A DNA stretch of 64,000 bases from assembly GCF_012844455.2 (NCBI RefSeq), contig NZ_JABBCQ020000009.1, positions 62,001 to 126,000 of the forward strand, in the 5' to 3' direction. The position numbers were made by a program, and so were the translations under genes. Positions 1-64,000 of the stretch are shown one piece after another. The DNA comes from Comamonas suwonensis. Its GTDB lineage: Bacteria; Pseudomonadota; Gammaproteobacteria; Burkholderiales; Burkholderiaceae_C. Every line of letters begins with the position of its first letter. Within the stretch, counting starts at the first letter, position 1. The notes beneath the pieces are model-generated. The model ran no database searches and was not told where the DNA came from. It worked only from the letters and a program-made list of their open reading frames with translations.

Positions 1-645
1 CAGCAGTCCCGGCAGAAACTCTTCGTTATCAAACGCGTAACCCTGTTCTCGCACCTGCTCTAGCTCTTGCTCCAAGGCCTCGAAAGTCGTCAAGGTGTTG
101 CCGGTAAAGGCCTCCAGCGGCACGTTGGACAGCAGCCTGCGACGCTGCGCCGGAGCCATCTGACTCAGAAACAGCTTGCCCGTGGCCGAGCAGTGCGCCG
201 GCACGCGCGAACCCGGGTGCAGATAAAAGCGCAGCGGGGCCGGTGTTTCCACACGGTCCAGATACAAGACCTCGCTGCCCGAGAAAGCGGTGATGTTGCA
301 GCTCTCGCCCAGCTCGTGCACCAGCTGGGTCAGCACCGCATGCCGCGCGCCATGCGTGGTGTTGTTGAGCAGCACGCTTTCGGCCAGACGCATCAGGCGC
401 TGGCCCGTGCCGTAGTGGCGTCCGTTGCCATCTCTTTGCAGGATGCCCGCGCTTTCCAGCTGCGAAAGCATGCGGTGCATGGTCGGTTTCGGCAGTCCCG
501 TCTCCTCCACCATGGTTTGCAGGGAGAAGGGCACGCTTTTCTGGGCCGCTGCCTCCAGCAACGCAAACAAACGCAGGTTGGGCGTGTCTCCGTCAAGGCG
601 AGCCGAGTGGGTTTCTTCGCTGTTCTTCATATCGTCGTCGATCAT
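1..645 (-). CDS. IclR-family transcriptional regulator (3' end outside window)
   Basis: The reading frame is open from the ATG at 645 to the window edge (215 codons), so the C-terminus is missing. The N-terminal part looks like a winged helix-turn-helix (LRLFALLEAAAQ, then LPKPTMHRMLSQLESAGIL). It is followed by the start of an effector-binding domain (LVHELGESCNITAF, YLDRVETPAPLRFYLHPGS, SATGKLFLS), a pattern typical of the IclR family. A second ATG at 630 is possible. It is divergent from xsc across a 135-bp intergenic region with dyad repeats, so it probably controls xsc-pta in response to a sulfonate-derived ligand. The regulatory role and ligand are inference. Confidence 0.85.
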   Translation of the reverse strand, partial: MIDDDMKNSEETHSARLDGDTPNLRLFALLEAAAQKSVPFSLQTMVEETGLPKPTMHRMLSQLESAGILQRDGNGRHYGTGQRLMRLAESVLLNNTTHGARHAVLTQLVHELGESCNITAFSGSEVLYLDRVETPAPLRFYLHPGSRVPAHCSATGKLFLSQMAPAQRRRLLSNVPLEAFTGNTLTTFEALEQELEQVREQGYAFDNEEFLPGLL

Positions 646-780
646 AGTAATTTCCATTTTTCGAGTCAATTTATTCCGAAAAAAGAAATTTATTTGCATC
701 AAAGCAAAAAAATGCCATAAACTGGCATCGCAATTTATTTTTTCGAAACGATAAGTTCCAAATTCTCAAAGGATACAAAG
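646..780. promoter_or_regulatory. Divergent control region, IclR-type gene / xsc
   Basis: This AT-rich intergenic segment contains two dyads: TTCCGAAAAAA at 674-684 against TTTTTTCGAAA at 738-748 (10 of 11 complementary), and ATGCCA-5 nt-TGGCAT at 712-728. These are plausible operators for the divergent regulator. An AAAGGA Shine-Dalgarno sequence lies just before the xsc ATG. No -35/-10 pair was assigned with confidence. Confidence 0.5.
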
Positions 781-2592
781 ATGACTGCTACTGACAATCG
801 TAAGGTGGTTGAAGGCGTTCAAAAGATGACCCCTTCTGAAGCCTTCGTGGAGACCTGTGTCGCCAATGGCGTCAGCGAGATGTTCGGCATCATGGGCTCG
901 GCCTTCATGGATGCCATGGACATCTTTGCTCCTGCGGGCATTCGCCTGATCCCCGTGGTGCACGAGCAAGGTGCGGCCCACATGGCCGACGGATATGCCC
1001 GCGTCTCCGGTCGCCATGGCGTGGTGATCGGCCAGAACGGCCCCGGCATCAGCAACTGCGTTACCGGCATTGCCGCAGCGTTCTGGGCGCACAGCCCGGT
1101 CGTAATCGTGACCCCCGAAACCGGCACCATGGGCATGGGTCTGGGCGGCTTCCAGGAAGCCAATCAGCTGCCCATGTTCCAAGAGTTCACCAAGTACCAA
1201 GGACATGTTTGCAACCCCAAGCGCATGGCCGAGTTCACGGGCCGCGTGTTTGACCGTGCCATGTCCGAAATGGGCCCCACCCAGCTGAACATTCCCCGTG
1301 ACTATTTCTACGGTGAAATCGAGTGTGAGATTCCCAAGCCCATGCGCGTGGACCGAGGCCATGGCGGCGAGAAAAGCCTGCAGGCCGCAGTGGAACTGCT
1401 CAAGACCGCCAAATTCCCCGTGATCCTGGCCGGTGGCGGCGTGGTGATGGGCGATGCCGTGCAAGAAGCGCAGCAACTGGCCGAACGCCTGGGCGCTCCC
1501 GTGGCCACCGGTTATCTGCGCAACGACGCCTTCCCCGCCAAGCACCCGCTGTGGGCTGGCCCTCTGGGCTACCAGGGCTCCAAGGCCGCCATGAAGCTGA
1601 TCGCCCAGGCCGATGTGGTGATCGCACTGGGCTCTCGCATGGGTCCCTTCGGTACCCTGCCCCAGCACGGAATGGACTACTGGCCCAAGACAGCCAAGAT
1701 CATTCAGGTCGAAGCCGATCACACCAACCTGGGGCTGGTCAAGAAGATCTCCGTGGGCATCAACGGCGACGCCAAGGCCGTGGCCGCCGAGCTGGTCAAG
1801 CGTCTGGCAGATGTGAAGCTGGACTGCGATGCCACTAAGGCCTCCCGCGCCGACACCGTGGCCACCGAAAAAGCCGCCTGGGAAAAAGAGTTGGACGAGT
1901 GGACGCACGAACGCGACCCCTATAGCCTGGACATGATCGAAGAGGCCAAGGGCGAGCGCACCCCAACCGGCGGCACCTATCTGCACCCTCGCCAAGTTCT
2001 GCGCGAGCTGGAAAAAGCCATGCCGGCACGCGCCATGGTCTCTACCGACATCGGCAACATCAACTCGGTGGCCAACAGCTATCTGCGCTTTGACGAGCCA
2101 CGCAGCTTCTTCGCTCCCATGAGCTTTGGCAACTGCGGCTACGCCCTGCCCACCATCATCGGTGCCAAGTGCGCAGCCCCCGAGCGTCCAGCCATTGCCT
2201 ATGCCGGCGACGGCGCCTGGGGCATGAGTATGATGGAAATCATGACCGCCGTGCGCCACGACATTCCCGTCACCGCCGTGGTGTTCCACAACCGTCAGTG
2301 GGGTGCGGAAAAGAAGAACCAGGTGGACTTCTACAACCGCCGCTTTGTGGCCGGCGAGCTGGAAAGCGAAAGCTTCTCCGACATCGCCAAGGCCATGGGT
2401 GCCGAAGGCATCGTGGTGGACAACATCGAAGATGTCGGCCCGGCGCTGCAAAAAGCCATCGACATGCAGATGAAAGAAGGCAAGACCTGCGTGATCGAAA
2501 TCATGTGCACCCGCGAGCTGGGCGACCCCTTCCGCCGAGACGCCTTGGCCAAGCCCGTGCGTCTGCTGGAAAAGTACAAAGACTACGTCTAA
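781..2592 (+). CDS. xsc: Sulfoacetaldehyde acetyltransferase (ThDP-dependent)
   Basis: The 603-residue protein has the full architecture of thiamine-diphosphate enzymes: an N-terminal PYR domain (FGIMGSAFMDAMDIF, HEQGAAHMADGYAR), a central domain, and a C-terminal PP domain with the ThDP-Mg motif GDGAWGMSMMEI...NRQWGAEKKN. Length and sequence fit Xsc, which cleaves sulfoacetaldehyde with phosphate to acetyl phosphate and sulfite in cytoplasmic taurine and sulfonate catabolism. The neighbouring pta gene converts acetyl phosphate to acetyl-CoA, the known pathway pairing. A strong intrinsic terminator follows. The IclR-type gene upstream is the likely regulator. Acetolactate synthase-like relatives are the alternative, but the pta context favours Xsc. 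Confidence 0.93.
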   Translation: MTATDNRKVVEGVQKMTPSEAFVETCVANGVSEMFGIMGSAFMDAMDIFAPAGIRLIPVVHEQGAAHMADGYARVSGRHGVVIGQNGPGISNCVTGIAAAFWAHSPVVIVTPETGTMGMGLGGFQEANQLPMFQEFTKYQGHVCNPKRMAEFTGRVFDRAMSEMGPTQLNIPRDYFYGEIECEIPKPMRVDRGHGGEKSLQAAVELLKTAKFPVILAGGGVVMGDAVQEAQQLAERLGAPVATGYLRNDAFPAKHPLWAGPLGYQGSKAAMKLIAQADVVIALGSRMGPFGTLPQHGMDYWPKTAKIIQVEADHTNLGLVKKISVGINGDAKAVAAELVKRLADVKLDCDATKASRADTVATEKAAWEKELDEWTHERDPYSLDMIEEAKGERTPTGGTYLHPRQVLRELEKAMPARAMVSTDIGNINSVANSYLRFDEPRSFFAPMSFGNCGYALPTIIGAKCAAPERPAIAYAGDGAWGMSMMEIMTAVRHDIPVTAVVFHNRQWGAEKKNQVDFYNRRFVAGELESESFSDIAKAMGAEGIVVDNIEDVGPALQKAIDMQMKEGKTCVIEIMCTRELGDPFRRDALAKPVRLLEKYKDYV

Positions 2593-2600
2593 ACCAGGCA

Positions 2601-2633
2601 ACCCCACGCAGTCCGACTGCGTGGGGTTTTTTT
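2601..2633 (+). terminator. Intrinsic terminator after xsc
   Basis: A perfect 12-bp stem (ACCCCACGCAGT, 2601-2612, with 2616-2627) has a 3-nt loop and is followed by seven T. It lies between xsc and pta, so it probably lowers pta expression relative to xsc by partial termination. Confidence 0.9.
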
Positions 2634-2655
2634 CTGATTTTCGACAGGAACCTCC

Positions 2656-3633
2656 ATGGCATCCATCACCTCCCTGGCTGTGGCAGCCGCCGAGACCACT
2701 GCCACGCCCCGCCCCCACCTTCAGCATTTGCAAGAACGCGCACTAGCCAAAGGCCCGATCACCGTGGCCGTGGCCTATCCCTGCGATGCAGGCTCTCTGC
2801 AAGCCGCCATGCAAGCCGCCGACACAGGGCTGATCAAGCCCCTGCTGGTGGGCCCGCAAGAGCGCATACAAGCTGCAGCCAAGGCCGCCAGACTGGATTT
2901 GTCCGGCGCAGAAATTCATGATACGGCCGACGATGCGCGGGCCGCCTCCGCCCAGGCAGCCGCCCTGTGCCGCGACGGGCTGGCCAGCGCACTGATGAAA
3001 GGCAGCCTGCACAGCGACGATCTACTGGGCGCTGCCGTGGCCCGCGAAGCAGGCCTGCGCGGCAACTGCCGCGCCAGCCACGTCTTCGTCATGGACATCC
3101 CCGGCTACGACCGGCCTTTGCTCATGACGGACTGCGTGGTCAACATTTTCCCCACGCTGATGGATAAGCGGGACATCGCACAGAACGCGGTAAACCTGGC
3201 CCATGCCATAGGCATAGACCGCCCCCGCGTGGCGGTGCTGTCGGCAGTAGAAACTGTCAACCCCGCCATTCCCGGCACCATTGACGCCGCCGCCCTGTGC
3301 AAGATGGCAGACCGCGGCCAGATCATGGGAGGAATCTTTGACGGCCCGCTGGCCTACGACAACGCCATCTCCCTGCATTCGGCTCATAACAAAGGCATAG
3401 TCTCCGACGTTGCCGGACGCCCCGACGTGCTGCTGGTCCCCAGCCTGGAAGCCGGCAACATGATTTACAAGCAGCTGGTCTACATGGCCAACGCCGAATG
3501 TGCAGGCCTGGTGCTGGGCATGCGCGTGCCCATTGTGCTGACCAGCCGCTCCGACTCCGTGGCCAGCCGCATTGCCTCTTGTGCGCTGGCGGTGCTCGCC
3601 AGCCCCACATCCCGGGCCGACAAAGCTTCGTGA
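2656..3633 (+). CDS. pta: Phosphate acetyltransferase
   Basis: The 325-residue protein belongs to the Pta/Ptb fold: SALMKGSLHSDDLL, the family block DIPGYDRPLLMTDCVVNIFPT, GIFDGPLAYDNAIS and the C-terminal VPSLEAGNMIYKQLVY...VLGMRVPIVLTSRSDS. It transfers the acetyl group of acetyl phosphate to CoA. The short, Pta-domain-only form fits the dissimilatory enzyme found beside xsc, where it completes conversion of sulfoacetaldehyde to acetyl-CoA. The ATG at 2656 follows GACAGGAACCTCC. A phosphate butyryltransferase cannot be excluded from sequence alone, but the context supports Pta. The 244 bp between pta and the tRNA show no convincing gene. Confidence 0.92.
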   Translation: MASITSLAVAAAETTATPRPHLQHLQERALAKGPITVAVAYPCDAGSLQAAMQAADTGLIKPLLVGPQERIQAAAKAARLDLSGAEIHDTADDARAASAQAAALCRDGLASALMKGSLHSDDLLGAAVAREAGLRGNCRASHVFVMDIPGYDRPLLMTDCVVNIFPTLMDKRDIAQNAVNLAHAIGIDRPRVAVLSAVETVNPAIPGTIDAAALCKMADRGQIMGGIFDGPLAYDNAISLHSAHNKGIVSDVAGRPDVLLVPSLEAGNMIYKQLVYMANAECAGLVLGMRVPIVLTSRSDSVASRIASCALAVLASPTSRADKAS

Positions 3634-3840
3634 CAGGTCCAGTCTCCTCCCAGACCCCACTGGTTTTGATGGCGCAAGCGCCGCGTGCTCCACGCATTGG
3701 GGTCTCTTGCCTGGCACCGACGATTGTCGATACGGGGCGAGAGACACCCCGTATGCAACGCGTTTTCGACGTGAGCTATTACTTCATGGACCAGGTCACC
3801 AAAACCAAGCCCGGTAATTTGTGCATAGGCCAGAAAAGAC

Positions 3841-3872
3841 AAAAGCCTTAGAGTATTTCTACTCTAAGGCTT
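3841..3872 (-). terminator. Terminator of the tRNA-Arg gene
   Basis: A perfect 13-bp stem (AAGCCTTAGAGTA, 3843-3855, with 3860-3872) has a 4-nt loop and lies immediately downstream of the tRNA on the minus strand. The following minus-strand T content is modest. Confidence 0.75.
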
Positions 3873-3877
3873 GTATC

Positions 3878-3954
3878 TGGTGCGGCTGGCAGGAATCGAA
3901 CCCACGACCCCTTGGTTCGTAGCCAAGTACTCTATCCAGCTGAGCTACAGCCGC
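3878..3954 (-). tRNA. tRNA-Arg (anticodon ACG)
   Basis: Read on the minus strand, the gene folds as a cloverleaf. It has a 7-bp acceptor stem GCGGCTG/CAGCCGC, D-arm GCTCAGCTGGATAGAGC-like, anticodon stem-loop CTTGG-CTACGAA-CCAAG with anticodon ACG, a TTCGATT T-loop, discriminator A and an encoded CCA (3878-3880). It reads CGU arginine codons (ACG is normally modified to ICG). It stands intact just outside the putative prophage end, whose repeat begins 65 bp upstream of the tRNA 5' end. Confidence 0.96.
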
Positions 3955-4018
3955 ATTTGGCGGAGAGGGTGTCCTACAAGACGCCTTAAAAATCAGTGAC
4001 TTAGAAGGTTATTTTCGA

Positions 4019-4037
4019 CTTGTAGGCCATCCTGTAG
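4019..4037. repeat. Putative attL (19-bp or longer direct repeat)
   Basis: CTTGTAGGCCATCCTGTAG here is identical to the last 19 bases of the window (63982-64000), right behind the integrase gene. The sequence carries the sub-repeat TGTAGGCC twice (4021-4028, 4033-4040), and an inverted CCTACAAG lies at 3973-3980, as in tyrosine-recombinase core and arm sites. Which part is the true crossover cannot be decided, because the right copy runs off the window. Confidence 0.7.
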
Positions 4038-4040
4038 GCC

Positions 4041-4272
4041 TTCCGCATTGCTGCGGTATGACGCTATTGTATGCGATTTGAGCCGCATAAAAAGAAAGAG
4101 CGGGAAATCTTCATTCCGCGCGCCTCCCGACCCTAAGCGCCGCGATTGAGCATAGCAGACAGCCCCATGCAGGCATCCTGACATCCTCTAAAGCGAGCTA
4201 GCCCATTTTGTGGGCAATATGGGGAAAACTTAATGTTGACCTCCAACACTCCCGCTTTGACACAATCGCACC
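4041..4272. other. Intergenic region without a recognised gene
   Basis: These 232 bp between the putative attL and the 84-residue gene have stops in all frames and no recognised RNA. They probably hold the promoter of the downstream gene. Confidence 0.5.
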
Positions 4273-4527
4273 ATGACCGATGAATCCCCGATCCACACAG
4301 TCCACAAGCGCGTTTGCCATACCTTTCTGAGGCACTGGAAGGCCCACAACAACGCCTATCCCAAGCTGATCAAGATGACGCCGGAAGAGCTGCGGCAGTT
4401 CAACATCGTCAACGCCTTTGCCAAGCCCGATGAAATGTGGGGCGTCCCAATTGAAATCGACCACAACACCACGGGCGTGATGATTGCGGTCGATGGGACG
4501 GAAATGCCCTTGGTTGAGGGCTACTGA
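4273..4527 (+). CDS. Uncharacterised 84-residue protein
   Basis: I do not recognise this family. The protein is soluble and charged, with a helical N-terminal half (HKRVCHTFLRHWKAH) and a C-terminal stretch, EIDHNTTGVMIAVDGTEMPL, that looks like a small beta domain. The 78 bp of its 3' end recur at 5753-5830 with five differences, all synonymous, so this C-terminus has been kept by selection in at least two gene lineages. It is the first gene inside the putative attL and could be phage cargo or old chromosomal sequence. The start is the ATG after CACAATCGCACC and no strong Shine-Dalgarno sequence is visible. Confidence 0.6.
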   Translation: MTDESPIHTVHKRVCHTFLRHWKAHNNAYPKLIKMTPEELRQFNIVNAFAKPDEMWGVPIEIDHNTTGVMIAVDGTEMPLVEGY

Positions 4528-4594
4528 AGGAAGCCTAGAGCTAAGGCCAACAACTCACACAGCAGACGATGCCTTCTGCTCAAAGTCGCGAAAC

Positions 4595-5662
4595 CTAAAT
4601 ACGCACTTGGGTCTTGGTGGCAACAGTCCCAGTAGACCTCAGATGGAGCACCTCCAGGCCTTCCAGGATCCTTGAGGCGGCTCTCAAGTGATCGACAGCC
4701 GACTGCCACTCAAGTGGCACGCTTAGGACTTCCAAAGCAAGCGTGTGAGACGGTGCAGAAGGCTGTTCACCAGCAAGACAGGCGCATCGTGAAGCTACAC
4801 CAACAAGGCAATCGGCCAATCCTTCTGGTGCAGACTCCATATTCTTGCGCATCACATCCGAGAACGCCTCTCCAAACAGCAAAGAGGATGCATAGAGGCG
4901 AATTGCTGCTCGGTCATAACGTGCGGCCGTCTCAACGACTGAACGCTTGGCGAGTCGACCTCGGAGGGACCAACGAGCCTCATACCTCGCGGAGTCGATG
5001 CCCGCACTGAGTGCAATGAGACTGGCATGCGCTGCAGAGAAGCGATTTAACGCAGATATCGCTTTGTGGGTGTTTTGATGCTTCAAAGCATCAACGCAAT
5101 CCTCAAATGAGCGGCTCAGGCCTCGAAACAAGTCACTGGCGGCCACATCAATTTGTCTCACGGGATTGGGCGTCAATAACACTTGGCTAAAAAAGAGGCC
5201 GACTGTCACACCGACGACCACATCTTCCAACCTGACCAGACCGGCACTGTGTGGCCCAAGAGCAAGAACGAGAACAGCTGAGCATCCGGCCTGGATCGCT
5301 ACAACAGCTGCTTGGCCAAAGGCCGCAGCAATAAGGATCGAGAAGAACGTCGCAACAGTCAAACGCAGCAGTGACAAGCCATCTGGGACCAGCAGGCCTT
5401 CAGGAAGCAAGAAAAATGCGGCTTCACCAATAACGATACCTGTAGCAACACCAAGCATCAGCCCCACTGCTTGCTTGCCATGGCTGGGCAAGCCAGGAGA
5501 CAAACAAACAATGGCTGTTACGGCTGCGAACACAGGATGCGGGTGACCGAATAACCAAATCGCCAGCACCCACGCGATTCCTGCTGCGATAGCGGAAACC
5601 GCCGCATCTCGCCAAGCTTGAGCAACGCGATTATTTAAAGTTGACCGAGCAATTCTGAACAC
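4595..5662 (-). CDS. FUSC-family (aromatic acid exporter-like) membrane protein
   Basis: The 355-residue protein has about six hydrophobic segments in its first 160 residues (SAIAAGIAWVLAIWLFG, FAAVTAIVCLSPG, GLMLGVATGIVIGEAAFFLL, FFSILIAAAFGQAAVVAIQ, VVVGVTVGLFFSQVLL). A soluble helical C-terminal half follows. This is the pattern of half-size FUSC/ArAE proteins, which are thought to export aromatic acids or similar compounds from the inner membrane. The start is a GTG at 5662. The gene is flanked by the 78-bp repeats and looks like inserted cargo, unrelated to phage functions. Substrate is unknown. Confidence 0.75.
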   Translation of the reverse strand: MFRIARSTLNNRVAQAWRDAAVSAIAAGIAWVLAIWLFGHPHPVFAAVTAIVCLSPGLPSHGKQAVGLMLGVATGIVIGEAAFFLLPEGLLVPDGLSLLRLTVATFFSILIAAAFGQAAVVAIQAGCSAVLVLALGPHSAGLVRLEDVVVGVTVGLFFSQVLLTPNPVRQIDVAASDLFRGLSRSFEDCVDALKHQNTHKAISALNRFSAAHASLIALSAGIDSARYEARWSLRGRLAKRSVVETAARYDRAAIRLYASSLLFGEAFSDVMRKNMESAPEGLADCLVGVASRCACLAGEQPSAPSHTLALEVLSVPLEWQSAVDHLRAASRILEGLEVLHLRSTGTVATKTQVRI

Positions 5663-5752
5663 GAGAGCGCCTTATTTGCGAAACGCAAAGATATCAATTA
5701 GCTATTAGTGTAGCGACACCGATACCTCTTTTATAAGAACCAACGAAGACAC

Positions 5753-5830
5753 ATTGAAATCGACCACAACACCACGGGAGTGATGATTGCGGTCGATGGG
5801 ACGGAAATGCCTTTGGTCGAAGGCTATTGA
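5753..5830 (+). pseudogene. 3' fragment of a homologue of the 84-residue gene
   Basis: The last 25 codons plus stop of a gene equivalent to the one at 4273-4527 remain in frame, but no start or 5' portion precedes them. It is interpreted as the displaced 3' end of the original gene after insertion of the FUSC segment. Confidence 0.7.
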
Positions 5831-5843
5831 AAAAGCAACTTGC

Positions 5844-6668
5844 TCATTGGCCAGCGATGGCCGAGTGCAGTTTGTAGCCCTCCAGCTTCCAGAGCTCGTC
5901 GCGCACCTTGCCTTCCGCTTGCTCCCGGGCGTACTTAATACCCTTGGCAGCGTCGAAGTTCTCAGGGCTCACGCATCCGCTGTAGCCGGTGGCCACATAG
6001 AAGCGGCCAAGGTAAGCATGGGCGAAGGTGGTGGTTGTGCCCTCAGGCTGGTCATACACCCAGATCAATTTGTCCATCAGCACCTGGATCTGCTCGGCGG
6101 TCACGCTAGGCGCGGTCAGGCTTGCGGCCATCGCCACACTCTCAGCTTGCCTCTGGCGAAGATCGTCCCAATGCGTGCCAGCCGCTCCAGCTACGGCAGA
6201 AACAATGGGCTTCGGACAGTTGCTGCACGCCATGCTGGTGCTGCAGGTGCAGGTGCAGGTGCAGGTCGCTGCAAGCGTCTGAGAGCTGCGGCCCTGAATT
6301 GAGTTGGCCACATCCCGGATAAATGCCCCCAGCTCGGCCGCGTTCTTGGTGTTCACCAAATGAGGCGCCAGCGCATGCACAAGGGAATACTCCAGGTCGT
6401 TGCGGTGATCGCGCTGCACCCCGACCACGTTCGACCCTAGTGTGCCGCCCGTCTTGGGCTCCAGATCGTCGCGCAAAACTTGGATCACCACATCGATCTT
6501 GGTGTACAGCGCCAGCACGGCCAGGGCCACACAGGAGGCAATGAAGCCGGTCAGCGCAATTCCGCTGGGGTTGGTGTTCACCTTGAAGGCGCAGAACAGC
6601 AGGACCGCCAGAATCACGGCGGCGATGCAAAGGAGCATCTTGGGGGATGTGTTGAAAGACAGGTTCAC
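5844..6668 (-). CDS. Phage membrane protein with Cys-Thr repeat, unknown function
   Basis: Two hydrophobic segments near the N-terminus (MLLCIAAVILAVLLFCAF and IALTGFIASCVALAVLALYT) are followed by a soluble domain of about 200 residues. A striking ATCTCTCTCSTSMACSNC stretch is encoded by a GCAGGT hexamer repeated four times near 6243-6266 (plus-strand reading). I chose the GTG at 6668 because a GGAG lies 6 nt upstream; a TTG at 6680 is the alternative. It is the last gene of the late operon, beyond the lysis genes and the Tad2-like gene, a position typical of lysogenic-conversion or exclusion genes. No function is assigned. Confidence 0.6.
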   Translation of the reverse strand: MNLSFNTSPKMLLCIAAVILAVLLFCAFKVNTNPSGIALTGFIASCVALAVLALYTKIDVVIQVLRDDLEPKTGGTLGSNVVGVQRDHRNDLEYSLVHALAPHLVNTKNAAELGAFIRDVANSIQGRSSQTLAATCTCTCTCSTSMACSNCPKPIVSAVAGAAGTHWDDLRQRQAESVAMAASLTAPSVTAEQIQVLMDKLIWVYDQPEGTTTTFAHAYLGRFYVATGYSGCVSPENFDAAKGIKYAREQAEGKVRDELWKLEGYKLHSAIAGQ

Positions 6669-6713
6669 AGGGATCTCCAAAATCCGGCAGCCGGCCGGTG
6701 CGGGCCGGAAGGC

Positions 6714-7175
6714 TTAGAAAGCAGAGATGCGCTCGCCCAGGATCACAGACAGCTCGCGCATCACATCGAGCTGGCGGCGCATGCGGGCCTGCTCGTCCAA
6801 GCTCAACTGGCGGAACAAGGCATTGCGATCAATGAACTCGTCCAGCTTGGTGATGCGAACGTCGTTTTCCTGCTTTTCATCCAGCACGCGCTGCTGGTGG
6901 GGCGGTACCGTGCAGCCGATAACCTGCCAGTCATCGGCCAAGCAGTCATTGATGCTAGGAACCCAGGTGCTCACTGTCTCGTCCACGTTCTTGATGGCGA
7001 GATAAGGGTTGTAGGGAACCATGGCGCCTTCGCCGAAGTGAGTCTTGGCTGCCCCGGTCTGCACCGGGTACTTGGCCGCAGGCACCAGATAGGCGAACAT
7101 GCCTTTGCCGTTCCAGCCAGCACGCTGCACGCGCTTGCCTGCTTTCAGCTCCTTGAGTGCGTCACCGAAGTTCAT
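6714..7175 (-). CDS. Tad2-like (DUF2829) protein, candidate anti-Thoeris factor
   Basis: The N-terminal 80 or so residues match DUF2829/Tad2: MNFGDALKELKAGKRVQRAGWNGKGMF-type opening, then a PYLAIKN...VSTWVPSINDCLADDWQVI ending. Tad2 proteins form oligomers that sequester the cyclic signal molecules of Thoeris defence. The start at 7175 has an AAGGAG 7 nt upstream and gives 153 residues. The C-terminal 60 residues (Arg/Leu-rich, coiled-coil-like) are an extension beyond the usual single-domain form. It follows the spanin genes in the late operon. Binding residues were not checked, so the anti-defence role is inference from family. Confidence 0.75.
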   Translation of the reverse strand: MNFGDALKELKAGKRVQRAGWNGKGMFAYLVPAAKYPVQTGAAKTHFGEGAMVPYNPYLAIKNVDETVSTWVPSINDCLADDWQVIGCTVPPHQQRVLDEKQENDVRITKLDEFIDRNALFRQLSLDEQARMRRQLDVMRELSVILGERISAF

Positions 7176-7663
7176 TGAGGGTTCTCCTTGATTTGAATTA
7201 CTGGCCACGCGGCGCGGCAGGTTGCTGCATCAGCTGCGTGTCCATCAGCTCGGATTGCCAGCTCTGTGTATCGCTGGCTGCACTGTCCGAATACGCGACT
7301 GAGGGTTGAGGCGTACTCGATGCAGGCGGTGGGGGAAGCGTCGGCCAATCGCTGCTCGGCATCGGACAGTTGCTTGCGCAGGCCGTCACGCTCACTGCGA
7401 GCGCGATCAGCAGCAGCCTGCATAGCGGCTTGTTTCTTGATGGCATCGTTGAGGGCTCCTTGGTATTTGTCATTGACCTTGCGTTCCACGGCCAACACGC
7501 GCCGAGCGGCGGCGGTGCGTTCATCTGCGATCTGCTCGCGGTACTGGCTGGCCTGCAGGCGCTCGTCGGCCAGATCCGCGCCAAGGCGGGCTGCCTGGAA
7601 GTACCAGACGCCAGCGCCAGCAATAAGAGCCGCGGCTAAATGGGTGATGGCGCGGGTGCTCAT
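7172..7663 (-). CDS. i-spanin (Rz-like)
   Basis: The protein has an N-terminal membrane anchor (ITHLAAALIAGAGVWYF) followed by a long periplasmic coiled coil (residues about 25-110, many Ala/Glu/Arg/Gln heptads). This is the i-spanin layout, which links the inner membrane to the o-spanin and disrupts the outer membrane at lysis. The ATG at 7663 overlaps the lysozyme stop (ATGA), giving 163 residues. A second reading frame inside the gene encodes the lipoprotein partner. Confidence 0.85.
   Translation of the reverse strand: MSTRAITHLAAALIAGAGVWYFQAARLGADLADERLQASQYREQIADERTAAARRVLAVERKVNDKYQGALNDAIKKQAAMQAAADRARSERDGLRKQLSDAEQRLADASPTACIEYASTLSRVFGQCSQRYTELAIRADGHAADAATCRAAWPVIQIKENPQ
7198..7446 (-). 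CDS. o-spanin (Rz1-like lipoprotein) nested in the i-spanin gene
   Basis: In a different frame inside the i-spanin gene, an 82-residue product starts MPSRNKPLCRLLLIALAV and continues SVTAC, giving a signal peptide with a lipobox before the lipidated Cys. The mature part is proline-rich (PTLPPPPASSTPQP), the hallmark of Rz1 proteins. The full nesting matches the lambda Rz/Rz1 arrangement. The start is chosen as the last ATG before the signal peptide. Confidence 0.82.
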   Translation of the reverse strand: MPSRNKPLCRLLLIALAVSVTACASNCPMPSSDWPTLPPPPASSTPQPSVAYSDSAASDTQSWQSELMDTQLMQQPAAPRGQ

Positions 7664-8301
7664 GGCGTGCCCATGCGCCACACGCGGCAGATCTCGTCGT
7701 TGGAGTCGCCGCGCCCCTGCAGGCCGGGCAGCACAGTCGAAACACCTTTGACCGTGCCTTTGTTCCAGCGCGGGTTTTCTAGGCAGGCGCCCACCAGATC
7801 ACCGGCGTTGGCCTTGCGGCGCATGGTGCTGGTAGAAAAATTGGCCTCGCCCTTGTTGTGCAGGAAGTCGATGAACGTGCCCTGCACAAATGCGTCGTAG
7901 CTGGGCCAGTACGCAAGCAAGCGCTGGGCCGCGCGCTCTGATTGCAGATACCGTCCCTTTTCCAGCTGATAACACTCGCCCGGGCTGTACCACTTGCCAG
8001 CGATCACGCCGGCGCCAGTGATGCCGTTGCATACGGTCAAGGGCGCGCCCTTGCCCAGCTTGTCGATATAGGGTGTGCCGATGTGTTTGCCGCTGGATTC
8101 ATAGAAGTGGCCCAACACCATGGCCACCTTCACACCCTGGCGGGTGTCGGGGTCAGCGGCCACGGCCTGCACATACTGGTCAGCCAGGCCTTGCTCGATG
8201 GCGGCCTGATCAGCAGCCAGGTAGGCGCCACCACCAGCCCCCAACGTCAGCACCAGTGCAGCCAGACGGCCAGCGAGAAAGCGGGGAATTTTGCTGCTCA
8301 T
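7660..8301 (-). CDS. Phage lysozyme (GH24-like endolysin, probable SAR type)
   Basis: The 213-residue protein starts with a weakly hydrophobic, Ala/Gly-rich N-terminal segment (LAALVLTLGAGGGAYLAA) typical of signal-arrest-release endolysins. A lysozyme-like domain follows, with a glutamate in HFYESSG, then PYIDKLGKGAPLTVCNGITG and the C-terminal NKGTVKGVSTVLPGLQGRGDSNDEICR block. It would cut peptidoglycan at lysis. The start overlaps the holin stop (ATGA), and the order holin-lysozyme-Rz/Rz1 is the classic cassette. The spacing of the catalytic residues differs from the textbook pattern, so the catalytic assignment is tentative. Confidence 0.82.
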   Translation of the reverse strand: MSSKIPRFLAGRLAALVLTLGAGGGAYLAADQAAIEQGLADQYVQAVAADPDTRQGVKVAMVLGHFYESSGKHIGTPYIDKLGKGAPLTVCNGITGAGVIAGKWYSPGECYQLEKGRYLQSERAAQRLLAYWPSYDAFVQGTFIDFLHNKGEANFSTSTMRRKANAGDLVGACLENPRWNKGTVKGVSTVLPGLQGRGDSNDEICRVWRMGTP

Positions 8302-8588
8302 GTGCGGCCTCCGCGCTGGGTACGGTCACGCAACTGCTGGCGTGTCTGAGCGCGCAAGTAGTCGCGGCGCCACTTCCAGATCAAGTAGGAGGCCTGCAAG
8401 GCCACAAATGCGATAGAGGCCAGTACCAGCCAGTCACTGAGGGGCAGGCCCGCAAGCCGGAATCCTCCTGCGGTGACTGCCCCAGGCGTGGCGTGATAGG
8501 CCGCGCTGGCAATGTCCTGCTTTTGCTCGGCCGTCAGATGCTGGTGGATGCCCAGCAGCGCCAGCATTGATGCGAGAGCTTTTTTCAT
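8298..8588 (-). CDS. Putative holin
   Basis: The 96-residue protein has one clear hydrophobic segment (WLVLASIAFVALQASYLIW) and a weaker one near the N-terminus (MKKALASMLALLGI), with a highly charged C-terminal tail (KWRRDYLRAQTRQQLRDRTQR). Size, topology and position directly upstream of, and overlapping, the lysozyme gene support a holin or pinholin. Its start codon lies exactly 31 nt after the late motif at 8620-8638, and the leader between them is a CCCCGGA/TCCGGGG hairpin, so lysis timing may be set by this element. Confidence 0.7.
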   Translation of the reverse strand: MKKALASMLALLGIHQHLTAEQKQDIASAAYHATPGAVTAGGFRLAGLPLSDWLVLASIAFVALQASYLIWKWRRDYLRAQTRQQLRDRTQRGGRT

Positions 8589-8619
8589 ACCCCGGAGTGT
8601 TCCGGGGCAGGGTTCTTTG

Positions 8620-8638
8620 GTCGAACCCTAGAGGGGTG
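8620..8638 (-). promoter_or_regulatory. Late motif copy 1 (upstream of holin)
   Basis: On the minus strand the site reads CACCCCTCTAGGGTTCGAC. It is identical at 19 bp to copies 2 and 3, and its 12-bp core CTAGGGTTCGAC is shared by all five copies. It ends 31 nt before the holin ATG. It is a putative late promoter or leader control element. Confidence 0.75.
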
Positions 8639-9208
8639 TCACACAGGCCAACCAGCGGTCACGTCATAGACCTGTACCGCCGCAAGATCGGGCAGCGCAT
8701 CAATGGCCTCATGATGGGCGCGCTCAGCAGTGAATGAAGCCTGCACATGCAAGGCGATGGCACAGGCGATGGCCTCCACGTCAGCTACCGAAATCGTCAC
8801 CCAGGCACCGGCCGCCTTGAAGTCCACCGTCTGCAGTCCAGAGCGCCGCGCATTAGCCACCACCGTGGTGATGCGGTTCTGGTCTTCAATGCCTGTGAGC
8901 ACGCGCATGCCGCCCACCATCACCCCGCCCGTTTCTACGGCCCAGCGCTTGGCCGTTATCCGCTTTTTAAGCGCATCCTTCGACTCCTCCAAAGTAGGCG
9001 GTGCAGGTTCAGGCGTTAACTCAGGCAGCGGGATAAGCTCTACCGTCCAACTCCCATTAACCCGCCGAAGTCTCTCAGTTAGAGGATTATGTTTAGGCAG
9101 TGGGTCGAGAGTTGCTGACGCAGGGTTGTGGCCAGTAGCAAATGGCGGCAGTTCAGCGGAACCAGCGTAATAGCCGTCATCGTCAAAAGAGTGGATTGTG
9201 TTGCTCAT
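8639..9208 (-). CDS. Tail fibre assembly-like protein (DUF4376)
   Basis: The 189-residue protein has a proline-rich middle (PLPELTPEPAPPTLEESKDA). Its C-terminal domain (KKRITAKRWAVETGG, then VLTGIEDQNRITTVV and VDFKAAGAWVTISVADVEAI) is recognisable as DUF4376, found in phage tail fibre assembly or adaptor proteins. It directly follows the fibre-like gene at 9212-10000, as fibre chaperones usually do. Whether it acts as a chaperone or is itself part of the fibre is not decidable here. Confidence 0.65.
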   Translation of the reverse strand: MSNTIHSFDDDGYYAGSAELPPFATGHNPASATLDPLPKHNPLTERLRRVNGSWTVELIPLPELTPEPAPPTLEESKDALKKRITAKRWAVETGGVMVGGMRVLTGIEDQNRITTVVANARRSGLQTVDFKAAGAWVTISVADVEAIACAIALHVQASFTAERAHHEAIDALPDLAAVQVYDVTAGWPV

Positions 9209-9211
9209 GAT

Positions 9212-10000
9212 TTAACGAGTGACGTAAGCAGTTGCGACTAAAGACTTGACACGGTTTTCGGAAGCTGTTGGAACTTGGCGGGAGGCGTCTAAGTTGACAT
9301 ATCGTGGGTAAATCACCCCGGAGTTTGGGTCTTCGATCGAGCCCAGATTCGCGTACTTCTGATTAGTACCACCGTAAAACACACCAGTAGCCATTTCGAT
9401 AATGGAAGTGCCAGTCACGGAGCCAAAAGTACCGCTGATATTCCGAATCGCATCCTCTTGTAGGTAGCCATTAACCAGCGCAGTATCAATCCCCCTGCCC
9501 AAGTCGGCGCTACGAATCACGCGAGCACGGGCGTCTTTGAGTACAAATGTTGATCCAGCGAAACCGTAAAACGCAGCCAAGTCTGGGTGGTCTGCTGTGT
9601 TGTAGGTTACGTCTGAACGCAGCTGAATACCGTGCTTAATGTTGGCCGCAGGTCCGTCGCTATAGAAGATCACTCCAGGGCGGTGCCATGGCGCACGCTC
9701 ATAAGCAGTCCCATTCCAAACCATGTGCCGGTGATGTGGAGCTGTCACCAATATCACCGGCCCCATGTTCGTGGTGGGAACAGTCGTATAGGTATTGTTT
9801 TGCGCAACCAACTTTCCAAGAGCAACAAGCAAAGTATCGGCAGCCGTCACTGGTGCGCCCGTAGTGGATGCCAATCCTGTCAGCGCAACCTGAAGTGCAT
9901 TGATCAGCGTTGCAGCGTCCAGCAAGTCGCCAGCTGGCAACTCCTGTAGACGTGCTGGTGTGGTGTCGGTGCGAAGTACGACAGGACGCCTGTTTTCCAT
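9212..10000 (-). CDS. Tail fibre / tail collar-like protein
   Basis: The 262-residue protein has an N-terminal helical region (ARLQELPAGDLLDAATLINALQ) followed by a beta-rich part. Its block FVLKDARARVIRSADLGRGID, continued by QEDAIRNISGTFG, matches the C-terminal collar-type domain of phage tail fibres. It probably forms a trimeric receptor-binding fibre tip. No variable repeat of the DGR is found here, which makes the location of the DGR targets elsewhere notable. The stop of the preceding 66-residue gene overlaps its ATG. Confidence 0.7.
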   Translation of the reverse strand: MENRRPVVLRTDTTPARLQELPAGDLLDAATLINALQVALTGLASTTGAPVTAADTLLVALGKLVAQNNTYTTVPTTNMGPVILVTAPHHRHMVWNGTAYERAPWHRPGVIFYSDGPAANIKHGIQLRSDVTYNTADHPDLAAFYGFAGSTFVLKDARARVIRSADLGRGIDTALVNGYLQEDAIRNISGTFGSVTGTSIIEMATGVFYGGTNQKYANLGSIEDPNSGVIYPRYVNLDASRQVPTASENRVKSLVATAYVTR

Positions 10001-10200
10001 TACAGCCCCACCTGTACCGCAACACCCGCTGCGTCATACACGGGCAAAGTCCAAGTGGAGCCCGCAATCAATTCAATCAAGACAGCCGCCGTATCCGTCT
10101 GAAAAACTGGCAGCCGCTGCACCACCCCGGCCAGCACGTCACCCACAGGTAGCTGCTGATTTCTGCCGCCGATTCGGACTATGGGCTTTCGCATCACCAT
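10000..10200 (-). CDS. Small phage virion-region protein, unknown
   Basis: The 66-residue protein (MVMRKPIVRIGGRNQQLPVG...) is translationally coupled on both sides: its start overlaps the end of the upstream gene and its stop overlaps the ATG of the fibre gene. The GGRNQQLPVGD opening resembles the short N-terminal motifs of neighbouring fibre and attachment proteins. No function is assigned. Confidence 0.6.
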   Translation of the reverse strand: MVMRKPIVRIGGRNQQLPVGDVLAGVVQRLPVFQTDTAAVLIELIAGSTWTLPVYDAAGVAVQVGL

Positions 10201-10730
10201 CAGAGCCCCACAAAGCCCAGGTCATCTGTCACCAGCTCCGTCTCGCTCTTGGCCACGCCCAGCTCCTGGCAAATCTTGCCAGCACTGGCCGTATCTGCAG
10301 AGTCCAGAGGCGCAGCGATGACCCCGCCCGCAGTTCCCAGCCAGTAGCGTGAGCCGGGAGCGAGCCCTGTCAACGCGGAATTAGTGGTATCCAGCGGGTA
10401 GACGGTCGCCTGGCCGGCACTCGCCACGGCATCTTTCAGGTAGCCGTCTGCTTGCCGCGCATTACTGTTGTCCGCAAGACGGACGTTAATAGCGCCCGCA
10501 TTGCTGTGGAAATTGACAAATTTTCCGGCTCCAATGGCTTCGCTTGCTGGGCAACTAATGGTGTTCGCGCCAATGCCAGTCGGCATCAGGCTCATATCCA
10601 GCTTGCCGCTGGAGTCGGTCGCAATCAGTTTCCCGGCATCCGCCGCGCCAGTTGATATGGCCAGGCCAAAAATTTGTTTGGTCTTCCCGGCCACACGGGC
10701 CAAGAATCCTTGGGTAGGCTGAGTTGCCAT
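10200..10730 (-). CDS. Phage structural protein (decoration/fibre-like), unknown
   Basis: The 176-residue protein is rich in Ala, Gly, Ser and Thr. Blocks such as PASEAIGAGKFVNFHSNAG, QADGYLKDAVASAGQ and GLAPGSRYWLGTAGG resemble beta-rich head or tail decoration domains that often occur in phage fibre-associated proteins. It lies in the tail part of the late operon. Family not recognised. Confidence 0.55.
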   Translation of the reverse strand: MATQPTQGFLARVAGKTKQIFGLAISTGAADAGKLIATDSSGKLDMSLMPTGIGANTISCPASEAIGAGKFVNFHSNAGAINVRLADNSNARQADGYLKDAVASAGQATVYPLDTTNSALTGLAPGSRYWLGTAGGVIAAPLDSADTASAGKICQELGVAKSETELVTDDLGFVGL

Positions 10731-10733
10731 GAC

Positions 10734-11315
10734 TTACTCCAGTTCGATAGGGTCTTGAATATTCAAAAGCAGGCGAGTCGCTGACAGGGCCGTGCCTATC
10801 AATACGTCATGCCCGGTCTGGGGTGGGGTCTGGGTCAAGCGGCCCTGAGCACTCAAAAAGACGCGCACGCCAGGCAGCCACTGCCAGCCAGCGTCATCAA
10901 TGTGACCCATGCGCTGCACATGGATGGGCTGTCCGCCCGTGGCTGCGCTCACCGTCACGCCCAGCAGCGCCAGCACATCCCTCTCAAAGTTGCAATCTGC
11001 TGGCCACACCGAACCAAACAAGTCTTCATAGACAGCAAGTAATGCGCTGGTAGCCATGCCCGCAGTACGCTGCATGATCTGTCCGCCGGCAGGACCGGGG
11101 ATTCCAGTCGGTCCGGGCGGCCCCTGTACGCACTCACTCAGAAGCTGCAGCTTTTCAACTGGCTCCAGCAGAGTGTTGTCGTGGCCAGCCTCCAGCAGCA
11201 GTTGCTCGGTGGGAACTTCCAGAATCTCATCGGAGCCCTGGGGCTCCAGCAGCACAACAGTTTCGACCTTCTCCTGTAGCACCGATTCAGTTTCGACTTG
11301 CAGCAGATCAGGCAT
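10734..11315 (-). CDS. Phage structural protein with short collagen-like motif
   Basis: The 193-residue product starts at the ATG at 11315, preceded by AGGTGG; the reading frame is open further upstream but would overlap the previous gene. The N-terminal third is acidic and Leu/Glu-rich (coiled-coil-like). A short collagen-type GPPGPTGIPGPAGG follows, then a globular C-terminal domain. Such triple-helix fragments are common in phage fibres. A role in the tail is inferred from this and from position. Confidence 0.6.
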   Translation of the reverse strand: MPDLLQVETESVLQEKVETVVLLEPQGSDEILEVPTEQLLLEAGHDNTLLEPVEKLQLLSECVQGPPGPTGIPGPAGGQIMQRTAGMATSALLAVYEDLFGSVWPADCNFERDVLALLGVTVSAATGGQPIHVQRMGHIDDAGWQWLPGVRVFLSAQGRLTQTPPQTGHDVLIGTALSATRLLLNIQDPIELE

Positions 11316-11745
11316 CGACCACCTCACCTGAAAATGGCAAACCCAAGCTATCGCCAACAAACCTGCCACCTACATCAATCACGAGGCCACGAGTCACTTC
11401 CGGCGATACCACTACGGAGCCAGTCATGCGGCGGATGACTGTTCCATTGGGGAATTCAATCTCTAGGTCATAGACAGCGGACTGCCAATTCATGGCTGCA
11501 GTGTCGGCCGCACTGATGAATAAGTGAATCGTGCCTGCGGTACCGCCCAGCACAATGCGGCCGTTCTCCGTACTCAGACCAATCAGCACCTCGTCGCTTC
11601 CAATGTCTTCACGAAAATGGGAGCGCGCCTTGCACCCCGTCAGATCCACAGGCACGGCCTTGGTTTTGGTGCCCGTCAACCAAGTAAATGTCTTGTCGAA
11701 CGTGGCACCCTGGTCGATTTCAAGTTTGACTTTGTGGGCAGGCAT
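11308..11745 (-). CDS. Phage structural protein, unknown (beta-rich)
   Basis: The 145-residue protein begins MPAHKVKLEIDQGATFDKTF, and its alternating hydrophobic pattern suggests a beta-sandwich. Similar openings occur in phage baseplate and tail-attachment proteins, but I cannot name the family. The start codon lies exactly 31 nt after late motif copy 2 and is itself inside a potential hairpin. Little else can be said. Confidence 0.55.
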   Translation of the reverse strand: MPAHKVKLEIDQGATFDKTFTWLTGTKTKAVPVDLTGCKARSHFREDIGSDEVLIGLSTENGRIVLGGTAGTIHLFISAADTAAMNWQSAVYDLEIEFPNGTVIRRMTGSVVVSPEVTRGLVIDVGGRFVGDSLGLPFSGEVVDA

Positions 11746-11776
11746 GGATGGCAGTGTGAGTGTCTGCCCCCATGCC

Positions 11777-11795
11777 GTCGAACCCTAGAGGGGTG
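11777..11795 (-). promoter_or_regulatory. Late motif copy 2
   Basis: The minus strand reads CACCCCTCTAGGGTTCGAC, identical to copies 1 and 3. It lies between the stop of the gene at 11802-12827 and the start at 11745, with 31 nt to the ATG. The 31-nt leader can pair GGCATGG with the CCATGCC that contains the start codon. Confidence 0.75.
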
Positions 11796-11801
11796 CTGTC
11801 C

Positions 11802-12827
11802 TTACATCGACACGCTGGTGCTCATTCCGTTACTCACACCTGCACCGATACCGTTCAAGCTCGCAGCAGCTGCATCACCCACCATCTTGATTTGTGCCAG
11901 CGCTGCGTTCGCACGCAACTGCGCCGTTTCCAGCTGAGAGCGCATATTCGACTCTTCGGCCTTGCTTTTAAGCTCGGCGTCCGTGATCGACAGGCGGATG
12001 AATGGCTCCAGTGCCGAGTTCTGGGCTTGATAGAGACTGACAAGCGTGCGCGCAGCATCGTTTTTCAGGTTGGTGATATTCGATGCCAGCTGCGAGGCCA
12101 CTTGCGGGCCCATCATCACGGTCTTCACATACTCGCCCACAGAACTGATGGCCTGCGAGAACTGATCCACTACGGTCTTGACCGCGAAGCGCACGTTCTC
12201 CACCTCTGTCTCAAAGCTCTTGATGGCAATGTCGCGGCTGGCCTCGGCCAGCTTGTCGCGGCCGCCTTGGCGAATCAATGCAGCCTCATGCAGCATGGCG
12301 CCGGGCGGCAGTGGCCAGCCAGCGCGGGCATAGCGCTCCTGCACCGTATTCAAGTCGCGCTCTGCCTCACGCAAGATGCGGGAGCGGCCGCGCTCCCACA
12401 GCGCGGACTCCACCGCATGACTGATGCCGGTGCCACCTTCATTGATGGCTCGCTCGCACCACTTCAGGGCCGAAGCCATGAGAGACATATCCGGGAAGGC
12501 AATACCCAGCATGTCCTTGAAAGCCTTATCAATCAGCGCTGACAGCTCGCCATTCTTGGCATCAAAGTACGCCATGGCCGCGTTAGGATCGTCAAAACTC
12601 AGGTTCTTGGGCACTTCGGCCGGCATGAATGACTGGTTCAGGATCGGTGCCGTGTAGTGCGGCGCCGTTCCCACGGTCGCCACCATGTCATGGGTAAAGC
12701 CCTGAGCGCTGCGAAACGACTCCATCGCCATGGCCCACTTGGCGTTGAAGATCTGCGTTGTTTGCAGCGCGGGGCCGGTCACTCCGGCAGGGATGGTGAC
12801 AATGGGGGCGATAGGTAGTGTGGCCAT
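11802..12827 (-). CDS. Helical phage virion protein, unknown
   Basis: The 341-residue protein is mostly alpha-helical. A long amphipathic region (residues about 100-330) has few Cys or Pro, and the Gly/Ser-rich tail reads GIGAGVSNGMSTSVSM. An SD (GGAGGA) precedes the ATG. Its position between tail proteins suggests an internal or tail-associated virion component; in podoviruses similar helical proteins are ejected with DNA. That role is inference. Confidence 0.55.
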   Translation of the reverse strand: MATLPIAPIVTIPAGVTGPALQTTQIFNAKWAMAMESFRSAQGFTHDMVATVGTAPHYTAPILNQSFMPAEVPKNLSFDDPNAAMAYFDAKNGELSALIDKAFKDMLGIAFPDMSLMASALKWCERAINEGGTGISHAVESALWERGRSRILREAERDLNTVQERYARAGWPLPPGAMLHEAALIRQGGRDKLAEASRDIAIKSFETEVENVRFAVKTVVDQFSQAISSVGEYVKTVMMGPQVASQLASNITNLKNDAARTLVSLYQAQNSALEPFIRLSITDAELKSKAEESNMRSQLETAQLRANAALAQIKMVGDAAAASLNGIGAGVSNGMSTSVSM

Positions 12828-12829
12828 TT

Positions 12830-14635
12830 TTAGATCCTCCGGGTGGACTCGTTGATCACGAAGCGCACCGCATCCACCGTAAAGGGAGCACCATCGACAT
12901 TAGAGAAAGTGGGCGTGAGATAGGTGCTGCGCAAGCCGCGCCCTAAATCAAACCGCAGCTCGCGCATGCTCTCGCCGTGGCCGCGTGCCGGATAGTCGTA
13001 GTCAGCGGGCTGGCCGCCCAGCAGCGCGGCGATATTCAGGCTCATCGCGCCAGCAGCTGCGCCCAGATAGCAGTAGCTTGCGGTCTTGATCTGGGGGCTG
13101 CCAAAGTCAAGCTGACCAAAGCCAAAGCGCGCGGCGATGGGCTGCCCCGCATCGTCTGCGCCCTCCAGTAGGAAGAGACCGTTTTCATTCGCCCCGTAGC
13201 ACTTGTCAGATATAGACATGAAGCTATTGAATTCATAGCTATCGTATTGGGTCGTGCCGCCAGACTGGCGCATGCAGAACACTTCGTTCAGGCCAGAGAG
13301 CACGGTCATCGAGCCGCCCAGCACGGCGCGCATGGGCTTGAGCGGCAGCGTCACCACGCCCCGCGCAGCCATGTTGCCGCCCAGCATCAAGCTACCGGCA
13401 ATCGTCACATCGCCAAGGGCTGCTTCCTTGTAAGCGGCCATTGAGCCAGAAACATTGAGAGTCATGGGCCGTGTCGGCAGCCGGGCGACCGCATGAAAGG
13501 CCGAGTTACCCTTGAGCGTCAGGCGACTGTTTCCAAAAGGTAGTTCATCCGCTGGCCAAGCCCGAGCGAACGCAAAGAGCGGCGGCAGCTTGAGCGCCAA
13601 GCGCCCAAACAGGCGCTCTGACACGATCATGCTGGGGGTGGGCAACTGCATATCCAGCTGGCCGGAGATACCTACCAGAACATAGCCAGCCGTCAGCGGC
13701 GCTGGCAGGGTCAGGCTCAGCAGCGAGAAAGCCGGTGCCGTGATGGCCCCGCTCATAAAAGTCGTCGTCTGGGCGGGCAGCGCCAAGTTCAGCAGCGCGC
13801 CGGCGCCATCGCGGGCGGCGGTCCTGACGAGAGGGATGCGAAGGCTCAGAGTGCCGGTAATCTCCAGCTCTGGATCTGCTGGGAACTCTGGAGCCAGACT
13901 GCGCAGCACAGGATCGAATATCTCGTCGTCGCCCGCATACAGCGAGGCCTGCAGCAGCAGGGTGCTGTCACCTGATGCCGTGTCAGTGCTCCTGTAAATC
14001 TCGATGCCGTCCATGAGATAGCTGACGATGCCGCCTTTGCGCAGCACCTCGAACTGCGTCAAGGCGGTAAAAGCTCGGGCACCGTTGCGGTTTTGGCCAC
14101 CTTCGATCACACGGGCATAGCCGCGCGAGAGATAAAAGCCGAACCGAACTTGCAGACCGTTGTAAACCTGCGCCCCTGTGTGCCCACTAAGGCCGCAGAT
14201 CGCGCCGATGCTGCTGGGTGCACCGCGAAACGTCGCGCTCACATCCCCTTGAACAGATGCAATCGAGTGCGCGCCTGCATCCCAACCCAGATGGTAGTCC
14301 CAGCGCCCAGGTACAGAGGCGATCCCCTCTTGTCCACGTTCCGCTGGGTAGTGAACCAAAATAGTCTCTTCCCAGCAGGTGTATGCGTAGTAGGACTCGC
14401 TGGTGATAACGCCCGAGCCGGGGGGTAATTTGTCGGGAACGTAATGAGCCGTTGTCTGCCCGGTGCGAGGGTCGGTCACAAACTGGTAATGGCCAGGAAC
14501 CAAGTGGTTGACCACCATCTTGTATCCGCAAACCGTGCGCTTCTCCCACACATCACGCGCAGGACGCGGGGCAATGAAGGGCCGCCCCGCAATTGCAGGG
14601 ATGTAAGTCTTACCTTTGATCAGTGAATTAGCCAC
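12830..14635 (-). CDS. Large beta-rich tail protein, unknown
   Basis: The 601-residue protein starts with a basic region (TYIPAIAGRPFIAPRPARD) and a probable jelly-roll domain at about residues 110-230 (WDYHLGWDAGAHSIASVQGD...VRFGFYLSRGYARVIEGG). The central part holds several similar beta segments around LSLTLPAPLTAGYVLVGISG and LALKLPPLFAFARAWPADE, which look like an internal repeat. A tail fibre or spike role is likely from composition and place. I cannot name a family. Confidence 0.55.
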   Translation of the reverse strand: MANSLIKGKTYIPAIAGRPFIAPRPARDVWEKRTVCGYKMVVNHLVPGHYQFVTDPRTGQTTAHYVPDKLPPGSGVITSESYYAYTCWEETILVHYPAERGQEGIASVPGRWDYHLGWDAGAHSIASVQGDVSATFRGAPSSIGAICGLSGHTGAQVYNGLQVRFGFYLSRGYARVIEGGQNRNGARAFTALTQFEVLRKGGIVSYLMDGIEIYRSTDTASGDSTLLLQASLYAGDDEIFDPVLRSLAPEFPADPELEITGTLSLRIPLVRTAARDGAGALLNLALPAQTTTFMSGAITAPAFSLLSLTLPAPLTAGYVLVGISGQLDMQLPTPSMIVSERLFGRLALKLPPLFAFARAWPADELPFGNSRLTLKGNSAFHAVARLPTRPMTLNVSGSMAAYKEAALGDVTIAGSLMLGGNMAARGVVTLPLKPMRAVLGGSMTVLSGLNEVFCMRQSGGTTQYDSYEFNSFMSISDKCYGANENGLFLLEGADDAGQPIAARFGFGQLDFGSPQIKTASYCYLGAAAGAMSLNIAALLGGQPADYDYPARGHGESMRELRFDLGRGLRSTYLTPTFSNVDGAPFTVDAVRFVINESTRRI

Positions 14636-14645
14636 AGCTCATCCT

Positions 14646-16271
14646 TCATGCGTTCGGCGGTGTAAATCGGCTATCGCTTACCCATGGGGCGCCGGGTGTG
14701 GCATTGGCCGGCGCTGCCCCGTCTCGCAGCTTTGTCACTTGCGAGAACTCCAGCAGGTGAGCCCGCGAAGTGATTTTTTGCGGTGCCCGTGCCTTGTCTG
14801 ACAGTGTTGCGCGCAGCGTCCAGGTCGCACCCAAGTCACCGGACTGGTACAACACATAGCCGAGCCCCGGCTCATAGACGGGAACCACAATCGTGTCTTT
14901 GGAGATGGCTCTGGCCACGCCCACGCACCACCCCGGCCACGGCATCGGTGGCTGCCACTGGATGTTCACACCATCCGTGGTGAACAGGCAGCGCGGCGGG
15001 TTGTCTCGGTAGTCGGCTGCACCCAAGGGGCGCACAACAAACAGCGCTCCGCCCTTGATAGGGATGCCCACCCAGCCCGCCAAGTAGCCCACAGCTGCAG
15101 CCTCCGCGCCATCCCAGCCGCTCTCTCCCGGTGGCGTCACGCTGTCCTCCAAAACAGCCGTTTCAACCACCGTGCGGGATACAAAATCGACCACACCAAG
15201 TTTGATCTTGGCGTTTACCGCATGGTTTCCAGGCCTTACCTCCATCACATAGGGAATGGCCATAAGTACCACTGCCTGCTGCGGGTTCAAGGGCACAGTC
15301 ACCGATGAAAAAAAGTTCACTGCGAGATTGAACGTGGGCGCGTACTGTGTGTGCGAGTTCAGAGACAGAACGGTGTCGGTGAACTCCTGCAAAATTGGCG
15401 CGCTGTCCAGGGTTGCGAAGTTCAGGCCACCATCCTCTGAGTAATGAAACTCAATGCCTGGGCACTGACTCACATCGATGGGGTGCGGCAAATCAAACAG
15501 GGGGTATTCGGGCCGCATATAGGAACCGATCCCGAAGCGCCCCAAGGGGCTGACCGTAATTGCGGCAAAGTCCTTGGCCAACTGGTATGCAACCGTCTTG
15601 ATATTCGCGTAAAGCTGACGGCTGCCCACATCCACAACGTAGAAAAAGCAGTACTGCCCGTCGATACAGGTCACACCTGACAACGCCTCGTAGAGCCACT
15701 GGCTTTTTTCGCCGCTGCGCACCAATGTCGGAGCCGTCATCTGAATATTGGTCGTGAATTCACTCACCGTTCCCAGATAGGTCTGAGTCGCCTTGATCGC
15801 GTAAACATTCCCGTAGGAGGTTCCATTGCGGGACTGGTACTGCACCGCATCAAGCACATAGGCTGGCCAGCCATTGAAGTCCGCAACCTTCTCGGCGTCC
15901 CCCTTCGCCCAAGTCATCTTGAGAACGCTCGCCTTGCCGTTGCCGTAGTAATTGAGCGCTGTGGAATTCCATGCCTCGGTTTCGTCGCGCAGCATCACCT
16001 GGCCCCGGACACGAAAAACGCCTCGCGCATCAGCGCTGGCCACCGCGCGCACCAGACCATCGGAGAATGTTCCCGAGCTCAGATAGGCATCCAGCTCCTG
16101 CTCTGGCGCCGGATCGACATACAAACGCTCACCCACCTTGCGGGAAACAGAGCCATCTGCATTCTTGCGGCGCAGGGCCGGGGTGTCCATCGCGCCGAGC
16201 ATGCGGGCCTGACGCACACCCACACCAGCGCCGGCAGAGCCTTGCTGATAGGGAAACTTGGAGTAATCCAT
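14646..16271 (-). CDS. Tail protein with Asp-box (BNR) repeats
   Basis: The 541-residue product uses the ATG at 16271 (GAGGGCGGG before it), which leaves no overlap with the previous gene. At least two Asp-box motifs are visible, YSEDGGLNFATL and YQSGDLGATWTL, as in sialidase-type beta-propellers. This suggests a propeller-shaped tail or host-surface-binding protein. No full sialidase active site was recognised, so enzymatic activity is not claimed. Confidence 0.6.
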   Translation of the reverse strand: MDYSKFPYQQGSAGAGVGVRQARMLGAMDTPALRRKNADGSVSRKVGERLYVDPAPEQELDAYLSSGTFSDGLVRAVASADARGVFRVRGQVMLRDETEAWNSTALNYYGNGKASVLKMTWAKGDAEKVADFNGWPAYVLDAVQYQSRNGTSYGNVYAIKATQTYLGTVSEFTTNIQMTAPTLVRSGEKSQWLYEALSGVTCIDGQYCFFYVVDVGSRQLYANIKTVAYQLAKDFAAITVSPLGRFGIGSYMRPEYPLFDLPHPIDVSQCPGIEFHYSEDGGLNFATLDSAPILQEFTDTVLSLNSHTQYAPTFNLAVNFFSSVTVPLNPQQAVVLMAIPYVMEVRPGNHAVNAKIKLGVVDFVSRTVVETAVLEDSVTPPGESGWDGAEAAAVGYLAGWVGIPIKGGALFVVRPLGAADYRDNPPRCLFTTDGVNIQWQPPMPWPGWCVGVARAISKDTIVVPVYEPGLGYVLYQSGDLGATWTLRATLSDKARAPQKITSRAHLLEFSQVTKLRDGAAPANATPGAPWVSDSRFTPPNA

Positions 16272-16287
16272 CCCGCCCTCGCCGCGT

Positions 16288-16752
16288 TTACAGGCTGGAA
16301 GGCACGGTGGCGCTGGCCGCGTCAATCGTCAACGTCGCGCCAGAGGCAACCGCCAGGCTGCTTAGTGCCAAGTCGGAGCCCTGGTCCGTGACAAGCCCCA
16401 CTTTGCCCTGAATGCGAACGCTCGTGCTGCTGGCACTGCCGTCATCGCTGGGCGACTGGTAGCGAAAGAAAGATGCCGTGCCCGAGTTCACCGCCACGCC
16501 AGACCAGACCACACCGGCAGGCTTGGAGACAGAACCGTTGACGGGGCTCTCCCACGCCAGAGGGTCGCCACTGCCATCGACGCTGTAGGTCGCAAGTAGC
16601 GTGGCAGAACCAATGGCCGCATCAGCGTCCGCAGGGCGCGAGCCTGCATAGAGCATCAGCACGCAGTCGGCCATGATGGCGCCAGCAGGCGCAGCGCCCA
16701 GGGCAGCAGCGGCCGCGTTGTTGCGGTAGGCAGTAGAAAATTGCAAAGACAT
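16288..16752 (-). CDS. Phage virion-region protein, unknown
   Basis: The 154-residue protein (MSLQFSTAYRNNAAAAALG...) is Ala/Ser/Gly-rich and predicted beta-rich. A clear SD (CAGGAG) is present. The opening SLQFSTAYRNN resembles small proteins that neighbour tail-fibre or minor-tail genes in other phages, but no family name is certain. Confidence 0.55.
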   Translation of the reverse strand: MSLQFSTAYRNNAAAAALGAAPAGAIMADCVLMLYAGSRPADADAAIGSATLLATYSVDGSGDPLAWESPVNGSVSKPAGVVWSGVAVNSGTASFFRYQSPSDDGSASSTSVRIQGKVGLVTDQGSDLALSSLAVASGATLTIDAASATVPSSL

Positions 16753-16776
16753 AAGGGCTCCTGGTGAATACGGGAC

Positions 16777-17202
16777 TTATTGGGGGTTGATCAGCGTCAG
16801 GCTGATGGGAACCTTGATCACATCGCCAGGGCCGTAGGTGCGGGGAGAAGACAGACGCTGCACGGCAAGTAATTTGCCCACCGCAGCACCCTTGCCGCCG
16901 CTGGACACCAGCGCGAACATGCGAACGGTCTTTTCTGCAGTCATCGTGAACTGAGCCACATTTCCTTGGTTGTTGGTCGCACCACCGGCAGAGCCCTGCT
17001 CCACAAACTCAGGCCGGGTGCCTTCGGCATAGGCTGTGATTTCAGTAGCGCGCACGCCAATGTTTGCAGCGGTGTCGCTTTCCTGTGGCTCGTAGTCGCC
17101 TTCATAGAGGGCCACATACCAGGCACCGATCTGTACGCCGCCATGCACACCTACGTCCAGCAAGTAATCACGCCCCTCGACGGGGAAAAACAGGGAACTC
17201 AT
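16777..17202 (-). CDS. Phage virion-region protein, unknown
   Basis: I choose the ATG at 17202 (MSSLFFPVEGRDYLLDVG) because AAAGGA stands 6 nt upstream; the frame is open for five more codons. The 141-residue protein is beta-rich and ends in TYGPGDVIKVPISLTLIN. It lies between two other uncharacterised tail genes and is co-transcribed with them. No function is assigned. Confidence 0.55.
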   Translation of the reverse strand: MSSLFFPVEGRDYLLDVGVHGGVQIGAWYVALYEGDYEPQESDTAANIGVRATEITAYAEGTRPEFVEQGSAGGATNNQGNVAQFTMTAEKTVRMFALVSSGGKGAAVGKLLAVQRLSSPRTYGPGDVIKVPISLTLINPQ

Positions 17203-17213
17203 ACCCATTCCTT

Positions 17214-18368
17214 TCAAGTCTGTTCAACGTCAAAGCGAGCGGTCAGGACATGCCTTTCGCCACCCCGCTCACGCATCAAGGTCGCGCCCGAGCGCGCACC
17301 CGCAAAAACCAGTGCCTCGTCTTGTGGCACGGCCACTTGGCCACCGGGCTTGGCCATCACCAGCCCCAGTGGGCTTTGCCAGTAAGCGGTCTGCTCATGG
17401 GGATCAAAGGCAGCCGAGCCGCGCAGCGCACCGTAGGGCAGCACTACCGTGGGTGCTGATGCAAGCGGGTCGCCGGGAATCCAATAGGTCTTGTCTGCGC
17501 AGACATACAAACCGTCTTCGCAGGGCTGCACCAGCGAGATTTCTGCAGGGAACGGAATGAAAGCCCGCCCCAAGTTCAGCAGCCCATAGCGGTAAGGCTC
17601 GCTCACATACAGCAGCGTGCCGCGCACCGACAGCAGCGAGCCCCGGTAATGCGCAAGCTGGTGACCAGGCGGCAGCTCGGACAGCATGAGGGTGTTGCAG
17701 GCCGCGCCGGTATTGCTCAGACTCAGGTAGTCGCCCGGGCCGATTTCATTGAAGACCTCGCCATTGGGGCCGGTCGCATACACCAGAGTGGACGGCGCGA
17801 GGCCGCGAAACGTCATCCCTGAACCATCAGGCAAGTCCAGCGCAACAGGTTCGGTACTGGGAGACTCGCCATCCTCACCCAGCGCGGTAAAGCACACCTG
17901 ATAGCGCCCTGCCGGCAAACTGCCGCCAACGACTTGGGCCACCGGCACAGGATTGGGCCTTGGCGTGATCAGCGCACGACCGACAGCGCCCGCCATGCGC
18001 CCAATGCGCTGGCCGTTCGACCAATAGACCATTCCATCGGGCAGGCGCACATAGCTCACGGGGGCGCTGCCCACACCGGGAACAATGACCGTCGCAGTCA
18101 TGGCCTTTGCATCGAGTTTCACCAGATCGCCGTCGCGCACGGCGTAGGAGCCGCCAGCATCTGCCCACAGCGAGTGGAAGACGCCGGCCAGAACCTCACG
18201 GTAACCCTGCCGGCGCTGAATCAAGCCGCCCTCGGTCAGATCCACGTTCTGCGCCACTTGCAGCCAGGAGGCCTTGCTGCGATTGGGTAATGTGGTGTCC
18301 ATCCGCGTGGGGGGCAGACGGTTGTTCAAGCCCAGGATCGCGCCCATGGAGACTGTTTTACCTGCCAT
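17214..18368 (-). CDS. Putative tail accessory/stabilisation protein (beta-propeller-like)
   Basis: The 384-residue product begins at 18368, where its ATG overlaps the previous stop (TGATG). It shows the opening ...WLQVAQNVDLTEGGLIQRRQ, followed by repeated short beta blocks such as GDLVKLDAKAMTATV and LPDGMVYWSNGQRIGRM. Similar openings occur in P22 gp10-like stabilisation proteins and other podoviral tail-tube plugs. The similarity is by eye, so the call is tentative. Confidence 0.5.
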   Translation of the reverse strand: MAGKTVSMGAILGLNNRLPPTRMDTTLPNRSKASWLQVAQNVDLTEGGLIQRRQGYREVLAGVFHSLWADAGGSYAVRDGDLVKLDAKAMTATVIVPGVGSAPVSYVRLPDGMVYWSNGQRIGRMAGAVGRALITPRPNPVPVAQVVGGSLPAGRYQVCFTALGEDGESPSTEPVALDLPDGSGMTFRGLAPSTLVYATGPNGEVFNEIGPGDYLSLSNTGAACNTLMLSELPPGHQLAHYRGSLLSVRGTLLYVSEPYRYGLLNLGRAFIPFPAEISLVQPCEDGLYVCADKTYWIPGDPLASAPTVVLPYGALRGSAAFDPHEQTAYWQSPLGLVMAKPGGQVAVPQDEALVFAGARSGATLMRERGGERHVLTARFDVEQT

Positions 18369-18826
18369 CAGGGGTTCTCCCGTGCGCCTTTGATGGCTGT
18401 CCAAAAGACAGAGGGCGCGCCATTCGCTTCCGCGTAATAGGAGATCGTCGCATAGCCGAACTCCGGCTCCAAGGCAACCATGACCAGCTTGTTCGGGCCG
18501 CGCACTCCGTTGATGTAGAGCTCCACTTCGTAAACCCCAGCGGGGGCAGGGTCCCAGTAAGACTCACGGAAATAGTCCACTGGATTTGAATAGCTGCTCG
18601 CGGACTTCTTGCTGGCTGTCCGGGCTGCGCCTCCATCAACCGGGTAGAAGGTGTGGAGCAGTTCAACCTCCGTACCTTCAGGCACCTCGCCATCGGGCGC
18701 TACGCCGTAGTACCAAGACCCGCCATAGTCAACCAGCGAGCCAGAGTGATCTGGGGATAGCGGGGTATCTCGTGGGTACTCTTCCCAATCCGATTTGGCG
18801 CCCCAGCCTAAAAGGTAGCCGCTCAT
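18368..18826 (-). CDS. Phage virion-region protein, unknown
   Basis: The 152-residue protein begins MSGYLLGWGAKSDWEEYP, and the rest is aromatic-rich with alternating beta pattern (GVYEVELYINGVRGPNKLVM). It overlaps the glycosyltransferase-like gene upstream by 4 bp and the propeller-like gene downstream by 1 bp, so it is tightly co-translated. No function is assigned. Confidence 0.55.
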   Translation of the reverse strand: MSGYLLGWGAKSDWEEYPRDTPLSPDHSGSLVDYGGSWYYGVAPDGEVPEGTEVELLHTFYPVDGGAARTASKKSASSYSNPVDYFRESYWDPAPAGVYEVELYINGVRGPNKLVMVALEPEFGYATISYYAEANGAPSVFWTAIKGARENP

Positions 18827-19422
18827 GCTGCAGCCCTCTGCTGATTAATCCAGCGCATCGAAAACGCCTGCGCCGCCAGAATCTGGGGGCTGCGGCTGAA
18901 GCCATTGGGGTTGCGGTTCCAGATGTAGCCCACACGGATCACATAAACCGCGCCCTGCAGGCCCAGCGTCCAGTACAGCATGTGCTCAGTCCAGAAGTTG
19001 CCGCGCGGCAGCACCTTGGCGGCAGCTTGGGCCTTGGCGCTGTCCATCACCACAAGGTGGTGCACCAGCATCGGCCGTTTGGCGTGCAGGTCGCTGTCGT
19101 AGCTGTAGGCAACGCGTCGATGGTCCCTTGGGCCGTCTTTACCGATCTCTCGCAATATCTCGTCTGTGTACGCCATCGCCGCGCCCTGCGCCAGCATCTT
19201 GGCCTCGCACTCTGCGAGTACGTTCAGATAGTCGTCGGTCAGCTCGTCATCGTCATCGAGGAAGAAACAGTAAGGCGTCTGCACCTTGGCCAGCACATCC
19301 AGCCGCGCCGCGTGCAGCTCGGCGGGAGAGCGCAGGACCTGGGTGCAGCCCAGCACCTGCACACCGGGCAGCACCAGCGTGACAGGCTTGGCGGATAGAA
19401 CAATTGCCGTAAAAAGAGACAT
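18823..19422 (-). CDS. Glycosyltransferase-like (GT-A fold) protein in the virion operon
   Basis: The 199-residue protein has a central beta strand ending in a DXD-type motif, YCFFLDDDDELTDDYL (Asp cluster at about residues 56-59). This motif binds nucleotide-sugar and metal in family 2-like GT-A enzymes. HVLTQ-type acceptor residues and WTLGLQGAVYVIRVGYIWNRNP complete a small GT-like domain. It heads a late transcription block, 31 nt after late motif copy 3. It could glycosylate a virion protein or host envelope sugar; the substrate is unknown, and a non-catalytic role remains possible because the domain is short. Confidence 0.65.
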   Translation of the reverse strand: MSLFTAIVLSAKPVTLVLPGVQVLGCTQVLRSPAELHAARLDVLAKVQTPYCFFLDDDDELTDDYLNVLAECEAKMLAQGAAMAYTDEILREIGKDGPRDHRRVAYSYDSDLHAKRPMLVHHLVVMDSAKAQAAAKVLPRGNFWTEHMLYWTLGLQGAVYVIRVGYIWNRNPNGFSRSPQILAAQAFSMRWINQQRAAA

Positions 19423-19453
19423 GGCCGCGAGTTTTACGCGGCCATGGATTGGA

Positions 19454-19472
19454 GTCGAACCCTAGAGGGGTG
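19454..19472 (-). promoter_or_regulatory. Late motif copy 3
   Basis: CACCCCTCTAGGGTTCGAC on the minus strand, 31 nt before the glycosyltransferase-like ATG. The leader forms a perfect 9-bp hairpin (ATGGCCGCG/CGCGGCCAT) whose 3' arm contains the start codon. It restarts late transcription on the far side of the inserted ATPase gene. Confidence 0.75.
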
Positions 19473-19905
19473 CTAATGTTGAACGGCTGTTAGCGGCCAG
19501 AAGCAGTCGTCCGGCACGTGGTCGCGAGCGGCAGTCCCAGGTTGACTGCCACTAAACAGCTTTTCGATCTGCTTACTCTGAACCGGTCACTGAGGGCTGC
19601 TGATTTTTGGTCGGTAATATGGCAGCGATTTCAATACTCAGAACACCCGCCATCGGCCATCAAGTGACGATCGATTTCGCGCCCGACACCGGAATGTCGA
19701 AGCGTAGCAAGACCCACAGCGGCTCTCCAGCCAACGCGGAATGGGACGTTCCATAGTGGCTCGCCTGATTGGTCAGCATAAGGGGGCGCAGATGGGATGC
19801 CTTTTGCCCATTGGCCACTTTTCTAAAGCGCTGCGTTCACACGCGGTGCCCTTTGCCTTCGCCTACCATCAGAACAGTAGAAACAACATTTCCGAAGGAG
19901 TAGGT
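19473..19905. other. Intergenic region upstream of the ATPase-DUF4435 gene
   Basis: About 430 bp without a convincing gene. It presumably contains the promoter of the defence-like gene and the left junction of that insertion; neither could be pinned down. Confidence 0.5.
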
Positions 19906-21540
19906 ATGGAGAGAGAAGAACGTCGGCAGCTCGCCCAGATGCAAATTCAAACTCAGGCGGGAACCGTCCAAGTAGCGGTGAGGGCGGGAAGCCCGGTATT
20001 TATCTTGGGACGCAACGGCACAGGTAAGTCTGCTCTGGTCAATCGGCTTGCGGCACAGTGGGCGGGAAAAGTCGTCTACATGCCAGGGTCACGACCAAGC
20101 TATTTCGATAACGAAAGTCTGTCCATGACACCGGCGAGCCGCCGTGATTTCACTACCAGCCAAATGCACTATGACTCCCTGCCAGACACAAGATGGAAAT
20201 CCATTACTGGCACGGCTCGTAACGAGAAGGCAATCCACGATCTTCAAGCGGCTGAAACCCAGTACAAGCTTGATGCTGCGAATCAAATAAAAGCTGAGGG
20301 ATCGAGTTCCTTGGCGATTGCTCGACTCCAGGCAGATAACTCCCCGCTGGACATCGTCAACTCGTTGCTGGCTCAGGCGAATCTGGCAGTAAAGCTTACG
20401 GTCGCTGGAGGCGAACTAAAGGCGATGCAGGGCGGCTCGCTGTACAGCTATGCGCGCATGTCTGATGGTGAGCGGTCTGCACTTGTTTTTGCGGCCGAGG
20501 TGGTTGCAGCACAACCAGGCATGGTCTTCCTGATCGACGAGCCTGAGCTTCATCTTCACTCGTCGATTGTTGTTGCACTTGTCAAGGCACTCATACTGGA
20601 GCGGCCTGACTGCGGCTTTGTCGTCTGTACCCACCAACTTGAGCTGCCTGTAGCAGTTCAGGGTGGCGAGATAGTACTTGTGCGAGACAGCGTTTGGCAA
20701 GACGGACATATTGCTTCATGGGATGTCGATGTCATCCATGGTTCAGAGCAAATTCCAGAATGGCTATGGGTTGACGTGATCGGCGCACGACGCAAGATTC
20801 TGTTTATTGAAGGAAATAATACGACGAGCTTGGATCAACCTCTGTACTCGCTTCTTTTCCCGAAAGTTTCGGTACGACCACGCGAGAGCTGTAAAGATGT
20901 GATGAGAGCGGTGGAGGGCCTTCGAGCCGTTGAGCAAGTCCACCGAGCAAAAGCATTTGGTCTCATCGACCATGACGGCATGTCTGCAGAGCAGATGAGG
21001 AAGTTCGAGGAGGATGGCATCTACCCGCTACCGATCTTCGCTGTTGAAAGCCTGATCTACTCTCAGGAAGCACAAAGCGCTGTCGCGGCACAGCAGGCAG
21101 AGACGTTGGGTATTGATCCCCAGAAAATGCTTGATGAAGCGAAGGACGCTGCGATCGAATCACTCAAGGGACAAGGAAAGAAAGAGCATCTCGCGAGCCG
21201 CCTGGCAGAGCGGCGGGTGCGTGACCATCTCTTCTTGGCGATTCCTACACGTCAACAGTTGATGGCGCAATCCGTAGGTGATTTAAACGTTGTAGTTAAA
21301 TCGCCATACCCCGATGAGCTTGCGCACCTTACAGCGTTGATTGACACATCTGACATAAATGGGATCGTCAGCAGGTATCCAGTGCGTGAATCTGGCGCTC
21401 TTAATGGGATTGCTAAAGGTCTGCGTTTCAATAATCGCGACGACTATGAGAGAGCGGTTTTGCGACGTGTTGGAGTGGACGCCAAGCTGCGAGACGCATT
21501 GAAGCAGAAGTTGGGCAATCTCGCTTCGCAACTTGAATGA
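19906..21540 (+). CDS. AAA ATPase fused to DUF4435 (merged PARIS/AriAB-like defence candidate)
   Basis: The 544-residue protein starts at 19906 behind AAGGAG. Its N-terminal half is an ABC/SMC-type ATPase: Walker A GRNGTGKS (35-42), an ABC-signature-like SDGERSAL (about 185), Walker B MVFLIDEPELHLHS (about 206-219) and a switch histidine in VVCTHQLEL. The C-terminal half from about residue 297 (KILFIEGNN, then AFGLIDHDGM and the AVESLIYS block) resembles DUF4435, a TOPRIM-like domain. ATPase (AriA) plus DUF4435 nuclease (AriB) is the composition of PARIS, an abortive system triggered by phage anti-restriction proteins; fused versions are known. It is encoded against the late operon as an autonomous cassette. 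The OLD family is the main alternative. Confidence 0.7.
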   Translation: MEREERRQLAQMQIQTQAGTVQVAVRAGSPVFILGRNGTGKSALVNRLAAQWAGKVVYMPGSRPSYFDNESLSMTPASRRDFTTSQMHYDSLPDTRWKSITGTARNEKAIHDLQAAETQYKLDAANQIKAEGSSSLAIARLQADNSPLDIVNSLLAQANLAVKLTVAGGELKAMQGGSLYSYARMSDGERSALVFAAEVVAAQPGMVFLIDEPELHLHSSIVVALVKALILERPDCGFVVCTHQLELPVAVQGGEIVLVRDSVWQDGHIASWDVDVIHGSEQIPEWLWVDVIGARRKILFIEGNNTTSLDQPLYSLLFPKVSVRPRESCKDVMRAVEGLRAVEQVHRAKAFGLIDHDGMSAEQMRKFEEDGIYPLPIFAVESLIYSQEAQSAVAAQQAETLGIDPQKMLDEAKDAAIESLKGQGKKEHLASRLAERRVRDHLFLAIPTRQQLMAQSVGDLNVVVKSPYPDELAHLTALIDTSDINGIVSRYPVRESGALNGIAKGLRFNNRDDYERAVLRRVGVDAKLRDALKQKLGNLASQLE

Positions 21541-22101
21541 ATTTTTCGACAAAGAGTAGCCGAGTAGGCAGATGCGGTGAGGGCGCAGAGCTGTTTCGAC
21601 TCACTTCTGAAAGGCTCGTAAACTCCGAAATCATCAAAGACTGACTGAGATTTCCGAAGGGTGTACGTCGCAGCCCGAACCCCGCTGCCCTGCGCCGGAA
21701 TGCATGCCTGAAGTGTGGTGGCACGGTATCGGGTACAAGGGCCAGCCGGCCGTACGCTGTCATCTGTGGCAGGCTCAAGCCGCAGAGTCGTTCCACCGTG
21801 ACCGACCGCTGACTGGCACTTCACCCAATGCAATTGGGTTGCCAGAAAGCTGCCGCTGGCCGATGCCCGCTTCCGCTGCGCAGTGGGCATCGGTTGACGA
21901 GGCATGAACGACTGCAACGGGTCGAGGCTGTGTGAAAACTCCGTCGTGAGCAAGGCAATTCGTAAATCGACCTCTCAGATCGATCCAGGATCGACGATCA
22001 CGATGTCGGGAATGGTTTTGCTACTACCGAAAACGTGACCTTTTCGCGTTTCCACACAGCCTCGGTCGATCTGAGACATTCGCAGATCGACCCAAGCCAC
22101 C
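21541..22101. mobile_element. Gene-free stretch with a MITE-like or decayed IS end (about 140 bp)
   Basis: No gene is supported in these 560 bp. Inverted repeats GAGGCTGTGTGAAAAC (21924-21939) and GTTTCCACACAGCCTC (22048-22063) match at 15 of 16 positions and bound about 140 bp rich in GATCGA palindromes. The GGCTGTGTGAAAAC end resembles terminal repeats of some IS elements, but no transposase is present. This suggests a remnant at the junction between the ATPase cassette and the phage late region. Confidence 0.4.
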
Positions 22102-25100
22102 TCACCCCCAAACCTCCGCTGCTTGCGACCGCATCTGCTCGCGCAACGCCTTGGGTGCAGCCTCCGCAATCCGCTGGGTACGATCCTTGCCCATCTCGCG
22201 CACGCGCTTCCACACATCCGGCATCTTCACCACCATGGGCTGATCCGGGTTGACGCGGTTCCAGTCGGCCAGGCGCTCGCGCACCCGCTTCACCGCCGCC
22301 TCGTCTTTGCGGAACAGCGCGTCTGCCCATTGCGCCTTGATTTCGCTGCTGGTCTGGGTATAGAAGGACTTGCTGCGCTGCATGAAGCTATTGGCCTCCT
22401 GCACCTCAGACACTGGCTTGGGCTGGAAGCCAATGGCTTTCGCCGCGGCTTCGGCCAGAGTCGAGTCGATCACCTTGTAGCCCTTGGTATCTCGGTACAT
22501 GCCAGTGGCCGCCATGTCCGCACCCTTGGCCAGATTACGAATGGCCGTGGGCGAGATTTCCAGCGCCGCGCCCGCCACATCACCGCCCAGCAGCTTGCGT
22601 GCGCCGCTAAAGCCACGACTTACCAGATCACCTGCCGGGCCTGCGATTTCCAACAAGTCGCGCTCGCGGCTGGGTTTGTTGAGGAACAGGCCGGTACCGG
22701 GCAATAGATTGCCCATACCCAGACGCCCGGACACATCGATGGGCGCCCCCGGCAGGCCAGAGATACCCTGCTCCATGAAATCGGCCAGCTCCTTGCCCAC
22801 GGCATCGGCCATCAGCTCCTTGCGCCACTGCTTGCTGCTCAGGTTGTAGCCCATCAGCTGGCCCGCGCCGTCAATCAAGTCTTCCGCGTCTTCCATGAAG
22901 GGCAGGCCACCGGCGCCGCCCATGAGCACCAGCATGGCCAGGGCCCAGCCCACCGCGCGGCGCCCAGCAGCGCGCTCAGGACTACCTGCTTCGCCCTGAG
23001 TCCACATGCGCTGCATCAGCTCCAGATAGCTGACGCTATAGGTTTTGAAGGTAAAGAGCGTGCCACCCACGGCACCGCGCGCCCATTGGGGCTTGTTGGC
23101 TTTGGAATAGACGAACTGCGTTTCAAGCACGGCCTTGCGCGCGAATGCGGCTGGATCGGCCATGCCCTGGTCCTTGGCAATGCGGTATGACGCAATAAAG
23201 GTGCTGCGGCGGTTGAACTGCTCAGCCAGCGCGAAGGGCTGACCCCAGAGCACCTTGCCCTTTTCCCACAGATTGCTGGCCTGGGCACGGGCATCGCCGG
23301 TCCGGGTGCCGTCACCGGAGCGCAAGCCGCCAGCGCCGCGCGCCTGGGCCATCAGCTGATGCACTTCCTGCGGGCTCACCGTGCCATCGTCCTCGGCGGC
23401 CTGCAAAGCCTTGGCCAAGTCATCTTCGTATTGAAACCCCTTGGTACCCATATCCTTGAGCGCGCGCGCCATCTGTGCGCCGGCCTTTTTCATACCGCCG
23501 TACTGGCTCAGCCAAGGCATGGTGATCTGGAAAGGCTGGGTCATGTTCACAAAGGCCGAAGCGAGTGAGCCACCCAGGTACTGCGCAAACAGCATGCCGC
23601 GCACGGCCTGGCCTTCCTCCTGGGGGTCGCGGATGTAGCTGCGCAGACCCATGGCCAGATCCTTGAGCTCGCCCTGCTCCTTGGGGATCGCGCCAATGGC
23701 AGTGTCCATCTTGCCCGCGTTCAGGCCCATGGCCCCGGCACGTGCATTGGAGTACACAAAGTTGGCCACGACCCGGCCCACATCCTGGCTGAAACCCGCA
23801 ATACCCTGCCGATGGATCATGCGTTTCATGGCGCTGTGGTTGTTCTTGGTCAGCTTCAGGAACTCCTGAAATGCCTTGTCCTGGGCCTCATTACCCTCGG
23901 ACTTCAGGCCCAGCATTTCTCCGAACTGCTCCAGCGTCTCGGGCGTCACGCCCGCAAACAGCTTGTAGGCCTCGGCACTCATGGTGCCGGTGGTGATGGT
24001 CGCGCCCTTGAATTCCTGCGCGAGCTGCATCTTGGCCAGATTGGACTCCCGCTGGCTCTCATACATGCCGAAATATTGGCGCTCGCCATTGGCATCCACC
24101 ACATCCACGGTATAGCGGCCAAAGCGCGACAGAGGGGCATAGCCCGCCTTTTGCAGATCTGTGGCCGTTTCCATGCGACGTTTGATCTGCTGCATGTACT
24201 CGCCCAGGCGGTCGCGTGAGTCCGGGTCAGCCTTGGCATCCTGCTCGAGCGTATCCAGCAGCAGCTGGGCGGCGGCCTCCACAGAGGGCTGCGCCAGCAC
24301 CGCGTCGCGCATGGGTTCGTACTTCTCGCCCACCACGCGCAGCATGTCGGTGCGTGCCGTCATGTCGATGGAGCGATCAATGGCCGCGCGGGCTTCGCGG
24401 TACAGACTGACCTGATTGGCATCGGCCCCAAACATGGATTGCAGCTCAGAATCGCTCCAGACAATGCCCGCCTTGAGCATCTTGCTTTCAAATCGGGAGT
24501 CAATCAGCTTCTCAAACTGCGCCAGCGGCAGGCCTTGCCACATGGCCAGCACACCCGAATCGATCTTTCCCTGCTTGAGCAGCATGGCAGCCTTGTTGTG
24601 CACCGACAAATTGGCATGACGCTTTTGCAGCTCACCCACCTGGGCAGGCTTGCCGTTCTCGTCGCGCGCCCAGACCAGCGTGCCTTCAAATAGTGGCTTG
24701 GCCACCGCCTTGTTATCTGCCGCAGACACCGGCTTTTTGCGATCCTTGCCCAGCATGTCGCGCAGGCTTTCCACACGGGGGATCAGCCGTGGCGCGGCAT
24801 CGGCCGCATCGTTGGCCAGCATGGAAACATCTTCAATGTTCTGGCTTGCTGCCTCGTACACTGGCTTGAAGGCTGGAGCGCGCTCGCCCAGATGGCGCAT
24901 GGTGCCCACGGATTTATCCCAAAGCGATACCTTGCCCTCATGGGTGAAAGTCTGGCTCAGCTGATCCAGGGCACTGTCCTTGAGCTCCATCATCTTGGAG
25001 CGGCTGAACAGCAAATCATCTGCATCACTGTCACCATTCGCCGCATCGCGCTGCACTTTGTTGGTGTCCAGAGTCAGCAGGCGGTTGAGCTCGCGCGCAA

Positions 25101-28100
25101 CATCCTCAGTTGCCGCCTTGCCCTGCTGCACACCATTTGCTAAAGTAGAGACTTCTCCTGAACTCGTTGAGCCAGACCGTTCGGATGCCTTCTTGGCATC
25201 AACACTGGACACTCTCGGCTTCAGGAGATTTTCTTTGAGCGAAACACTATGCAGGTACATCCGCTGCGTGTTGTGGTCGCGGCGAACCAGAACAGTCACG
25301 ATGTTGTCCTTGCCTGAAATACTCACCGGCGCGGAAGAGTAAAAGCTATCGGTATGACCCGCTGTGGCCCGATACACCAGCGCACCACGCTCAATCACAT
25401 CCTTGACCGCTGCAAATGCCACCTTCTTGGCATCGTTGGCACCGCCATGCGCTACCGAGCTTTTTGCAGAGCGCGCATCCAGAAGCACCTCACCAAATTC
25501 CGGGCTGATGGCTTTGCCTCCCTGTTGGGCAAAGAGATCCGCCGCCCATCGCTCCACTACGGCATATCCACCTGATGGCGCGTTCTTCAAATCCAGGACC
25601 GCCACCGGTGCACCCTGCAGCACCAGAGCTTTTTCCAGATCGGTCTGAGGTGCTTCACGCGAGTCACGACTGAACGAAGCAACCCCATACAGATTGCCAG
25701 CAGCACCACCACGCTCCACCCAGGCGCGCGCCGGCAGGATGTAGTTGCGGATCAGCTCGGCATCAGTCAGGGCCAGAGATTTAAAGCCCGGCACATGGGT
25801 GCGCAGCCAAGTGCGAATGGCCGCCACAGCACGGCGCACAAAGCCAATTTGCGGCGTGTTCTGCGCCATCTCGGCCAGCACTTCCTCGGCGGCCGTGCGG
25901 CGATCCAGGCGGTTGATACGACGCAGACCGTATTCCTCGATCTTCGCGTCCACATCCGCCTTGCGCATGGTGGCCACCTGGTTCAGGATCAACCCCAAGT
26001 CCTTGCCAAACAGGCCGCGCAGGCCGTGGTGCCCCAATGCCTCATGGAACAGCACGCGGGCCGCGTCGTTGGGCGTCTTGAGCTTGGACGCCATCAGGTA
26101 GACCTTGCCCTGGTAATAGAAGCCTTCAGGTGCACCACGGGCACCGCCGCTGCGCTGCTTCAAGTCAGCGCGGCGGGCGCTCTCTGGCACCACGGGGTCT
26201 TGCATATCAAAGGCCACGACCACCTCGGGACCGTTGGCCCAGGCCCGGCGAATGGCATCCGCCGTACCCGTCACAGCGCGAACGGCCTCCGCGCGGGCTG
26301 CAGGCGAATAGCTGGGGCGCACGTTCATCGCCGGGGCTGCAGCAGCTGCGGCGCTGGCTGGCTGCCCCTCGTTCATGATTTGCAGGAAGCTGGCTACATC
26401 AAAGTCCGCACCGGTTGCGGTGTCTGCGGCTTCGCGGCGGAAGCTGGGGGAGTCCATGCCATCCACTTCGCGTACCAAATGGCGGTGGGCATCCTCTGCC
26501 TTGAGCAGCTGCAGCCGGTTGGCAGTGCCATCTTTTACGGCTGCACGTAATTGCTTGACCTTGGCCCAAGCCTCCTTCTTCTGGCGCTCTCGACTCTCAA
26601 TCTGCCCTTGGACCAACTCCTGCGCCGGAGTCAGCTCCTGCTTGCTTCGCTGTGTTGCATGCTTGCGCTGCCCATCATTGGGTGCAGGCGCAGCCTGTGC
26701 TTCCTTGGCAGCCTTGGCCTCCTTCATGCGCTGCGGTACCGACTTTGGTGCAGGTGCAGGCGTGGACTCGGTTGCAGGTGCTGATGCCGGCGCGGCATTC
26801 GCACTGGGCGAAGCCTTCACCGCAGCCAATGCCTGCTCCACCGGTGCATCCAGCACGATGGCCTTGACCTGCTTGCCTTCCTCGGCTGCCGCGACTGCCT
26901 GGTGGTGGCCGTCAATGATGTGGCCATCGCTGGACACAATCACCGCACGGTCGCCAGTCGCGCTCTTGGCAGCCTCGACCTTGGCGGGCGAATACTCAGC
27001 CTGCGTGGGCTTGAGCGCTGCCGCGTCCACGGTCGTGGTTTCGTGGGCAATGCCCTGGGCATTCAGGTGCTTGACCAGACCGCCATGGTTGGCAGTGGGC
27101 ACTTGGGGCATCTCAGCGCGAGGGATGCCCAGCGTGCCAGTCTCTGCCGCGAACGGCTTGGCATCGGCCATAGGCTGGGCTTCTTGTTTGACGGGTGTTT
27201 GACTGGAAGCCGGCTGAGGCTTGGTCTTTGCTTCACTTTCGATAGCTGCTTGCGCTTTACCTGTAGGCGATGCCGCCGAAACCGCCAAAGAATCCAGCAG
27301 ATTGCCGCGTGTTTTCTCGCCAATGTCTGCCCAAGCCCTAGTGTGCAGGTTCTTGCGAGCAATGGCATTCAGCCCCGGCGCGGTGGCCGTCACTGCCTGG
27401 CGCTCTACGGTGGTCATTCGGGTCCAGCGTTCGCTGGCTTCGAGCTGTCGCTGGCGCTGGGCTTCGCGCCCGGCGTTGCCCTCATGCGCGATCTGTTCCG
27501 TCTTGGTTGCCGAAGCGGCAGCACCTACGCTTTGGCCTGCATCCTTGCCAGCTTGCGTTGCTCCTGCTTGCGCAGGTTGCGAGCTGCCTTGCTGGGTTTG
27601 ATCGGCTTGAGAGACATTGGCATTCGCTCCTGTTTCAATAGCTGTTAGCGTTTTCTGTGCAAGCGCTTGAAGTGCTTTCTCCAGTTTTGCTGTGCGCTTG
27701 TGATTGGGGCCGTAATGAGCAATGGCCTGCTGCAGCTCCTGCTCGCTCATGGCGGGGATCTGCTTGGCCAGAATCTGGTTGATGCCGGTCAGGGGCACAG
27801 GGGCGGGCGCGCCCGTGCTCGAAGCGCCGCGCTCTTTCCCGCCAGAGGCTTGCAGCTCCAGACGGGTGAGCTGGGTCTGCAGCGCGTTACGCTGGGCCAC
27901 CATGTCTTTGTTCCAACCCTGGGCCTTGCCCTGCTGCTGCATGTAACCAATGCTTGCCCGCAGGTTGTTCATCTGCGCTTGCAGCGAGATTTCGCCAGTA
28001 TCTGGGTCCACGCCTGGGGCGACAGCAGGCGATGGTGCGCTCTCCTGTGGAGCCATGTCCTGTGCCGCGCCCGTCAAGCTGCCTGCTGTGGGTGTTTGCT

Positions 28101-29574
28101 CCGCCGGTGCAGTCAGGCTGGCTGTCGCGCCGGCATCCACCGCCATGGCTGCCGCTTTGGACAGCGCGCCGGCATTGGGGTCCAGGCCCATGGCCTGAGA
28201 GGGAGCCAGCTCTGGCGCGGGAACCGCTGGAGTGTCCGCGCCCAGGTCTGCCGTGCCTGGCGCTGCATTGGGGTTAGTAGTGGACTCGCCCACTGGTGCT
28301 GGGGTTGCAACTGGCTCCGTCACCTGCGTCACATCCTCCGGCGTTGCGCCGACATTGCCCATGTCGTCTGCATACAGCGTGGCGTCCTGGCCCATGTCAT
28401 TGGCCGCGCCCGACTGTTCGACCGGCACACCTGCTGACTCGGCAGTTGAGGGCGATCCAGCTGCAGCCTCTTGCGCCTGAGCCTGGGCCACATTCCAGCC
28501 GCGCACCCACTGCGCCTTGGCCACCACGCTTTTGATCGACTCCGGCGGCGTGCGCGGTTCTCCAGAAGCAAAAGCAGCAGCACCCTCACTCTGTCGCTGG
28601 GCCGCGCCCTTGTGCGCCATGCCCTCCATCGCGCCAAAGCCTCCACCCATGGGGGCAGAAGCCAAGCCTTCCAGCGCAGCCTGCCCGGCCACGCCCTGCC
28701 AGGTTGGCACATCAAAGCCTTCACCCTGCAGCGCGGTATTGGAAGCATGCCGCTCCTGCCCGCCCTGCAGCATTTCCATCGGAGCCTCTTTGGCCGCGCC
28801 CATAGCAGTGGAGCGCAGCACACCAGGAGCTGCTTTTTCTGCTACCTCGGCCGCCACGCGCTGGCCGGCCAGGCGCCGCACCGCACTTTCCGCACCGGTA
28901 CCGCCAGCTGCCGCGCCCAGTACCCCACCCAGGGCAATGCTCCCCGCATTGGGGCCTGCATAGGCTTGAGCTACATCGGCACGCTGGCTGGCATCGGCCT
29001 CGCTCCCGCCCGCTTCTAGGTGCTTTTGCTTCACGCTTTCGTGGATCTGCCCCTTGATGCCACCCAAGCCTTGCGCCGCGCCCAGCCCCACCTGGGCTGC
29101 ACGCGCGGCTATGGCAGGCACGGCGCCACCACCAGTCAGCAGACCAGCCACCAGCGTGGGGGCAGAGGTGCCCAATGCATTCAGCGTGGTATCAATTGGA
29201 GCTTCGGCAAAGCTGCCAGCATAGGCCTTCACTTCCTCCCAAGTGCTGCCAGACTCTTCAGCTACTTTGATGATTTCAGAGCGGGCCTGCTTCTGAGCTT
29301 TGCGCTGTGGTGACACAAGGTCCGTCAGCTTCTCCGTAGCCTTGCCCAGAACACGTGATGCAGCATTGTCGGCACCAGCCACATCCGTAAGCATCTTGAC
29401 GCCCTGGGTGAGCCCCGAGCCCAAAGCAATGCCCAAGTCGCCGGCTCCGCGAATCAAGCTTCGTTCAGGCGGCGACTCTCCATCCAAAGTTCCCGCAAAT
29501 GGCGCAAGGCCCTGAGTGGCAGAGCTTGGCTTATCCAGCTCACCTTGAAATGGCTTGAGAGGCTTTTGAGTCAT
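22102..29574 (-). CDS. Giant polyvalent virion protein (probable DNA-ejection protein)
   Basis: At 2490 residues this is the largest gene. The ATG at 29574 has GGGGG before it and stands exactly 31 nt after late motif copy 4. Visible parts are: an Ala/Gly-rich, membrane-interacting N-terminus; long Ala/Pro/Gln linkers; a ParB-like block (VSSDGHIIDGHHQAVAA, about residue 885); a metallopeptidase-type HEALGHHG (about 1175); and an LPD-type domain (VVERWAADLFAQQGGK, LLDARSAKSSVAHGG, about 1350). A helical region and one hydrophobic segment near residue 2210 follow. Such multi-domain polyvalent proteins are packaged and injected with phage DNA to protect it and remodel the host. Individual activities are inferred. 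Confidence 0.8.
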   Translation of the reverse strand: MTQKPLKPFQGELDKPSSATQGLAPFAGTLDGESPPERSLIRGAGDLGIALGSGLTQGVKMLTDVAGADNAASRVLGKATEKLTDLVSPQRKAQKQARSEIIKVAEESGSTWEEVKAYAGSFAEAPIDTTLNALGTSAPTLVAGLLTGGGAVPAIAARAAQVGLGAAQGLGGIKGQIHESVKQKHLEAGGSEADASQRADVAQAYAGPNAGSIALGGVLGAAAGGTGAESAVRRLAGQRVAAEVAEKAAPGVLRSTAMGAAKEAPMEMLQGGQERHASNTALQGEGFDVPTWQGVAGQAALEGLASAPMGGGFGAMEGMAHKGAAQRQSEGAAAFASGEPRTPPESIKSVVAKAQWVRGWNVAQAQAQEAAAGSPSTAESAGVPVEQSGAANDMGQDATLYADDMGNVGATPEDVTQVTEPVATPAPVGESTTNPNAAPGTADLGADTPAVPAPELAPSQAMGLDPNAGALSKAAAMAVDAGATASLTAPAEQTPTAGSLTGAAQDMAPQESAPSPAVAPGVDPDTGEISLQAQMNNLRASIGYMQQQGKAQGWNKDMVAQRNALQTQLTRLELQASGGKERGASSTGAPAPVPLTGINQILAKQIPAMSEQELQQAIAHYGPNHKRTAKLEKALQALAQKTLTAIETGANANVSQADQTQQGSSQPAQAGATQAGKDAGQSVGAAASATKTEQIAHEGNAGREAQRQRQLEASERWTRMTTVERQAVTATAPGLNAIARKNLHTRAWADIGEKTRGNLLDSLAVSAASPTGKAQAAIESEAKTKPQPASSQTPVKQEAQPMADAKPFAAETGTLGIPRAEMPQVPTANHGGLVKHLNAQGIAHETTTVDAAALKPTQAEYSPAKVEAAKSATGDRAVIVSSDGHIIDGHHQAVAAAEEGKQVKAIVLDAPVEQALAAVKASPSANAAPASAPATESTPAPAPKSVPQRMKEAKAAKEAQAAPAPNDGQRKHATQRSKQELTPAQELVQGQIESRERQKKEAWAKVKQLRAAVKDGTANRLQLLKAEDAHRHLVREVDGMDSPSFRREAADTATGADFDVASFLQIMNEGQPASAAAAAAPAMNVRPSYSPAARAEAVRAVTGTADAIRRAWANGPEVVVAFDMQDPVVPESARRADLKQRSGGARGAPEGFYYQGKVYLMASKLKTPNDAARVLFHEALGHHGLRGLFGKDLGLILNQVATMRKADVDAKIEEYGLRRINRLDRRTAAEEVLAEMAQNTPQIGFVRRAVAAIRTWLRTHVPGFKSLALTDAELIRNYILPARAWVERGGAAGNLYGVASFSRDSREAPQTDLEKALVLQGAPVAVLDLKNAPSGGYAVVERWAADLFAQQGGKAISPEFGEVLLDARSAKSSVAHGGANDAKKVAFAAVKDVIERGALVYRATAGHTDSFYSSAPVSISGKDNIVTVLVRRDHNTQRMYLHSVSLKENLLKPRVSSVDAKKASERSGSTSSGEVSTLANGVQQGKAATEDVARELNRLLTLDTNKVQRDAANGDSDADDLLFSRSKMMELKDSALDQLSQTFTHEGKVSLWDKSVGTMRHLGERAPAFKPVYEAASQNIEDVSMLANDAADAAPRLIPRVESLRDMLGKDRKKPVSAADNKAVAKPLFEGTLVWARDENGKPAQVGELQKRHANLSVHNKAAMLLKQGKIDSGVLAMWQGLPLAQFEKLIDSRFESKMLKAGIVWSDSELQSMFGADANQVSLYREARAAIDRSIDMTARTDMLRVVGEKYEPMRDAVLAQPSVEAAAQLLLDTLEQDAKADPDSRDRLGEYMQQIKRRMETATDLQKAGYAPLSRFGRYTVDVVDANGERQYFGMYESQRESNLAKMQLAQEFKGATITTGTMSAEAYKLFAGVTPETLEQFGEMLGLKSEGNEAQDKAFQEFLKLTKNNHSAMKRMIHRQGIAGFSQDVGRVVANFVYSNARAGAMGLNAGKMDTAIGAIPKEQGELKDLAMGLRSYIRDPQEEGQAVRGMLFAQYLGGSLASAFVNMTQPFQITMPWLSQYGGMKKAGAQMARALKDMGTKGFQYEDDLAKALQAAEDDGTVSPQEVHQLMAQARGAGGLRSGDGTRTGDARAQASNLWEKGKVLWGQPFALAEQFNRRSTFIASYRIAKDQGMADPAAFARKAVLETQFVYSKANKPQWARGAVGGTLFTFKTYSVSYLELMQRMWTQGEAGSPERAAGRRAVGWALAMLVLMGGAGGLPFMEDAEDLIDGAGQLMGYNLSSKQWRKELMADAVGKELADFMEQGISGLPGAPIDVSGRLGMGNLLPGTGLFLNKPSRERDLLEIAGPAGDLVSRGFSGARKLLGGDVAGAALEISPTAIRNLAKGADMAATGMYRDTKGYKVIDSTLAEAAAKAIGFQPKPVSEVQEANSFMQRSKSFYTQTSSEIKAQWADALFRKDEAAVKRVRERLADWNRVNPDQPMVVKMPDVWKRVREMGKDRTQRIAEAAPKALREQMRSQAAEVWG

Positions 29575-29605
29575 CCCCCAATGACACCTCACCCCTGGTG
29601 GTGGT

Positions 29606-29624
29606 GTCGAACCCTAGCGGGTGG
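29606..29624 (-). promoter_or_regulatory. Late motif copy 4
   Basis: The 12-bp core CTAGGGTTCGAC (29606-29617 on the minus strand) is intact and its upstream half is CCACCCG. It lies 31 nt before the ATG of the giant virion gene, whose leader can form GACACC/GGTGTC. It restarts late transcription after the 29.8-34.0 kb cargo block. Confidence 0.72.
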
Positions 29625-29806
29625 CACACAAGCTACCGCTCCCCACAACACATGCTGGCTACATGATCCACCCTAATCACTCTAGTGATGCTTCTGCCCC
29701 CTAGGTTTTGCGGCAAAAGTTGACAGGCGGGCAGGCCTTCATCACTTTCGTGTTGCGAAAAGTGCATTAATTGCGAATAATGCGTTTAACGAACAAGGAG
29801 AGAACC

Positions 29807-30271
29807 ATGAGTCAACAAGTGCTAGAACCAGCGAGCCCAGCGGAAGCCGAGATGGCAGCTGTCGCAACCAGCTGCCTGATAGCCGCTCTGGATCACTCTC
29901 GCGCAGAAACCGTCAAGCTGAAGCTGGAGTTTGATGACGGACAAGGCGAATGCCCGGAACTGTTACTCCCCCCCAAGGCGCTTCGCTTTTTTGCCAACGT
30001 ACTGCGGCAAATGTCCAAGCGCGAGCCCATGCTGTTGGTACCCCAAAAGCTAGAACTGACCACGCAAGAGGCCGCGGCTTTCCTCAATGTGTCACGCCCC
30101 TTTGTGATCAAAGAAATTGAGCAAGGCCGACTGAAGTGCCGAATGGTGAACCGGCACCGCAGAATCGAATTTGAAGAACTGGTCAGATACCAGGCTGAGT
30201 CGCGCGCACGCTCTGAGGCTGCGCTATCCGAGATTGCTCAGCTCACCAAAGATATCGGTCAGGAGTTGTAA
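29807..30271 (+). CDS. Antitoxin-like DNA-binding protein (excisionase-type helix-turn-helix)
   Basis: The 154-residue protein uses the ATG at 29807 with AAGGAG 7 nt upstream. Its middle holds an excisionase-like helix-turn-helix, LTTQEAAAFLNVSRPFVIKEI, followed by a basic wing (GRLKCRMVNRHRRI) and a C-terminal helix that probably binds the toxin. Its stop overlaps the start of the PIN gene, the usual antitoxin-toxin order. It should repress its own promoter. The upstream region 29625-29806 is AT-rich with TTGCGAA/TAATGCG elements that may be the operator. Confidence 0.8.
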   Translation: MSQQVLEPASPAEAEMAAVATSCLIAALDHSRAETVKLKLEFDDGQGECPELLLPPKALRFFANVLRQMSKREPMLLVPQKLELTTQEAAAFLNVSRPFVIKEIEQGRLKCRMVNRHRRIEFEELVRYQAESRARSEAALSEIAQLTKDIGQEL

Positions 30272-30846
30272 TGGCAGGTGCAGCGGGTTTCACAGCAGTT
30301 TTGGACGCCAACGTGCTCTATCCCGCTTTACTGCGGGATGTCCTGCTTAGTCTGGCGCAGACAGGCATCTACGTTGCCCGCTGGTCTGTAGATATCGAGG
30401 ATGAATGGTCGCGCCACCTGATTCAGGACTTCCCTGACAAAGAGGCGTCCATTCGCCATATGACATTGCAAATGCAGACGGCCATACCGGATTGTCTGAT
30501 CCGCGGCTATGAACCATTTATTGATGGCTTGAACTTGCCAGATCCCGATGACCGCCATGTCCTGGCTGCAGCCATCGTGGGGCACGCAGATGTCATCGTT
30601 ACCTCGAACACCAAAGACTTCCCACGCGACGTCTTGGCAAGCTACGACATAGAACTGCAAGGCCCTGACGAATTTCTCGTCAACCAGCTCAATCTTTACC
30701 CACTGCGTGCACTCGAAGCCCTCAAAGCCATGCGCCAACGCTGGAGGCGTCCCGAGATGTCAGCTACTGCCATGATTGAGCTCATGGAACAGCGTGGCCT
30801 AGCCATGACGGCCTCGCACCTGAGCGAAGCTGTCAATTTGCTCTAA
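30271..30846 (+). CDS. PIN-domain ribonuclease toxin
   Basis: The 191-residue protein opens with FTAVLDANVLYPALLRDVLL, containing the first metal-binding Asp. An acidic mid-region carries VDIEDEW, and later DPDDRHVLAAAI and IVTSNTKDFP provide the remaining acidic PIN residues. PIN toxins cleave RNA, often tRNA or rRNA. The start codon overlaps the antitoxin stop. The module may stabilise the prophage or block other phages. The C-terminal 50 residues are an extension typical of this PIN/excisionase-antitoxin subgroup. Confidence 0.85.
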   Translation: MAGAAGFTAVLDANVLYPALLRDVLLSLAQTGIYVARWSVDIEDEWSRHLIQDFPDKEASIRHMTLQMQTAIPDCLIRGYEPFIDGLNLPDPDDRHVLAAAIVGHADVIVTSNTKDFPRDVLASYDIELQGPDEFLVNQLNLYPLRALEALKAMRQRWRRPEMSATAMIELMEQRGLAMTASHLSEAVNLL

Positions 30847-30917
30847 ACCAGACTGCTTCAAATTGACTAGCACAGGTAACAAAAGCTTAGTTCAATCCAA
30901 TAAATAAAGGACAGGAA

Positions 30918-31640
30918 GTGAAGTACGACAATCCAGCTGGACGTCTGCTCGAAATACTGCTCAAGGTGCAGGCGTATCCGAAAAACGCTTCGGCCAGAGA
31001 TGTCTGGCGAGAGGTTTTTGAACTGCCAGCCTCGGAAACGCTAAGTCCCTTGATGACAGCCAAACTGGGAACAACAATGTTGCTAGTGCAGCAAGCCATT
31101 GATCTGCTTAGAGAAGATCATCCAGAGCTCGCTGACCCTCACCCAGGTTGGGCAGTACAAGTTAGCCATGCTTTTCAAGCGCACAACGTACATAGCCACA
31201 TTGAAACCTTTTCCGCCAACATCTCCACTGACTTGGTAGCAAACGTCCGAACTGCTGCTGTTCTGCTCGATAAAGGCTCGAAGCGAAAAACGTTGTCAGT
31301 TGAAAAGTTGGCAGAGATGCGAGAAGCAATCGATGTCGTGCTCAAAGATGTTCTGGAATCCGACGAGATGGATGCAGGACTTCGCAACTATGTTGTGCGC
31401 GCTTTACGCAAGATCCTGACAGCGATTGACGAATACAAGTTGACCGGGGCAACTCCGATCCTGGAATCAATTGAACAGGCAGTTGGCCATGTAATGGTTG
31501 ATCCCGAATACAAAAACTTTTTGGCCAACGCTCCGCTAGGACAACGTGTATTTAACGCTCTCCAAGCAGCCGGCAGCATTGTCACCGTTGCTACTGGCAT
31601 GCCAGCTCTTACACATACTGCTCAACTATTTCTAAGATAG
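30918..31640 (+). CDS. Unknown 240-residue helical protein in the cargo block
   Basis: The start is a GTG at 30918 with AAAGGA about 5 nt upstream. The protein is acidic, almost wholly helical and has one hydrophobic C-terminal stretch (AAGSIVTVATGMPALTHTAQLFL). No family was recognised. It is an autonomous gene: it follows the toxin by 70 bp and ends at a bidirectional terminator. Its place between a toxin-antitoxin pair and an immunity module makes a superinfection-exclusion or defence function plausible, but nothing in the sequence proves it. Confidence 0.6.
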   Translation: MKYDNPAGRLLEILLKVQAYPKNASARDVWREVFELPASETLSPLMTAKLGTTMLLVQQAIDLLREDHPELADPHPGWAVQVSHAFQAHNVHSHIETFSANISTDLVANVRTAAVLLDKGSKRKTLSVEKLAEMREAIDVVLKDVLESDEMDAGLRNYVVRALRKILTAIDEYKLTGATPILESIEQAVGHVMVDPEYKNFLANAPLGQRVFNALQAAGSIVTVATGMPALTHTAQLFLR

Positions 31641-31652
31641 GAAAGATGCAAT

Positions 31653-31681
31653 AAAAAAGCCCGCCAAAGCGGGCCTTTTTA
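31653..31681. terminator. Bidirectional terminator
   Basis: AAAAAGCCCGC-loop-GCGGGCCTTTTT gives an A-tract and a T-tract on either side of a GC stem. It serves both the 240-residue gene (plus strand) and the antirepressor gene (minus strand). Confidence 0.9.
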
Positions 31682-31689
31682 TTTACAAA

Positions 31690-32700
31690 TCAAGCATCAT
31701 GACGCAATGCAGGCTGTCGGCTTGCGGCGCTCCTCGCCAATCGCATAGTGCAAGCCGTTGCAATGTTGGCCAACTGTTCATCAGTGGCAAAGATGGGGTC
31801 TTCGCCATTTAGCCATTTTGGCAGCTTGTCCAGCGAGGTGATCATTTCCCCGTTATCCATTGCTCGCGTGGCTGGCGCTGTGAGCTGATGGGTCATCCGG
31901 TCATACGTCAGATTGGACACAAAACGCTTAGTCTTCCAATCCACATCACCTTGCATGACTGCAGCAAAGACAGACCGCTGCACTTGCGCGCCTGCCTGGG
32001 CCGACATGGAGAATGCCAAGTCAAGGCGCACAGCATCATCCAGACTCACTCTGGTCGCTGCGGGCTTGCTCTCCACTTCATCACCCGCATACCCATTGGG
32101 CAACTTGGCAATCAGATAGCCGCGCGCTTCCTCGTATTGACCAGGGTGCAAAGCCAGATAGCTGTGAACCTTGAACTTGCGTTGCAGTCGCGCCCAGGTT
32201 TCCGCATAGTTCTGAGTGCCGGCATCGACGATTGCCTGAACAATCTGCTTTAGGTCCTGAGCTTGGGCGGGGCTGATGCGATCGTAGTCAAAGGTTGATT
32301 GCGCGGGCTGCGCCAAACGCTTTTTGACAGCGATACCCTCGCTCCAGTAATTCCAGAGAGCGTCGTCGCATTCATTTTGGTAAGTAGTCACCACTTCGCG
32401 CAGCGATTCACGGATTTTTCCAACATTGATTCCGGCCAGCCAACCAAACAGTTTACGCAGAGGCAAGCAGATCATCGACTGAACGCCGCTGATGGTGGGT
32501 ATTGCGATTTCCGCAACACCCCAGCGCGCTGGGTTTGCCTTGAGCTTTGAAAACTGAGCCGCCCAGTCCAAACCCATGCCAGAAACGATAGGCTTCATCG
32601 GCGTGTACGGCTGGCCGTTGTGCTCTACAACATACAACTCGGCACCGTGAAACGGTACTGTGATTGCGCGATTGGCGTTGATTTGCGTAGAATCGTCCAT
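31690..32700 (-). CDS. P22-type antirepressor (Ant)
   Basis: The 336-residue protein has the P22_AR_N domain (ITVPFHGAELYVVEHNGQPY, GMGLDWAAQFSKL, MICLPLRKLFGWLAGINVGKI). This is followed by a C-terminal region like P22_AR_C (QAQDLKQIVQAIVDAGTQNYAETW). Antirepressors bind and inactivate the prophage repressor. I prefer the ATG at 32700 (AAGGA 6 nt before); an ATG at 32793 overlapping the upstream stop would add a low-complexity extension. It forms an immI-like unit with the small ribbon-helix-helix gene upstream. Confidence 0.85.
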   Translation of the reverse strand: MDDSTQINANRAITVPFHGAELYVVEHNGQPYTPMKPIVSGMGLDWAAQFSKLKANPARWGVAEIAIPTISGVQSMICLPLRKLFGWLAGINVGKIRESLREVVTTYQNECDDALWNYWSEGIAVKKRLAQPAQSTFDYDRISPAQAQDLKQIVQAIVDAGTQNYAETWARLQRKFKVHSYLALHPGQYEEARGYLIAKLPNGYAGDEVESKPAATRVSLDDAVRLDLAFSMSAQAGAQVQRSVFAAVMQGDVDWKTKRFVSNLTYDRMTHQLTAPATRAMDNGEMITSLDKLPKWLNGEDPIFATDEQLANIATACTMRLARSAASRQPALRHDA

Positions 32701-32739
32701 GTTGAATCCTTGTGTGATAACTGGGTTTTTGACACTCAA

Positions 32740-32767
32740 CGCCTCTGGACTCCTACCTCCAGGGGCG
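32740..32767 (+). terminator. Hairpin between the Arc-like gene and ant
   Basis: CGCCTCTGGA/TCCAGGGGCG forms a stem with one mismatch, followed on the plus strand by TTTCCTTTTT. In P22 the arc-ant junction encodes an antisense RNA (sar); a plus-strand terminator here would fit a similar antisense transcript, but no promoter was identified. Confidence 0.45.
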
Positions 32768-32789
32768 TTTCCTTTTTCAGGCTTGCTTT

Positions 32790-32975
32790 TCATGCTGCAG
32801 CCTTTTCCTTTTCATTCCGTACAACTTCTTGGCCGCGCTTGATGAGATAAATGATTTCAGAGTTCATGCTTCGCTCGTTGATTGCGGCACTGGCCTTGAT
32901 TGCTTTGCGCATACCAGGTTCACTGAAGCGCACAACATACTGCTCCGCCCTAACCTGTGCTGGTCCATCCGACAT
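32790..32975 (-). CDS. Arc/Mnt-like ribbon-helix-helix repressor (61 aa)
   Basis: The small protein has the strand-helix-helix order of Arc: QYVVRFSEPGMRKAIKASAA, then INERSMNSEIIYLIKRG, with the conserved RSMNSEI second helix. It probably dimerises on the repeats in the divergent intergenic region and represses itself and the antirepressor. It is the Arc counterpart of a P22 immI-like switch. Tight coupling to ant follows. Confidence 0.85.
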   Translation of the reverse strand: MSDGPAQVRAEQYVVRFSEPGMRKAIKASAAINERSMNSEIIYLIKRGQEVVRNEKEKAAA

Positions 32976-33102
32976 CTTTGTCTTTCGTTAGAATAGCGAC
33001 TTGCTATGAATCGAAATATATCGAGTCGATAGCTATTAATCAAGCGATTTATAGCGACTCGCTTTATTGAATTTTTCTATTGTTGCGCACGGAGTTATAG
33101 CC
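32976..33102. promoter_or_regulatory. Divergent immI-like operator/promoter region
   Basis: The region is very AT-rich. TAGCGACTTGCTA (about 32993-33005) and TAGCGACTCGCT (about 33052-33063) are near-identical direct copies, and CGAGTCGATAGCTA between them holds the motif in inverted form. They lie between two divergent ribbon-helix-helix genes and are the likely shared operators. Confidence 0.65.
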
Positions 33103-33621
33103 ATGGAAGAGAAGCAGGCTTATCCATCTGATCAGGCTGATAAGGTACTTGTGCGCATGCCAGACGGGATGCGCGATCGTCTAAAGCATGCTGCTAAGAC
33201 CAACAATCGCACGATGAACGCGGAGATCGTCGCTCGATTAGCAGCGTCACTTGTCGCCGGTTCAACCGACCTTTATGAAGCCGACTTAAAAACAAGCATG
33301 GAGATCGTGCGGCAAGAGTTCGAACACGAAAAACGACTCGCGCGAGCTCAGTTGCTGCTAAGCACGTACCAAGATCAAGCCTCTCTGGTCCGTCGCAGAC
33401 TTGACAGAGAGATCCAGCTGGTAGAGCACATCGAGGCCCAACTGGCAATTGCGACCAAGCATGGAGACGACACCGCGCCCAGAATCGCGCGTGAACTGAA
33501 AGATGCACAGTACTGGCTTGAACGCACCCAGCAGGAGTACGAACTCATTCAGCAAGAGATCGCCAGCACCAAAAGTGAGCTTGAGCACGCACGCCAGAGC
33601 CTGAAGAACCCTAATGAATAA
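33103..33621 (+). CDS. Mnt/Arc-like ribbon-helix-helix protein with long coiled coil
   Basis: The 172-residue protein begins at 33103 with GGAG 8 nt upstream. The first 50 residues are an Arc-type ribbon-helix-helix (KVLVRMPDGMRDRLKHAA, KTNNRTMNAEIVARL). Then comes an uninterrupted coiled coil of about 110 residues rich in Gln, Glu and Arg, which P22 Mnt has only in short form for tetramerisation. It is divergent from the smaller Arc-like gene and probably represses the antirepressor in the lysogen. Confidence 0.8.
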   Translation: MEEKQAYPSDQADKVLVRMPDGMRDRLKHAAKTNNRTMNAEIVARLAASLVAGSTDLYEADLKTSMEIVRQEFEHEKRLARAQLLLSTYQDQASLVRRRLDREIQLVEHIEAQLAIATKHGDDTAPRIARELKDAQYWLERTQQEYELIQQEIASTKSELEHARQSLKNPNE

Positions 33622-33668
33622 ACATTAAAACGCTGCAGTCATTTAACACACCGCCCTGTGGAGGGAGC

Positions 33669-34031
33669 ATGAAGATCACGATACTGCAGCTGGTGGGCGG
33701 CTCGCTGCTGGCACTGGCAGCCGCGCACGCTCAGGCAGCCAACTACGCCACCTGCCTACTGGACAAGCTGCCTGGCACACAAAACGATGTGGCAGCCCAC
33801 GCCAACATGCAGGTGTGCTTAGGCAAGTTTCCTGGCGGCATTGAGGCCACTCCTCAAGGAAAAGGCCGCGGCATATTTGGCTTTAGCAGCGGCGCGGAGT
33901 GCACTGCCAAAAAGGCTGGCGACACTCGCAGCAACCGCGCAGCAGTCCTGATTGGGGTCGCCTGCAGGAAGCTGTATGACGAGCCCGTCAAACTCACCCC
34001 ATTCAGCGGGAAGCTCGACGGGGAAAGATAG
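33669..34031 (+). CDS. Small secreted Cys-containing protein, unknown
   Basis: The 120-residue protein has a clear Sec signal peptide (MKITILQLVGGSLLALAAAH, cleavage after AQA) and a mature domain with four Cys (ATCLLDK, MQVCLGKF, AECTAKK, GVACRKL). These probably form two disulfides in the periplasm. GGAGGGAGC precedes the ATG. Its stop abuts the convergent stop of the 34032-35828 gene. A lysogenic-conversion role is possible but unproven. Confidence 0.7.
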   Translation: MKITILQLVGGSLLALAAAHAQAANYATCLLDKLPGTQNDVAAHANMQVCLGKFPGGIEATPQGKGRGIFGFSSGAECTAKKAGDTRSNRAAVLIGVACRKLYDEPVKLTPFSGKLDGER

Positions 34032-35828
34032 TCACCCACCCACGAAACGGTTTCCCTTTGCGTCCTCGTACACCGGCTTGCCGCCAGCCGTTCCGACCTG
34101 CTTGGTCATACCTGGCGGCAAGGACTGAGAGCTGCCTCCAACTCCACTCACCTCCTGCACATCCCCAGTACGGCTGTTGTAGCGAATGACAGAACCGGCA
34201 GTCGTAGAGCCATCCACATTCTTGGTTGCAGGCGTGACTTGCACCTTCCAATCAGCTTCATCTTTGCCCGAGTAGGCGCGCATCTGGCTCGCAATCGCTG
34301 CCTGCTCTTCCGGAGTCTTGGCGTTGATATAGGACTCCTGCAATTGCCCAAGGCGCTCTGCTGCTTTAATCTGCGGCGCGCGCAGGCGCTCGTCACTGTT
34401 GGCTCGCTGCTGATCCAACGACAGGCGCCGCAAACCCAACCCCAATTGGCCGGATGCGCGCGAACTGGCTCCGGACTCAGCCAAGGCCGCGCGTCCCGTC
34501 GCACCGGCTTCGGTCATAGCAGTGCGCTGCAGACCGCCGGCCTGTCGCATGCCTTCTTGCTCCAGCGCACTCGCTCCGCGCATGGCTTCCAGATCACGGC
34601 CATCGATGGCGCGCAGCGCTGCCGCGCCATTTGCGGCTGTCTGCTTGTGAATCGAGGTTGCCTGAGTCTCGGCGTCACGGCGCTGCTGCTCAGGGGTGCG
34701 ACTCCACATATTCCCGTTGCCAGAAGATTGGCCGATCGAGCCTGACCAGCCAGGCTGGCTGCCGCCATTCAGCCCCAAGCCTGGAGCTTCCGGCTCTGTA
34801 GTCTCAGTAGAGCGGCGCAGGCCAAATCCGCCCGCTCCTGACTGAGCCAGCGCACCTGCTGCTGCGTCGTTTTGTGCATTGGGCTTGCCAGTGAATCCAG
34901 CAGGCAAGCCCATCCCACCTGACTGGTCGCTGTACTGGCCGCGCCCATGGTTGTAGACGCCATCGATCATTTGATTGGCTGAAGCGGCAGGTGTAGATGC
35001 AACAGCTGGCGATGGAGCACCAGGATTCACCAGTGGCGGATTGATAGACCCACGGCCAGCGCCAGCCGTTGATGTCGCGGGTGCAACGGCAGTGGCGGGA
35101 GTGGCTGCTGCAGGCGAAGCGCCGCCTAAGAGACTGGCCCCAAGCACTGCACGGCCGGCATTGTTCGATGCAGTTGAAGCCGCGTTAAAGCCTCGACTGA
35201 TCGCGCCGCCCGTCGAGGCGACACGCCCCGCTCCTCCGAGACCGGGTAGCGCAGCCGCCGCATTGCCAAAATTTCGGCCGGCTTCGGTATTGCTCCAGGC
35301 ATCCTGAGATCCATCGGGAGCAGGTGCCTTGAGGCCGCCTGTCGGAATCTGAGCCAGAGCATCCGCACGCTGGGTGTCCGTCATTCCTATCGGTGCAGTC
35401 TTCGGTGTGGAGGTCGGCGCGCTGGATGGCGCACTGCTGAATCCACTGGACCCCGGCAGGCGGTTGCCAGGAAAAGTACTACTGGGGCTTGGCAGCGCGG
35501 CCGGCTTCAAACCCAGCCCAAGCTGATCCTCTGGCGCGCCACCATTGGCAAAGAACACCTCGGGCTTGAGGCCCAGTTGGGGCGCAGCTTTGGCTTGCGG
35601 AGCGTTAGCGCGTGCGGCATTCAAACCAAACGAGGTTTGCACCGGTGCATGAGTCGCATCCACCACGCCCTGCAGCGCCTGCTTACCACCCATGGCATGC
35701 ACCGTGTCGGGCGGCAAAACGAACTCACCCGGCTTGAACATGCCGGGGATGGAGTCGGGCGCCTGGTTCTGCGCCTGGGCCAGGGCCGCGCCCTTGGCAT
35801 TAGGTTGGGGTTTGGACAGTCCGAACAT
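34032..35828 (-). CDS. Low-complexity phage structural protein
   Basis: The 598-residue protein is rich in Ala, Gly, Pro and Gln with disordered stretches. Its N-terminal FKPGEFVLPPDTVHAMGGK recalls a motif seen in phage tail-length or internal proteins (PGEFV). A helical part near residues 400-520 is coiled-coil-like. It ends the first late block, before the cargo insertion. It may be an internal or head-tail junction protein; the family is not named. Confidence 0.6.
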   Translation of the reverse strand: MFGLSKPQPNAKGAALAQAQNQAPDSIPGMFKPGEFVLPPDTVHAMGGKQALQGVVDATHAPVQTSFGLNAARANAPQAKAAPQLGLKPEVFFANGGAPEDQLGLGLKPAALPSPSSTFPGNRLPGSSGFSSAPSSAPTSTPKTAPIGMTDTQRADALAQIPTGGLKAPAPDGSQDAWSNTEAGRNFGNAAAALPGLGGAGRVASTGGAISRGFNAASTASNNAGRAVLGASLLGGASPAAATPATAVAPATSTAGAGRGSINPPLVNPGAPSPAVASTPAASANQMIDGVYNHGRGQYSDQSGGMGLPAGFTGKPNAQNDAAAGALAQSGAGGFGLRRSTETTEPEAPGLGLNGGSQPGWSGSIGQSSGNGNMWSRTPEQQRRDAETQATSIHKQTAANGAAALRAIDGRDLEAMRGASALEQEGMRQAGGLQRTAMTEAGATGRAALAESGASSRASGQLGLGLRRLSLDQQRANSDERLRAPQIKAAERLGQLQESYINAKTPEEQAAIASQMRAYSGKDEADWKVQVTPATKNVDGSTTAGSVIRYNSRTGDVQEVSGVGGSSQSLPPGMTKQVGTAGGKPVYEDAKGNRFVGG

Positions 35829-35836
35829 GCGGCACC

Positions 35837-36511
35837 TTAAAAAATGTAGACCACGTTCACCTGGGGTTCATCATGGCGGGTTGCGCGGCGCAGATCCGCA
35901 TCAGGCCGCGCACCGAAGTAGCCGGTAAAAACTGCCTCGGCCGAGGCCGCGCGCTGCGGGTCAAACCCATCGGCATCGGGCTGGCTGAAAGCGCGGTGCA
36001 GCGCCCAATACACCAGATAGGGGTGACTGGCTTCATGTATCTCCGGTTTGTCCGAGTCGTTGGCCATGGGCTTGAGCGGCAGGCGATAGGCCTCCAGCGT
36101 CAGCACTCCGGCCTCGCGCGGCGTGGGCACCACGCGCAGCGCGCGCTCAGTCTGGATGGCATACATCACATCGCAGCCCAGACGCACGCGCCACTCTGGG
36201 TGGCGTCGATCAAGCCACTCGCGCGTCACCAGTTCCACGGACTTGCCACTATGGGCCGCCGCGCTCGGCTGCCAGTGCAGGTGCGCGATCTCATAAACCT
36301 TGGCATGAAGCTGATACGAGGCCTGACCCGCATTTACCGCAATCGTAGTCACGGCAGGTGTGCTGTCATCGAGCAACAGCCGCCCGCGCACGGCGGCTTC
36401 GTCCTGAGCTTCATTGAGCCAGCGCGTTACGGCCTCGTCCTCCCACAGATAAGTCTCAACCTTGTCGGTCGCATCCTCGCGGAAAGAGGCAATCAGCTCA
36501 CCGAGCGTCAT
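35837..36511 (-). CDS. Head-tail adaptor-like protein
   Basis: The 224-residue protein starts with MTLGELIASFREDATDKVET and a helical bundle (TRWLNEAQDEAAVRGRLLLDD), followed by a beta part ending in HPYLVYWALHRAFSQ. This arrangement is seen in portal-bound adaptors of podoviruses and in phage DUF6682-type proteins. It lies between capsid genes and the tail region, where an adaptor is expected. Confidence 0.6.
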   Translation of the reverse strand: MTLGELIASFREDATDKVETYLWEDEAVTRWLNEAQDEAAVRGRLLLDDSTPAVTTIAVNAGQASYQLHAKVYEIAHLHWQPSAAAHSGKSVELVTREWLDRRHPEWRVRLGCDVMYAIQTERALRVVPTPREAGVLTLEAYRLPLKPMANDSDKPEIHEASHPYLVYWALHRAFSQPDADGFDPQRAASAEAVFTGYFGARPDADLRRATRHDEPQVNVVYIF

Positions 36512-36512
36512 A

Positions 36513-36956
36513 TCAGCACACCCCGTACTGGTCCAGCATGGAAAGCACCTTGGTGCGCATGTTGTCCAGCGACAGGTTCTTGGGAACGACTTGGTTGTAG
36601 CTGTCCTTGGCGAACTGTTGCACGCCCTCCTTGTCCATATTCATGATCTGATCGATCAGTTGCTGGCGTTGCGTGTCCTTGTCGCGCTGCTCATCCTGTA
36701 GTTTCTGCGCCTGCTCCAGAGTCTGAAGCGTGTCATCTACAAGCTGTGCACTGCTCTGCCCGTCCTGACTGCTAGCAGCCTGCTCATCCTTGCACGAAGC
36801 AAACATATCGGCATGGCGCAAGAACCTCTTGGCAATCTGAGACGGCAAGGATCGCACCTGACCTCGCTCGAAAGATAGATTCGTGCCATAGAGGCGATCC
36901 ACATACGGGCTACGCCGCCCGATGTACTTCACATCGGTATTGATTGGGGTGTTCAT
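36513..36956 (-). CDS. Small virion-region protein, unknown
   Basis: The ATG at 36956 (MNTPINTDVKYIGRRSPYVD) is preferred; eight more in-frame codons lie upstream. The 147-residue protein has a basic N-terminus (RRSPYVDRLYGTNLSFERGQVR) and a Gln-rich coiled-coil middle. The opening resembles small proteins that coat or plug the head-tail gate, but no family is assigned. Confidence 0.55.
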   Translation of the reverse strand: MNTPINTDVKYIGRRSPYVDRLYGTNLSFERGQVRSLPSQIAKRFLRHADMFASCKDEQAASSQDGQSSAQLVDDTLQTLEQAQKLQDEQRDKDTQRQQLIDQIMNMDKEGVQQFAKDSYNQVVPKNLSLDNMRTKVLSMLDQYGVC

Positions 36957-37021
36957 GGTGATCCTTAAGGGAACGAACAAAGGAGCGAAAGGGCCGCGCC
37001 CCTCGCTCCTGGTGATGGCAC

Positions 37022-37501
37022 TTAGTCAGCGCCCAGGTGCTCACCATTGATCACCACATCCACATAAGCGGCCTTGGCCACTGCCGCGCCCGTGATGGTC
37101 AGCACCACAGCGACGCCGGCGGGCAGCTTGGCCAGCTTCTTGGTGAGGGGCAGGCGCAGATTGGCAGCCGCTGACAGATCGATCGCGCTGCCGAAGTAGG
37201 CCGGGCTCTGGGGCAACGCCGGGCGATCAACGCCGTCCAGATATTCAAAGCCCAGTGAGGCTTGCACGCCCGCGCCAAAGCCGGTGGACACGATGAGCTT
37301 GACCTCATCGACCAGAAAGCCGGGCTGCAAGGTATTGATGCGCACCACATCGTTGATCGCCAATGCGGCCACCGCATCAGAGCCAATAGCCTGGCCATTG
37401 GCGGCAGTAGCCAGGACGCTGCGAATGGTCGTGGTATTGCCATAAGGGCGCGCGCCGCCGAACTGATTGCGGGATGCACCAAGGATGGTGATTTTTGCCA
37501 T
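37022..37501 (-). CDS. Capsid-associated (decoration-like) protein
   Basis: The 159-residue protein is beta-rich and hydrophobic (VVRINTLQPGFLVDEVKLIVS), with an Ala-rich C-terminus. It directly follows the major capsid gene in transcription, the usual place of a head decoration or stabilisation protein. CAGGAG precedes the ATG. The assignment is from position and composition. Confidence 0.55.
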   Translation of the reverse strand: MAKITILGASRNQFGGARPYGNTTTIRSVLATAANGQAIGSDAVAALAINDVVRINTLQPGFLVDEVKLIVSTGFGAGVQASLGFEYLDGVDRPALPQSPAYFGSAIDLSAAANLRLPLTKKLAKLPAGVAVVLTITGAAVAKAAYVDVVINGEHLGAD

Positions 37502-37565
37502 GATTGACTCCTGAAGGTTAAAACAAGACAGATGCAGAGGGGGGATCGCTCCCCTCTGCCCTGGC

Positions 37566-38855
37566 TTAGATGGTCTTGCCGAAGATGGGCACTACCGTGT
37601 CAAGCACAGCAATGCCGTGGTCGGTGAACTCCACCTTGTCGTCACCCGTATTCACCGCAAAGCGAATCTTGGAGGCACCCAAAATCGCGCCAATCAGGGC
37701 TTCCATCTTGTCGTCGAAGTCGTCGTCCTGCTCCTTCCAGAAGTAAGGCAGGCCGTTGTGACGGCTCTTGGCATAGCCCTTGGCCAGTGCCTGGCCGCCC
37801 AGCAAGATGGAGCGATCCACCGCGAACTTGTCACCAAACGACGCGGGCACCAGCGCGCTGGACTCGGCTTCACTGTCGAACTGATCGCAATACATGATCT
37901 TGTCGCCAGCAAAGAAACGAATGGGCTTGGGCATCTTCACCACCAGGGTGTTGGACCAGAAGGCCGATTCGGGGCTGCGGAACAAGGGATGATCCTTGGC
38001 ATTGCGCGCACGGGCCAGAGCCTGCGCTTGATATGCACGGAAATTGGGATCAGTTGCAAAAGCCGTGTATTGCGATGTGGAGACCAGCAGCACCCGGAAA
38101 GGACTGTCCTTGGCCATCTCGTCGCCCTCGAACTCCACGGCAGGCGGCGGCATCACCATCTGCTCCAAGTAGCTGCTGAGTGCATCCACGTTGGGCATCT
38201 TCATGATGTCGCCCGTGGTCAGATCCACCTCACCGGCATTGGCCTTGAAGCGTTGCAGCGAATCACCTTCAATGATGAAGTGGCGGTTCTTGGTGGGAGC
38301 CTTAACGCGGTTGACGACCACCTTGCCAAAGCGCGGATCTGCTGCCAGAGGAATGCGCCAAGTATGGTCGTTCATGAAACCGCGCGCCCCCGCCATGTGC
38401 ACCAGAGACATTTGGTCTTCATAGTCGTCCATGGCGCGCTGCAGCAGTGGCTTGGCCAGTCGATAAATATCGACAGGGCTGCGAACTTCATCCATGACCG
38501 CGCCCAGATCCAGAGGAAAACGCGCCTGATTCACACGCAAGCGATCCTCGGACAGAGAGACGCCTTCACCGCGCCCGGCTGCATATTCGCTACCCATGAT
38601 GGGGATGCCGCCCACCGGGTTTACGAAGTTCATTTTCAGCTCATCACCACGGCCCTTGCCCAGATCCATAGTCTGGACGATGGGCATGGTGTTGCTGGAT
38701 TGGTTGTTTAGCGCGCTGGCGGTGGCCTCGATTTTCGGGAACTTGCCCGTCAAACGATTGATATTGGAATGGCGCTTCTGGGTTGCCGAAAACACCCCCA
38801 TGGCCTGCTGTACCAGCTTCTGCTGGTCTTCTGCGGACGTGCTGGTTTTGCTCAT
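37566..38855 (-). CDS. Major capsid protein (DUF4043 / N4 gp56-like)
   Basis: The 429-residue protein resembles DUF4043 capsid proteins. Visible blocks are a P-domain-like segment (QARFPLDLGAVMDEVRSP), a spine-helix-like region (LLQRAMDDYEDQMSLVHMAG) and the C-terminal KPIRFFAGDKIMYCDQF and ILLGGQALAKGYAKS. It should form the T=7-type shell with the HK97 fold. The scaffold gene lies 15 bp upstream and the decoration-like gene downstream. Confidence 0.85.
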   Translation of the reverse strand: MSKTSTSAEDQQKLVQQAMGVFSATQKRHSNINRLTGKFPKIEATASALNNQSSNTMPIVQTMDLGKGRGDELKMNFVNPVGGIPIMGSEYAAGRGEGVSLSEDRLRVNQARFPLDLGAVMDEVRSPVDIYRLAKPLLQRAMDDYEDQMSLVHMAGARGFMNDHTWRIPLAADPRFGKVVVNRVKAPTKNRHFIIEGDSLQRFKANAGEVDLTTGDIMKMPNVDALSSYLEQMVMPPPAVEFEGDEMAKDSPFRVLLVSTSQYTAFATDPNFRAYQAQALARARNAKDHPLFRSPESAFWSNTLVVKMPKPIRFFAGDKIMYCDQFDSEAESSALVPASFGDKFAVDRSILLGGQALAKGYAKSRHNGLPYFWKEQDDDFDDKMEALIGAILGASKIRFAVNTGDDKVEFTDHGIAVLDTVVPIFGKTI

Positions 38856-38869
38856 ATCAGCCTCAATTC

Positions 38870-39916
38870 TTAAGATTTGCGTCGGATGAAGGAATCGACC
38901 GCATCTGGCGACATGTCGTTGAATGCGTTGAAAAGATCGACTCCGCTCAGCGAATCCAGACGTTCCTGCATGGTTTGAGCGCCGCCTCGGCCACCCGGAA
39001 TATCCGAGAGGCTGCTCGGGGCTGGCAACTGCAGAGAATCGACTACCTTTTTGGCGGCCACGTCTGGCTTTCGCTCTGGCTGACTCTTTTGACCGGTGGC
39101 GGCCTTGTACTGATCGAGCAACTCAATCACCTGCTTTGCCGAGCCCTGATCGAGCACCATGCGAATGGGCTCCTGGGCATAGCTTGGCTGGCCCTTGATC
39201 CAGGTATCAAATTCCGCGCTCTCCGCAATGGAGCTCGCGTCAGCATGGGCCTTGGTAATCTGCTCGAAATGAGCTTGGGCAGAACTGCTTTGATGCTGCT
39301 GAAGGACCGGTGCCAGTTCTTGGCGCAGTTCAGTCAACAGCTCTTCGCGCAGCTCCTTTCGCATCTCGGATCGACCCAGGGAATTGAGCTTTTGAATGCC
39401 CTCCGCCATGGCTTGTTCAGAGAAATCACCAAACAAGGAAGCGTCTACACCGCTGTTCACCGCCTCTTGGGCTATGTCCAGTAGCTTGTCACTTGTCGTG
39501 GCCTGTTGGCCGGATTCCTGTCTTGCCAGAGATTGCGCCTGCGCATCGGCCAAAGCCTGACGCGCTTGGGTAGCGTCATGCTCGGCAGCCTCCGCGCGCT
39601 GCTTCCACTCACGCTCACCATCTCGGTGTGCCTGAAACTTTTCAAAGGAAATGGTGTGAACACCATCTTTCGCCAGAACCCGCGTGTTGGCAGGATTCAG
39701 GTCGGTATCGCTGGGCACATCAGTGGCTTGTTCCACCGGTTCAGCCATTCCAGCAATGTCTTTTGCAGCATCAGTGGCGGTCGCTGGCGCGCCGCCTTCA
39801 TCCCCGGAACTACCCGAGGTATCGCCATGCAGACCGGCATTGAGCATGTCGGTCAGTTGAGTGCTGTTCAGTACGCTGTCTTGGCTTTCAGAAGAGTCGT
39901 TGATTGATGTCGTCAT
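38870..39916 (-). CDS. Capsid scaffolding protein
   Basis: The 348-residue protein is acidic and disordered at the N-terminus. It has a central coiled coil (EREWKQRAEAAEHDATQARQ) and a Gln/Glu-rich helical C-terminus that often contacts the capsid. Composition and location just before the capsid gene are typical of scaffolds. A degenerate copy of the late motif and a terminator lie in the 230 bp before it, so it may be transcribed separately from the portal. Confidence 0.8.
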   Translation of the reverse strand: MTTSINDSSESQDSVLNSTQLTDMLNAGLHGDTSGSSGDEGGAPATATDAAKDIAGMAEPVEQATDVPSDTDLNPANTRVLAKDGVHTISFEKFQAHRDGEREWKQRAEAAEHDATQARQALADAQAQSLARQESGQQATTSDKLLDIAQEAVNSGVDASLFGDFSEQAMAEGIQKLNSLGRSEMRKELREELLTELRQELAPVLQQHQSSSAQAHFEQITKAHADASSIAESAEFDTWIKGQPSYAQEPIRMVLDQGSAKQVIELLDQYKAATGQKSQPERKPDVAAKKVVDSLQLPAPSSLSDIPGGRGGAQTMQERLDSLSGVDLFNAFNDMSPDAVDSFIRRKS

Positions 39917-40078
39917 GCTGTCCCACCACTTATCGCAGTAGCCGCAAAGGGCTGAGCACTCAGGCGCTATGGTTTAGATAGCTCCATCTGCTTTCATAAC
40001 AACGGCTGTAGCCGCTGCACTTCGCCTCGGTTTGCACTGAAGGCTTAGAGAGAAGTGTTGTTGATGGGCTTGATCCGG

Positions 40079-40096
40079 GCAAACTCTAGTGGGGTG
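40079..40096 (-). promoter_or_regulatory. Degenerate sixth copy of the late motif
   Basis: The minus strand reads CACCCCACTAGAGTTTGC, matching the consensus at 14 of 18 positions. It follows directly after the terminator of the terminase-portal transcript and precedes the scaffold gene by about 160 nt, so it lacks the fixed 31-nt spacing of the other copies. Confidence 0.45.
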
Positions 40097-40106
40097 GAAA
40101 CAGAAA

Positions 40107-40127
40107 AGCCGCCCCCTGGGGACGGCT
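40107..40127 (-). terminator. Terminator after the portal gene
   Basis: On the minus strand, AGCCG and CCCC pair with GGGG and CGGCT, followed by TTTT. It lies 20 bp after the portal stop and would end or attenuate the terminase-portal transcript. Confidence 0.75.
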
Positions 40128-40147
40128 CTGCCTGATGCCCTTAACGG

Positions 40148-42475
40148 TCAAGCCAGGTTGTCTTGCGTTGAAGGCGTTTCAATTCCCTGCATCCCTGTGT
40201 CCGCACTCTGAGGAATGGGCGGAAAGGTGGGGCTGGTGTTCTCGCGCACCTCTGACGCCGCGCCCGGCTCCAAGGCCGCGCCTCCCTGAAAAGGCACCGG
40301 TCCATCTGGCACAGGGCCAGCAGGGGAAGACTCCGGTGTCGGAAAGTTAGGATCGTCTCCGCCTGGTGTGGGCTTCTGGTAGCCGGCCGACTGCATGATG
40401 GCATCCGCGATTGGAGCGATCATCGGCATCTGCGCCACCTGCGCACCACCCTGCATGGCAGAGAAAGCGGCCTGCACGCCGGTCTGCACTGCCTGAGCCA
40501 TGATCTGCTTGATCTGGGCTTCGGTCAGTCGCTCCTTGAGATCCAGCTCGCGCGCCTTCAATTCATGCCCGGCCTTGACCAAAGCCTCCTGCACCGCCTG
40601 CTGAACGCGCTTCTCAACTTGCTCCGGCGTCTCCTGTGAGCCCACTGCCCGCAAAGCCTCAACGATCTGCTTCTTGTAAGGCGTATCCATGAGAGCCACC
40701 ATGTAGGGGAAGGCTGCCTGCTGGAACTGCGGCGGCATGGTCTTGATGACCTCTTGCATGGCATACAGCTGCTGCGAACGGTAACCGGCAGTGCTGGGCA
40801 CCTCATCCAGCTGAACCTTGCAAAGGGTGCGCTGTACATCATTGGACAGGTAGCTATAGCCCTGAGGATCGGTTTCAAGCTGATTGAGCGAGATGGTCCG
40901 GTCTGGCAACACCGCATCGCCCTCGATGGGCACCTGCTTTGGCTTATCGCCCAGGCTCTTGATGATCATTGCGAGCAGCATTTCACCTATCAACGTGCGC
41001 GCCTTGCGAAAATTGCTCATCACAGTGCCAAGGCTTTGATTGGCCTGCTCAAGCTGTGTACGCTCCTGCAAGCCGCTTGTAGCGTTACCACGTTGACCAG
41101 TAAATGCGGCTGGCGCTGCAGACAACTGCTCAAACACCGAGCGGCAGTTGTTCATCAGCTGCAACTGCTGCTCACTGAGCTGAACATCGCGCTTGACTTC
41201 AAAGCGCGCGCCCTTCTTTTCCATGTGCTCCTGATCCAAGGTAATGTCAGCGTTGCGCCGACCGATCTGGCGCCGGAACTGGGCGTCTGTCATGGCCACC
41301 GCGCCCTTTGTTCTCTCGGTGCGGTATGCAGCCATACCCCAGCGCTGCAATGCGGTGCCACTGTTAAGGCTATCTTGCTGGTAGATCACACCACGCACAT
41401 AGCCATACGGGACGCGGGTGCGGTCCTCGCGGAATCCCCAGAACATCACATAAGGGAAGTGGTCATGGGGATAAGGCGTTGGGCTGTCATGCAGCTTGTG
41501 CGGCCCTAGCCAGTAGCTGCGCCGCACTTTGGACACCACCGCACGAAATGGCTTGGAGCGCCCGGTCGCGATGCCGTAGTTGTGCGCCTGGTTCTCGCTG
41601 TCGTACTCCACCACCCGGCCATCCGGGGTTTCAAGCAAAGTAGCCTCGACCCAGCGGCGATACCAAAGTTCTGTCAGGCACAGCTGCTTGCTCACCCGGC
41701 TATACCAGCGCGCCTCCTCAATAGTGGAGCTTCGCCCCTCCAGCGAGGCATTTTGCAAGCCCGTGGATGCTCCGCCCTGACTGGAAAAACGACTGTTGAA
41801 CCCTTCGTTCCACCACTGAGCGCCATGCCGGCCGCACTGCAAGATCAGCTCCCGGTGTTGAGGGAAAGCGCGCGCGATTCGATCCGGCAACAGCCATTTG
41901 TCGCGCTTGAAGTAGCGCGCATCCGACAGATCCCATTCCTGCGCCTGCCAGTCCCAGCGCACTTCATTACGGTGTACGGCTGCGCACTTGAAAGGGAACT
42001 TGGTCGGATCGCTCTCAAACTTGACCTCTACACAGCCCAGACCCACCCCGACCTGGGGGCGAAAGGCGTCTGAGCATGCGTCGTCTGCTTTGGACTTTCG
42101 CTCTGCCTGGTTCAGCTCTTCATTGAGCGCCTGAGCCACATCATCTGAACTCTCTTGCCCGCTATTGGCCGACACACGCCAATCGGTACGCGTGGTGGTC
42201 TCATAGCCTTGCAAGGCCAGCAGCATGGGGCCGATACGGTCCTCGATAGCTGGTGGGATGCCCTGCTCTTTCATCGCTGCCAGCAACTCGGTATCGAGCT
42301 GATTGCCATCGGCATAGTCCATTTCCTTGTCCGCGGTCGCGCGCCATCCCGGCTCCTCGTCCATCTCCCTCAGCCACTGAGTGAATTCCTCTTGGGTAAC
42401 CTCCAGCGTTTCAGGAGACTCTGTGCCAATCTCTTGGTCTGCTTCAGCAGTATCGGATTCATAGGTATTGTTCAA
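40148..42475 (-). CDS. Portal protein (P22-like)
   Basis: The 775-residue protein matches the P22 portal class: an N-terminal helical arm, DWRVSANSGQESSDDVAQALN, RPQVGVGLGCVEVKFE, the WWNEGFNSRFSSQG region, and a long helical C-terminal barrel (about residues 600-700, QVEKRVQQAVQEALVKAGHE) with a disordered tail. It forms the dodecameric DNA gate. The start is a TTG behind GGAGG that overlaps the terminase stop. The long barrel suggests P22-type headful packaging. Confidence 0.9.
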   Translation of the reverse strand: MNNTYESDTAEADQEIGTESPETLEVTQEEFTQWLREMDEEPGWRATADKEMDYADGNQLDTELLAAMKEQGIPPAIEDRIGPMLLALQGYETTTRTDWRVSANSGQESSDDVAQALNEELNQAERKSKADDACSDAFRPQVGVGLGCVEVKFESDPTKFPFKCAAVHRNEVRWDWQAQEWDLSDARYFKRDKWLLPDRIARAFPQHRELILQCGRHGAQWWNEGFNSRFSSQGGASTGLQNASLEGRSSTIEEARWYSRVSKQLCLTELWYRRWVEATLLETPDGRVVEYDSENQAHNYGIATGRSKPFRAVVSKVRRSYWLGPHKLHDSPTPYPHDHFPYVMFWGFREDRTRVPYGYVRGVIYQQDSLNSGTALQRWGMAAYRTERTKGAVAMTDAQFRRQIGRRNADITLDQEHMEKKGARFEVKRDVQLSEQQLQLMNNCRSVFEQLSAAPAAFTGQRGNATSGLQERTQLEQANQSLGTVMSNFRKARTLIGEMLLAMIIKSLGDKPKQVPIEGDAVLPDRTISLNQLETDPQGYSYLSNDVQRTLCKVQLDEVPSTAGYRSQQLYAMQEVIKTMPPQFQQAAFPYMVALMDTPYKKQIVEALRAVGSQETPEQVEKRVQQAVQEALVKAGHELKARELDLKERLTEAQIKQIMAQAVQTGVQAAFSAMQGGAQVAQMPMIAPIADAIMQSAGYQKPTPGGDDPNFPTPESSPAGPVPDGPVPFQGGAALEPGAASEVRENTSPTFPPIPQSADTGMQGIETPSTQDNLA

Positions 42476-43788
42476 TTGAGCCTCCAGTCGGATTCATCTG
42501 GTTCTTCATAGTCGTCGCCCGCGTTTGGAATGCCCGCCATCTGGGGCACCCAAAGGGACACATAGCGCATGCAATCAGCGCCATGGCTGAATTCGTCGTG
42601 TAGCGGCTCCATGGGCTCATTGGTGACGGCGTGAATGCGCCGTTGGTAGCGCTTAAGGCATTCCAGCAGTCGAGCGGTCTTGGTCAGATCAAAGTAGCAG
42701 CGCGGCATCAGCATGCGCACCTGCTTGATGCCCTCCTCCACATCCGTTGCCCGCTCCTGCGACCTAACGGATCTGCGCCCCAGTTCGCGCAACACCTGCT
42801 CAGAACTTTTGCCGGTCTGGATGTTTTTGGTCTTGCCGTCATGCGGCAGATAGTCCGTGCCCCAACGGAAGGGGAGCTTCTCCAGCTTGGCCACGTACCA
42901 CTCCAGCGTGCGGTGGCTGTCCTCGATGTAGCCGATGATTCGCACGTCTTGAGGGCCGCGCTGCACCAGGGCAATGCTCATGGCATCGTTCCACCCCAGA
43001 TCCCAGACCGTGTGCACCGGTAGCGTTGGGTCATAGGGAACGTCGCGCGCCCGGTGGTCTAGGTACAGCGACTCCATTTCATGGCGGTAGATCGCGCCGG
43101 CTGCCACGCGCCGCGCCTTACCTTCCCAGATATGGGCGTAATCGTCGGCCAGCATGGTGCGCTTGGCCTTGCGCCGCTCGTCATCCAGCACGCGCGGAAA
43201 CCAGGGGTTGTCGCGCCAGTTGATCTCGACTACCCAGGTATCCGGGCTGGGTGTGGCAATGAAGCGCTGGTAGGTTTCATCCGTCTCCATGTCCGGGTTG
43301 AGGGTCAGCCATATCTCGCTGCCCTCTTTGCGAATCGTGGGTATCAGGGTGTCCCAGCTCTTCTTGGTCACGCCGTGGGCTTCTTCTACCCACACGATGT
43401 CGCAGCCCTCAAAGGACTTGATGGAGTCCACGGTGTGGCTCTGCAGCCCCGAAAACAGGAACAGCGAGCCATTGATGCCGCGCACCTCGGTTTCCAGCAC
43501 CTCGAAGAAGGCATGCAGGTTCAGCCGCGCAATCACATCCTTGAGCAACTGGTGCACCGACTGCTTGATGGACTTCTGGATTTCGCGGGTGCACAGCACG
43601 CGCAAGGGGCGGCTGGATGCCATCACCAGCAGCACGGCCGCCACGGTCCACGACTTGCCGCCGCCGCGCCCGCCATGCATGACCTTGTAGCGCTTGGGCT
43701 CCCAGATGCCGGCTAGCTTCTCGGGGATGGCCAGCACCGGCACCTTAGGCATGCCTTGCGCTGTAGAAGGGACAGGAGCGAGCTTCAT
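42472..43788 (-). CDS. Terminase large subunit
   Basis: The 438-residue protein has a Walker A (MHGGRGGGKSW, about residues 37-47), Walker B plus catalytic glutamate (CDIVWVEEAHGVTKKSW) and an RNase H-like nuclease domain with acidic residues (TVWDLGWNDAMS, IIGYIEDSHRTLEWY). This is the PBSX/T4-type motor that cuts and pumps DNA. It overlaps the small subunit (ATGA). Confidence 0.95.
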   Translation of the reverse strand: MKLAPVPSTAQGMPKVPVLAIPEKLAGIWEPKRYKVMHGGRGGGKSWTVAAVLLVMASSRPLRVLCTREIQKSIKQSVHQLLKDVIARLNLHAFFEVLETEVRGINGSLFLFSGLQSHTVDSIKSFEGCDIVWVEEAHGVTKKSWDTLIPTIRKEGSEIWLTLNPDMETDETYQRFIATPSPDTWVVEINWRDNPWFPRVLDDERRKAKRTMLADDYAHIWEGKARRVAAGAIYRHEMESLYLDHRARDVPYDPTLPVHTVWDLGWNDAMSIALVQRGPQDVRIIGYIEDSHRTLEWYVAKLEKLPFRWGTDYLPHDGKTKNIQTGKSSEQVLRELGRRSVRSQERATDVEEGIKQVRMLMPRCYFDLTKTARLLECLKRYQRRIHAVTNEPMEPLHDEFSHGADCMRYVSLWVPQMAGIPNAGDDYEEPDESDWRLN

Positions 43789-44513
43789 TCCTGCTCGTCC
43801 TCGTCTGGCTCATACACCGGCGCTTTCACATGCACGATCTGGATGGCGGGCGGCACATAGCCCACAGTGCCTGGTGCGGGCTCGTCCTTTTCCTTGTCAT
43901 CCATGCCAAAGGCCGTGCGCTCCATATCCACCAGCATGCGCAGACTCTCCGAAAGCGTCTTCATGGTCTTGGAGCGCTCAGGCAGGCTGATGACCTTGTG
44001 GTACAGGTCGTTGAGCCGATCAATCCCGTTCTCATCGGGGTTGCGCATGTTCTCGCCCAGCTCCTCCAGCAGGGCTACGGTATCGGCATCTGCCTGCTGC
44101 TCCAGTTCGTCCAGCAGCGCGTTGGTGATGCGCCGGGCGCGGTGAATGTCGCGGCGGTGGGCCAGGCGCACATCGGCAATGGCCTGTGCATTGGCATCGA
44201 CTACGGCCCGCTCTGCAGCTCTGGATTCCTTGGATACCTCGCTGGATACTGCCGCTTTGGATACCAACGCATCCGCCTTGCGCTGGATTTTGTCGGACAG
44301 ATCACGCTCCCATCCATCGCGTTTTGCTCTTTTGTTGATAGCACCATGCGTAATGCCGTTCTCATCTGCGATCTGGCGTAGCGTCTTCACACCCGCACGG
44401 TAATCTAGCTCGATGCGCTCCCAATCCGCAGGCGCGGCTTTGCCAGCGGTGCTTGGTGAGGCCGCTGGCTGGGTACGTTTTGGGGGTTTGGATACTGCCT
44501 CTTTAGATGCCAT
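43785..44513 (-). CDS. Terminase small subunit
   Basis: The 242-residue product starts at the ATG at 44513, which lies exactly 31 nt after late motif copy 5. It has a DNA-binding helix-turn-helix (KTLRQIADENGITHGAINKRAKRDGWERD), a long helical oligomerisation core and an acidic C-terminus. It recognises the packaging site and activates the large subunit. Its position opens the late region. The alternative ATG at 44534 would break the fixed motif spacing. Confidence 0.9.
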   Translation of the reverse strand: MASKEAVSKPPKRTQPAASPSTAGKAAPADWERIELDYRAGVKTLRQIADENGITHGAINKRAKRDGWERDLSDKIQRKADALVSKAAVSSEVSKESRAAERAVVDANAQAIADVRLAHRRDIHRARRITNALLDELEQQADADTVALLEELGENMRNPDENGIDRLNDLYHKVISLPERSKTMKTLSESLRMLVDMERTAFGMDDKEKDEPAPGTVGYVPPAIQIVHVKAPVYEPDEDEQE

Positions 44514-44544
44514 ACCCCAGATGCTGCGGGGCATAGCCTATGGT

Positions 44545-44563
44545 GTCGAACCCTAGCCGGGTT
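44545..44563 (-). promoter_or_regulatory. Late motif copy 5 (start of late region)
   Basis: The core CTAGGGTTCGAC is intact (44545-44556, minus strand), with AACCCGG upstream. It is 31 nt before the terminase small-subunit ATG, and the leader can form ATGCCCC/GGGGTAT. As the first copy before all packaging genes it is the best candidate for a major late promoter element. Confidence 0.72.
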
Positions 44564-44779
44564 AACTAAAGCTAGACAATGTGTGCCGATGACGACCATG
44601 AGCAACCACTCATGGAACCGCGAATCTGGAAACCGCCTTCAATGCCTTGCTTCACATCAATAAATCACCCACTTTTAATAGCGACTCCAGCCACAATATC
44701 TTTCGAGCTGATTGCAAATAATGCGTTCAGCTCTGATAAACAAAGTGCAGGCAACACTTAATTCGTCCTGCTTTAATAA

Positions 44780-45049
44780 ATGGAGAAATTTTTGAAAACA
44801 GATAACCAACTGACAGTTAGCACATTGCGTGAGGGTCTCGAATCCCTTGGAGCAGGGGAAATGGCCGATGCAGTGATTGCGGGCTATCTCTTAAAGAGAC
44901 TGAAAGATATAACAGAAGCAAGCAGCAAGGAACAAGCTGCAGCTGAGCTTGAGAAATTCAGTAACGAGTTGAAGGCTGACGAGAAAACTGCTGAACTCGC
45001 AAAGATCGCAGATTTCTTCTTACTCTGTATGGCATTGAATAAGGAGTAA
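44780..45049 (+). CDS. Small acidic helical protein, unknown
   Basis: The 89-residue frame starts at ATG 44780, but a TTG at 44792 has a GGAGA at a good distance and may be the real start. The protein is helical and acidic (EQAAAELEKFSNELKADEKTAEL) and soluble. It stands alone on the plus strand between the leftward early operon and the late genes, the place where late regulators often lie. No DNA-binding motif is evident. Confidence 0.55.
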   Translation: MEKFLKTDNQLTVSTLREGLESLGAGEMADAVIAGYLLKRLKDITEASSKEQAAAELEKFSNELKADEKTAELAKIADFFLLCMALNKE

Positions 45050-45103
45050 TCCTTTTTGCGTGCGCAATTACTGCGCACGCACTTAATCTACTGGAGCGTG
45101 CCC

Positions 45104-45661
45104 CTACTGGATCAATTCAAGACTCTGCTGAGCCACATTCCCTGATTGGGATGCCTTCAGAGCCTTATAGCGTCTGTCCACTTCCTTCAGTTGCTGCGCC
45201 ATCTCCACCATCCGCGTCTCCATTTCCTGCACACGCTCCAGCGCAGAAGCCTCCAGCGCCTTACCTGCCAGCATGGGCGCCAGCTGACGCGCCTCAGCAG
45301 GTACCAAGGTCATCACCTCGTCGCCCTTCTCAATCTTGTAGATGCCGTTGGGCATGACCGTGCATGAGACTGCTTGCGCGGCCACATGCTGGTGCATTGG
45401 CCGGTAGCACTGCTTCTGTGGGCTGATCATGCCCTCGCCTCGTAGCACCTTGATGCGATCATCCACTGTGGTGGGCTTCAAGCCTGTCATGGCAACGATG
45501 CGCTCGCGCGTTGGCTCCCCGCCAGCGTCGTTGATCTGCCTGATTGCCTCAAACACCAGCATGAGCGTAGGCGTTTCCTCCGTAGTCCCCAGATCCACGC
45601 CTCCATCGCGGGCGCGGTGTGTTGATATTCCAGAGGTTCGCTGTGCTTGTGTCGAATTCAT
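45104..45661 (-). CDS. Winged-helix DNA-binding phage protein
   Basis: The 185-residue protein has a helix-turn-helix at about residues 50-80 (PTRERIVAMTGLKPTTVDDRIKVLRGEGMI) and a C-terminal coiled coil (LERVQEMETRMVEMAQQLKE). As the last gene of the leftward early operon, next to the late region, it is a candidate activator of late transcription. That role is inference from position. Confidence 0.65.
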   Translation of the reverse strand: MNSTQAQRTSGISTHRARDGGVDLGTTEETPTLMLVFEAIRQINDAGGEPTRERIVAMTGLKPTTVDDRIKVLRGEGMISPQKQCYRPMHQHVAAQAVSCTVMPNGIYKIEKGDEVMTLVPAEARQLAPMLAGKALEASALERVQEMETRMVEMAQQLKEVDRRYKALKASQSGNVAQQSLELIQ

Positions 45662-45685
45662 TGATGCTCCAGGGTTCTCGGTTCT

Positions 45686-46273
45686 TTATGCTGCTCGCGC
45701 CCACAAGGGCACCCTCTTGGGCCAGAGCCCTGCTTTCAAAATCTGATCGCGTGTAAAGCGGCCGGCTTCAATGCCGTACTCACGGTGGGCCTCACGCCCT
45801 CCGCTCTCCAGTAGTCGGTATTGGTCATAGGCCACATGGCAGCCCTCAATGCCTGGACGGCTGCAGCACAGTGGAAAGCCCGTGCGGTCGTCCGTCTTGA
45901 GGTTCAAGCCCTTCCCCAAATTCAGGTGGGCGTGTTGGCTATAGCCGCTGATGCCGCACCACAGGCAAGGCAGCTGGGCCACTAGGCGGCGGTAGGGCTC
46001 GCTTTCGACCGCGTTCTCCTTGGCGATCACGATGCCCATGACTCCTGCGTCCTGAACCATCCCCACGTTGCTGGGGACCAGGCTGGCCGTTGCCTTGGCG
46101 CTCTCCATCTGGCGCGCTGCTCTCTCGGCAAGGCGCTGCTCGCGGCTATCAGCCTGGCCGGGTTCGTAGTGGTGTCCTTCGTCCTGCTCGTGCTCCTCAG
46201 CACAGCGCCCAGCGCCAGCCCAGTTACCGCGAGACTTGAAGCCCTTGCCGGGGTTCATGGGGGTGCGGCGCAT
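45686..46273 (-). CDS. HNH/Ref-like nuclease-type protein
   Basis: The 195-residue product starts at 46273, overlapping the previous stop (TGATG). The C-terminal part has a Cys-His zinc-like pattern, PCLWCGISGYSQHAHLNLGKG, then DRTGFPLCCSRPGIEGCHVA, as in Ref/DUF968-type phage recombination nucleases. It may cut at recombination intermediates or assist RecA. Catalytic residues were not verified. Confidence 0.65.
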   Translation of the reverse strand: MRRTPMNPGKGFKSRGNWAGAGRCAEEHEQDEGHHYEPGQADSREQRLAERAARQMESAKATASLVPSNVGMVQDAGVMGIVIAKENAVESEPYRRLVAQLPCLWCGISGYSQHAHLNLGKGLNLKTDDRTGFPLCCSRPGIEGCHVAYDQYRLLESGGREAHREYGIEAGRFTRDQILKAGLWPKRVPLWARAA

Positions 46274-46560
46274 CAGCATGAGCCAGCTCCTACGACACAA
46301 AACCGTGACGCGCGAAGTCGCGCTATGGCGCCACGAACCAAAGTGCTATTGCACCGTTTCATACGGCGCTGTCGAATCAAGTCCTTAACAAGCCACTTCC
46401 ATGAGAGCTCTGAAATCGGGGCTTCATTCAGCAATGAATCCAGCACCCAATTGCGGCTAACGCGCCAGGTCGGTGACAGTGTGCTCACGCTCAGCATCAC
46501 GGATCTCAAAAATGCTCTGTCCACGTCAGCATGTGCTAATTTCTGCTGGTAGTCGTTCAT
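46273..46560 (-). CDS. Small phage protein, unknown
   Basis: The 95-residue protein (MNDYQQKLAHADVDRAFLRS...) is helical and basic at the C-terminus (LIRQRRMKRCNSTLVRGAIARLR). It is coupled to its neighbours by 1- and 4-bp overlaps in the early operon. Not recognised. Confidence 0.55.
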   Translation of the reverse strand: MNDYQQKLAHADVDRAFLRSVMLSVSTLSPTWRVSRNWVLDSLLNEAPISELSWKWLVKDLIRQRRMKRCNSTLVRGAIARLRASRFCVVGAGSC

Positions 46561-46883
46561 GTTCGCGCCCTCCGGTCCAGGCGCAGGAACTTGCGCAGCT
46601 CCTGCATGTTTTGATGGGATGCGGGTTTAACGGGTGAGCGCACCGGGTCAGAGGTCCGTGATTGGGGCGCAATGTCTCGGATGGGGATGAAGCGAACATC
46701 GGCTACGGTGGCCAGCAATCCACACTGGTTGAAGGTGAGGTCAGCCTCATGCACTTGCATGACTTCGTAGCTTTTCGCGCCTTCTGCATCCACGCCGGTG
46801 GTGTAGATGCAGATGCGCCCCAGCTCCTGCTCCAGGTGCTGCAGTGTGTTGGGGTGAATAATCATCGTGTAGGGCTTCACCAT
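46557..46883 (-). CDS. Small phage protein, unknown
   Basis: The 108-residue protein (MVKPYTMIIHPNTLQHLEQE...) has a compact alpha/beta N-terminal part and a basic tail (QELRKFLRLDRRART). The start lies within the end of the previous gene, preceded by GGGGGCG. Not recognised. Confidence 0.55.
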   Translation of the reverse strand: MVKPYTMIIHPNTLQHLEQELGRICIYTTGVDAEGAKSYEVMQVHEADLTFNQCGLLATVADVRFIPIRDIAPQSRTSDPVRSPVKPASHQNMQELRKFLRLDRRART

Positions 46884-47131
46884 GCTCGCCCCCAGTCTTC
46901 AACTTGCACCAGATAGCCGTGGTCATCCATCACATACACCAGACGAGAGCCAACCTCCATGTCGATGCAGCAGCGGTTTTGCATGCTCTGGGTCTTCAGG
47001 TAGCGGCCATCGGGCAAGCGCTCCAGCTCAGGCTTGATCAGGCGGGTAATCGTTGAGCCAAGGGACTGCTTGCGCTGGCCTGCCAGGGGCACGGTCTTGC
47101 CAAAAAAGGCGGGGTTGAGTGCTTTGGTCAC
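46877..47131 (-). CDS. Small phage protein, unknown
   Basis: The 84-residue protein (MTKALNPAFFGKTVPLAGQR...) has a short beta C-terminus (RLVYVMDDHGYLVQVEDWG). It overlaps the DUF1064 gene upstream by 4 bp (ATGA). Its family was not recognised. Confidence 0.55.
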   Translation of the reverse strand: MTKALNPAFFGKTVPLAGQRKQSLGSTITRLIKPELERLPDGRYLKTQSMQNRCCIDMEVGSRLVYVMDDHGYLVQVEDWGRAW

Positions 47132-47622
47132 TTGGTGAGCCTCACTTCCAAGCCCAGCAGGGCTTTCATCAAGTGGCGCTTGAGCTTGAACTCGGGCGTG
47201 AGCACACCCTTCACGTCCTCGATAACATCCACGCCCTTTTCCACATACACGAAGTCAGCGATGTAGCGAATGGCTGGCTTGGCGCGGTTAGCATCCGCAA
47301 ACTTCACAGATGGCACCAGCTCATATGCCACCTGACGGCGCAGGTCGCTGATTTCTCCTATGCGCAGCTGCACGCACAGATACTCCCAACGGCGGGCCTC
47401 GGCGCGGCTGTCAAACTTCACGCCATCAGCCGTGGTCGTCTTCTTGTTGCCGTACTTGGCTACGTGAACGGCGTCAGGTCGCCCGGGTGTGGTTTGAACT
47501 TGAGGCGCTTGAGCTCGTCCTTGACGACTTGCCGCATTCCCAGCCACAGGCCGTGCCCATGTGTCACGGATGCCGCGCCCTGTGCCATAGCCTTTGGCGG
47601 CCAGTTCTCTTTCCAAGCTCAT
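47128..47622 (-). CDS. DUF1064 nuclease-like protein
   Basis: The 164-residue protein carries the DUF1064 signature: YGNKKTTTADGVKFDSRAEA, ERRWEYL-like continuation, then IRYIADFVYVEKGVDVIEDVKG, a PD-(D/E)XK-like arrangement (Glu in DSRAEA, Asp in YIADF, Asp-Lys in IEDVKG). Members are considered Holliday-junction or restriction-like nucleases of phages. It lies in the replication operon, coupled to its neighbours by overlaps. Confidence 0.75.
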   Translation of the reverse strand: MSLERELAAKGYGTGRGIRDTWARPVAGNAASRQGRAQAPQVQTTPGRPDAVHVAKYGNKKTTTADGVKFDSRAEARRWEYLCVQLRIGEISDLRRQVAYELVPSVKFADANRAKPAIRYIADFVYVEKGVDVIEDVKGVLTPEFKLKRHLMKALLGLEVRLTK

Positions 47623-48503
47623 GCCGCACCACCTTGCTGATAAGACTGAACGGCCTGGGCTGCCAGGCGCTTGGCCTGCCCCAGCTTTATGCGCTCGAGT
47701 CGGGCTTGTGCTGCTGCACGCCGGGACTTCTTGCGATCCGCTGCTTTGACTCCGGCCTGAATCTCGCGGATCTTGGCAACCACGTTGGGTGCCATCAATG
47801 AGGAGGCCTGCTCAGGCAGTTGGCTGGCGCTGCTGGTCAGAAGGGGGACAAGGCCTGGGCCGCCCTTCTGAACCAGCTTGAAGGGACGCCCTTGCGCGTC
47901 GTAGCCAATGCGTGGGGCCGGGGCTGCCAGCGCAACCAATTGCCCGCCCACCGTGGCCGCTTGCGCAGGAGACAACACGGCCTGCGCCTGCTCCAGCGAT
48001 AGCCTGCCCTCCTGATGGGCTTGCACCACCACCTGCAGGCGGCGATCAGCATCCCAACCCACGGCAATCCGGGGCTCTGGGCGCTTGAGGGTGTCGCGGG
48101 CCTGCAAGGTGATGCGCTCGTAAGCGTCCTTGAAAGCCATGCGCGCTCCCACCAAGTCACGGCCCTGAGCCATGCTGGATGCCGCCACCCAGGCCTGCTC
48201 AATCTCATCAGTCCAGACCACAGTTTCCTGCTCGTCACGAGAGCGCAGCGCCAGCGCCCAAGCCTCATTGACTCCCAAGCGGCCTTGCAATGCGTCGAGC
48301 TGGTCAAGGATGAGTTTGAGCGTCAGTCGGCCCGTGCACTCCATGCGGGTACGGCTCAAGGCGGTGCGCAACTGCTCCTTGGGGAAGGTGGAGAGGTCAG
48401 CGGCCATCAGGGCTGCAGCGTTCTCGCTCAGGGTCTGGCCCAATGCCTCGGCTGTAGCAGCCAGCTCGTTGGAGAGCCATACGATGCCGGCGTCATTCAG
48501 CAT
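47619..48503 (-). CDS. Replication-associated protein in lambda P position
   Basis: The 294-residue product starts at ATG 48503 with AAGGAG upstream, and its start overlaps the O-like gene. The N-terminal half is helical with RTRMECTGRLTLKLILDQL and EAWALALRSRDEQETVVWTDE, a pattern I have seen in phage proteins directly after replication initiators. The C-terminal half is Ala/Gln/Lys-rich. Helicase loading is inferred from position only. Confidence 0.5.
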   Translation of the reverse strand: MLNDAGIVWLSNELAATAEALGQTLSENAAALMAADLSTFPKEQLRTALSRTRMECTGRLTLKLILDQLDALQGRLGVNEAWALALRSRDEQETVVWTDEIEQAWVAASSMAQGRDLVGARMAFKDAYERITLQARDTLKRPEPRIAVGWDADRRLQVVVQAHQEGRLSLEQAQAVLSPAQAATVGGQLVALAAPAPRIGYDAQGRPFKLVQKGGPGLVPLLTSSASQLPEQASSLMAPNVVAKIREIQAGVKAADRKKSRRAAAQARLERIKLGQAKRLAAQAVQSYQQGGAA

Positions 48504-49467
48504 GGTCTGCTCCTTGCTGTACGGCAGCAGCGCGGCGGGCGGCCACGATAGCCATGGCCTTCTCGGCGGCACCCTGGGCTGTATTGGCGTTGCTGGCCGT
48601 GCGGTCGGTCTGGCGTGCACCCTCTGCCGTCACTGCCATGCCACTGGCCCACTGCGTGCGGTAGGCCTCGCATTGCGCCAGCAGGTCGCCAATGCCGTGG
48701 CAGCGGCGAACCACGAAAGCCTCAGACACCCGTTCGACAAAGAACCGGGCCACCTCCGGCGCTTCAGCACCCAGGCGCTTGACCAGGTTCACCACCGTGG
48801 CGTTGCCCTTCGCGTTGCGCACTGCCTCGGTTTCGTATCGGACGAAGTAGGCGTTGGCGTATGCCTCCCAGGTTTGGCGGCAAAGTGCGGCGAATGCCTC
48901 TTTGCGCTCTTCCGCATCAAGCCCAGCTTCAGAGGCTCCGGCGACGGCGGCGAGAGCCGTCGTGGAAGAAATATCTGCAGTAGTCTCTGCTGTAGTCTCT
49001 GTAGTAGTCTTTCTTAGTTTAGTTTGCGACTTTCCCGCAATCCTGTTTGCTGGATTCCCGCAATCTGGCGCGCCGGATTCCCGCGAGCCTGTTTGCTGGT
49101 TTTCCGCATCCTTGTTTGCGGGATTCCCGCAATCTTGTTTGCTGGCACTGCCCGAGGTCAGCAGTTGCTCCAGCTTTTCAAAGTTGACACGAAAGTACAG
49201 CTTGGCAGGAATGCCCTTGCGGTCCTCTTCCATCACCCCCAGCGTCAACAAACGCTTGCGGGCAGTCTCCTGCTCAGCACGGCGCAAGCCCGTTTCTTCT
49301 TCCCAATCCACCTGGGTTTTGAAGAACCAGCCCGTGTCATCACCGCTACGGCGTGACCAGTAAACAGCTTGGCTCAACAGCAAAGCGCCTGTGATGCCTG
49401 CGCCTAGTGCCACAAAGGCCCGTTGGAAGGCGATAGGACGGTCAAGATAGGTAGCGATAGTGCTCAT
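48493..49467 (-). CDS. Phage replication initiator (O-like), carries iterons
   Basis: The 324-residue product starts at 49467, overlapping the Rha/Ant stop (ATGA). The N-terminal winged helix (VDWEEETGLRRAEQETARKRLLTLGVMEE) is typical of phage replication proteins. The middle is a low-complexity linker encoded by five 23-bp direct repeats, which change frame and so are selected at DNA level, as the lambda origin is inside gene O. The C-terminal half (EAFAALCRQTWEAYANAYFVRYETEA) is helical and may recruit the next replication protein. Confidence 0.72.
   Translation of the reverse strand: MSTIATYLDRPIAFQRAFVALGAGITGALLLSQAVYWSRRSGDDTGWFFKTQVDWEEETGLRRAEQETARKRLLTLGVMEEDRKGIPAKLYFRVNFEKLEQLLTSGSASKQDCGNPANKDAENQQTGSRESGAPDCGNPANRIAGKSQTKLRKTTTETTAETTADISSTTALAAVAGASEAGLDAEERKEAFAALCRQTWEAYANAYFVRYETEAVRNAKGNATVVNLVKRLGAEAPEVARFFVERVSEAFVVRRCHGIGDLLAQCEAYRTQWASGMAVTAEGARQTDRTASNANTAQGAAEKAMAIVAARRAAAVQQGADHAE
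49031..49145. repeat. Five 23-bp iterons, predicted replication origin
   Basis: The element CCCGC (TCCGC once) recurs at 49034, 49057, 49080, 49103 and 49126, exactly every 23 bp, within units like TTCCCGCAATCTTGTTTGCTGG. Because 23 is not a multiple of three, the protein repeats only every third unit (DCGNPAN at 23-residue distance). This argues for selection on DNA as a binding array for the O-like protein. Confidence 0.75.
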
Positions 49468-50195
49468 GCCTGCACCCCGCTTTCCAGCGCCAGCGCGGCC
49501 TTGTGCTTGCCCCACAGGCCTGCAATCCACTCCACGCCCTTGGGGGTGAACTTGGCTTGGGCATAGGCATGCTCGTTGCGAGGTGCAGTGCCAGTCTTCA
49601 CCTTGAAGCGGCCAGCAGCCAGATGCTCTGCATGGGGTGTCATCTTCCCGGCCAGGCGGTACATGATCTTTGCCCGCGCCAGGAATTCGCTGAATTCAAG
49701 CTCGTTGGCTCCCAGCAGCTTGCACACCTCGCGGAAACCTTTTTCACCGCTTGTGGCCGCGACGTAGCGATCCACAAATGCCACCTTGGGCGCGGCCAGC
49801 GCCAGCTGCTCCTGCTGGGCTTCAATCTGCTCGGCCTGCTCTGCAGCCAGGCGCAAAGCCTGGGCCATGGTCTGGGGCAGCTTTGGTGCCTGCTGGGCCT
49901 CTAGCTCCTGCCAGCGCTTCACCACCTTCATGCGCGCCACAGCGTCATAGCCCAGCAGCAGCGTCAGGCTGGTGTCCTTGTCCAGCAGATATTCGTCGTA
50001 GGTCTGGCCGTTCTGGGGGTGTATCCACTTTTGGATAGACCCACCAAACATCGCGCCCAGCTGTCCATGCATGGCACGCAAGTCGCGCATGACGTGGAAA
50101 TGATCCTTGCCAGTCAGATCCGCAAGCTCGCGGCTGCTCATCGTGATGGAAAACACCCCATGCGAAGATTGATTCGCCAAAACTTCACTTCGCAT
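49464..50195 (-). CDS. Rha-family / KilAC-type phage regulatory protein
   Basis: The 243-residue product starts at ATG 50195, placed 6 nt after GGAG; an ATG at 50207 is less likely. The N-terminal Rha-like domain (MSSRELADLTGKDHFHVMRDL, DEYLLDKDTSLTLLLGYDAVARMKVVKRW) is followed by a coiled coil. The C-terminal antirepressor domain reads CKLLGANELEFSEFLARAKI...ARFTPKG-like ending. Such proteins influence the lysis/lysogeny decision. It lies between Cro-like and replication genes. Confidence 0.82.
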   Translation of the reverse strand: MRSEVLANQSSHGVFSITMSSRELADLTGKDHFHVMRDLRAMHGQLGAMFGGSIQKWIHPQNGQTYDEYLLDKDTSLTLLLGYDAVARMKVVKRWQELEAQQAPKLPQTMAQALRLAAEQAEQIEAQQEQLALAAPKVAFVDRYVAATSGEKGFREVCKLLGANELEFSEFLARAKIMYRLAGKMTPHAEHLAAGRFKVKTGTAPRNEHAYAQAKFTPKGVEWIAGLWGKHKAALALESGVQA

Positions 50196-50586
50196 AGGAG
50201 CCTCCATGAGCTTTCAACCAGTCGATACACGCCTGATCGAATTCACCTGCCCTCACTGCAGCCACCAATGCGGCTGCCTCCTGGGAGAGCTTCGGTCGAA
50301 GAAAGAGACTTTTTGTTCCGGGTGCTTGCGGGTCTTCGAGATAGACACCACATACCTGGATCGAGACATCGAGACGGCCATAACCAAGTTCGTCCGCCAG
50401 CTGCAAAGCCTTTGACAGAACTTCGATGTCTTCGTCTCGGTAAGCAATTTCAGGGGGGAGATTCAGCCAAACCTCTGCTCTGAGGCTTAACAAGCGATGA
50501 CGAGGCATTTCTGCCTGCTCGGCTATCTCGTGGCTGCTCATCGTCAGCGGTACGGCCGCTGGTGCCATTGTCGAAGTCAGATTCAT
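50185..50586 (-). CDS. Small early phage protein, unknown
   Basis: The 133-residue protein contains MSSHEIAEQAEMPRHRLLSLRAE near the N-terminus, a partial resemblance to the Rha opening of the next gene. A C-terminal domain ends in EFDQACIDWLKAHGG. It overlaps both neighbours. A divergent Rha-like paralogue is possible; no function is assigned. Confidence 0.5.
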   Translation of the reverse strand: MNLTSTMAPAAVPLTMSSHEIAEQAEMPRHRLLSLRAEVWLNLPPEIAYRDEDIEVLSKALQLADELGYGRLDVSIQVCGVYLEDPQAPGTKSLFLRPKLSQEAAALVAAVRAGEFDQACIDWLKAHGGSYAK

Positions 50587-50912
50587 TGCTTGCGGTCCCC
50601 CAACAATTCGGGGGCCCCAAACGGACCTATGAGCTGCGTCATCGCGTCGATACGCTTGGCGTCATGGTTGATCTTCTCCAACACCATTTGCCGATACGTT
50701 TTGCCATGCACCAAGGCATAGATGCAGTCACGCAGCGCGCTGGCAGTGTCCTGACCACGCGCCGAACACTGCTGCAGCCACAGCTCGTAGGTGACTTCAT
50801 CAATTTTGGTCTTGGCGTCGCAGGTCAGCTTACCCAAAGGGCCGGCAATGCCTCGCGCAAACAAAGGGGCGTCGTTCTCTGCGTGGGTTTCAAACTGGTT
50901 GTGCTCAGTCAT
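50583..50912 (-). CDS. Small early phage protein, unknown
   Basis: The 109-residue product uses the ATG at 50912 (GGAGG 8 nt before), overlapping the Cro-like stop. It is helical (IDEVTYELWLQQCSARGQDT, then YRQMVLEKINHDAKRIDAMTQ), with a conserved-looking acidic N-terminus. Its family was not recognised. Confidence 0.55.
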   Translation of the reverse strand: MTEHNQFETHAENDAPLFARGIAGPLGKLTCDAKTKIDEVTYELWLQQCSARGQDTASALRDCIYALVHGKTYRQMVLEKINHDAKRIDAMTQLIGPFGAPELLGDRKQ

Positions 50913-51162
50913 TGCCAACCTCCCTGGTTGAGGTGGACGACTGGGCCAGCTCGGGCCAATAGACCTGCCAGTCATTTGGGCGGCAATCAATTCGGCTTAC
51001 CGAACCATTGCTTGCGCGCTCAATTGCAGGGCAATAGTGAGCAGGGATTGACCGGTCGCCGCTGCACCAATCGGAGAGATCTGAGGCATGAGCACCGATC
51101 TTTCGCGCAAATGCAGACTTACCGCCCCGCTCTAATGTCTTGAGGTATTCCGATAGCTTCAT
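50905..51162 (-). CDS. Cro-like repressor (YdaS type)
   Basis: The 85-residue protein carries a helix-turn-helix (GGKSAFARKIGAHASDLSDWCSGDRSI) of the YdaS/Cro type. It is the first gene of the leftward early operon and divergent from the CI-like gene across an 84-bp operator region. It should shut off the repressor gene during lytic growth. Confidence 0.85.
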   Translation of the reverse strand: MKLSEYLKTLERGGKSAFARKIGAHASDLSDWCSGDRSIPAHYCPAIERASNGSVSRIDCRPNDWQVYWPELAQSSTSTREVGND

Positions 51163-51246
51163 TTGACAAATTTTAGCCTCAGGCTAATTCATGTCAATAG
51201 CCTAGTGCTCGTTGCCGCAATTAGCCAATTGCTAAATACTTAACTC
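51163..51246. promoter_or_regulatory. Early leftward promoter and CI operators
   Basis: A perfect palindrome TTAGCCTCAGGCTAA lies at 51173-51187. A second copy, TTAGCCAATTGCTAA, lies at 51221-51235, and there is a weaker half site near 51198-51209. On the minus strand, -35 TTGACA (51192-51197) and -10 TAAAAT (51170-51175) flank the first operator, so repressor binding would block the Cro operon. Confidence 0.8.
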
Positions 51247-51945
51247 ATGCAACCCATTGACGTCACGCGCCGCGAAAACTTAGGTCGGCTTATAAAAGAA
51301 GCAGGCAGCCAAGCAGCACTCTCCGACGTGATAGGCAAAGCCCCCGCCCAGATCAGTCAGTGGCTCAATGCCTCCCTCAACTCAAAAACTGGCAAGCCTC
51401 GGGTAATGAGCAACGCCATCGCGAGGGAGATTGAAGCCAAAACAAATAAACCAGAAGGCTGGATGGATCAACCCTCCAGCCGCGATCAGTTGCGCACCCC
51501 TGGCGGATCCAACGCGGAATTCACCCCCCTTGCAGGCGTTCGTCGCGTCCCTGTTATCTCCTACATTCAAGCCGGAGTGTGGACAGAAATTGCAGGCGAC
51601 TTCCAACCAAGCGATGCTCATGACTGGCTGATCACCAGCGACAAGCACTCCGGGGAAACGTTTGTGCTGACAATTCGTGGCAACTCCATGGAGCCCGACT
51701 TCAAAGAGGGAGATGCCGTAATCATCGACCCCTCCGTCAAGCCTCGGCCTGGCTCGTTTGTCGCCGCCAAGAACGGCCGCGAAGAAGCCACATTCAAAAA
51801 ATACCGCCCACGCTCCATTGATGTGCTTGGCAATGAAGTGTTTGAACTTGTTCCCCTGAACGAGGACTACCCCACCATGCGCTCAGACGAGCAACCCATT
51901 GAGATCATCGGAACCATGGTGGAGCATCGCCGCTTCTTCAAATAA
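51247..51945 (+). CDS. LexA/CI-type prophage repressor (S24 peptidase domain)
   Basis: The 232-residue protein has an N-terminal helix-turn-helix (AALSDVIGKAPAQISQWLN) and a C-terminal S24 domain. The latter has the catalytic serine in TIRGNSMEPDFKEGDAVI and the lysine in EEATFKKYRPRS. RecA-stimulated self-cleavage is expected at a site before the S24 part (about residue 100). Operators of one family lie both upstream (51.17-51.24 kb) and downstream (52.02-52.06 kb), so one repressor controls both early transcription units. It would hold the lysogen, with SOS induction. Confidence 0.92.
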   Translation: MQPIDVTRRENLGRLIKEAGSQAALSDVIGKAPAQISQWLNASLNSKTGKPRVMSNAIAREIEAKTNKPEGWMDQPSSRDQLRTPGGSNAEFTPLAGVRRVPVISYIQAGVWTEIAGDFQPSDAHDWLITSDKHSGETFVLTIRGNSMEPDFKEGDAVIIDPSVKPRPGSFVAAKNGREEATFKKYRPRSIDVLGNEVFELVPLNEDYPTMRSDEQPIEIIGTMVEHRRFFK

Positions 51946-51965
51946 AACCACCTCCAATCACCATC

Positions 51966-51991
51966 AAGCCCGCTGCCGCGGGCTTTTTTTT
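51966..51991 (+). terminator. Terminator after the CI-like gene
   Basis: AGCCCGC-TGC-GCGGGCT stem followed by eight T. Confidence 0.9.
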
Positions 51992-52021
51992 CGCCTGTAG
52001 CTAACAGCTTGCAAAATTAAT

Positions 52022-52065
52022 TTAGCTTTAGGCTATTGACACAAACATTAGCCTGAAGCTAAAGT
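52022..52065 (+). promoter_or_regulatory. Early rightward promoter with two CI operators
   Basis: Operators TTAGCTTTAGGCTAT (52022-52036) and TTAGCCTGAAGCTAA (52048-52062) surround a promoter with -35 TTGACA (52036-52041), 18-nt spacer and -10 TAAAGT (52060-52065). It mirrors the leftward promoter and is the source of the rightward transcript. Confidence 0.78.
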
Positions 52066-52842
52066 TCATCCGTCGCAGCAATAAACCGCAGCGATGGGTG
52101 CCAAGTGATCGAGCCGCGCCCCTAGCCCTTTAACAACAGAGCTTGAGAACAGATTGGTTGAGGTGGTCGCTGAAAACGCGTAAGAAGTTCAGCGGGAAGC
52201 AGGACGGTTGCCCGCCCTGCCCCACTCGGTCACAGCATCAAAAGGAACACGACAAAACCTATTGCACGAATGCACTTGGCTACATCGATGTTGATGCTCA
52301 CACGCACAGAAGTCTTCATTGGATTGCTCCGGTGAAGACCCGTGGCCACGGGTCAATAACCCGCTACGACTTATTACGCGCCGTTGCTAGCGCGGCCAGC
52401 CTCTTACCGCGAATAGGAGTCTGGCTTCGGCTCAGTACTTGTGGCGCCACTCTTGTCGCCGAGCAGGCAGGGACATCCATCCCTATGGCATCACCAGCAC
52501 TTCACCTTAAGCGGCTTGACGAGCCGCAGTGGGCGTTGTCGGGCGCCCAGCGCAAGTATCGCAGATGACCACCTCATCCAATCTGCTCTCAGCTCCAAGG
52601 ATGCCTATGTAGTTCGCCGCACCAATGCGCGGCGTCCCCAGGCACAAGCACCAGCGGGCATGGCCGCTGCTCTGCGCGGGTAGTCCTGCCCGTTTCCAGT
52701 CCTGCCAAAGCGCGGTACACGGTCAAACAGGTGAGGTTTACAGGGATACCAAGAACAGCAAAGCCCTCTGCGCAAGCAGCGCCAGCCCCTGAGCGACATC
52801 AGGGGCACAAACCATAGCCTTGCGTGCAGGGCTGCGGCTTGA
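52066..52842 (+). other. Long leader/intergenic region after the rightward promoter
   Basis: About 780 bp without a convincing gene. A 141-codon frame (52143-52568) has no good start signal or recognisable domain. A GCCCCTGA/TCAGGGGC hairpin lies near 52786-52807. In lambdoid phages such leaders carry nut-like or antitermination signals; that role is a guess here. Confidence 0.45.
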
Positions 52843-52929
52843 ATGCAAGCATCAGAGTTTTTGCATGCTTGCAATTCTTAGAAATGCTCGCTACATTGCA
52901 AGCATCAAAACTTTAAAGAATGCTTGCAA
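52843..52929. promoter_or_regulatory. Four ATGCTTGCA repeats before the P63C gene
   Basis: ATGCAAGCAT (52843), ATGCTTGCA (52865), TTGCAAGCAT (52896) and ATGCTTGCAA (52920) occur in alternating orientation within 87 bp. The last one abuts the ATG at 52930, where no Shine-Dalgarno sequence is seen. This is a likely autoregulatory operator array around a second promoter. Confidence 0.65.
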
Positions 52930-53904
52930 ATGTCTGAGGAAAAGAAACCGAAACGCGCCGCGGGTGCTAAGGCATTAGCGGCAAAGATGACTCCTGAAGA
53001 GAGGGCGAGTAGAGCAAAGAAAGGTGCGGCAGCCAGATGGGGGCTCAAGGCTACTCACAAAGGTAATTTTCTTGAAGCCCTTGGTGTCGATGTTGACTGC
53101 TACGTCCTTAATGACATCGAAAAAACTGCAGTCATTAGTCAGCGCGGCATGGCTTCGGCGCTACAACTTGGCGGCGGTGGTGGCACTGCACTTCCTCGCT
53201 TTATTGAAGGAAAAACGGCATCCAAAGCCCTGGGTGCGGAAATCTCAAAAAAGGTAGCTAGCCCTTTGATTTTTAAGGGTGACATCCCGGGGGTGAATGC
53301 CCCTCCGATCGGTGACGTCCATGGATACGATGTCGGCCTTCTGATCGACATTTGTAAAGCTCTTGTTCTGGCAAATGCCAAGGGAGAGATGCTCAAAAGC
53401 CAAGCCAACATTGTTGCGCAAGCGAATGTCATATTGGCAGCATCCGCCAAGGCTGGGATCCAAGGCCTTGTATATGCATTAGCTGGTTACGATCGCACAA
53501 AAGAGGAAGTCATCGAAGCGTACAAATTGTACGTACGCGAAGAGGCCCGGGAGTACGAAAAGGAGTTCTCGCCTAACTTGTATGAGCAGTGGTATCGACT
53601 GTATGGGATTGCTCAATACGAGCGTGGTCGCCCGTGGGAGTTTCGCTACCTTACTATCGATCACATCTATAGGCCGCTTGCAAACAGTCACGGGAAGGTG
53701 TTCGACTTGGCAAAGCTAAACAAAGCTGAGAATGGTGAGAAGGGTGAAAAAATTCACCAATTTCTCTCTGAAATCGGCGTAAAGGCTCTGCGCACTCAAG
53801 TCGGCATGATTCTTGGTATTGCAACCGTCTCGGATACGCGGGAGCAGTACGAAAAGTACATCACCGAAAAAGTGTACGGACAGAAAGAGCTGAAGTTTGA
53901 TTGA
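52930..53904 (+). CDS. P63C-domain phage protein
   Basis: The 324-residue protein has a basic Lys/Ala-rich N-terminus (KKPKRAAGAKALAAKMTPEE, RASRAKKGAAARWG), possibly DNA-binding. The C-terminal P63C region is YEKEFSPNLYEQWYRLYG, then GRPWEFRYLTIDHIYRPLA. P63C proteins are widespread in prophages and of unknown function; a regulatory role is often assumed. The ATG at 52930 is preferred over an upstream TTG. The surrounding repeats suggest self-control, and a terminator follows the gene. Confidence 0.8.
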   Translation: MSEEKKPKRAAGAKALAAKMTPEERASRAKKGAAARWGLKATHKGNFLEALGVDVDCYVLNDIEKTAVISQRGMASALQLGGGGGTALPRFIEGKTASKALGAEISKKVASPLIFKGDIPGVNAPPIGDVHGYDVGLLIDICKALVLANAKGEMLKSQANIVAQANVILAASAKAGIQGLVYALAGYDRTKEEVIEAYKLYVREEAREYEKEFSPNLYEQWYRLYGIAQYERGRPWEFRYLTIDHIYRPLANSHGKVFDLAKLNKAENGEKGEKIHQFLSEIGVKALRTQVGMILGIATVSDTREQYEKYITEKVYGQKELKFD

Positions 53905-53939
53905 CAGCTAGTCTGCCCAGTGCAGGTTTTCTTTTACCA

Positions 53940-53966
53940 GCCACCCCTTGAGGTGGCATTTTTTGC
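53940..53966 (+). terminator. Terminator after the P63C gene
   Basis: GCCACC-loop-GGTGGC followed by ATTTTTT. Confidence 0.85.
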
Positions 53967-54043
53967 GTCCGGAGATTCTGAAATGTGAGCGAGTAGCCAG
54001 CATGCGGCATGCATGTGCCCTCCCCCGCAGGGCTAAGCGGGGC

Positions 54044-54081
54044 CAAAACAAAAGCGTCTTCATCCGAGGGCGCTTTTGTTT
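54044..54081 (+). terminator. Strong hairpin before the DUF1281 gene
   Basis: An AACAAAAGCG/CGCTTTTGTT stem with GC inside is followed by TTTTC. A CCCCGC/GCGGGG hairpin sits just before it (54025-54042). The terminator ends 16 nt before the next start codon, an arrangement repeated along this transcription unit. Confidence 0.75.
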
Positions 54082-54096
54082 TTTCAAGGAGCAAAG

Positions 54097-54744
54097 ATGC
54101 CAAATTGGGTCACGAACAAAGTGCTAGCTTCGCAGGCTGTAATTGAGGCCGCGACCAATCAACAAGGGCGATTTGATTTCAGCAAGGCTATGCCATCGCC
54201 GTGCATCGTGGGATCGGACTGGAATGGGATCAGCATGAGCGCCGAAACCATGGCAGAGACTGTAGTTGGACGGGCGCTTTCGGATCACCCCTTGCTTCGA
54301 GCACTGGAAGCCCAAAGCCGCGAGGCAGCAGACATCAAACAGCTGGATGACGAGAGCTTTGAGCAGTTCATCGGAATGCTGCGCAACCATCGAGCCTGCG
54401 GCTACCTGCACGACATGGATTTCGCTCGCAAAGAATGGGGCACCAAGTGGAATGCTTGCGAAGGGGTGGTTGATTCGCAGAACGGAACTGCTCAATTCGA
54501 TACAGCCTGGGCTTGTCCAAAGCCTATCTTTGTGGCGCTCTCCAAGCAGTTTCCACAGGAAGTGATCACCATTACTTACGCAGACGAGGACATAGGCAGC
54601 AACTGCGGCATGTTCAAGCTGAAGAACGGCGAGGTGATTGAGGCGGATGAGGCTCAGCCATGGCGCGAGATGTCGGAGGAGCAAAAAGCGAAGTGGACAG
54701 CCTTCGCCTATGAGGTGAAAGGCTGGAAGCCCGAAGAAGAATAG
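54097..54744 (+). CDS. DUF1281-like (MPNWV) phage/plasmid protein
   Basis: The 215-residue product opens MPNWVTNKVLASQAVIEAA, the recognisable start of DUF1281/YubB-like ferredoxin-fold proteins. An aromatic C-terminal part follows (AWACPKPIFVALSKQFP, YADEDIGSNCGMFKLKNGEV). Function is unknown; homologues occur on plasmids and prophages. AAGGAG precedes the ATG at 54097. Confidence 0.7.
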   Translation: MPNWVTNKVLASQAVIEAATNQQGRFDFSKAMPSPCIVGSDWNGISMSAETMAETVVGRALSDHPLLRALEAQSREAADIKQLDDESFEQFIGMLRNHRACGYLHDMDFARKEWGTKWNACEGVVDSQNGTAQFDTAWACPKPIFVALSKQFPQEVITITYADEDIGSNCGMFKLKNGEVIEADEAQPWREMSEEQKAKWTAFAYEVKGWKPEEE

Positions 54745-54792
54745 CAACAGCCGGCCACCATCACGACTTGCCGGCGTAAGCGGCAGCCATCC

Positions 54793-54990
54793 GGCGTGAC
54801 CACTCTAGCGAGTACGTTTGATCTCTGGAATTAGCCAGAGCAAGCGGTGATCAGGATCTTCGGCGCGGCCTCCGCTCCGTTGGCGAACAGTGGTCACGCC
54901 AGATGGCGCAGCACCTTTTATTAACCTAAGTGCGCATTTTTTCTGCCTGACCCTCATCGGGCAGAAGAAAGCTGCGCCATCTACCTTTTT
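54793..54990 (+). ncRNA. Candidate two-domain structured RNA
   Basis: Two perfect 12-bp stems lie back to back. P1 is GGCGTGACCACT (54793-54804) with 54889-54900. P2 is AGATGGCGCAGC (54901-54912) with 54971-54982. Inside P1 is a CTCTGG/CCAGAG hairpin. Inside P2 a stem of up to 11 pairs (54937-54947 with 54960-54970) stacks directly on P2. Six T follow at 54985-54990. The region between the two flanking genes is otherwise non-coding. The strand is assumed from gene direction; no known RNA family is recognised. Confidence 0.6.
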
Positions 54991-55066
54991 TAGCCGGGCC
55001 TGGGAAATCTCCTCCCTCTCTATTACTTCCCCAGGCGCGCCCCGAAAGGGAACCGGCTCTTTATTC

Positions 55067-55097
55067 AAGCCCGCAGCAACCGTCCGCGGGCTTTTTT
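55067..55097 (+). terminator. Terminator upstream of the exonuclease gene
   Basis: AAGCCCGC-loop-GCGGGCTT followed by T-run; ends 22 nt before the TTG start. Confidence 0.85.
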
Positions 55098-55118
55098 CTT
55101 TGCCCACAGGAGACAAAC

Positions 55119-55688
55119 TTGATTATCAAAGCCTCGCATATCGTGCTGGACCTCGAAACCCGCAGCACTAAGCCGAATGCCATCGTCGCGTCTATCGGCG
55201 CGGTTGCCATCAGCCCAGACCTGCAGCTGCTGACCAACGAATTCCACATCCCGCTGGCCCAAAACCTGCAATTCCCACGCCACGAAGACCCAGACACCAT
55301 GCGCTGGTGGGCAGAGCAGTCCACAGAAGCGCGCTATGCGTCCATCATGGCAGCTCAGACGGTGCTGCCAAGCCAAGCGCTGCGCGACTTCGCAGCCTGG
55401 GTAGCCAGCGTTGCAGACCCAGAAAAGGTGAAGGTCTGGGGCAATGGATCCGTCTTCGACAACGTGATCTTGCGCAGCCTCTATGACACGTTTGACCAGC
55501 AGCCCCCATGGGAATGGCGCTTTGACCGCGACATGCGAACCATCCTGGACCTGCACCCCACGGCAAAGGATGTGGGTGACTTTGTGGGCGTGAAGCACAT
55601 CGCCATCGATGACGCGCGCCACGAGGCTAAGCAGTTGGTCAAGGCTCTCTCGCTGCATCAAAGCCTATCGGCCAAGGGAGCTTTGTGA
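55119..55688 (+). CDS. 3'-5' exonuclease (DEDD / Rv2179c-like)
   Basis: The start is a TTG behind AGGAG. The 189-residue protein has the exonuclease motifs: DLETRSTKPNAIVASIGAVA (DxE), then WGNGSVFDNVILRSLY (Asp in motif II) and HIAIDDARHEAKQL (motif III). It matches the small phage 3'-5' exoribonuclease/DNase group like Rv2179c. A role in nucleic-acid turnover or recombination is inferred. Confidence 0.82.
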   Translation: MIIKASHIVLDLETRSTKPNAIVASIGAVAISPDLQLLTNEFHIPLAQNLQFPRHEDPDTMRWWAEQSTEARYASIMAAQTVLPSQALRDFAAWVASVADPEKVKVWGNGSVFDNVILRSLYDTFDQQPPWEWRFDRDMRTILDLHPTAKDVGDFVGVKHIAIDDARHEAKQLVKALSLHQSLSAKGAL

Positions 55689-55689
55689 C

Positions 55690-55848
55690 ATGGCCGCTCA
55701 TCCGCCTCGCACTTCAACGGATAGCACCACCTCAGGAACAAAACTGCTGATCGCCCTGCAGTGGGCACTGGCTGCTATCGGCATCTTCGGCCTGACAGGC
55801 GCGGCTGCGCTGCTCATGGCCTCCACCCCAAGCGCCTGGCCACTCTGA
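55690..55848 (+). CDS. Small single-pass membrane protein
   Basis: The 52-residue protein starts at ATG 55690, two bases after the exonuclease stop. One hydrophobic helix, LIALQWALAAIGIFGLTGAA, is followed by a short tail. Location in the early region suggests a regulatory or exclusion peptide; no family is known. Confidence 0.55.
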   Translation: MAAHPPRTSTDSTTSGTKLLIALQWALAAIGIFGLTGAAALLMASTPSAWPL

Positions 55849-55906
55849 CCATCAATCAACTTTTATAGCTACTCGCGCTTTATTCATAAGCGTTAGAGGC
55901 AAATTT

Positions 55907-56236
55907 ATGCATTTTCAAGACGCTTATGAATTGGTGAGAGTCTTCGGGCCGCGCGCCACCGCACGCACCCTGAGCAAAGCCACTGGCATCTCTGCCCGCA
56001 CCTTGGTCCGCCTGGCGACGGAGAGCGGCATCACCCTGCGCACCACGATTGAGCCGATCGCAGGGATTGAGCACCTGCCAGGCCTGCCCAACTTCACCGA
56101 AAGCCGTGCTTGGCGCGGCGGGACCACTCACCACATTGATTTATCCAAAGCAGGAGACAGCCCCGGCTATCTATCCCTGCTCATTCACCAATCTGGCGTG
56201 CAAGGCCACGACGATGAGGACGACAACGATGACTAA
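55907..56236 (+). CDS. Small helix-turn-helix-type phage protein
   Basis: The 109-residue protein has a probable helix-turn-helix at residues about 15-45 (RATARTLSKATGISARTLVRLATES). The tail is acidic (GHDDEDDNDD). GAGGCAAATTT stands before the ATG. The gene overlaps the next start by 8 bp. A DNA-binding regulator is likely, but no family is named. Confidence 0.55.
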   Translation: MHFQDAYELVRVFGPRATARTLSKATGISARTLVRLATESGITLRTTIEPIAGIEHLPGLPNFTESRAWRGGTTHHIDLSKAGDSPGYLSLLIHQSGVQGHDDEDDNDD

Positions 56237-56447
56237 AGCCCTTTACGCAATCGCTCTGGCGATCCTCTCCGTGACGCTTGTGCTTCTGTGGATCTCTGGG
56301 CCAGCCCAGGCAGAGGAAGAACCCAGCGAACCACCATCCCCGACCGGCACTGTTCGTATGGCCGCCCGCGATGCGTTCGCCTGCCCCGGCATGCATGCCG
56401 AATGGCTGGACGAGAAGACTGTGCAATGCCTGAAAGTGAGCCCCTGA
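56229..56447 (+). CDS. Small exported protein, unknown
   Basis: The 72-residue protein has a signal peptide (MTKALYAIALAILSVTLVLL, cleavage after AQA) and a short mature part with two Cys (AFACPGM, VQCLKV). It overlaps the previous gene and its stop overlaps the next start (TGATG). No function is assigned. Confidence 0.6.
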   Translation: MTKALYAIALAILSVTLVLLWISGPAQAEEEPSEPPSPTGTVRMAARDAFACPGMHAEWLDEKTVQCLKVSP

Positions 56448-57658
56448 TGTTCAAGAGCATGATCATTTACCGCATTGCCGAGAGCTGGCAAAGCGACCTG
56501 CAGGTGTTGGCTGATGCCCTGCAAAAGACATTGTTTGCCGAGTGCGGAGCGACGCAAGAGCGATCTGTGGGCTGGGTTCCGCCGCGCGGCGAGCAGCATG
56601 GCCCGCTGGTTGAATCCGTGGCCGGTCAATGGGTGATGCGCTTCATGACGGAAGCCAAGGTTCTGCCCGCTAGCGTGATCAATCGCAAGGTCAACGAGAA
56701 GGCAGAAGCCATTGAGAAGGTCGAGGGCCGCAAGCCGGGCAAGAAAGAGAAAAAGGACCTGAAGGACGAGGCCAAGCTAGATCTGCTGCCCATGGCCTTC
56801 ACCAAGCAAGGTGCCATGTGGGTCTGGATCGACCCGCAGGCACGCACGCTAGTGCTCGACACCAGTGCCCAAGGCCGCGCCGATGAAGTCGTCACGTTGC
56901 TGGTTGAAGGCCTGCCGGGCTTCGCGCTGGCCTTGCTGGATACCCAAACCAGCCCGCAGGCGGCCATGGCGCATTGGCTGATGACGCAGGAGCCGCCCAC
57001 CGGCTTCACCGCAGACCGAGAGACAGAGCTGAAAGCGGCCGACGAATCCAAGGCAGTCGTGCGCTACGCCCGTCACCCGCTCGACATTGATGAGGTTCGC
57101 CAGCACATCGAGCACGGAAAGATGCCCACCAAACTGGCGATGACCTGGGACGACCGCGTGAGCTTCGTTCTGACCGAAGGCCTGCAGATCAAGAACATCG
57201 CGCTGCTGGATGCGGTCATGGACGGTAACAGCAAGGACGACAGCGGCTTTGATACCGATGTGACGATTGCCACCGGCGAGCTGTCGCGCCTGATCCCCGA
57301 TCTGATCGAAGCACTGGGTGGTGAAGGTCGAACCGGCCTGGGCGACCTGCCCGCCTCGCTTCAGAACGCGCCTGCTGCGGAAACTCTGCCTGCAAGCACT
57401 GCCAGGACCGCGCCCGCCCCTCACTGCGAAGCTGCTGGCGACGGTCCAGACCCGCTCTATGCCGAGGCCGTTGAACTGGTGCGCAAGGACCGGAAGCCAA
57501 GCATCTCCTATGTGCAGCGCAAGCTGCTGATCGGCTACAACCGCGCCGCAGCACTGCTAGAGCGCATGGAAGCCGAGGGGCTGGTGTCACGAATGGGTGC
57601 CAGCGGGCAACGCGCGCTCCTAACGCCCGCTACCCAGGCCCCCAGCGCCAGCAACTGA
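56447..57658 (+). CDS. RdgC fused to an FtsK gamma-type winged helix
   Basis: The 403-residue product starts at 56447 (MFKSMIIYRIAESWQ), overlapping the previous stop. Residues 1-300 match RdgC: FAECGATQERSVGWVPPRG, FMTEAKVLPASVINRKVNEK, LDLLPMAF, QGLQIKN-like EGLQIKNIALLDAV. RdgC forms a DNA-encircling ring that limits RecA. Residues about 340-395 (DPLYAEAVELVRKDRKPSIS, YVQRKLLIGYNRAAALLERM) match the FtsK gamma domain, which reads KOPS sequences and activates XerD. The two parts are linked by an Ala/Pro-rich stretch. I know of no standard RdgC with this domain. A role in prophage recombination or replication is inferred. Confidence 0.85.
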   Translation: MFKSMIIYRIAESWQSDLQVLADALQKTLFAECGATQERSVGWVPPRGEQHGPLVESVAGQWVMRFMTEAKVLPASVINRKVNEKAEAIEKVEGRKPGKKEKKDLKDEAKLDLLPMAFTKQGAMWVWIDPQARTLVLDTSAQGRADEVVTLLVEGLPGFALALLDTQTSPQAAMAHWLMTQEPPTGFTADRETELKAADESKAVVRYARHPLDIDEVRQHIEHGKMPTKLAMTWDDRVSFVLTEGLQIKNIALLDAVMDGNSKDDSGFDTDVTIATGELSRLIPDLIEALGGEGRTGLGDLPASLQNAPAAETLPASTARTAPAPHCEAAGDGPDPLYAEAVELVRKDRKPSISYVQRKLLIGYNRAAALLERMEAEGLVSRMGASGQRALLTPATQAPSASN

Positions 57659-57715
57659 CAATCTATTCATAGATTTGCATGAACCGGGCCGCGCGCCCAC
57701 ATCAATGAATCGTCT

Positions 57716-57741
57716 GCCCGCCACTGCGCGGGCTTTTTTTT
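57716..57741 (+). terminator. Terminator before the DGR
   Basis: GCCCGC-loop-GCGGGC with eight T; ends 18 nt before the GTG start of DGR target 1. Confidence 0.88.
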
Positions 57742-57759
57742 CGTCCAAAGGAGAACCCC

Positions 57760-58347
57760 GTGCAGATTCATACACAGAACGTCATCATCCTTCCGCCAAC
57801 CGCAACTGCTGACGCCATGGCAAGCATGGAGCGGCTCATGCAAAGCATTGGCCGCGCCGAAGCCCCGGCAGTCGCAGCCCAGCCAGACGGCAGGCCACAG
57901 ATTGGTAGCTACTGGCCAGGCCAGGGCGGGCTCTACGCTGGTGACATGCGAGGCGACGACGGAACGATCTATGGACTGATCGTGTCCGACTGCGGCGATA
58001 CCAAGGACGCCGGCTCAGCCAAGTGGGGTCCAGATGGTGAACGTGACCTGTCCCACTGGGATGGCCTGGATAACACTCGCCGCTTAGGCAACGAATGCCC
58101 AGCAGCAAAGCTGGCCGCCACGCACTCAGCAGACGAGCACAAGGACTTCTACCTCCCAGCCCGCCGCGAGCTGCAACTGGCCGCTGCAAATGTGCCTCAT
58201 CTTTTCGGCGATGAGAGCTGGTACTGGAGTAGCACCCACTACGGCCAGAGCACCGCCTGGGCCGTCGATTTTGAGTACGGGAGCACGTACGACAACTTCC
58301 GGTACGTCGAGTTCCGAGTTCGTCCCGTCCGCAGATTCATCTATTGA
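57760..58347 (+). CDS. DGR target protein 1 (DUF1566/C-type-lectin-like fold)
   Basis: The start is a GTG with AAGGAG 8 nt before. The 195-residue protein has a DUF1566-type domain: YWPGQGGLYAGDMRGDDGTI, then FYLPARRELQLAAANVPHLF and DESWYWSSTHYGQSTAWAVD. It ends in the variable repeat and the fixed VEFRVRPVR tail. No signal peptide, membrane anchor or virion-attachment motif is evident. The N-terminal 50 residues are a Gln/Ala-rich extension. Binding specificity should be set by about ten diversified codons in the last 30 residues. The ligand is unknown. Confidence 0.88.
   Translation: MQIHTQNVIILPPTATADAMASMERLMQSIGRAEAPAVAAQPDGRPQIGSYWPGQGGLYAGDMRGDDGTIYGLIVSDCGDTKDAGSAKWGPDGERDLSHWDGLDNTRRLGNECPAAKLAATHSADEHKDFYLPARRELQLAAANVPHLFGDESWYWSSTHYGQSTAWAVDFEYGSTYDNFRYVEFRVRPVRRFIY
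58256..58334 (+). repeat. DGR variable repeat VR1
   Basis: The 79-bp segment differs from the template (59337-59415) at 10 positions, each of which is adenine in the template. Both flanks are identical. The invariant 3' end (GTTCCGAGTTCGTCCCGTCC) is the likely initiation-of-mutagenic-homing region. Confidence 0.95.
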
Positions 58348-58389
58348 TCCCTTCAGCCCTTCCCTTCAATCCCACCAATGGAGCATCCA

Positions 58390-58791
58390 ATGAGCACCAC
58401 ACCCGCAATCAACCAACCCTGGCCCGAACAGGGCGGCATCTTCATCGGCAGCCGCCTGATCGACGGCCTGGTGCACCACGTCGTCATCCCGGGCGGCATT
58501 GAGTTCGACCATACCGACATCCCATTCAGCCGGGTCGAGCAGGTGGTGGCCGAAGGCGATGAGCTGAACGGCTTTAGCGACTGGCGCGCGCCCGACAAAG
58601 AAGACCTGATGCTGGCTTATATCAACAGCCGCGAGTTCTTCGATACCGGCGGCTGGTACTGGTCACGCACTCCGGATGGCGAGCACTGGGCCTGGGCCGT
58701 CGATTTTGAGCACGGTTTCACGCACGACTGCTACCGGACCATCGAGTTCCGAGTTCGTCCCGTCCGCAGTTTTCCCGCTTCAGCGATTTAA
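58390..58791 (+). CDS. DGR target protein 2 (DUF1566/C-type-lectin-like fold)
   Basis: The 133-residue product uses the ATG at 58390 (GGAG upstream). It is homologous to target 1 along its length: PWPEQGGIFIGSRLIDGLVH, the core DWRAPDKEDLMLAYINSREF, then TGGWYWSRTPDGEHWAWAVD and the variable repeat. It lacks the N-terminal extension of target 1. It follows target 1 by 42 bp. A second target doubles the repertoire from the same template. Confidence 0.88.
   Translation: MSTTPAINQPWPEQGGIFIGSRLIDGLVHHVVIPGGIEFDHTDIPFSRVEQVVAEGDELNGFSDWRAPDKEDLMLAYINSREFFDTGGWYWSRTPDGEHWAWAVDFEHGFTHDCYRTIEFRVRPVRSFPASAI
58691..58769 (+). repeat. DGR variable repeat VR2
   Basis: The 79-bp segment differs from the template at 11 positions, all adenine in the template, and differs from VR1 only at such positions. 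A 6-bp GCGGGC/GCCCGC hairpin follows at 58798-58812, after the stop and just before the Avd gene. Confidence 0.95.
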
Positions 58792-58818
58792 CAATTTGCG
58801 GGCGTAGCCCGCCTTGGC

Positions 58819-59280
58819 ATGGCACTTCACACTGACACCGAAATCTACAAATCCACCTATGACTTGAGCAAGCTGGTCACCCTTCTGGTGGCCAACATGC
58901 CCAGGAACTTCAAGGCCGACTTCGGAGCCGAGCTGCGGCGCCGATGCATGGCGCTGGTCATGCGCACCTACGAGGCCAACACCAGTGTGGACAAAGCCGC
59001 AGTCCTGCAGCGCATGCGCATGGAGATCGAGACCGTCAATCTCTCCTTGCGCCTGGCTGTGGATCTGCGGTTGATTTCGGTTAATCAGTACAGCCGCGCC
59101 ATCGCCATCACTGACAGCATCGGCAAACAAGCCACCGGCTGGCAGAAGTACTCGGAACGCGCGCACGCTGCCGGACCGTCAAGGCAGTCCGGCCAAAGCG
59201 CCTTGGAATCTGGTCGAGCCGCTGGGCCACAAGCCCACCGAAAGGCGCAACAGGGATATCGGCAGACGCATCTGCAGTGA
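58819..59280 (+). CDS. avd: DGR accessory variability determinant (Avd)
   Basis: The 153-residue protein is a four-helix-bundle type: IYKSTYDLSKLVTLLVANMP, RNFKADFGAELRRRCMALVM, then VLQRMRMEIETVNLSLRLAV and LISVNQYSRAIAITDSIGKQ. The pattern and the order target-avd-template-RT are those of Bordetella phage BPP-1. Avd forms a pentamer that binds the RT and template RNA. The C-terminus is basic and Gln/Arg-rich, ending shortly before the template. Confidence 0.9.
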   Translation: MALHTDTEIYKSTYDLSKLVTLLVANMPRNFKADFGAELRRRCMALVMRTYEANTSVDKAAVLQRMRMEIETVNLSLRLAVDLRLISVNQYSRAIAITDSIGKQATGWQKYSERAHAAGPSRQSGQSALESGRAAGPQAHRKAQQGYRQTHLQ

Positions 59281-59336
59281 TCTCGCGCAGTTTGCCCGCT
59301 GAAATCTCGGCGGGCCGACGTGATCCGCTCGGCGCC

Positions 59337-59415
59337 CCTGGGCCGTCGATTTTGAGAACGGAAACACGAACAACAACAACCGGAACAACGAGTTCCGAGT
59401 TCGTCCCGTCCGCAG
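59337..59415 (+). other. DGR template repeat (TR)
   Basis: The 79-bp non-coding template lies between avd and the RT gene. It contains a run of AAC codons in register with the target frame (18 adenines in the 33 bp between two invariant GAG triplets). It is transcribed and copied with adenine-specific errors into VR1 and VR2. The frame here does not encode a target-like protein. Confidence 0.95.
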
Positions 59416-59433
59416 ACTCCACCGAGAAACTTT

Positions 59434-60534
59434 ATGGATACTGGCTATTCGCTCGAAAAGCTGGTGCAGGCCTATTTTGACTGCCGCCAGCACAAACGCA
59501 CCTCCGCCAGCGCTCTGCTGTTCGAGCAGGCGCTGGAACACAACCTCATGCAACTGCATGAAGAGCTGCAGGATGGCAGCTACCGGCCCGGTCCATCCAT
59601 CTGCTTTGCGATCAGCCGGCCACGGCCGCGCGAAGTCTGGGCCGCGCAATTCCGGGACCGCATCGTGCACCACCTGCTCTACAACCAGATTGCCGATCGA
59701 TTCCACCGCCGCTTTATCGCAGACTCCTGCGCTGGCATTCCCGGGCGCGGCACGCTGTACGCAGCCTCCCGCCTAGAGGCCAAGGTGCGAAGCCAGACGC
59801 AGAACTGGTCAGTGCCCGGGCACTACCTGAAGATTGATCTGGCCAATTTCTTCGTCTCCATCGATAAGCGCATCGTCTGGCCACTGTTGGTCAAGCAGAT
59901 CCCGGAGCGCTGGTGGCGCGGCTTGGCCAAGATCATTCTCTTCAACGATCCGCGCGCAGACTTTGTGCAGCGCGGAAGCCCAGAGACGCTAGCCGCCGTT
60001 CCAGTGCACAAGCGCCTTGCCAATGCCGCACCCTACTGCGGTCTGCCCATTGGCAACCTGAGCAGCCAGTTCTTTGCCAATGTGCTGCTCAACGAGCTGG
60101 ACCAGCATGCAAAGCACCGCGTCAGGGCCAAGCACTACACGCGCTATGTTGATGACATGGTGCTTCTGCACGATTCGCCCCAGTGGCTCAATGGCGCGCT
60201 GGCCAGCATCAATGCATTCCTGCCCAGCCTTCGCTTGCGCCTGAATCCACGCAAGACCGTGCTTCAGCCCATCGCTCGCGGCATTGATTACGTGGGCCAG
60301 ACGATCTATCCGTGGCGCCGGACAACGCGCCCGCGGACTCTGCAGCAGGCCTTGGCTCGCATCGAGACCATGCCGGCCGATGAGGTCTACGCCAGCGGAA
60401 ACAGCTATCTCGGCCTGGTGCGCCAATCCAGCTCCAGCCACAACGAACAAGCGCTCATATGTAGAGCGCTACTGAAACGAGGCCATGCAGTTGAAGGGCT
60501 GCACCTCACCAAAGCATTTCGCAAACACCACTGA
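59434..60534 (+). CDS. DGR reverse transcriptase
   Basis: The 366-residue enzyme has the RT motifs: FRDRIVHHLLYNQIADRF (motifs 0/1), LKIDLANFFVSIDKRIVWPL (motif 2/3, catalytic Asp), LPIGNLSSQFFANVLLNELD (motif 4 with the DGR-type IGxxxSQ at about 205), and the catalytic YVDD of HYTRYVDDMVLLHD (about 238). It lacks an endonuclease or maturase domain, as expected for DGRs. It uses the TR RNA with Avd to make mutated cDNA. A terminator follows the stop by 5 bp. Confidence 0.95.
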   Translation: MDTGYSLEKLVQAYFDCRQHKRTSASALLFEQALEHNLMQLHEELQDGSYRPGPSICFAISRPRPREVWAAQFRDRIVHHLLYNQIADRFHRRFIADSCAGIPGRGTLYAASRLEAKVRSQTQNWSVPGHYLKIDLANFFVSIDKRIVWPLLVKQIPERWWRGLAKIILFNDPRADFVQRGSPETLAAVPVHKRLANAAPYCGLPIGNLSSQFFANVLLNELDQHAKHRVRAKHYTRYVDDMVLLHDSPQWLNGALASINAFLPSLRLRLNPRKTVLQPIARGIDYVGQTIYPWRRTTRPRTLQQALARIETMPADEVYASGNSYLGLVRQSSSSHNEQALICRALLKRGHAVEGLHLTKAFRKHH

Positions 60535-60538
60535 CCCC

Positions 60539-60559
60539 AGCCCGCCGCCGCGGGCTTTT
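60539..60559 (+). terminator. Terminator after the DGR
   Basis: AGCCCGCCGCCGCGGGCT stem followed by TTT; ends 19 nt before the next ATG. Confidence 0.82.
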
Positions 60560-60577
60560 CTCATTCTGGGAGCCAAT

Positions 60578-61672
60578 ATGCAAGACAAGATCACGATCGC
60601 AGACGCACCTGACTGCTTGAATACAAATGACAAAGCCATGTGGGTGCTTGGCTACCAAGCAGCAATTGAAGCCCGCAGCACATGCCTGCTCCAGATCCAA
60701 GAGCCACCCACAAAGACCGAAACTCTTGCTCACTACAGCCAACAGGCGATTCTCGCCATGGATGAAGCAGCGCCAGCAGCCGTGGCAGTGCCTACGAAGT
60801 TGCCTACAGGTGATGAGATTCGAGCGATAGCGAGGTCTGTAAGCACCAGTTCGTCAGACAGCCCATCGCCATCGGAGTACGTGATGGCCGGCTACCGCGC
60901 CGCGCTTGCCGCCACCACGGCAGCAGATGCGCCTCTGAACGCAGAAATGCTGGCCGCCCTTCAATCCGTAGGGATGGATGCAGTTGGTGTGGGAGGTGGC
61001 GAGAACACCATCAGCGATTCAGCCAGGGCGAAGGTCGAGGCCGTACTGGAGAAGATTGGCGCGCCTTGGCCAAGCTCCGACACGGCAGCAGCCGCGCCAG
61101 TGGTGCTGCCTGAGCCTGTTGGATGGATTGATAAATCGGCTCTTGAGTGGATCGGAAGCCGTGATCGCGGAACCGACGCCTATTCAACTGCATATTTGCA
61201 CAAGAGCCAGTGCGCAGAAGCGGGTGAGCCTATCTACACAGAGCAGCAAATGCGCGCCCTGCTGGCCGGAGTATCTGCACCGGCAGCGCAGGCGGTGTGG
61301 GACGGCAAGCTACCCGAGAGCCTGCAGCGCGCATTGAATGAGCTGCGCATCGACTGCAAGACCGATGCCATCAGCAGCCTTGAGTTTGAGGTGCGCTCTG
61401 TCTTTGAAGGCATGCACACATCACTAACAACAGTGAAGCGCATGTATCACGCCGCGCAAAAGCGCCTTGATTCGACTGACGCGGCGCAGCCTGACCCGTT
61501 CGCAGCACCCCAGGCGCAGGCAGACGCGCGGGATGCGGCCCTGCTGGATTTCATCGAATCCCATGCTGAAGGCGTTATCCGCCTTGATGCAGTCCCCAAC
61601 TATCTCTACTGGGGGAAACATTGGGAACACAAGACAGCCCGCGCCGCTATCGCGGCAGCAAAGGGGGAGTGA
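60578..61672 (+). CDS. Ea22/ead-like phage protein
   Basis: The 364-residue product starts at 60578 with GGGAG upstream. The protein is Ala-rich with modules typical of Ea22-type early proteins: EYVMAGYRAALAATTAADAP, PVGWIDKSALEWI, EPIYTEQQMRALLAG and RDAALLDFIESHAEGVIRLD, all short blocks found in many phage hypothetical proteins. Its role is unknown. It lies in the rightward unit, downstream of the DGR. Confidence 0.6.
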   Translation: MQDKITIADAPDCLNTNDKAMWVLGYQAAIEARSTCLLQIQEPPTKTETLAHYSQQAILAMDEAAPAAVAVPTKLPTGDEIRAIARSVSTSSSDSPSPSEYVMAGYRAALAATTAADAPLNAEMLAALQSVGMDAVGVGGGENTISDSARAKVEAVLEKIGAPWPSSDTAAAAPVVLPEPVGWIDKSALEWIGSRDRGTDAYSTAYLHKSQCAEAGEPIYTEQQMRALLAGVSAPAAQAVWDGKLPESLQRALNELRIDCKTDAISSLEFEVRSVFEGMHTSLTTVKRMYHAAQKRLDSTDAAQPDPFAAPQAQADARDAALLDFIESHAEGVIRLDAVPNYLYWGKHWEHKTARAAIAAAKGE

Positions 61673-61675
61673 GAC

Positions 61676-61849
61676 ATGCCAATGCCACTTACGCCGGATG
61701 CATTTTCAAAGCTGATCAACCAGGACGTTCAGTGGCTTAAAGCCAATGCACCCGACTCACTGGAGCGGCAGCACATCATTCAGGTGCTGCATCAGAGAGC
61801 AAATGACTACGCACAGCGCGCCACCCAGGCAGCGCAAGGGGGTGAGTGA
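61676..61849 (+). CDS. Small phage protein (57 aa), unknown
   Basis: The protein MPMPLTPDAFSKLINQDVQW... is helical and follows the Ea22-like stop by 3 bp. Its own stop overlaps the ATG of the next gene (TGATG). This coupling is the main support; no family is known. Confidence 0.55.
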   Translation: MPMPLTPDAFSKLINQDVQWLKANAPDSLERQHIIQVLHQRANDYAQRATQAAQGGE

Positions 61850-62211
61850 TGGGCTATTCAGTTGGATGGGACAGCGATAACAACCGCTGGATGGGATACG
61901 GCGTGCCCAGCACATGCGAGCACCCTGAGTGCAACGAAAAGGTTGATCGCGGAATGGGCTGCTCTTGCGAAGGCTGCGGCCTCGCCTTTTGTGGAAAGCA
62001 CTGGCACATGGGCTTTTGTGAGCCGTGCCTGAACCTCACTGACGTGGGCGAATACCCGGATGGCATCAATCCATTCCGCGCAAAACCAGAGCACCCAGAG
62101 TGGCTAGGTCACCTAAGAAACGACCCAACCTGGGCCGAATGGCGCAAGGACAACATGGCACAGCTGGAGGCATGGGATGCAGCAGCCAAGGAAGGAGCGC
62201 AGCAGGGATGA
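61849..62211 (+). CDS. Cys/His-rich (zinc-binding-like) phage protein
   Basis: The 120-residue product has seven Cys and three His in two clusters (STCEHPECNEKV, GCSCEGCGLAFCGKHWHMGF, CEPC), suggesting a treble-clef or RING-like zinc fold. A helical tail follows. Overlaps link it with both neighbours. Function is unknown. Confidence 0.65.
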   Translation: MGYSVGWDSDNNRWMGYGVPSTCEHPECNEKVDRGMGCSCEGCGLAFCGKHWHMGFCEPCLNLTDVGEYPDGINPFRAKPEHPEWLGHLRNDPTWAEWRKDNMAQLEAWDAAAKEGAQQG

Positions 62212-62285
62212 GCCGCAAACGAGACATCCGCCGCGCCCGCCGTGAGCGCGAACAAGAGAAACGTAACCCCGAGCCCCGCCACTGA
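62208..62285 (+). CDS. Very small basic peptide (25 aa)
   Basis: MSRKRDIRRARREREQEKRN... is highly basic, helical and coupled to the previous stop (ATGA) with AAGGAG 13 nt upstream. It could be a real RNA-binding peptide (arginine-rich, N-like composition) or a chance frame before the terminator. Low confidence. Confidence 0.4.
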   Translation: MSRKRDIRRARREREQEKRNPEPRH

Positions 62286-62300
62286 GCGGGGTTCTGCTTT
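62264..62300 (+). terminator. Terminator-like hairpin
   Basis: CCCCGC-loop-GCGGGG followed by TTCTGCTTT; it lies 12 nt before the start of the next gene and overlaps the end of the 25-residue frame. Confidence 0.65.
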
Positions 62301-62312
62301 ATGGGAGCCACG

Positions 62313-62519
62313 ATGGCAACCAGCGCCAGCACGGTAGGCCTGCCGGAAGACCAAGCCTACCTACTCCACCACTTCAACTGCCCCTACTGCATATCTGCCG
62401 GGGCAACGCCTGGAAAGCAGCAGCGATGCCCGGAGGGGCTAAAGCTCTGGGATGCCTACAACCAAGCTGCCCGGCCGCCACCCAGCACCCGCAGGCCGCG
62501 CCCATTACGACACCCCTAA
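62313..62519 (+). CDS. Small phage protein with CxxC, unknown
   Basis: The 68-residue product starts at 62313 with GGGAG upstream (12 bp earlier is another ATG). It holds NCPYCISAG and RCPEG, a possible zinc site, and a basic Pro/Arg tail. It belongs to small zinc-ribbon-like phage proteins, unassigned. Confidence 0.55.
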   Translation: MATSASTVGLPEDQAYLLHHFNCPYCISAGATPGKQQRCPEGLKLWDAYNQAARPPPSTRRPRPLRHP

Positions 62520-62524
62520 ACAAA

Positions 62525-62545
62525 AAGCCCCGAACTTCGGGGCTT
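62525..62545. terminator. Terminator before the excisionase gene
   Basis: AAGCCCCGAACTTCGGGGCTT stem-loop with A and T flanks. Confidence 0.8.
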
Positions 62546-62561
62546 AACTTTTGATAGCACT

Positions 62562-62783
62562 ATGAGCAATATCACAAGCACTGAGAATCAGATTCAGCCA
62601 CTGATTTACACCAAGGCCCAGCTGCCCGCTATCGTGGGTCTGAGCAAAGCCACTATCGACCGCATGCGCAAAGAAAAGGCATTCCCCGAAGCCATCGTTC
62701 TTTGTAAAAACAAGGTGGGATGGCCCGTAGATGTGGTGAAGCAGTGGATTGCCCAGCGCCCCACCGCCACCGGTATTTATTGA
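62562..62783 (+). CDS. AlpA-family excisionase / regulator
   Basis: The 73-residue protein has the AlpA helix-turn-helix (LIYTKAQLPAIVGLSKATID) and a basic second helix (RMRKEKAFPEA), ending in WPVDVVKQWIAQRP. Its 3' end overlaps the convergent integrase gene by 7 bp. Such proteins promote excision and regulate integrase expression in P4-type elements. Confidence 0.85.
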   Translation: MSNITSTENQIQPLIYTKAQLPAIVGLSKATIDRMRKEKAFPEAIVLCKNKVGWPVDVVKQWIAQRPTATGIY

Positions 62784-63970
62784 GCCTGGATGCAGTGATT
62801 GGCCCAATCCTGCATCAGCTGCGTCCGTTTCTCCAGCAAGTCACCCCGGCGGTAAGCAGCTTCCACTTTGCTCTCTATGGTGTGAGCCAGGGCCATCTCC
62901 ACCACATCCTTGTCATAGTCCGTGCACTCTGCCGCCCAGTCGCGGAAGGTGCTACGGAACCCATGGGGCACAGCAGTAAGCTCCATTCGGCGCATGACCG
63001 CCGTAAGCGTCATATCCGACAACGCTTTACCCGATTCACTTGGGAAAACGTAGTCGCACCCCTCTTTGCGAGCCTGACCGGCCAGCAGCGCCAGCGCCTG
63101 TTTTGACAGGGGCACGCGATGCTCGCGCCGGGCTTTCATGCGCTCGGCTGGAATCGTCCAGACTCCCGCCCCCATATCAATCTCACTCCACACCGCCTCT
63201 CTAGCCTCACCCGACCGCACAGCGGTCAGCACCTGGAATAGCAGCGCCTTGGCGCCCTGACCTGCGCTCGCGGCAATGGCCCCCACAACTGGTGCAACCT
63301 CTTTGTACGGGACAGCCTCATGGTGGCGCACCTTCGCAATCTTGGTGGGCTTGGGCAATATCTGATCAAGGTGCCCTGTCCATCGCGCAGGGTTCGGGTG
63401 CTTGTGCCCACAGAACACGGCGGCCCAATCAAGCACCGTTTCAACCCGGCCACGCACGCGCGATGCGGTTTCGGTCTTGGTGTGCCAGATCGGCTGCAGC
63501 AGCGCAAGAATGTGCTGAGTGTCGATAGTGGTCACATCCAGATCCCCAATGAAGGGGTAGGCGTAGGTTTCAAGAGTGGCTGACCACTGCCCGGCATGCT
63601 TGGCATTGCTCCACTCGCCTGACTTGGCGGTGATGCATTTATTTGCCGCATCCCTGAATAGCAGCTTCTTGGCCTGCTCCAGCTGGCGCTGGGCGCGAAG
63701 GCTCCCGCGCTCATCGATAGGGTCAATACCTTGCTGAATCTTCAGGTGGGCATCGCGCGCTTTGTCACGGGCCATAGACAGGGTGACTGTGGGGTACGAG
63801 CCCAAACCCATCCGCCTACGGGACTTGTGGATAACGTATCTCAAGACCCATGACCGGCTCAATCCAGCCACCCGTAAATGCAGCCCGGCCACGCCACCAA
63901 CGGCAAACACGCCATCTGATTTCAGGCGTGCAACCTCCAACGCTCCCAGCTCTTTACTGATCTTTGGCAT
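62777..63970 (-). CDS. P4-type tyrosine integrase
   Basis: The 397-residue enzyme has the N-terminal DUF4102-like arm-binding domain (VGGVAGLHLRVAGLSRSWVL, RRRMGLGSYPTVTLSMARDK), a central SAM-like core-binding domain and a C-terminal catalytic domain. The last carries Arg in LTAVRSGEAREA, HGFR (about 336-339), His 363 and Tyr 373 in VEAAYRRGD. It mediates integration and excision. It ends the prophage; the putative attR lies 12 bp behind its start. Confidence 0.95.
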   Translation of the reverse strand: MPKISKELGALEVARLKSDGVFAVGGVAGLHLRVAGLSRSWVLRYVIHKSRRRMGLGSYPTVTLSMARDKARDAHLKIQQGIDPIDERGSLRAQRQLEQAKKLLFRDAANKCITAKSGEWSNAKHAGQWSATLETYAYPFIGDLDVTTIDTQHILALLQPIWHTKTETASRVRGRVETVLDWAAVFCGHKHPNPARWTGHLDQILPKPTKIAKVRHHEAVPYKEVAPVVGAIAASAGQGAKALLFQVLTAVRSGEAREAVWSEIDMGAGVWTIPAERMKARREHRVPLSKQALALLAGQARKEGCDYVFPSESGKALSDMTLTAVMRRMELTAVPHGFRSTFRDWAAECTDYDKDVVEMALAHTIESKVEAAYRRGDLLEKRTQLMQDWANHCIQAQ

Positions 63971-63981
63971 ATCGTTTCAAT

Positions 63982-64000
63982 CTTGTAGGCCATCCTGTAG
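63982..64000. repeat. Putative attR (right copy of the 19-bp repeat)
   Basis: CTTGTAGGCCATCCTGTAG matches 4019-4037 exactly and reaches the end of the window, so the true length may be greater. Integrase upstream of attR is the expected layout for a P4-type prophage. Confidence 0.7.

Follow-up and report, generated by a model that had tools for sequence, protein, structure and literature searches.

Near one end of a 64,000-nt window of Comamonas suwonensis DNA (contig NZ_JABBCQ020000009.1; the window is the whole stretch analysed, and all positions are counted within it), three copies of an 80-bp repeat accompany a reverse transcriptase (RT) gene. The locus raises the question of which RNA such an element works from, how it tells recipient from donor, and what its variable proteins do. 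The cassette is a diversity-generating retroelement (DGR). The template repeat (TR, 59337..59416, plus strand) has 24 A in 80 nt and, when read as the targets are translated, eight AAC codons. The variable repeats VR1 (58256..58335) and VR2 (58691..58770), both on the plus strand, lie at the 3' ends of target 1 and target 2. The initial annotation had placed a 79-bp template at 59337-59415 and the variable copies at 58256-58334 and 58691-58769, with adenine-specific differences; these coordinates were recovered, and the recount gave differences from TR at 10 (VR1) and 11 (VR2) of the 79 positions, all at template adenines (23 A in 79; hypergeometric chance 7.9e-7 and 1.5e-7, respectively). One base further on, at 59416 (A), VR2 differs again. 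The edges of the repeats are sharp, the flanking base on either side being already mismatched, and TR and VRs are alike up to their 3' ends. With adenines left free and at most three mismatches, exactly three matches to the repeat were found in the host genome, all on one strand; no further VR was found in the host genome beyond the cassette.

Target 1 (57760..58347, plus strand; 195 aa) has a GTG start with alternative internal starts and an N-terminal helix predicted with low confidence; target 2 (58378..58791, plus strand) has 137 aa. Both contain an Lcl_C/C-type-lectin domain, at 39.9 bits in target 2, over the Pfam cut-off (34.9), and at 31.6 bits, under it, in target 1. The two proteins share 49 identities in a 152-column alignment, in agreement with their earlier description as homologous. 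An AlphaFold2 model of target 2 has a C-type lectin fold (mean pLDDT 89.7), and its nearest solved structure by Foldseek is 8q4e, the Lcl C-terminal domain. Stop codons follow 9 nt beyond VR1 and 18 nt beyond VR2, so that the VRs are C-terminal. The avd gene (58819..59280, plus strand; 153 aa) matched Pfam bAvd (6.3e-13, 49.6 bits, cut-off 40) and the PHROG family 'Avd protein of DGR' (2.1e-32); against NCBIfam DivGenRetAVD it reached 54.3 bits, short of the cut-off of 80, and a sequence search of the PDB gave no match. The RT (59434..60534, plus strand; 366 aa) carries YVDD and IGNLSSQ in its translation, the two motifs previously pointed out (the latter as IGxxxSQ), and matched Pfam RVT_1 (4.7e-16) and phrog_1423 (3.5e-106). 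Its best solved relative is PDB 8ub7 (6.8e-34), which we take to be the BPP-1 enzyme. TR, two VRs, avd, RT and lectin targets with C-terminal VRs are thus all found, and the proposal of a complete DGR stands. The combinatorial diversity proposed for two targets and one template is arithmetically plausible.

The window shares gene order, Avd family, RT family and adenine-only differences with BPP-1 (mtd/avd/TR/brt), whose Mtd is likewise a C-type lectin target. The description of the locus as being in BPP-1 order holds for the genes and fails for the RNA. In BPP-1 the RNA lies 3' of TR, before brt (Phage_DGR RF03022, 2750-2882), whereas in the window an RT-15 RNA (RF03018; 59159..59339, plus strand) lies 5' of the template, as a structured leader running to the template start. 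The TR-RT gap is 144 nt in BPP-1 and 17 nt in the window. The annotated BPP-1 TR (134 bp) is 15 bp longer than the detected adenine-only match, whereas the window repeats are alike to their 3' ends. Rfam labels RF03018 just 'RT-15 RNA' (sRNA), and the present comparison assigns it a place as leader to a DGR template. The RT-n RNAs stem from an earlier study. A literature search on RT-15 by name found nothing, the source paper of the RT-n RNAs being outside its reach.

The Rfam covariance model matched the window over its full length, with 144.5 bits (gathering 82) and an E-value of 1.6e-35. The last base of RT-15 falls 0-9 nt (median 2) beyond the first base of TR in all 41 non-duplicate loci with RT-15, and 1 nt beyond it in L069 and L074 in addition. 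For this count the duplicates L001, L002, L004, L021, L053, L054 and L056 and the broken loci L003 and L010 had been dropped; the RT-15 loci hold 86 true VRs, counted as 87 with one L047 VR in two pieces. Over 30 sequences and 53 Rfam-derived pairs, 90.5% of cells were paired, versus 30.5-40.9% when slid, and both sides had changed in 37 of the 53 pairs, a value reached in none of 500 shuffles. In the structure drawn by RNAalifold itself, 33 of 47 pairs had changes on both sides. The distance from TR to the aligned RT start is 4-40 nt in RT-15 loci, and elsewhere 143-185 nt (54 BPP-1-like loci), 149-473 nt (40 loci) or 193-795 nt (73 loci); in some phages (Cruim01, Magia) the RT gene is annotated with an earlier start that falls within TR or RT-15. 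The RT tree has 36 'RT-15' tips, which are a selection and include L065, searched for VRs but not with Rfam. In the tree as sampled, the BPP-1 and L048 groups are not monophyletic and L140 groups with L257. A scan for further relatives of the L015 RT found none.

From these sequence comparisons, the probable reading is a DGR in which RT-15, 5' of the template, serves RT and Avd as a platform, a periodic element marks the recipients, and the lectins are cellular and not tail proteins. The DGR belongs to a temperate phage, present as a prophage, and a transcript spanning avd into the RT gene would carry the RT-15 leader. The closing helix of RT-15 ends directly 5' of the template repeat, and RT and Avd would most likely assemble on this leader. 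The template would be copied with errors opposite adenines, and the cDNA would take the place of the corresponding 80-bp stretch at the 3' end of either target gene. Such a role would give the orphan family RT-15 a likely job and suggests two layouts of DGR template RNAs.

Alternatively, RT-15 might merely control expression or stop reverse transcription at the template 5' end, with the protein-binding RNA elsewhere. It sits where cDNA synthesis should end, and in BPP-1 a motif in avd stops reverse transcription at the template 5' end (PMC12875486). RT-15 also overlaps the end of avd, by 17-18 nt in 17 of 35 loci and by 119-122 nt in 12 of 35; in the window the last 122 nt of avd, stop included, are shared. 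Against this, a mere stop signal would presumably require neither the size nor the conservation of RT-15, and 3' of the template no synonymous constraint was seen, with a gap of 4-40 nt; this explanation is considered unlikely. A structure 3' of the template, hidden within the 5' part of the RT gene, was rejected for lack of a signal, synonymous conservation being 0.541 in the first 15 codons, 0.505 overall and 0.363-0.590 across windows.

In a plain BPP-1-type DGR the lectins would be receptor-binding proteins of the virion that switch host tropism, and the position of the RNA would be a detail. In favour of this, the genes follow one another as in BPP-1 (target-avd-TR-RT), and DGR targets are commonly C-type lectins, those of viruses being for the most part tail proteins (PMC8144416). 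The Magia authors write that the DGR may alter host range (PMC7883833). In L046 and L058, which adjoin the RT-15 clade in the RT tree, a single VR lies in a protein of 628-635 aa that looks tail-fibre-like by eye. However, no tail domain was found with Pfam in the window targets, and the targets of relatives are mostly as short. In a BPP-1-type DGR the target gene would lie among the structural (tail) genes, whereas the two short window targets are encoded at a distance from such genes: portal and capsid genes occupy 37566-42475 on the minus strand, opposite to the cassette. No VR was found among the annotated structural genes of Magia, QDWS and Haboob (50,000 of 50,033 bases), nor among those of the structural half of Cruim01, a genome of which 10.7 kb went unsearched. 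Every VR in LPPA56 and SC_8_H2H8 adjoins the RT, the annotation of both being sparse. The targets, here and in relatives, are stand-alone C-type-lectin domains, usually tandem pairs, between repressor and integrase. Pfam families in the downstream (25 loci) and upstream (22 loci) flanks are integrases, recombinases and repressors, with one peptidase M15, perhaps lytic; none of the families listed (25 of 31 and 23 of 23) belongs to capsid, portal, terminase or tail proteins, for ORFs hand-picked as mostly the larger ones (77 of 140 upstream, 78 of 139 downstream). Tropism switching is not supported, and the BPP-1-type explanation as a whole appears improbable. The lectins would instead work within or close to the infected cell or the lysogen, not as tail fibres. 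The accepted story of host-range switching would then not obviously apply to phage DGRs that diversify non-tail proteins.

Burkholderia phage Magia belongs to the same clade, with an RT 60% identical to that of the window, RT-15, paired small lectins and an additional target close to the immunity repressor. Its authors name genes 47 and 57 as targets (PMC7883833); gene 46 also holds a VR. One TR with two C-type-lectin targets is described in two other reports, for Bacuni phages (with DUF1566; PMC8143477) and for the nd4/nd12 'tentaclin' phages (PMC10743442). These targets are tied there to receptor binding or tropism, and the comparison with the window is by targets only. A strict pairing of RT-15 with early-region targets, and of its absence with tail-fibre-like ones, was rejected, being upset by L046, L058, L011 and L068. 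The TR-RT gap of these four stays short (about 43-46 nt) and they have scattered conserved bases in common with RT-15, so that a reduced 5' RNA may predate the change of target.

The 3' ends of TR and VRs being the same, the recipient is probably recognised by sequence beyond them. An 8-nt-periodic element of three units follows VR1 (58337..58360, plus strand), and a weaker one follows VR2 (58772..58795, plus strand); the latter, with its own clade left out of the model, was not the second-best site in its 14 kb. Lag-8 identity was 0.460 3' of VRs, versus 0.275 in shuffles (53 VR flanks, 24 loci), and 0.182 3' of 37 TRs. The TR-flank and unit statistics drew on 39 loci and 80 VRs, with L027, L029 and L030 (close to L028) left out, as were three VRs and two TRs of L043 and L009 lacking the TCCGC end, and the split L047 piece. 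With the own locus removed from the model (nine loci for Comamonas-type loci) and unit phases still set by the full model, 65 of 68 VR flanks (31 loci) were among the top sites of their own locus, the L047 'miss' being a product of one VR split in two. BPP-1-like VR flanks have no period 8 (0.199 versus 0.247 in shuffles), so that the element is not common to all DGRs. Within the small L046 group, identity is raised after TRs too (0.330, five TRs, versus 0.400, six VRs). The element, following VRs and not TRs, would probably tell recipient from donor and is a candidate for that mark. It could also be a by-product of homing, or could provide stop codons in shifting frames; unit position 2 is C in 42% of units, giving no stop, which speaks against the latter.

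In BPP-1 a hairpin after the VR is required (PMC3240598). The window has a GC-rich hairpin (GCGGGC-GTA-GCCCGC, 58798..58812, plus strand) after VR2, whereas the search 3' of VR1 found none. Hairpins with stems of at least 6 follow only 23 of 80 VRs in the RT-15 clade; a GC hairpin might also mark some recipients. The RT-15 RNA, the periodic element, the pairing of targets in relatives and their distance from structural genes had gone unmentioned in the initial annotation. A further-reaching proposal can be advanced tentatively, at appreciably lower confidence than the reading preferred here: a second DGR architecture, combining the 5' RT-15 anchor, an 8-nt array marking recipients and paired non-virion lectins of the lysogeny region, whose ligands inside the cell are perhaps variable proteins from rival phages or from the defences of the host.

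The DGR appears to have been recently active, as previously claimed. Compared with L055 (C. testosteroni JL40), each VR differs at 12 of 24 A sites and at none of the 55 others; for the target bodies, avd and RT the divergence is 4.1-8.7%. The strain alignment proposed earlier gave VRs varying at A sites, with one non-adenine difference (L023 VR2) among eight VRs compared with the TR of their own strain, and two further ones in L003, a locus without a TR of its own, for which the window TR served as reference. Non-adenine differences number 1-3 in some VRs (L023 VR2; L041), and the ratio of adenine to other differences, 1048 to 21, is biased upward because the VR detector penalises such differences. 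That the cassette is an inactive relic, with old differences and repeats no longer exchanging, is very improbable: broken relatives do exist (L003, without avd and RT-15 between VR2 and TR; L010, whose RT match starts only at residue 60-61), but the reading frames are intact in the window, its TR is identical to that of L023, and the template changes of L055 (an A gained at position 60, where its VR2 has A and its VR1 G) and L022 (a T at position 62, the same in both its VRs) recur in their VRs.

A promoter scan of the region found none. The cassette is bordered by intrinsic-terminator-like stems, upstream with 8 T (57716..57733, plus strand) and downstream with a T-rich tail (60539..60556, plus strand); on both strands of the region there are nine terminator-like sites, versus 2.8 expected from shuffles.

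The DGR cassette lies at 57760-60534 on the plus strand, with a terminator-like stem at each border. The positions that the initial annotation gave for the template repeat (TR, 59337-59415) and for the variable repeats at the 3' ends of target 1 (VR1, 58256-58334) and target 2 (VR2, 58691-58769) are all correct, and the adenine-only variation it described was confirmed: VR1 differs from TR at 10 of 79 positions and VR2 at 11 of 79, every one among the 23 adenines (chance of all differences falling at adenines, 7.9e-7 and 1.5e-7, respectively). Lengthening the repeat by one base adds a twelfth VR2 difference, again at an A. With adenines left free and up to three mismatches allowed, the 4.72 Mb host genome contains exactly three repeat matches, all on the cassette's strand; the backward control gave none. 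Each of the eight in-frame AAC codons can yield 15 residues and never a stop codon, arithmetically about 2.6e9 combinations per target. Two targets per template were already known (PMC8143477, PMC10743442). Pfam and PHROGs back the annotated Avd-type gene, which has no match to the PDB by sequence; all three databases back the RT.

The alignment across strains that had been proposed was performed, and the VRs vary between strains almost wholly at adenine sites. Between the window and C. testosteroni JL40 (L055), each VR is changed at 12/24 adenine sites and 0/55 other sites, at a divergence of 4.1-8.7% in target bodies, avd and RT. Strain locus L023 has a TR identical over the 80 bases compared and an RT gene 12.7% different; VR1 is changed at 11/23 adenine sites and 0/56 others, VR2 at 12/23 and 1/56. 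In L055, position 60 of the TR has become an A; at that site L055 VR2 reads A and L055 VR1 reads G. The TR of L022 has a T at position 62 that recurs in both L022 VRs. Such a pattern would be expected if TR-to-VR transfer had taken place once the strains had diverged. Counter-evidence is a T-to-G change at position 16 in L023 VR2 and L003 VR1, and a G-to-C change at position 25 in the second repeat of L003, a locus without a separate TR whose repeats were compared with the window TR. L003 (reverse complement 340-1620, same genus) retains target 1, one fused repeat and the RT; avd and RT-15 are gone, by a deletion between VR2 and TR that presumably arose through recombination of the repeats.

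RT-15 (Rfam RF03018) is a multi-helix RNA structure whose closing helix lies immediately before TR. RT searches recovered 29 viral and 10 genomic loci; of 149 genomes examined, 25 gave RT matches, many to distant RTs. The table of relatives, built with an in-house TR/VR detector and Rfam, holds 41 loci with RT-15 after removal of duplicates. Every one of the 41 has RT-15 ending 0-9 nt (median 2) beyond the first base of TR, and a gap of 4-40 nt between TR and the aligned RT start. At least two VRs are present in 39 of the 41; reading the table by eye, a tandem pair lies 644-725 and 1073-1393 nt before TR in 37. Six loci have three VRs (L037, L041, L042, L052, L060, L061), and QDWS has its third at 44977; single VRs occur in L029 and in L043, whose stored stretch begins 1.1 kb before the RT. 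TR/VR differences across RT-15 loci number 1048 at adenines and 21 elsewhere, as counted by a detector that favours adenine differences. In an RT tree of 68 tips, the 36 tips labelled RT-15 (L065 without an Rfam search) form one clade (support 0.925), as do the 40 short-gap tips (0.983).

Across 30 RT-15 sequences, 90.5% of cells are paired at the 53 base pairs that Rfam's structure projects, 37 of which show both-sided changes; slid versions reached 30.5-40.9%, and 0/500 shuffles reached the observed values. RNAalifold, run without the Rfam structure as input, gave 47 pairs, 33 with both-sided changes. The 3' terminal 122 nt of avd (59159-59280) double as two thirds of RT-15; this overlap is 119-122 nt in 12/35 loci and 17-18 nt in 17/35.

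At the Rfam gathering score RT-15 was not found in L003 (avd to RT-15 deleted), L010 (RT 5' end missing), L011, L012-L015, L046, L048, L049, L058, L059 or the Bordetella phage BPP-1; at E 0.1 it was not found in L011, L058, L068, L148, L192, L200 or L203. BPP-1 has in its place RF03022 at 2750-2882, between TR (2887-3020) and brt. According to PMC12875486, recruitment of RT-Avd and priming of cDNA in BPP-1 both depend on the spacer 3' of TR. In L192, L200 and L203 the RT-14 RNA family begins at most 4 nt from the TR 3' end; the fourth long-gap locus, L148, had no Rfam match. RT-15 ends at the TR start and RT-14 starts at the TR end, so that each RT-n family marks a different side of the DGR template. 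RT-14 (L192, L200, L203; L048) is another orphan RT-n RNA with the look of a DGR RNA. No report of RT-15 at DGR templates was found in the literature searched, which did not include the likely source paper.

The candidate recipient mark is an array of roughly three T-Y-R-N-Y-N-M-T units that follows the common TCCGC end in VR flanks. For 53 VR flanks from 24 loci, lag-8 identity is 0.460 vs 0.275 (sd 0.010) in shuffles; it is 0.461 in seven VRs lying over 1500 nt away from their own TR, and 0.182 after TRs (n=37). A Gibbs model of the flanks scored 969 vs 214-245 on shuffled flanks. When each locus was removed from the model (nine Comamonas-type loci jointly; unit phases from the full model), 65/68 VR flanks were among the top sites of their own locus with both strands searched; the misses were window VR2, one L064 VR and L047, a bookkeeping case. 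A similar array was seen by eye after the VRs of L046, L058 and L011, none used in the model. BPP-1 group flanks have no period-8 array (lag-8 0.199 vs 0.247), and those of the L048 group (L188-L267) have a different, TCTG-rich array of period 7-8, with GC-rich sequence behind it in some cases. BPP-1 requires a hairpin after VR (PMC3240598); in the RT-15 clade, stems of at least 6 occur in 23/80 VR flanks vs 1-4 in ten shuffles.

With start codons set by rule, complete-looking targets are mostly 118-206 aa and consist of a single lectin domain preceded by a short N-terminal segment, with no signal peptide by eye; two remote targets are longer (L052, 241 aa; L047, 266 aa). The short targets are unlike the typical DGR targets described in PMC8144416, which are multi-domain with a C-terminal VR; viral targets of several clades are mostly tail proteins (PMC8144416). 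The predicted model of target 2 (mean pLDDT 89.7) is nearest to 8q4e, the Legionella Lcl C-terminal domain (Foldseek 1.1e-6), and its variable codons are, by coordinate arithmetic, residues 112-122. The target 1 model (pLDDT 79.8, start low-confidence) was compared with viral models only.

On the cassette's strand, a CI/LexA-like repressor (51247-51945) and an RdgC gene (56288-57658; Pfam 4.6e-106) lie upstream and an AlpA-like regulator (62562-62783) downstream. The RdgC protein ends in an FtsK gamma domain (1.2e-20), a recombination protein fused to a DNA-motif reader. The opposite strand carries the downstream integrase (62777-63970), P22-like portal (40148-42475) and capsid (37566-38855) genes, and a 2496-aa open frame (22102-29592) whose sole domain found is the 'large polyvalent protein' LPD3. 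The host is Comamonas-like; the JL40 RT is 96% identical to the window RT. Among relatives, downstream flanks (78 proteins, 25 loci) gave 10 tyrosine integrase and 3 serine recombinase matches, upstream flanks (77 proteins, 22 loci) 5 S24 repressor matches.

VRs of Magia, Haboob and QDWS lie outside annotated structural genes (all but 33 bases of Haboob searched), the structural half of Cruim01 has no VR (45.0-55.7 kb outside the search), and all VRs of the sparsely annotated LPPA56 and SC_8_H2H8 adjoin the RT. The same kind of cassette occurs in Magia, a myophage per its authors (PMC7883833), and in the window prophage, whose head genes are P22-like; a role away from the tail would fit this distribution better than a tail part. 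An immune-sensor-like role could be imagined, a speculation like that of the authors of PMC10053308 on cytosolic variable proteins. OK094664 (Shewanella phage) and OP650936 ('Hujiaoplasma' phage) are records of equal length that gave the same match, and their DGR is a near relative of the one in Burkholderia phage Magia; one of the two may carry a wrong host label.
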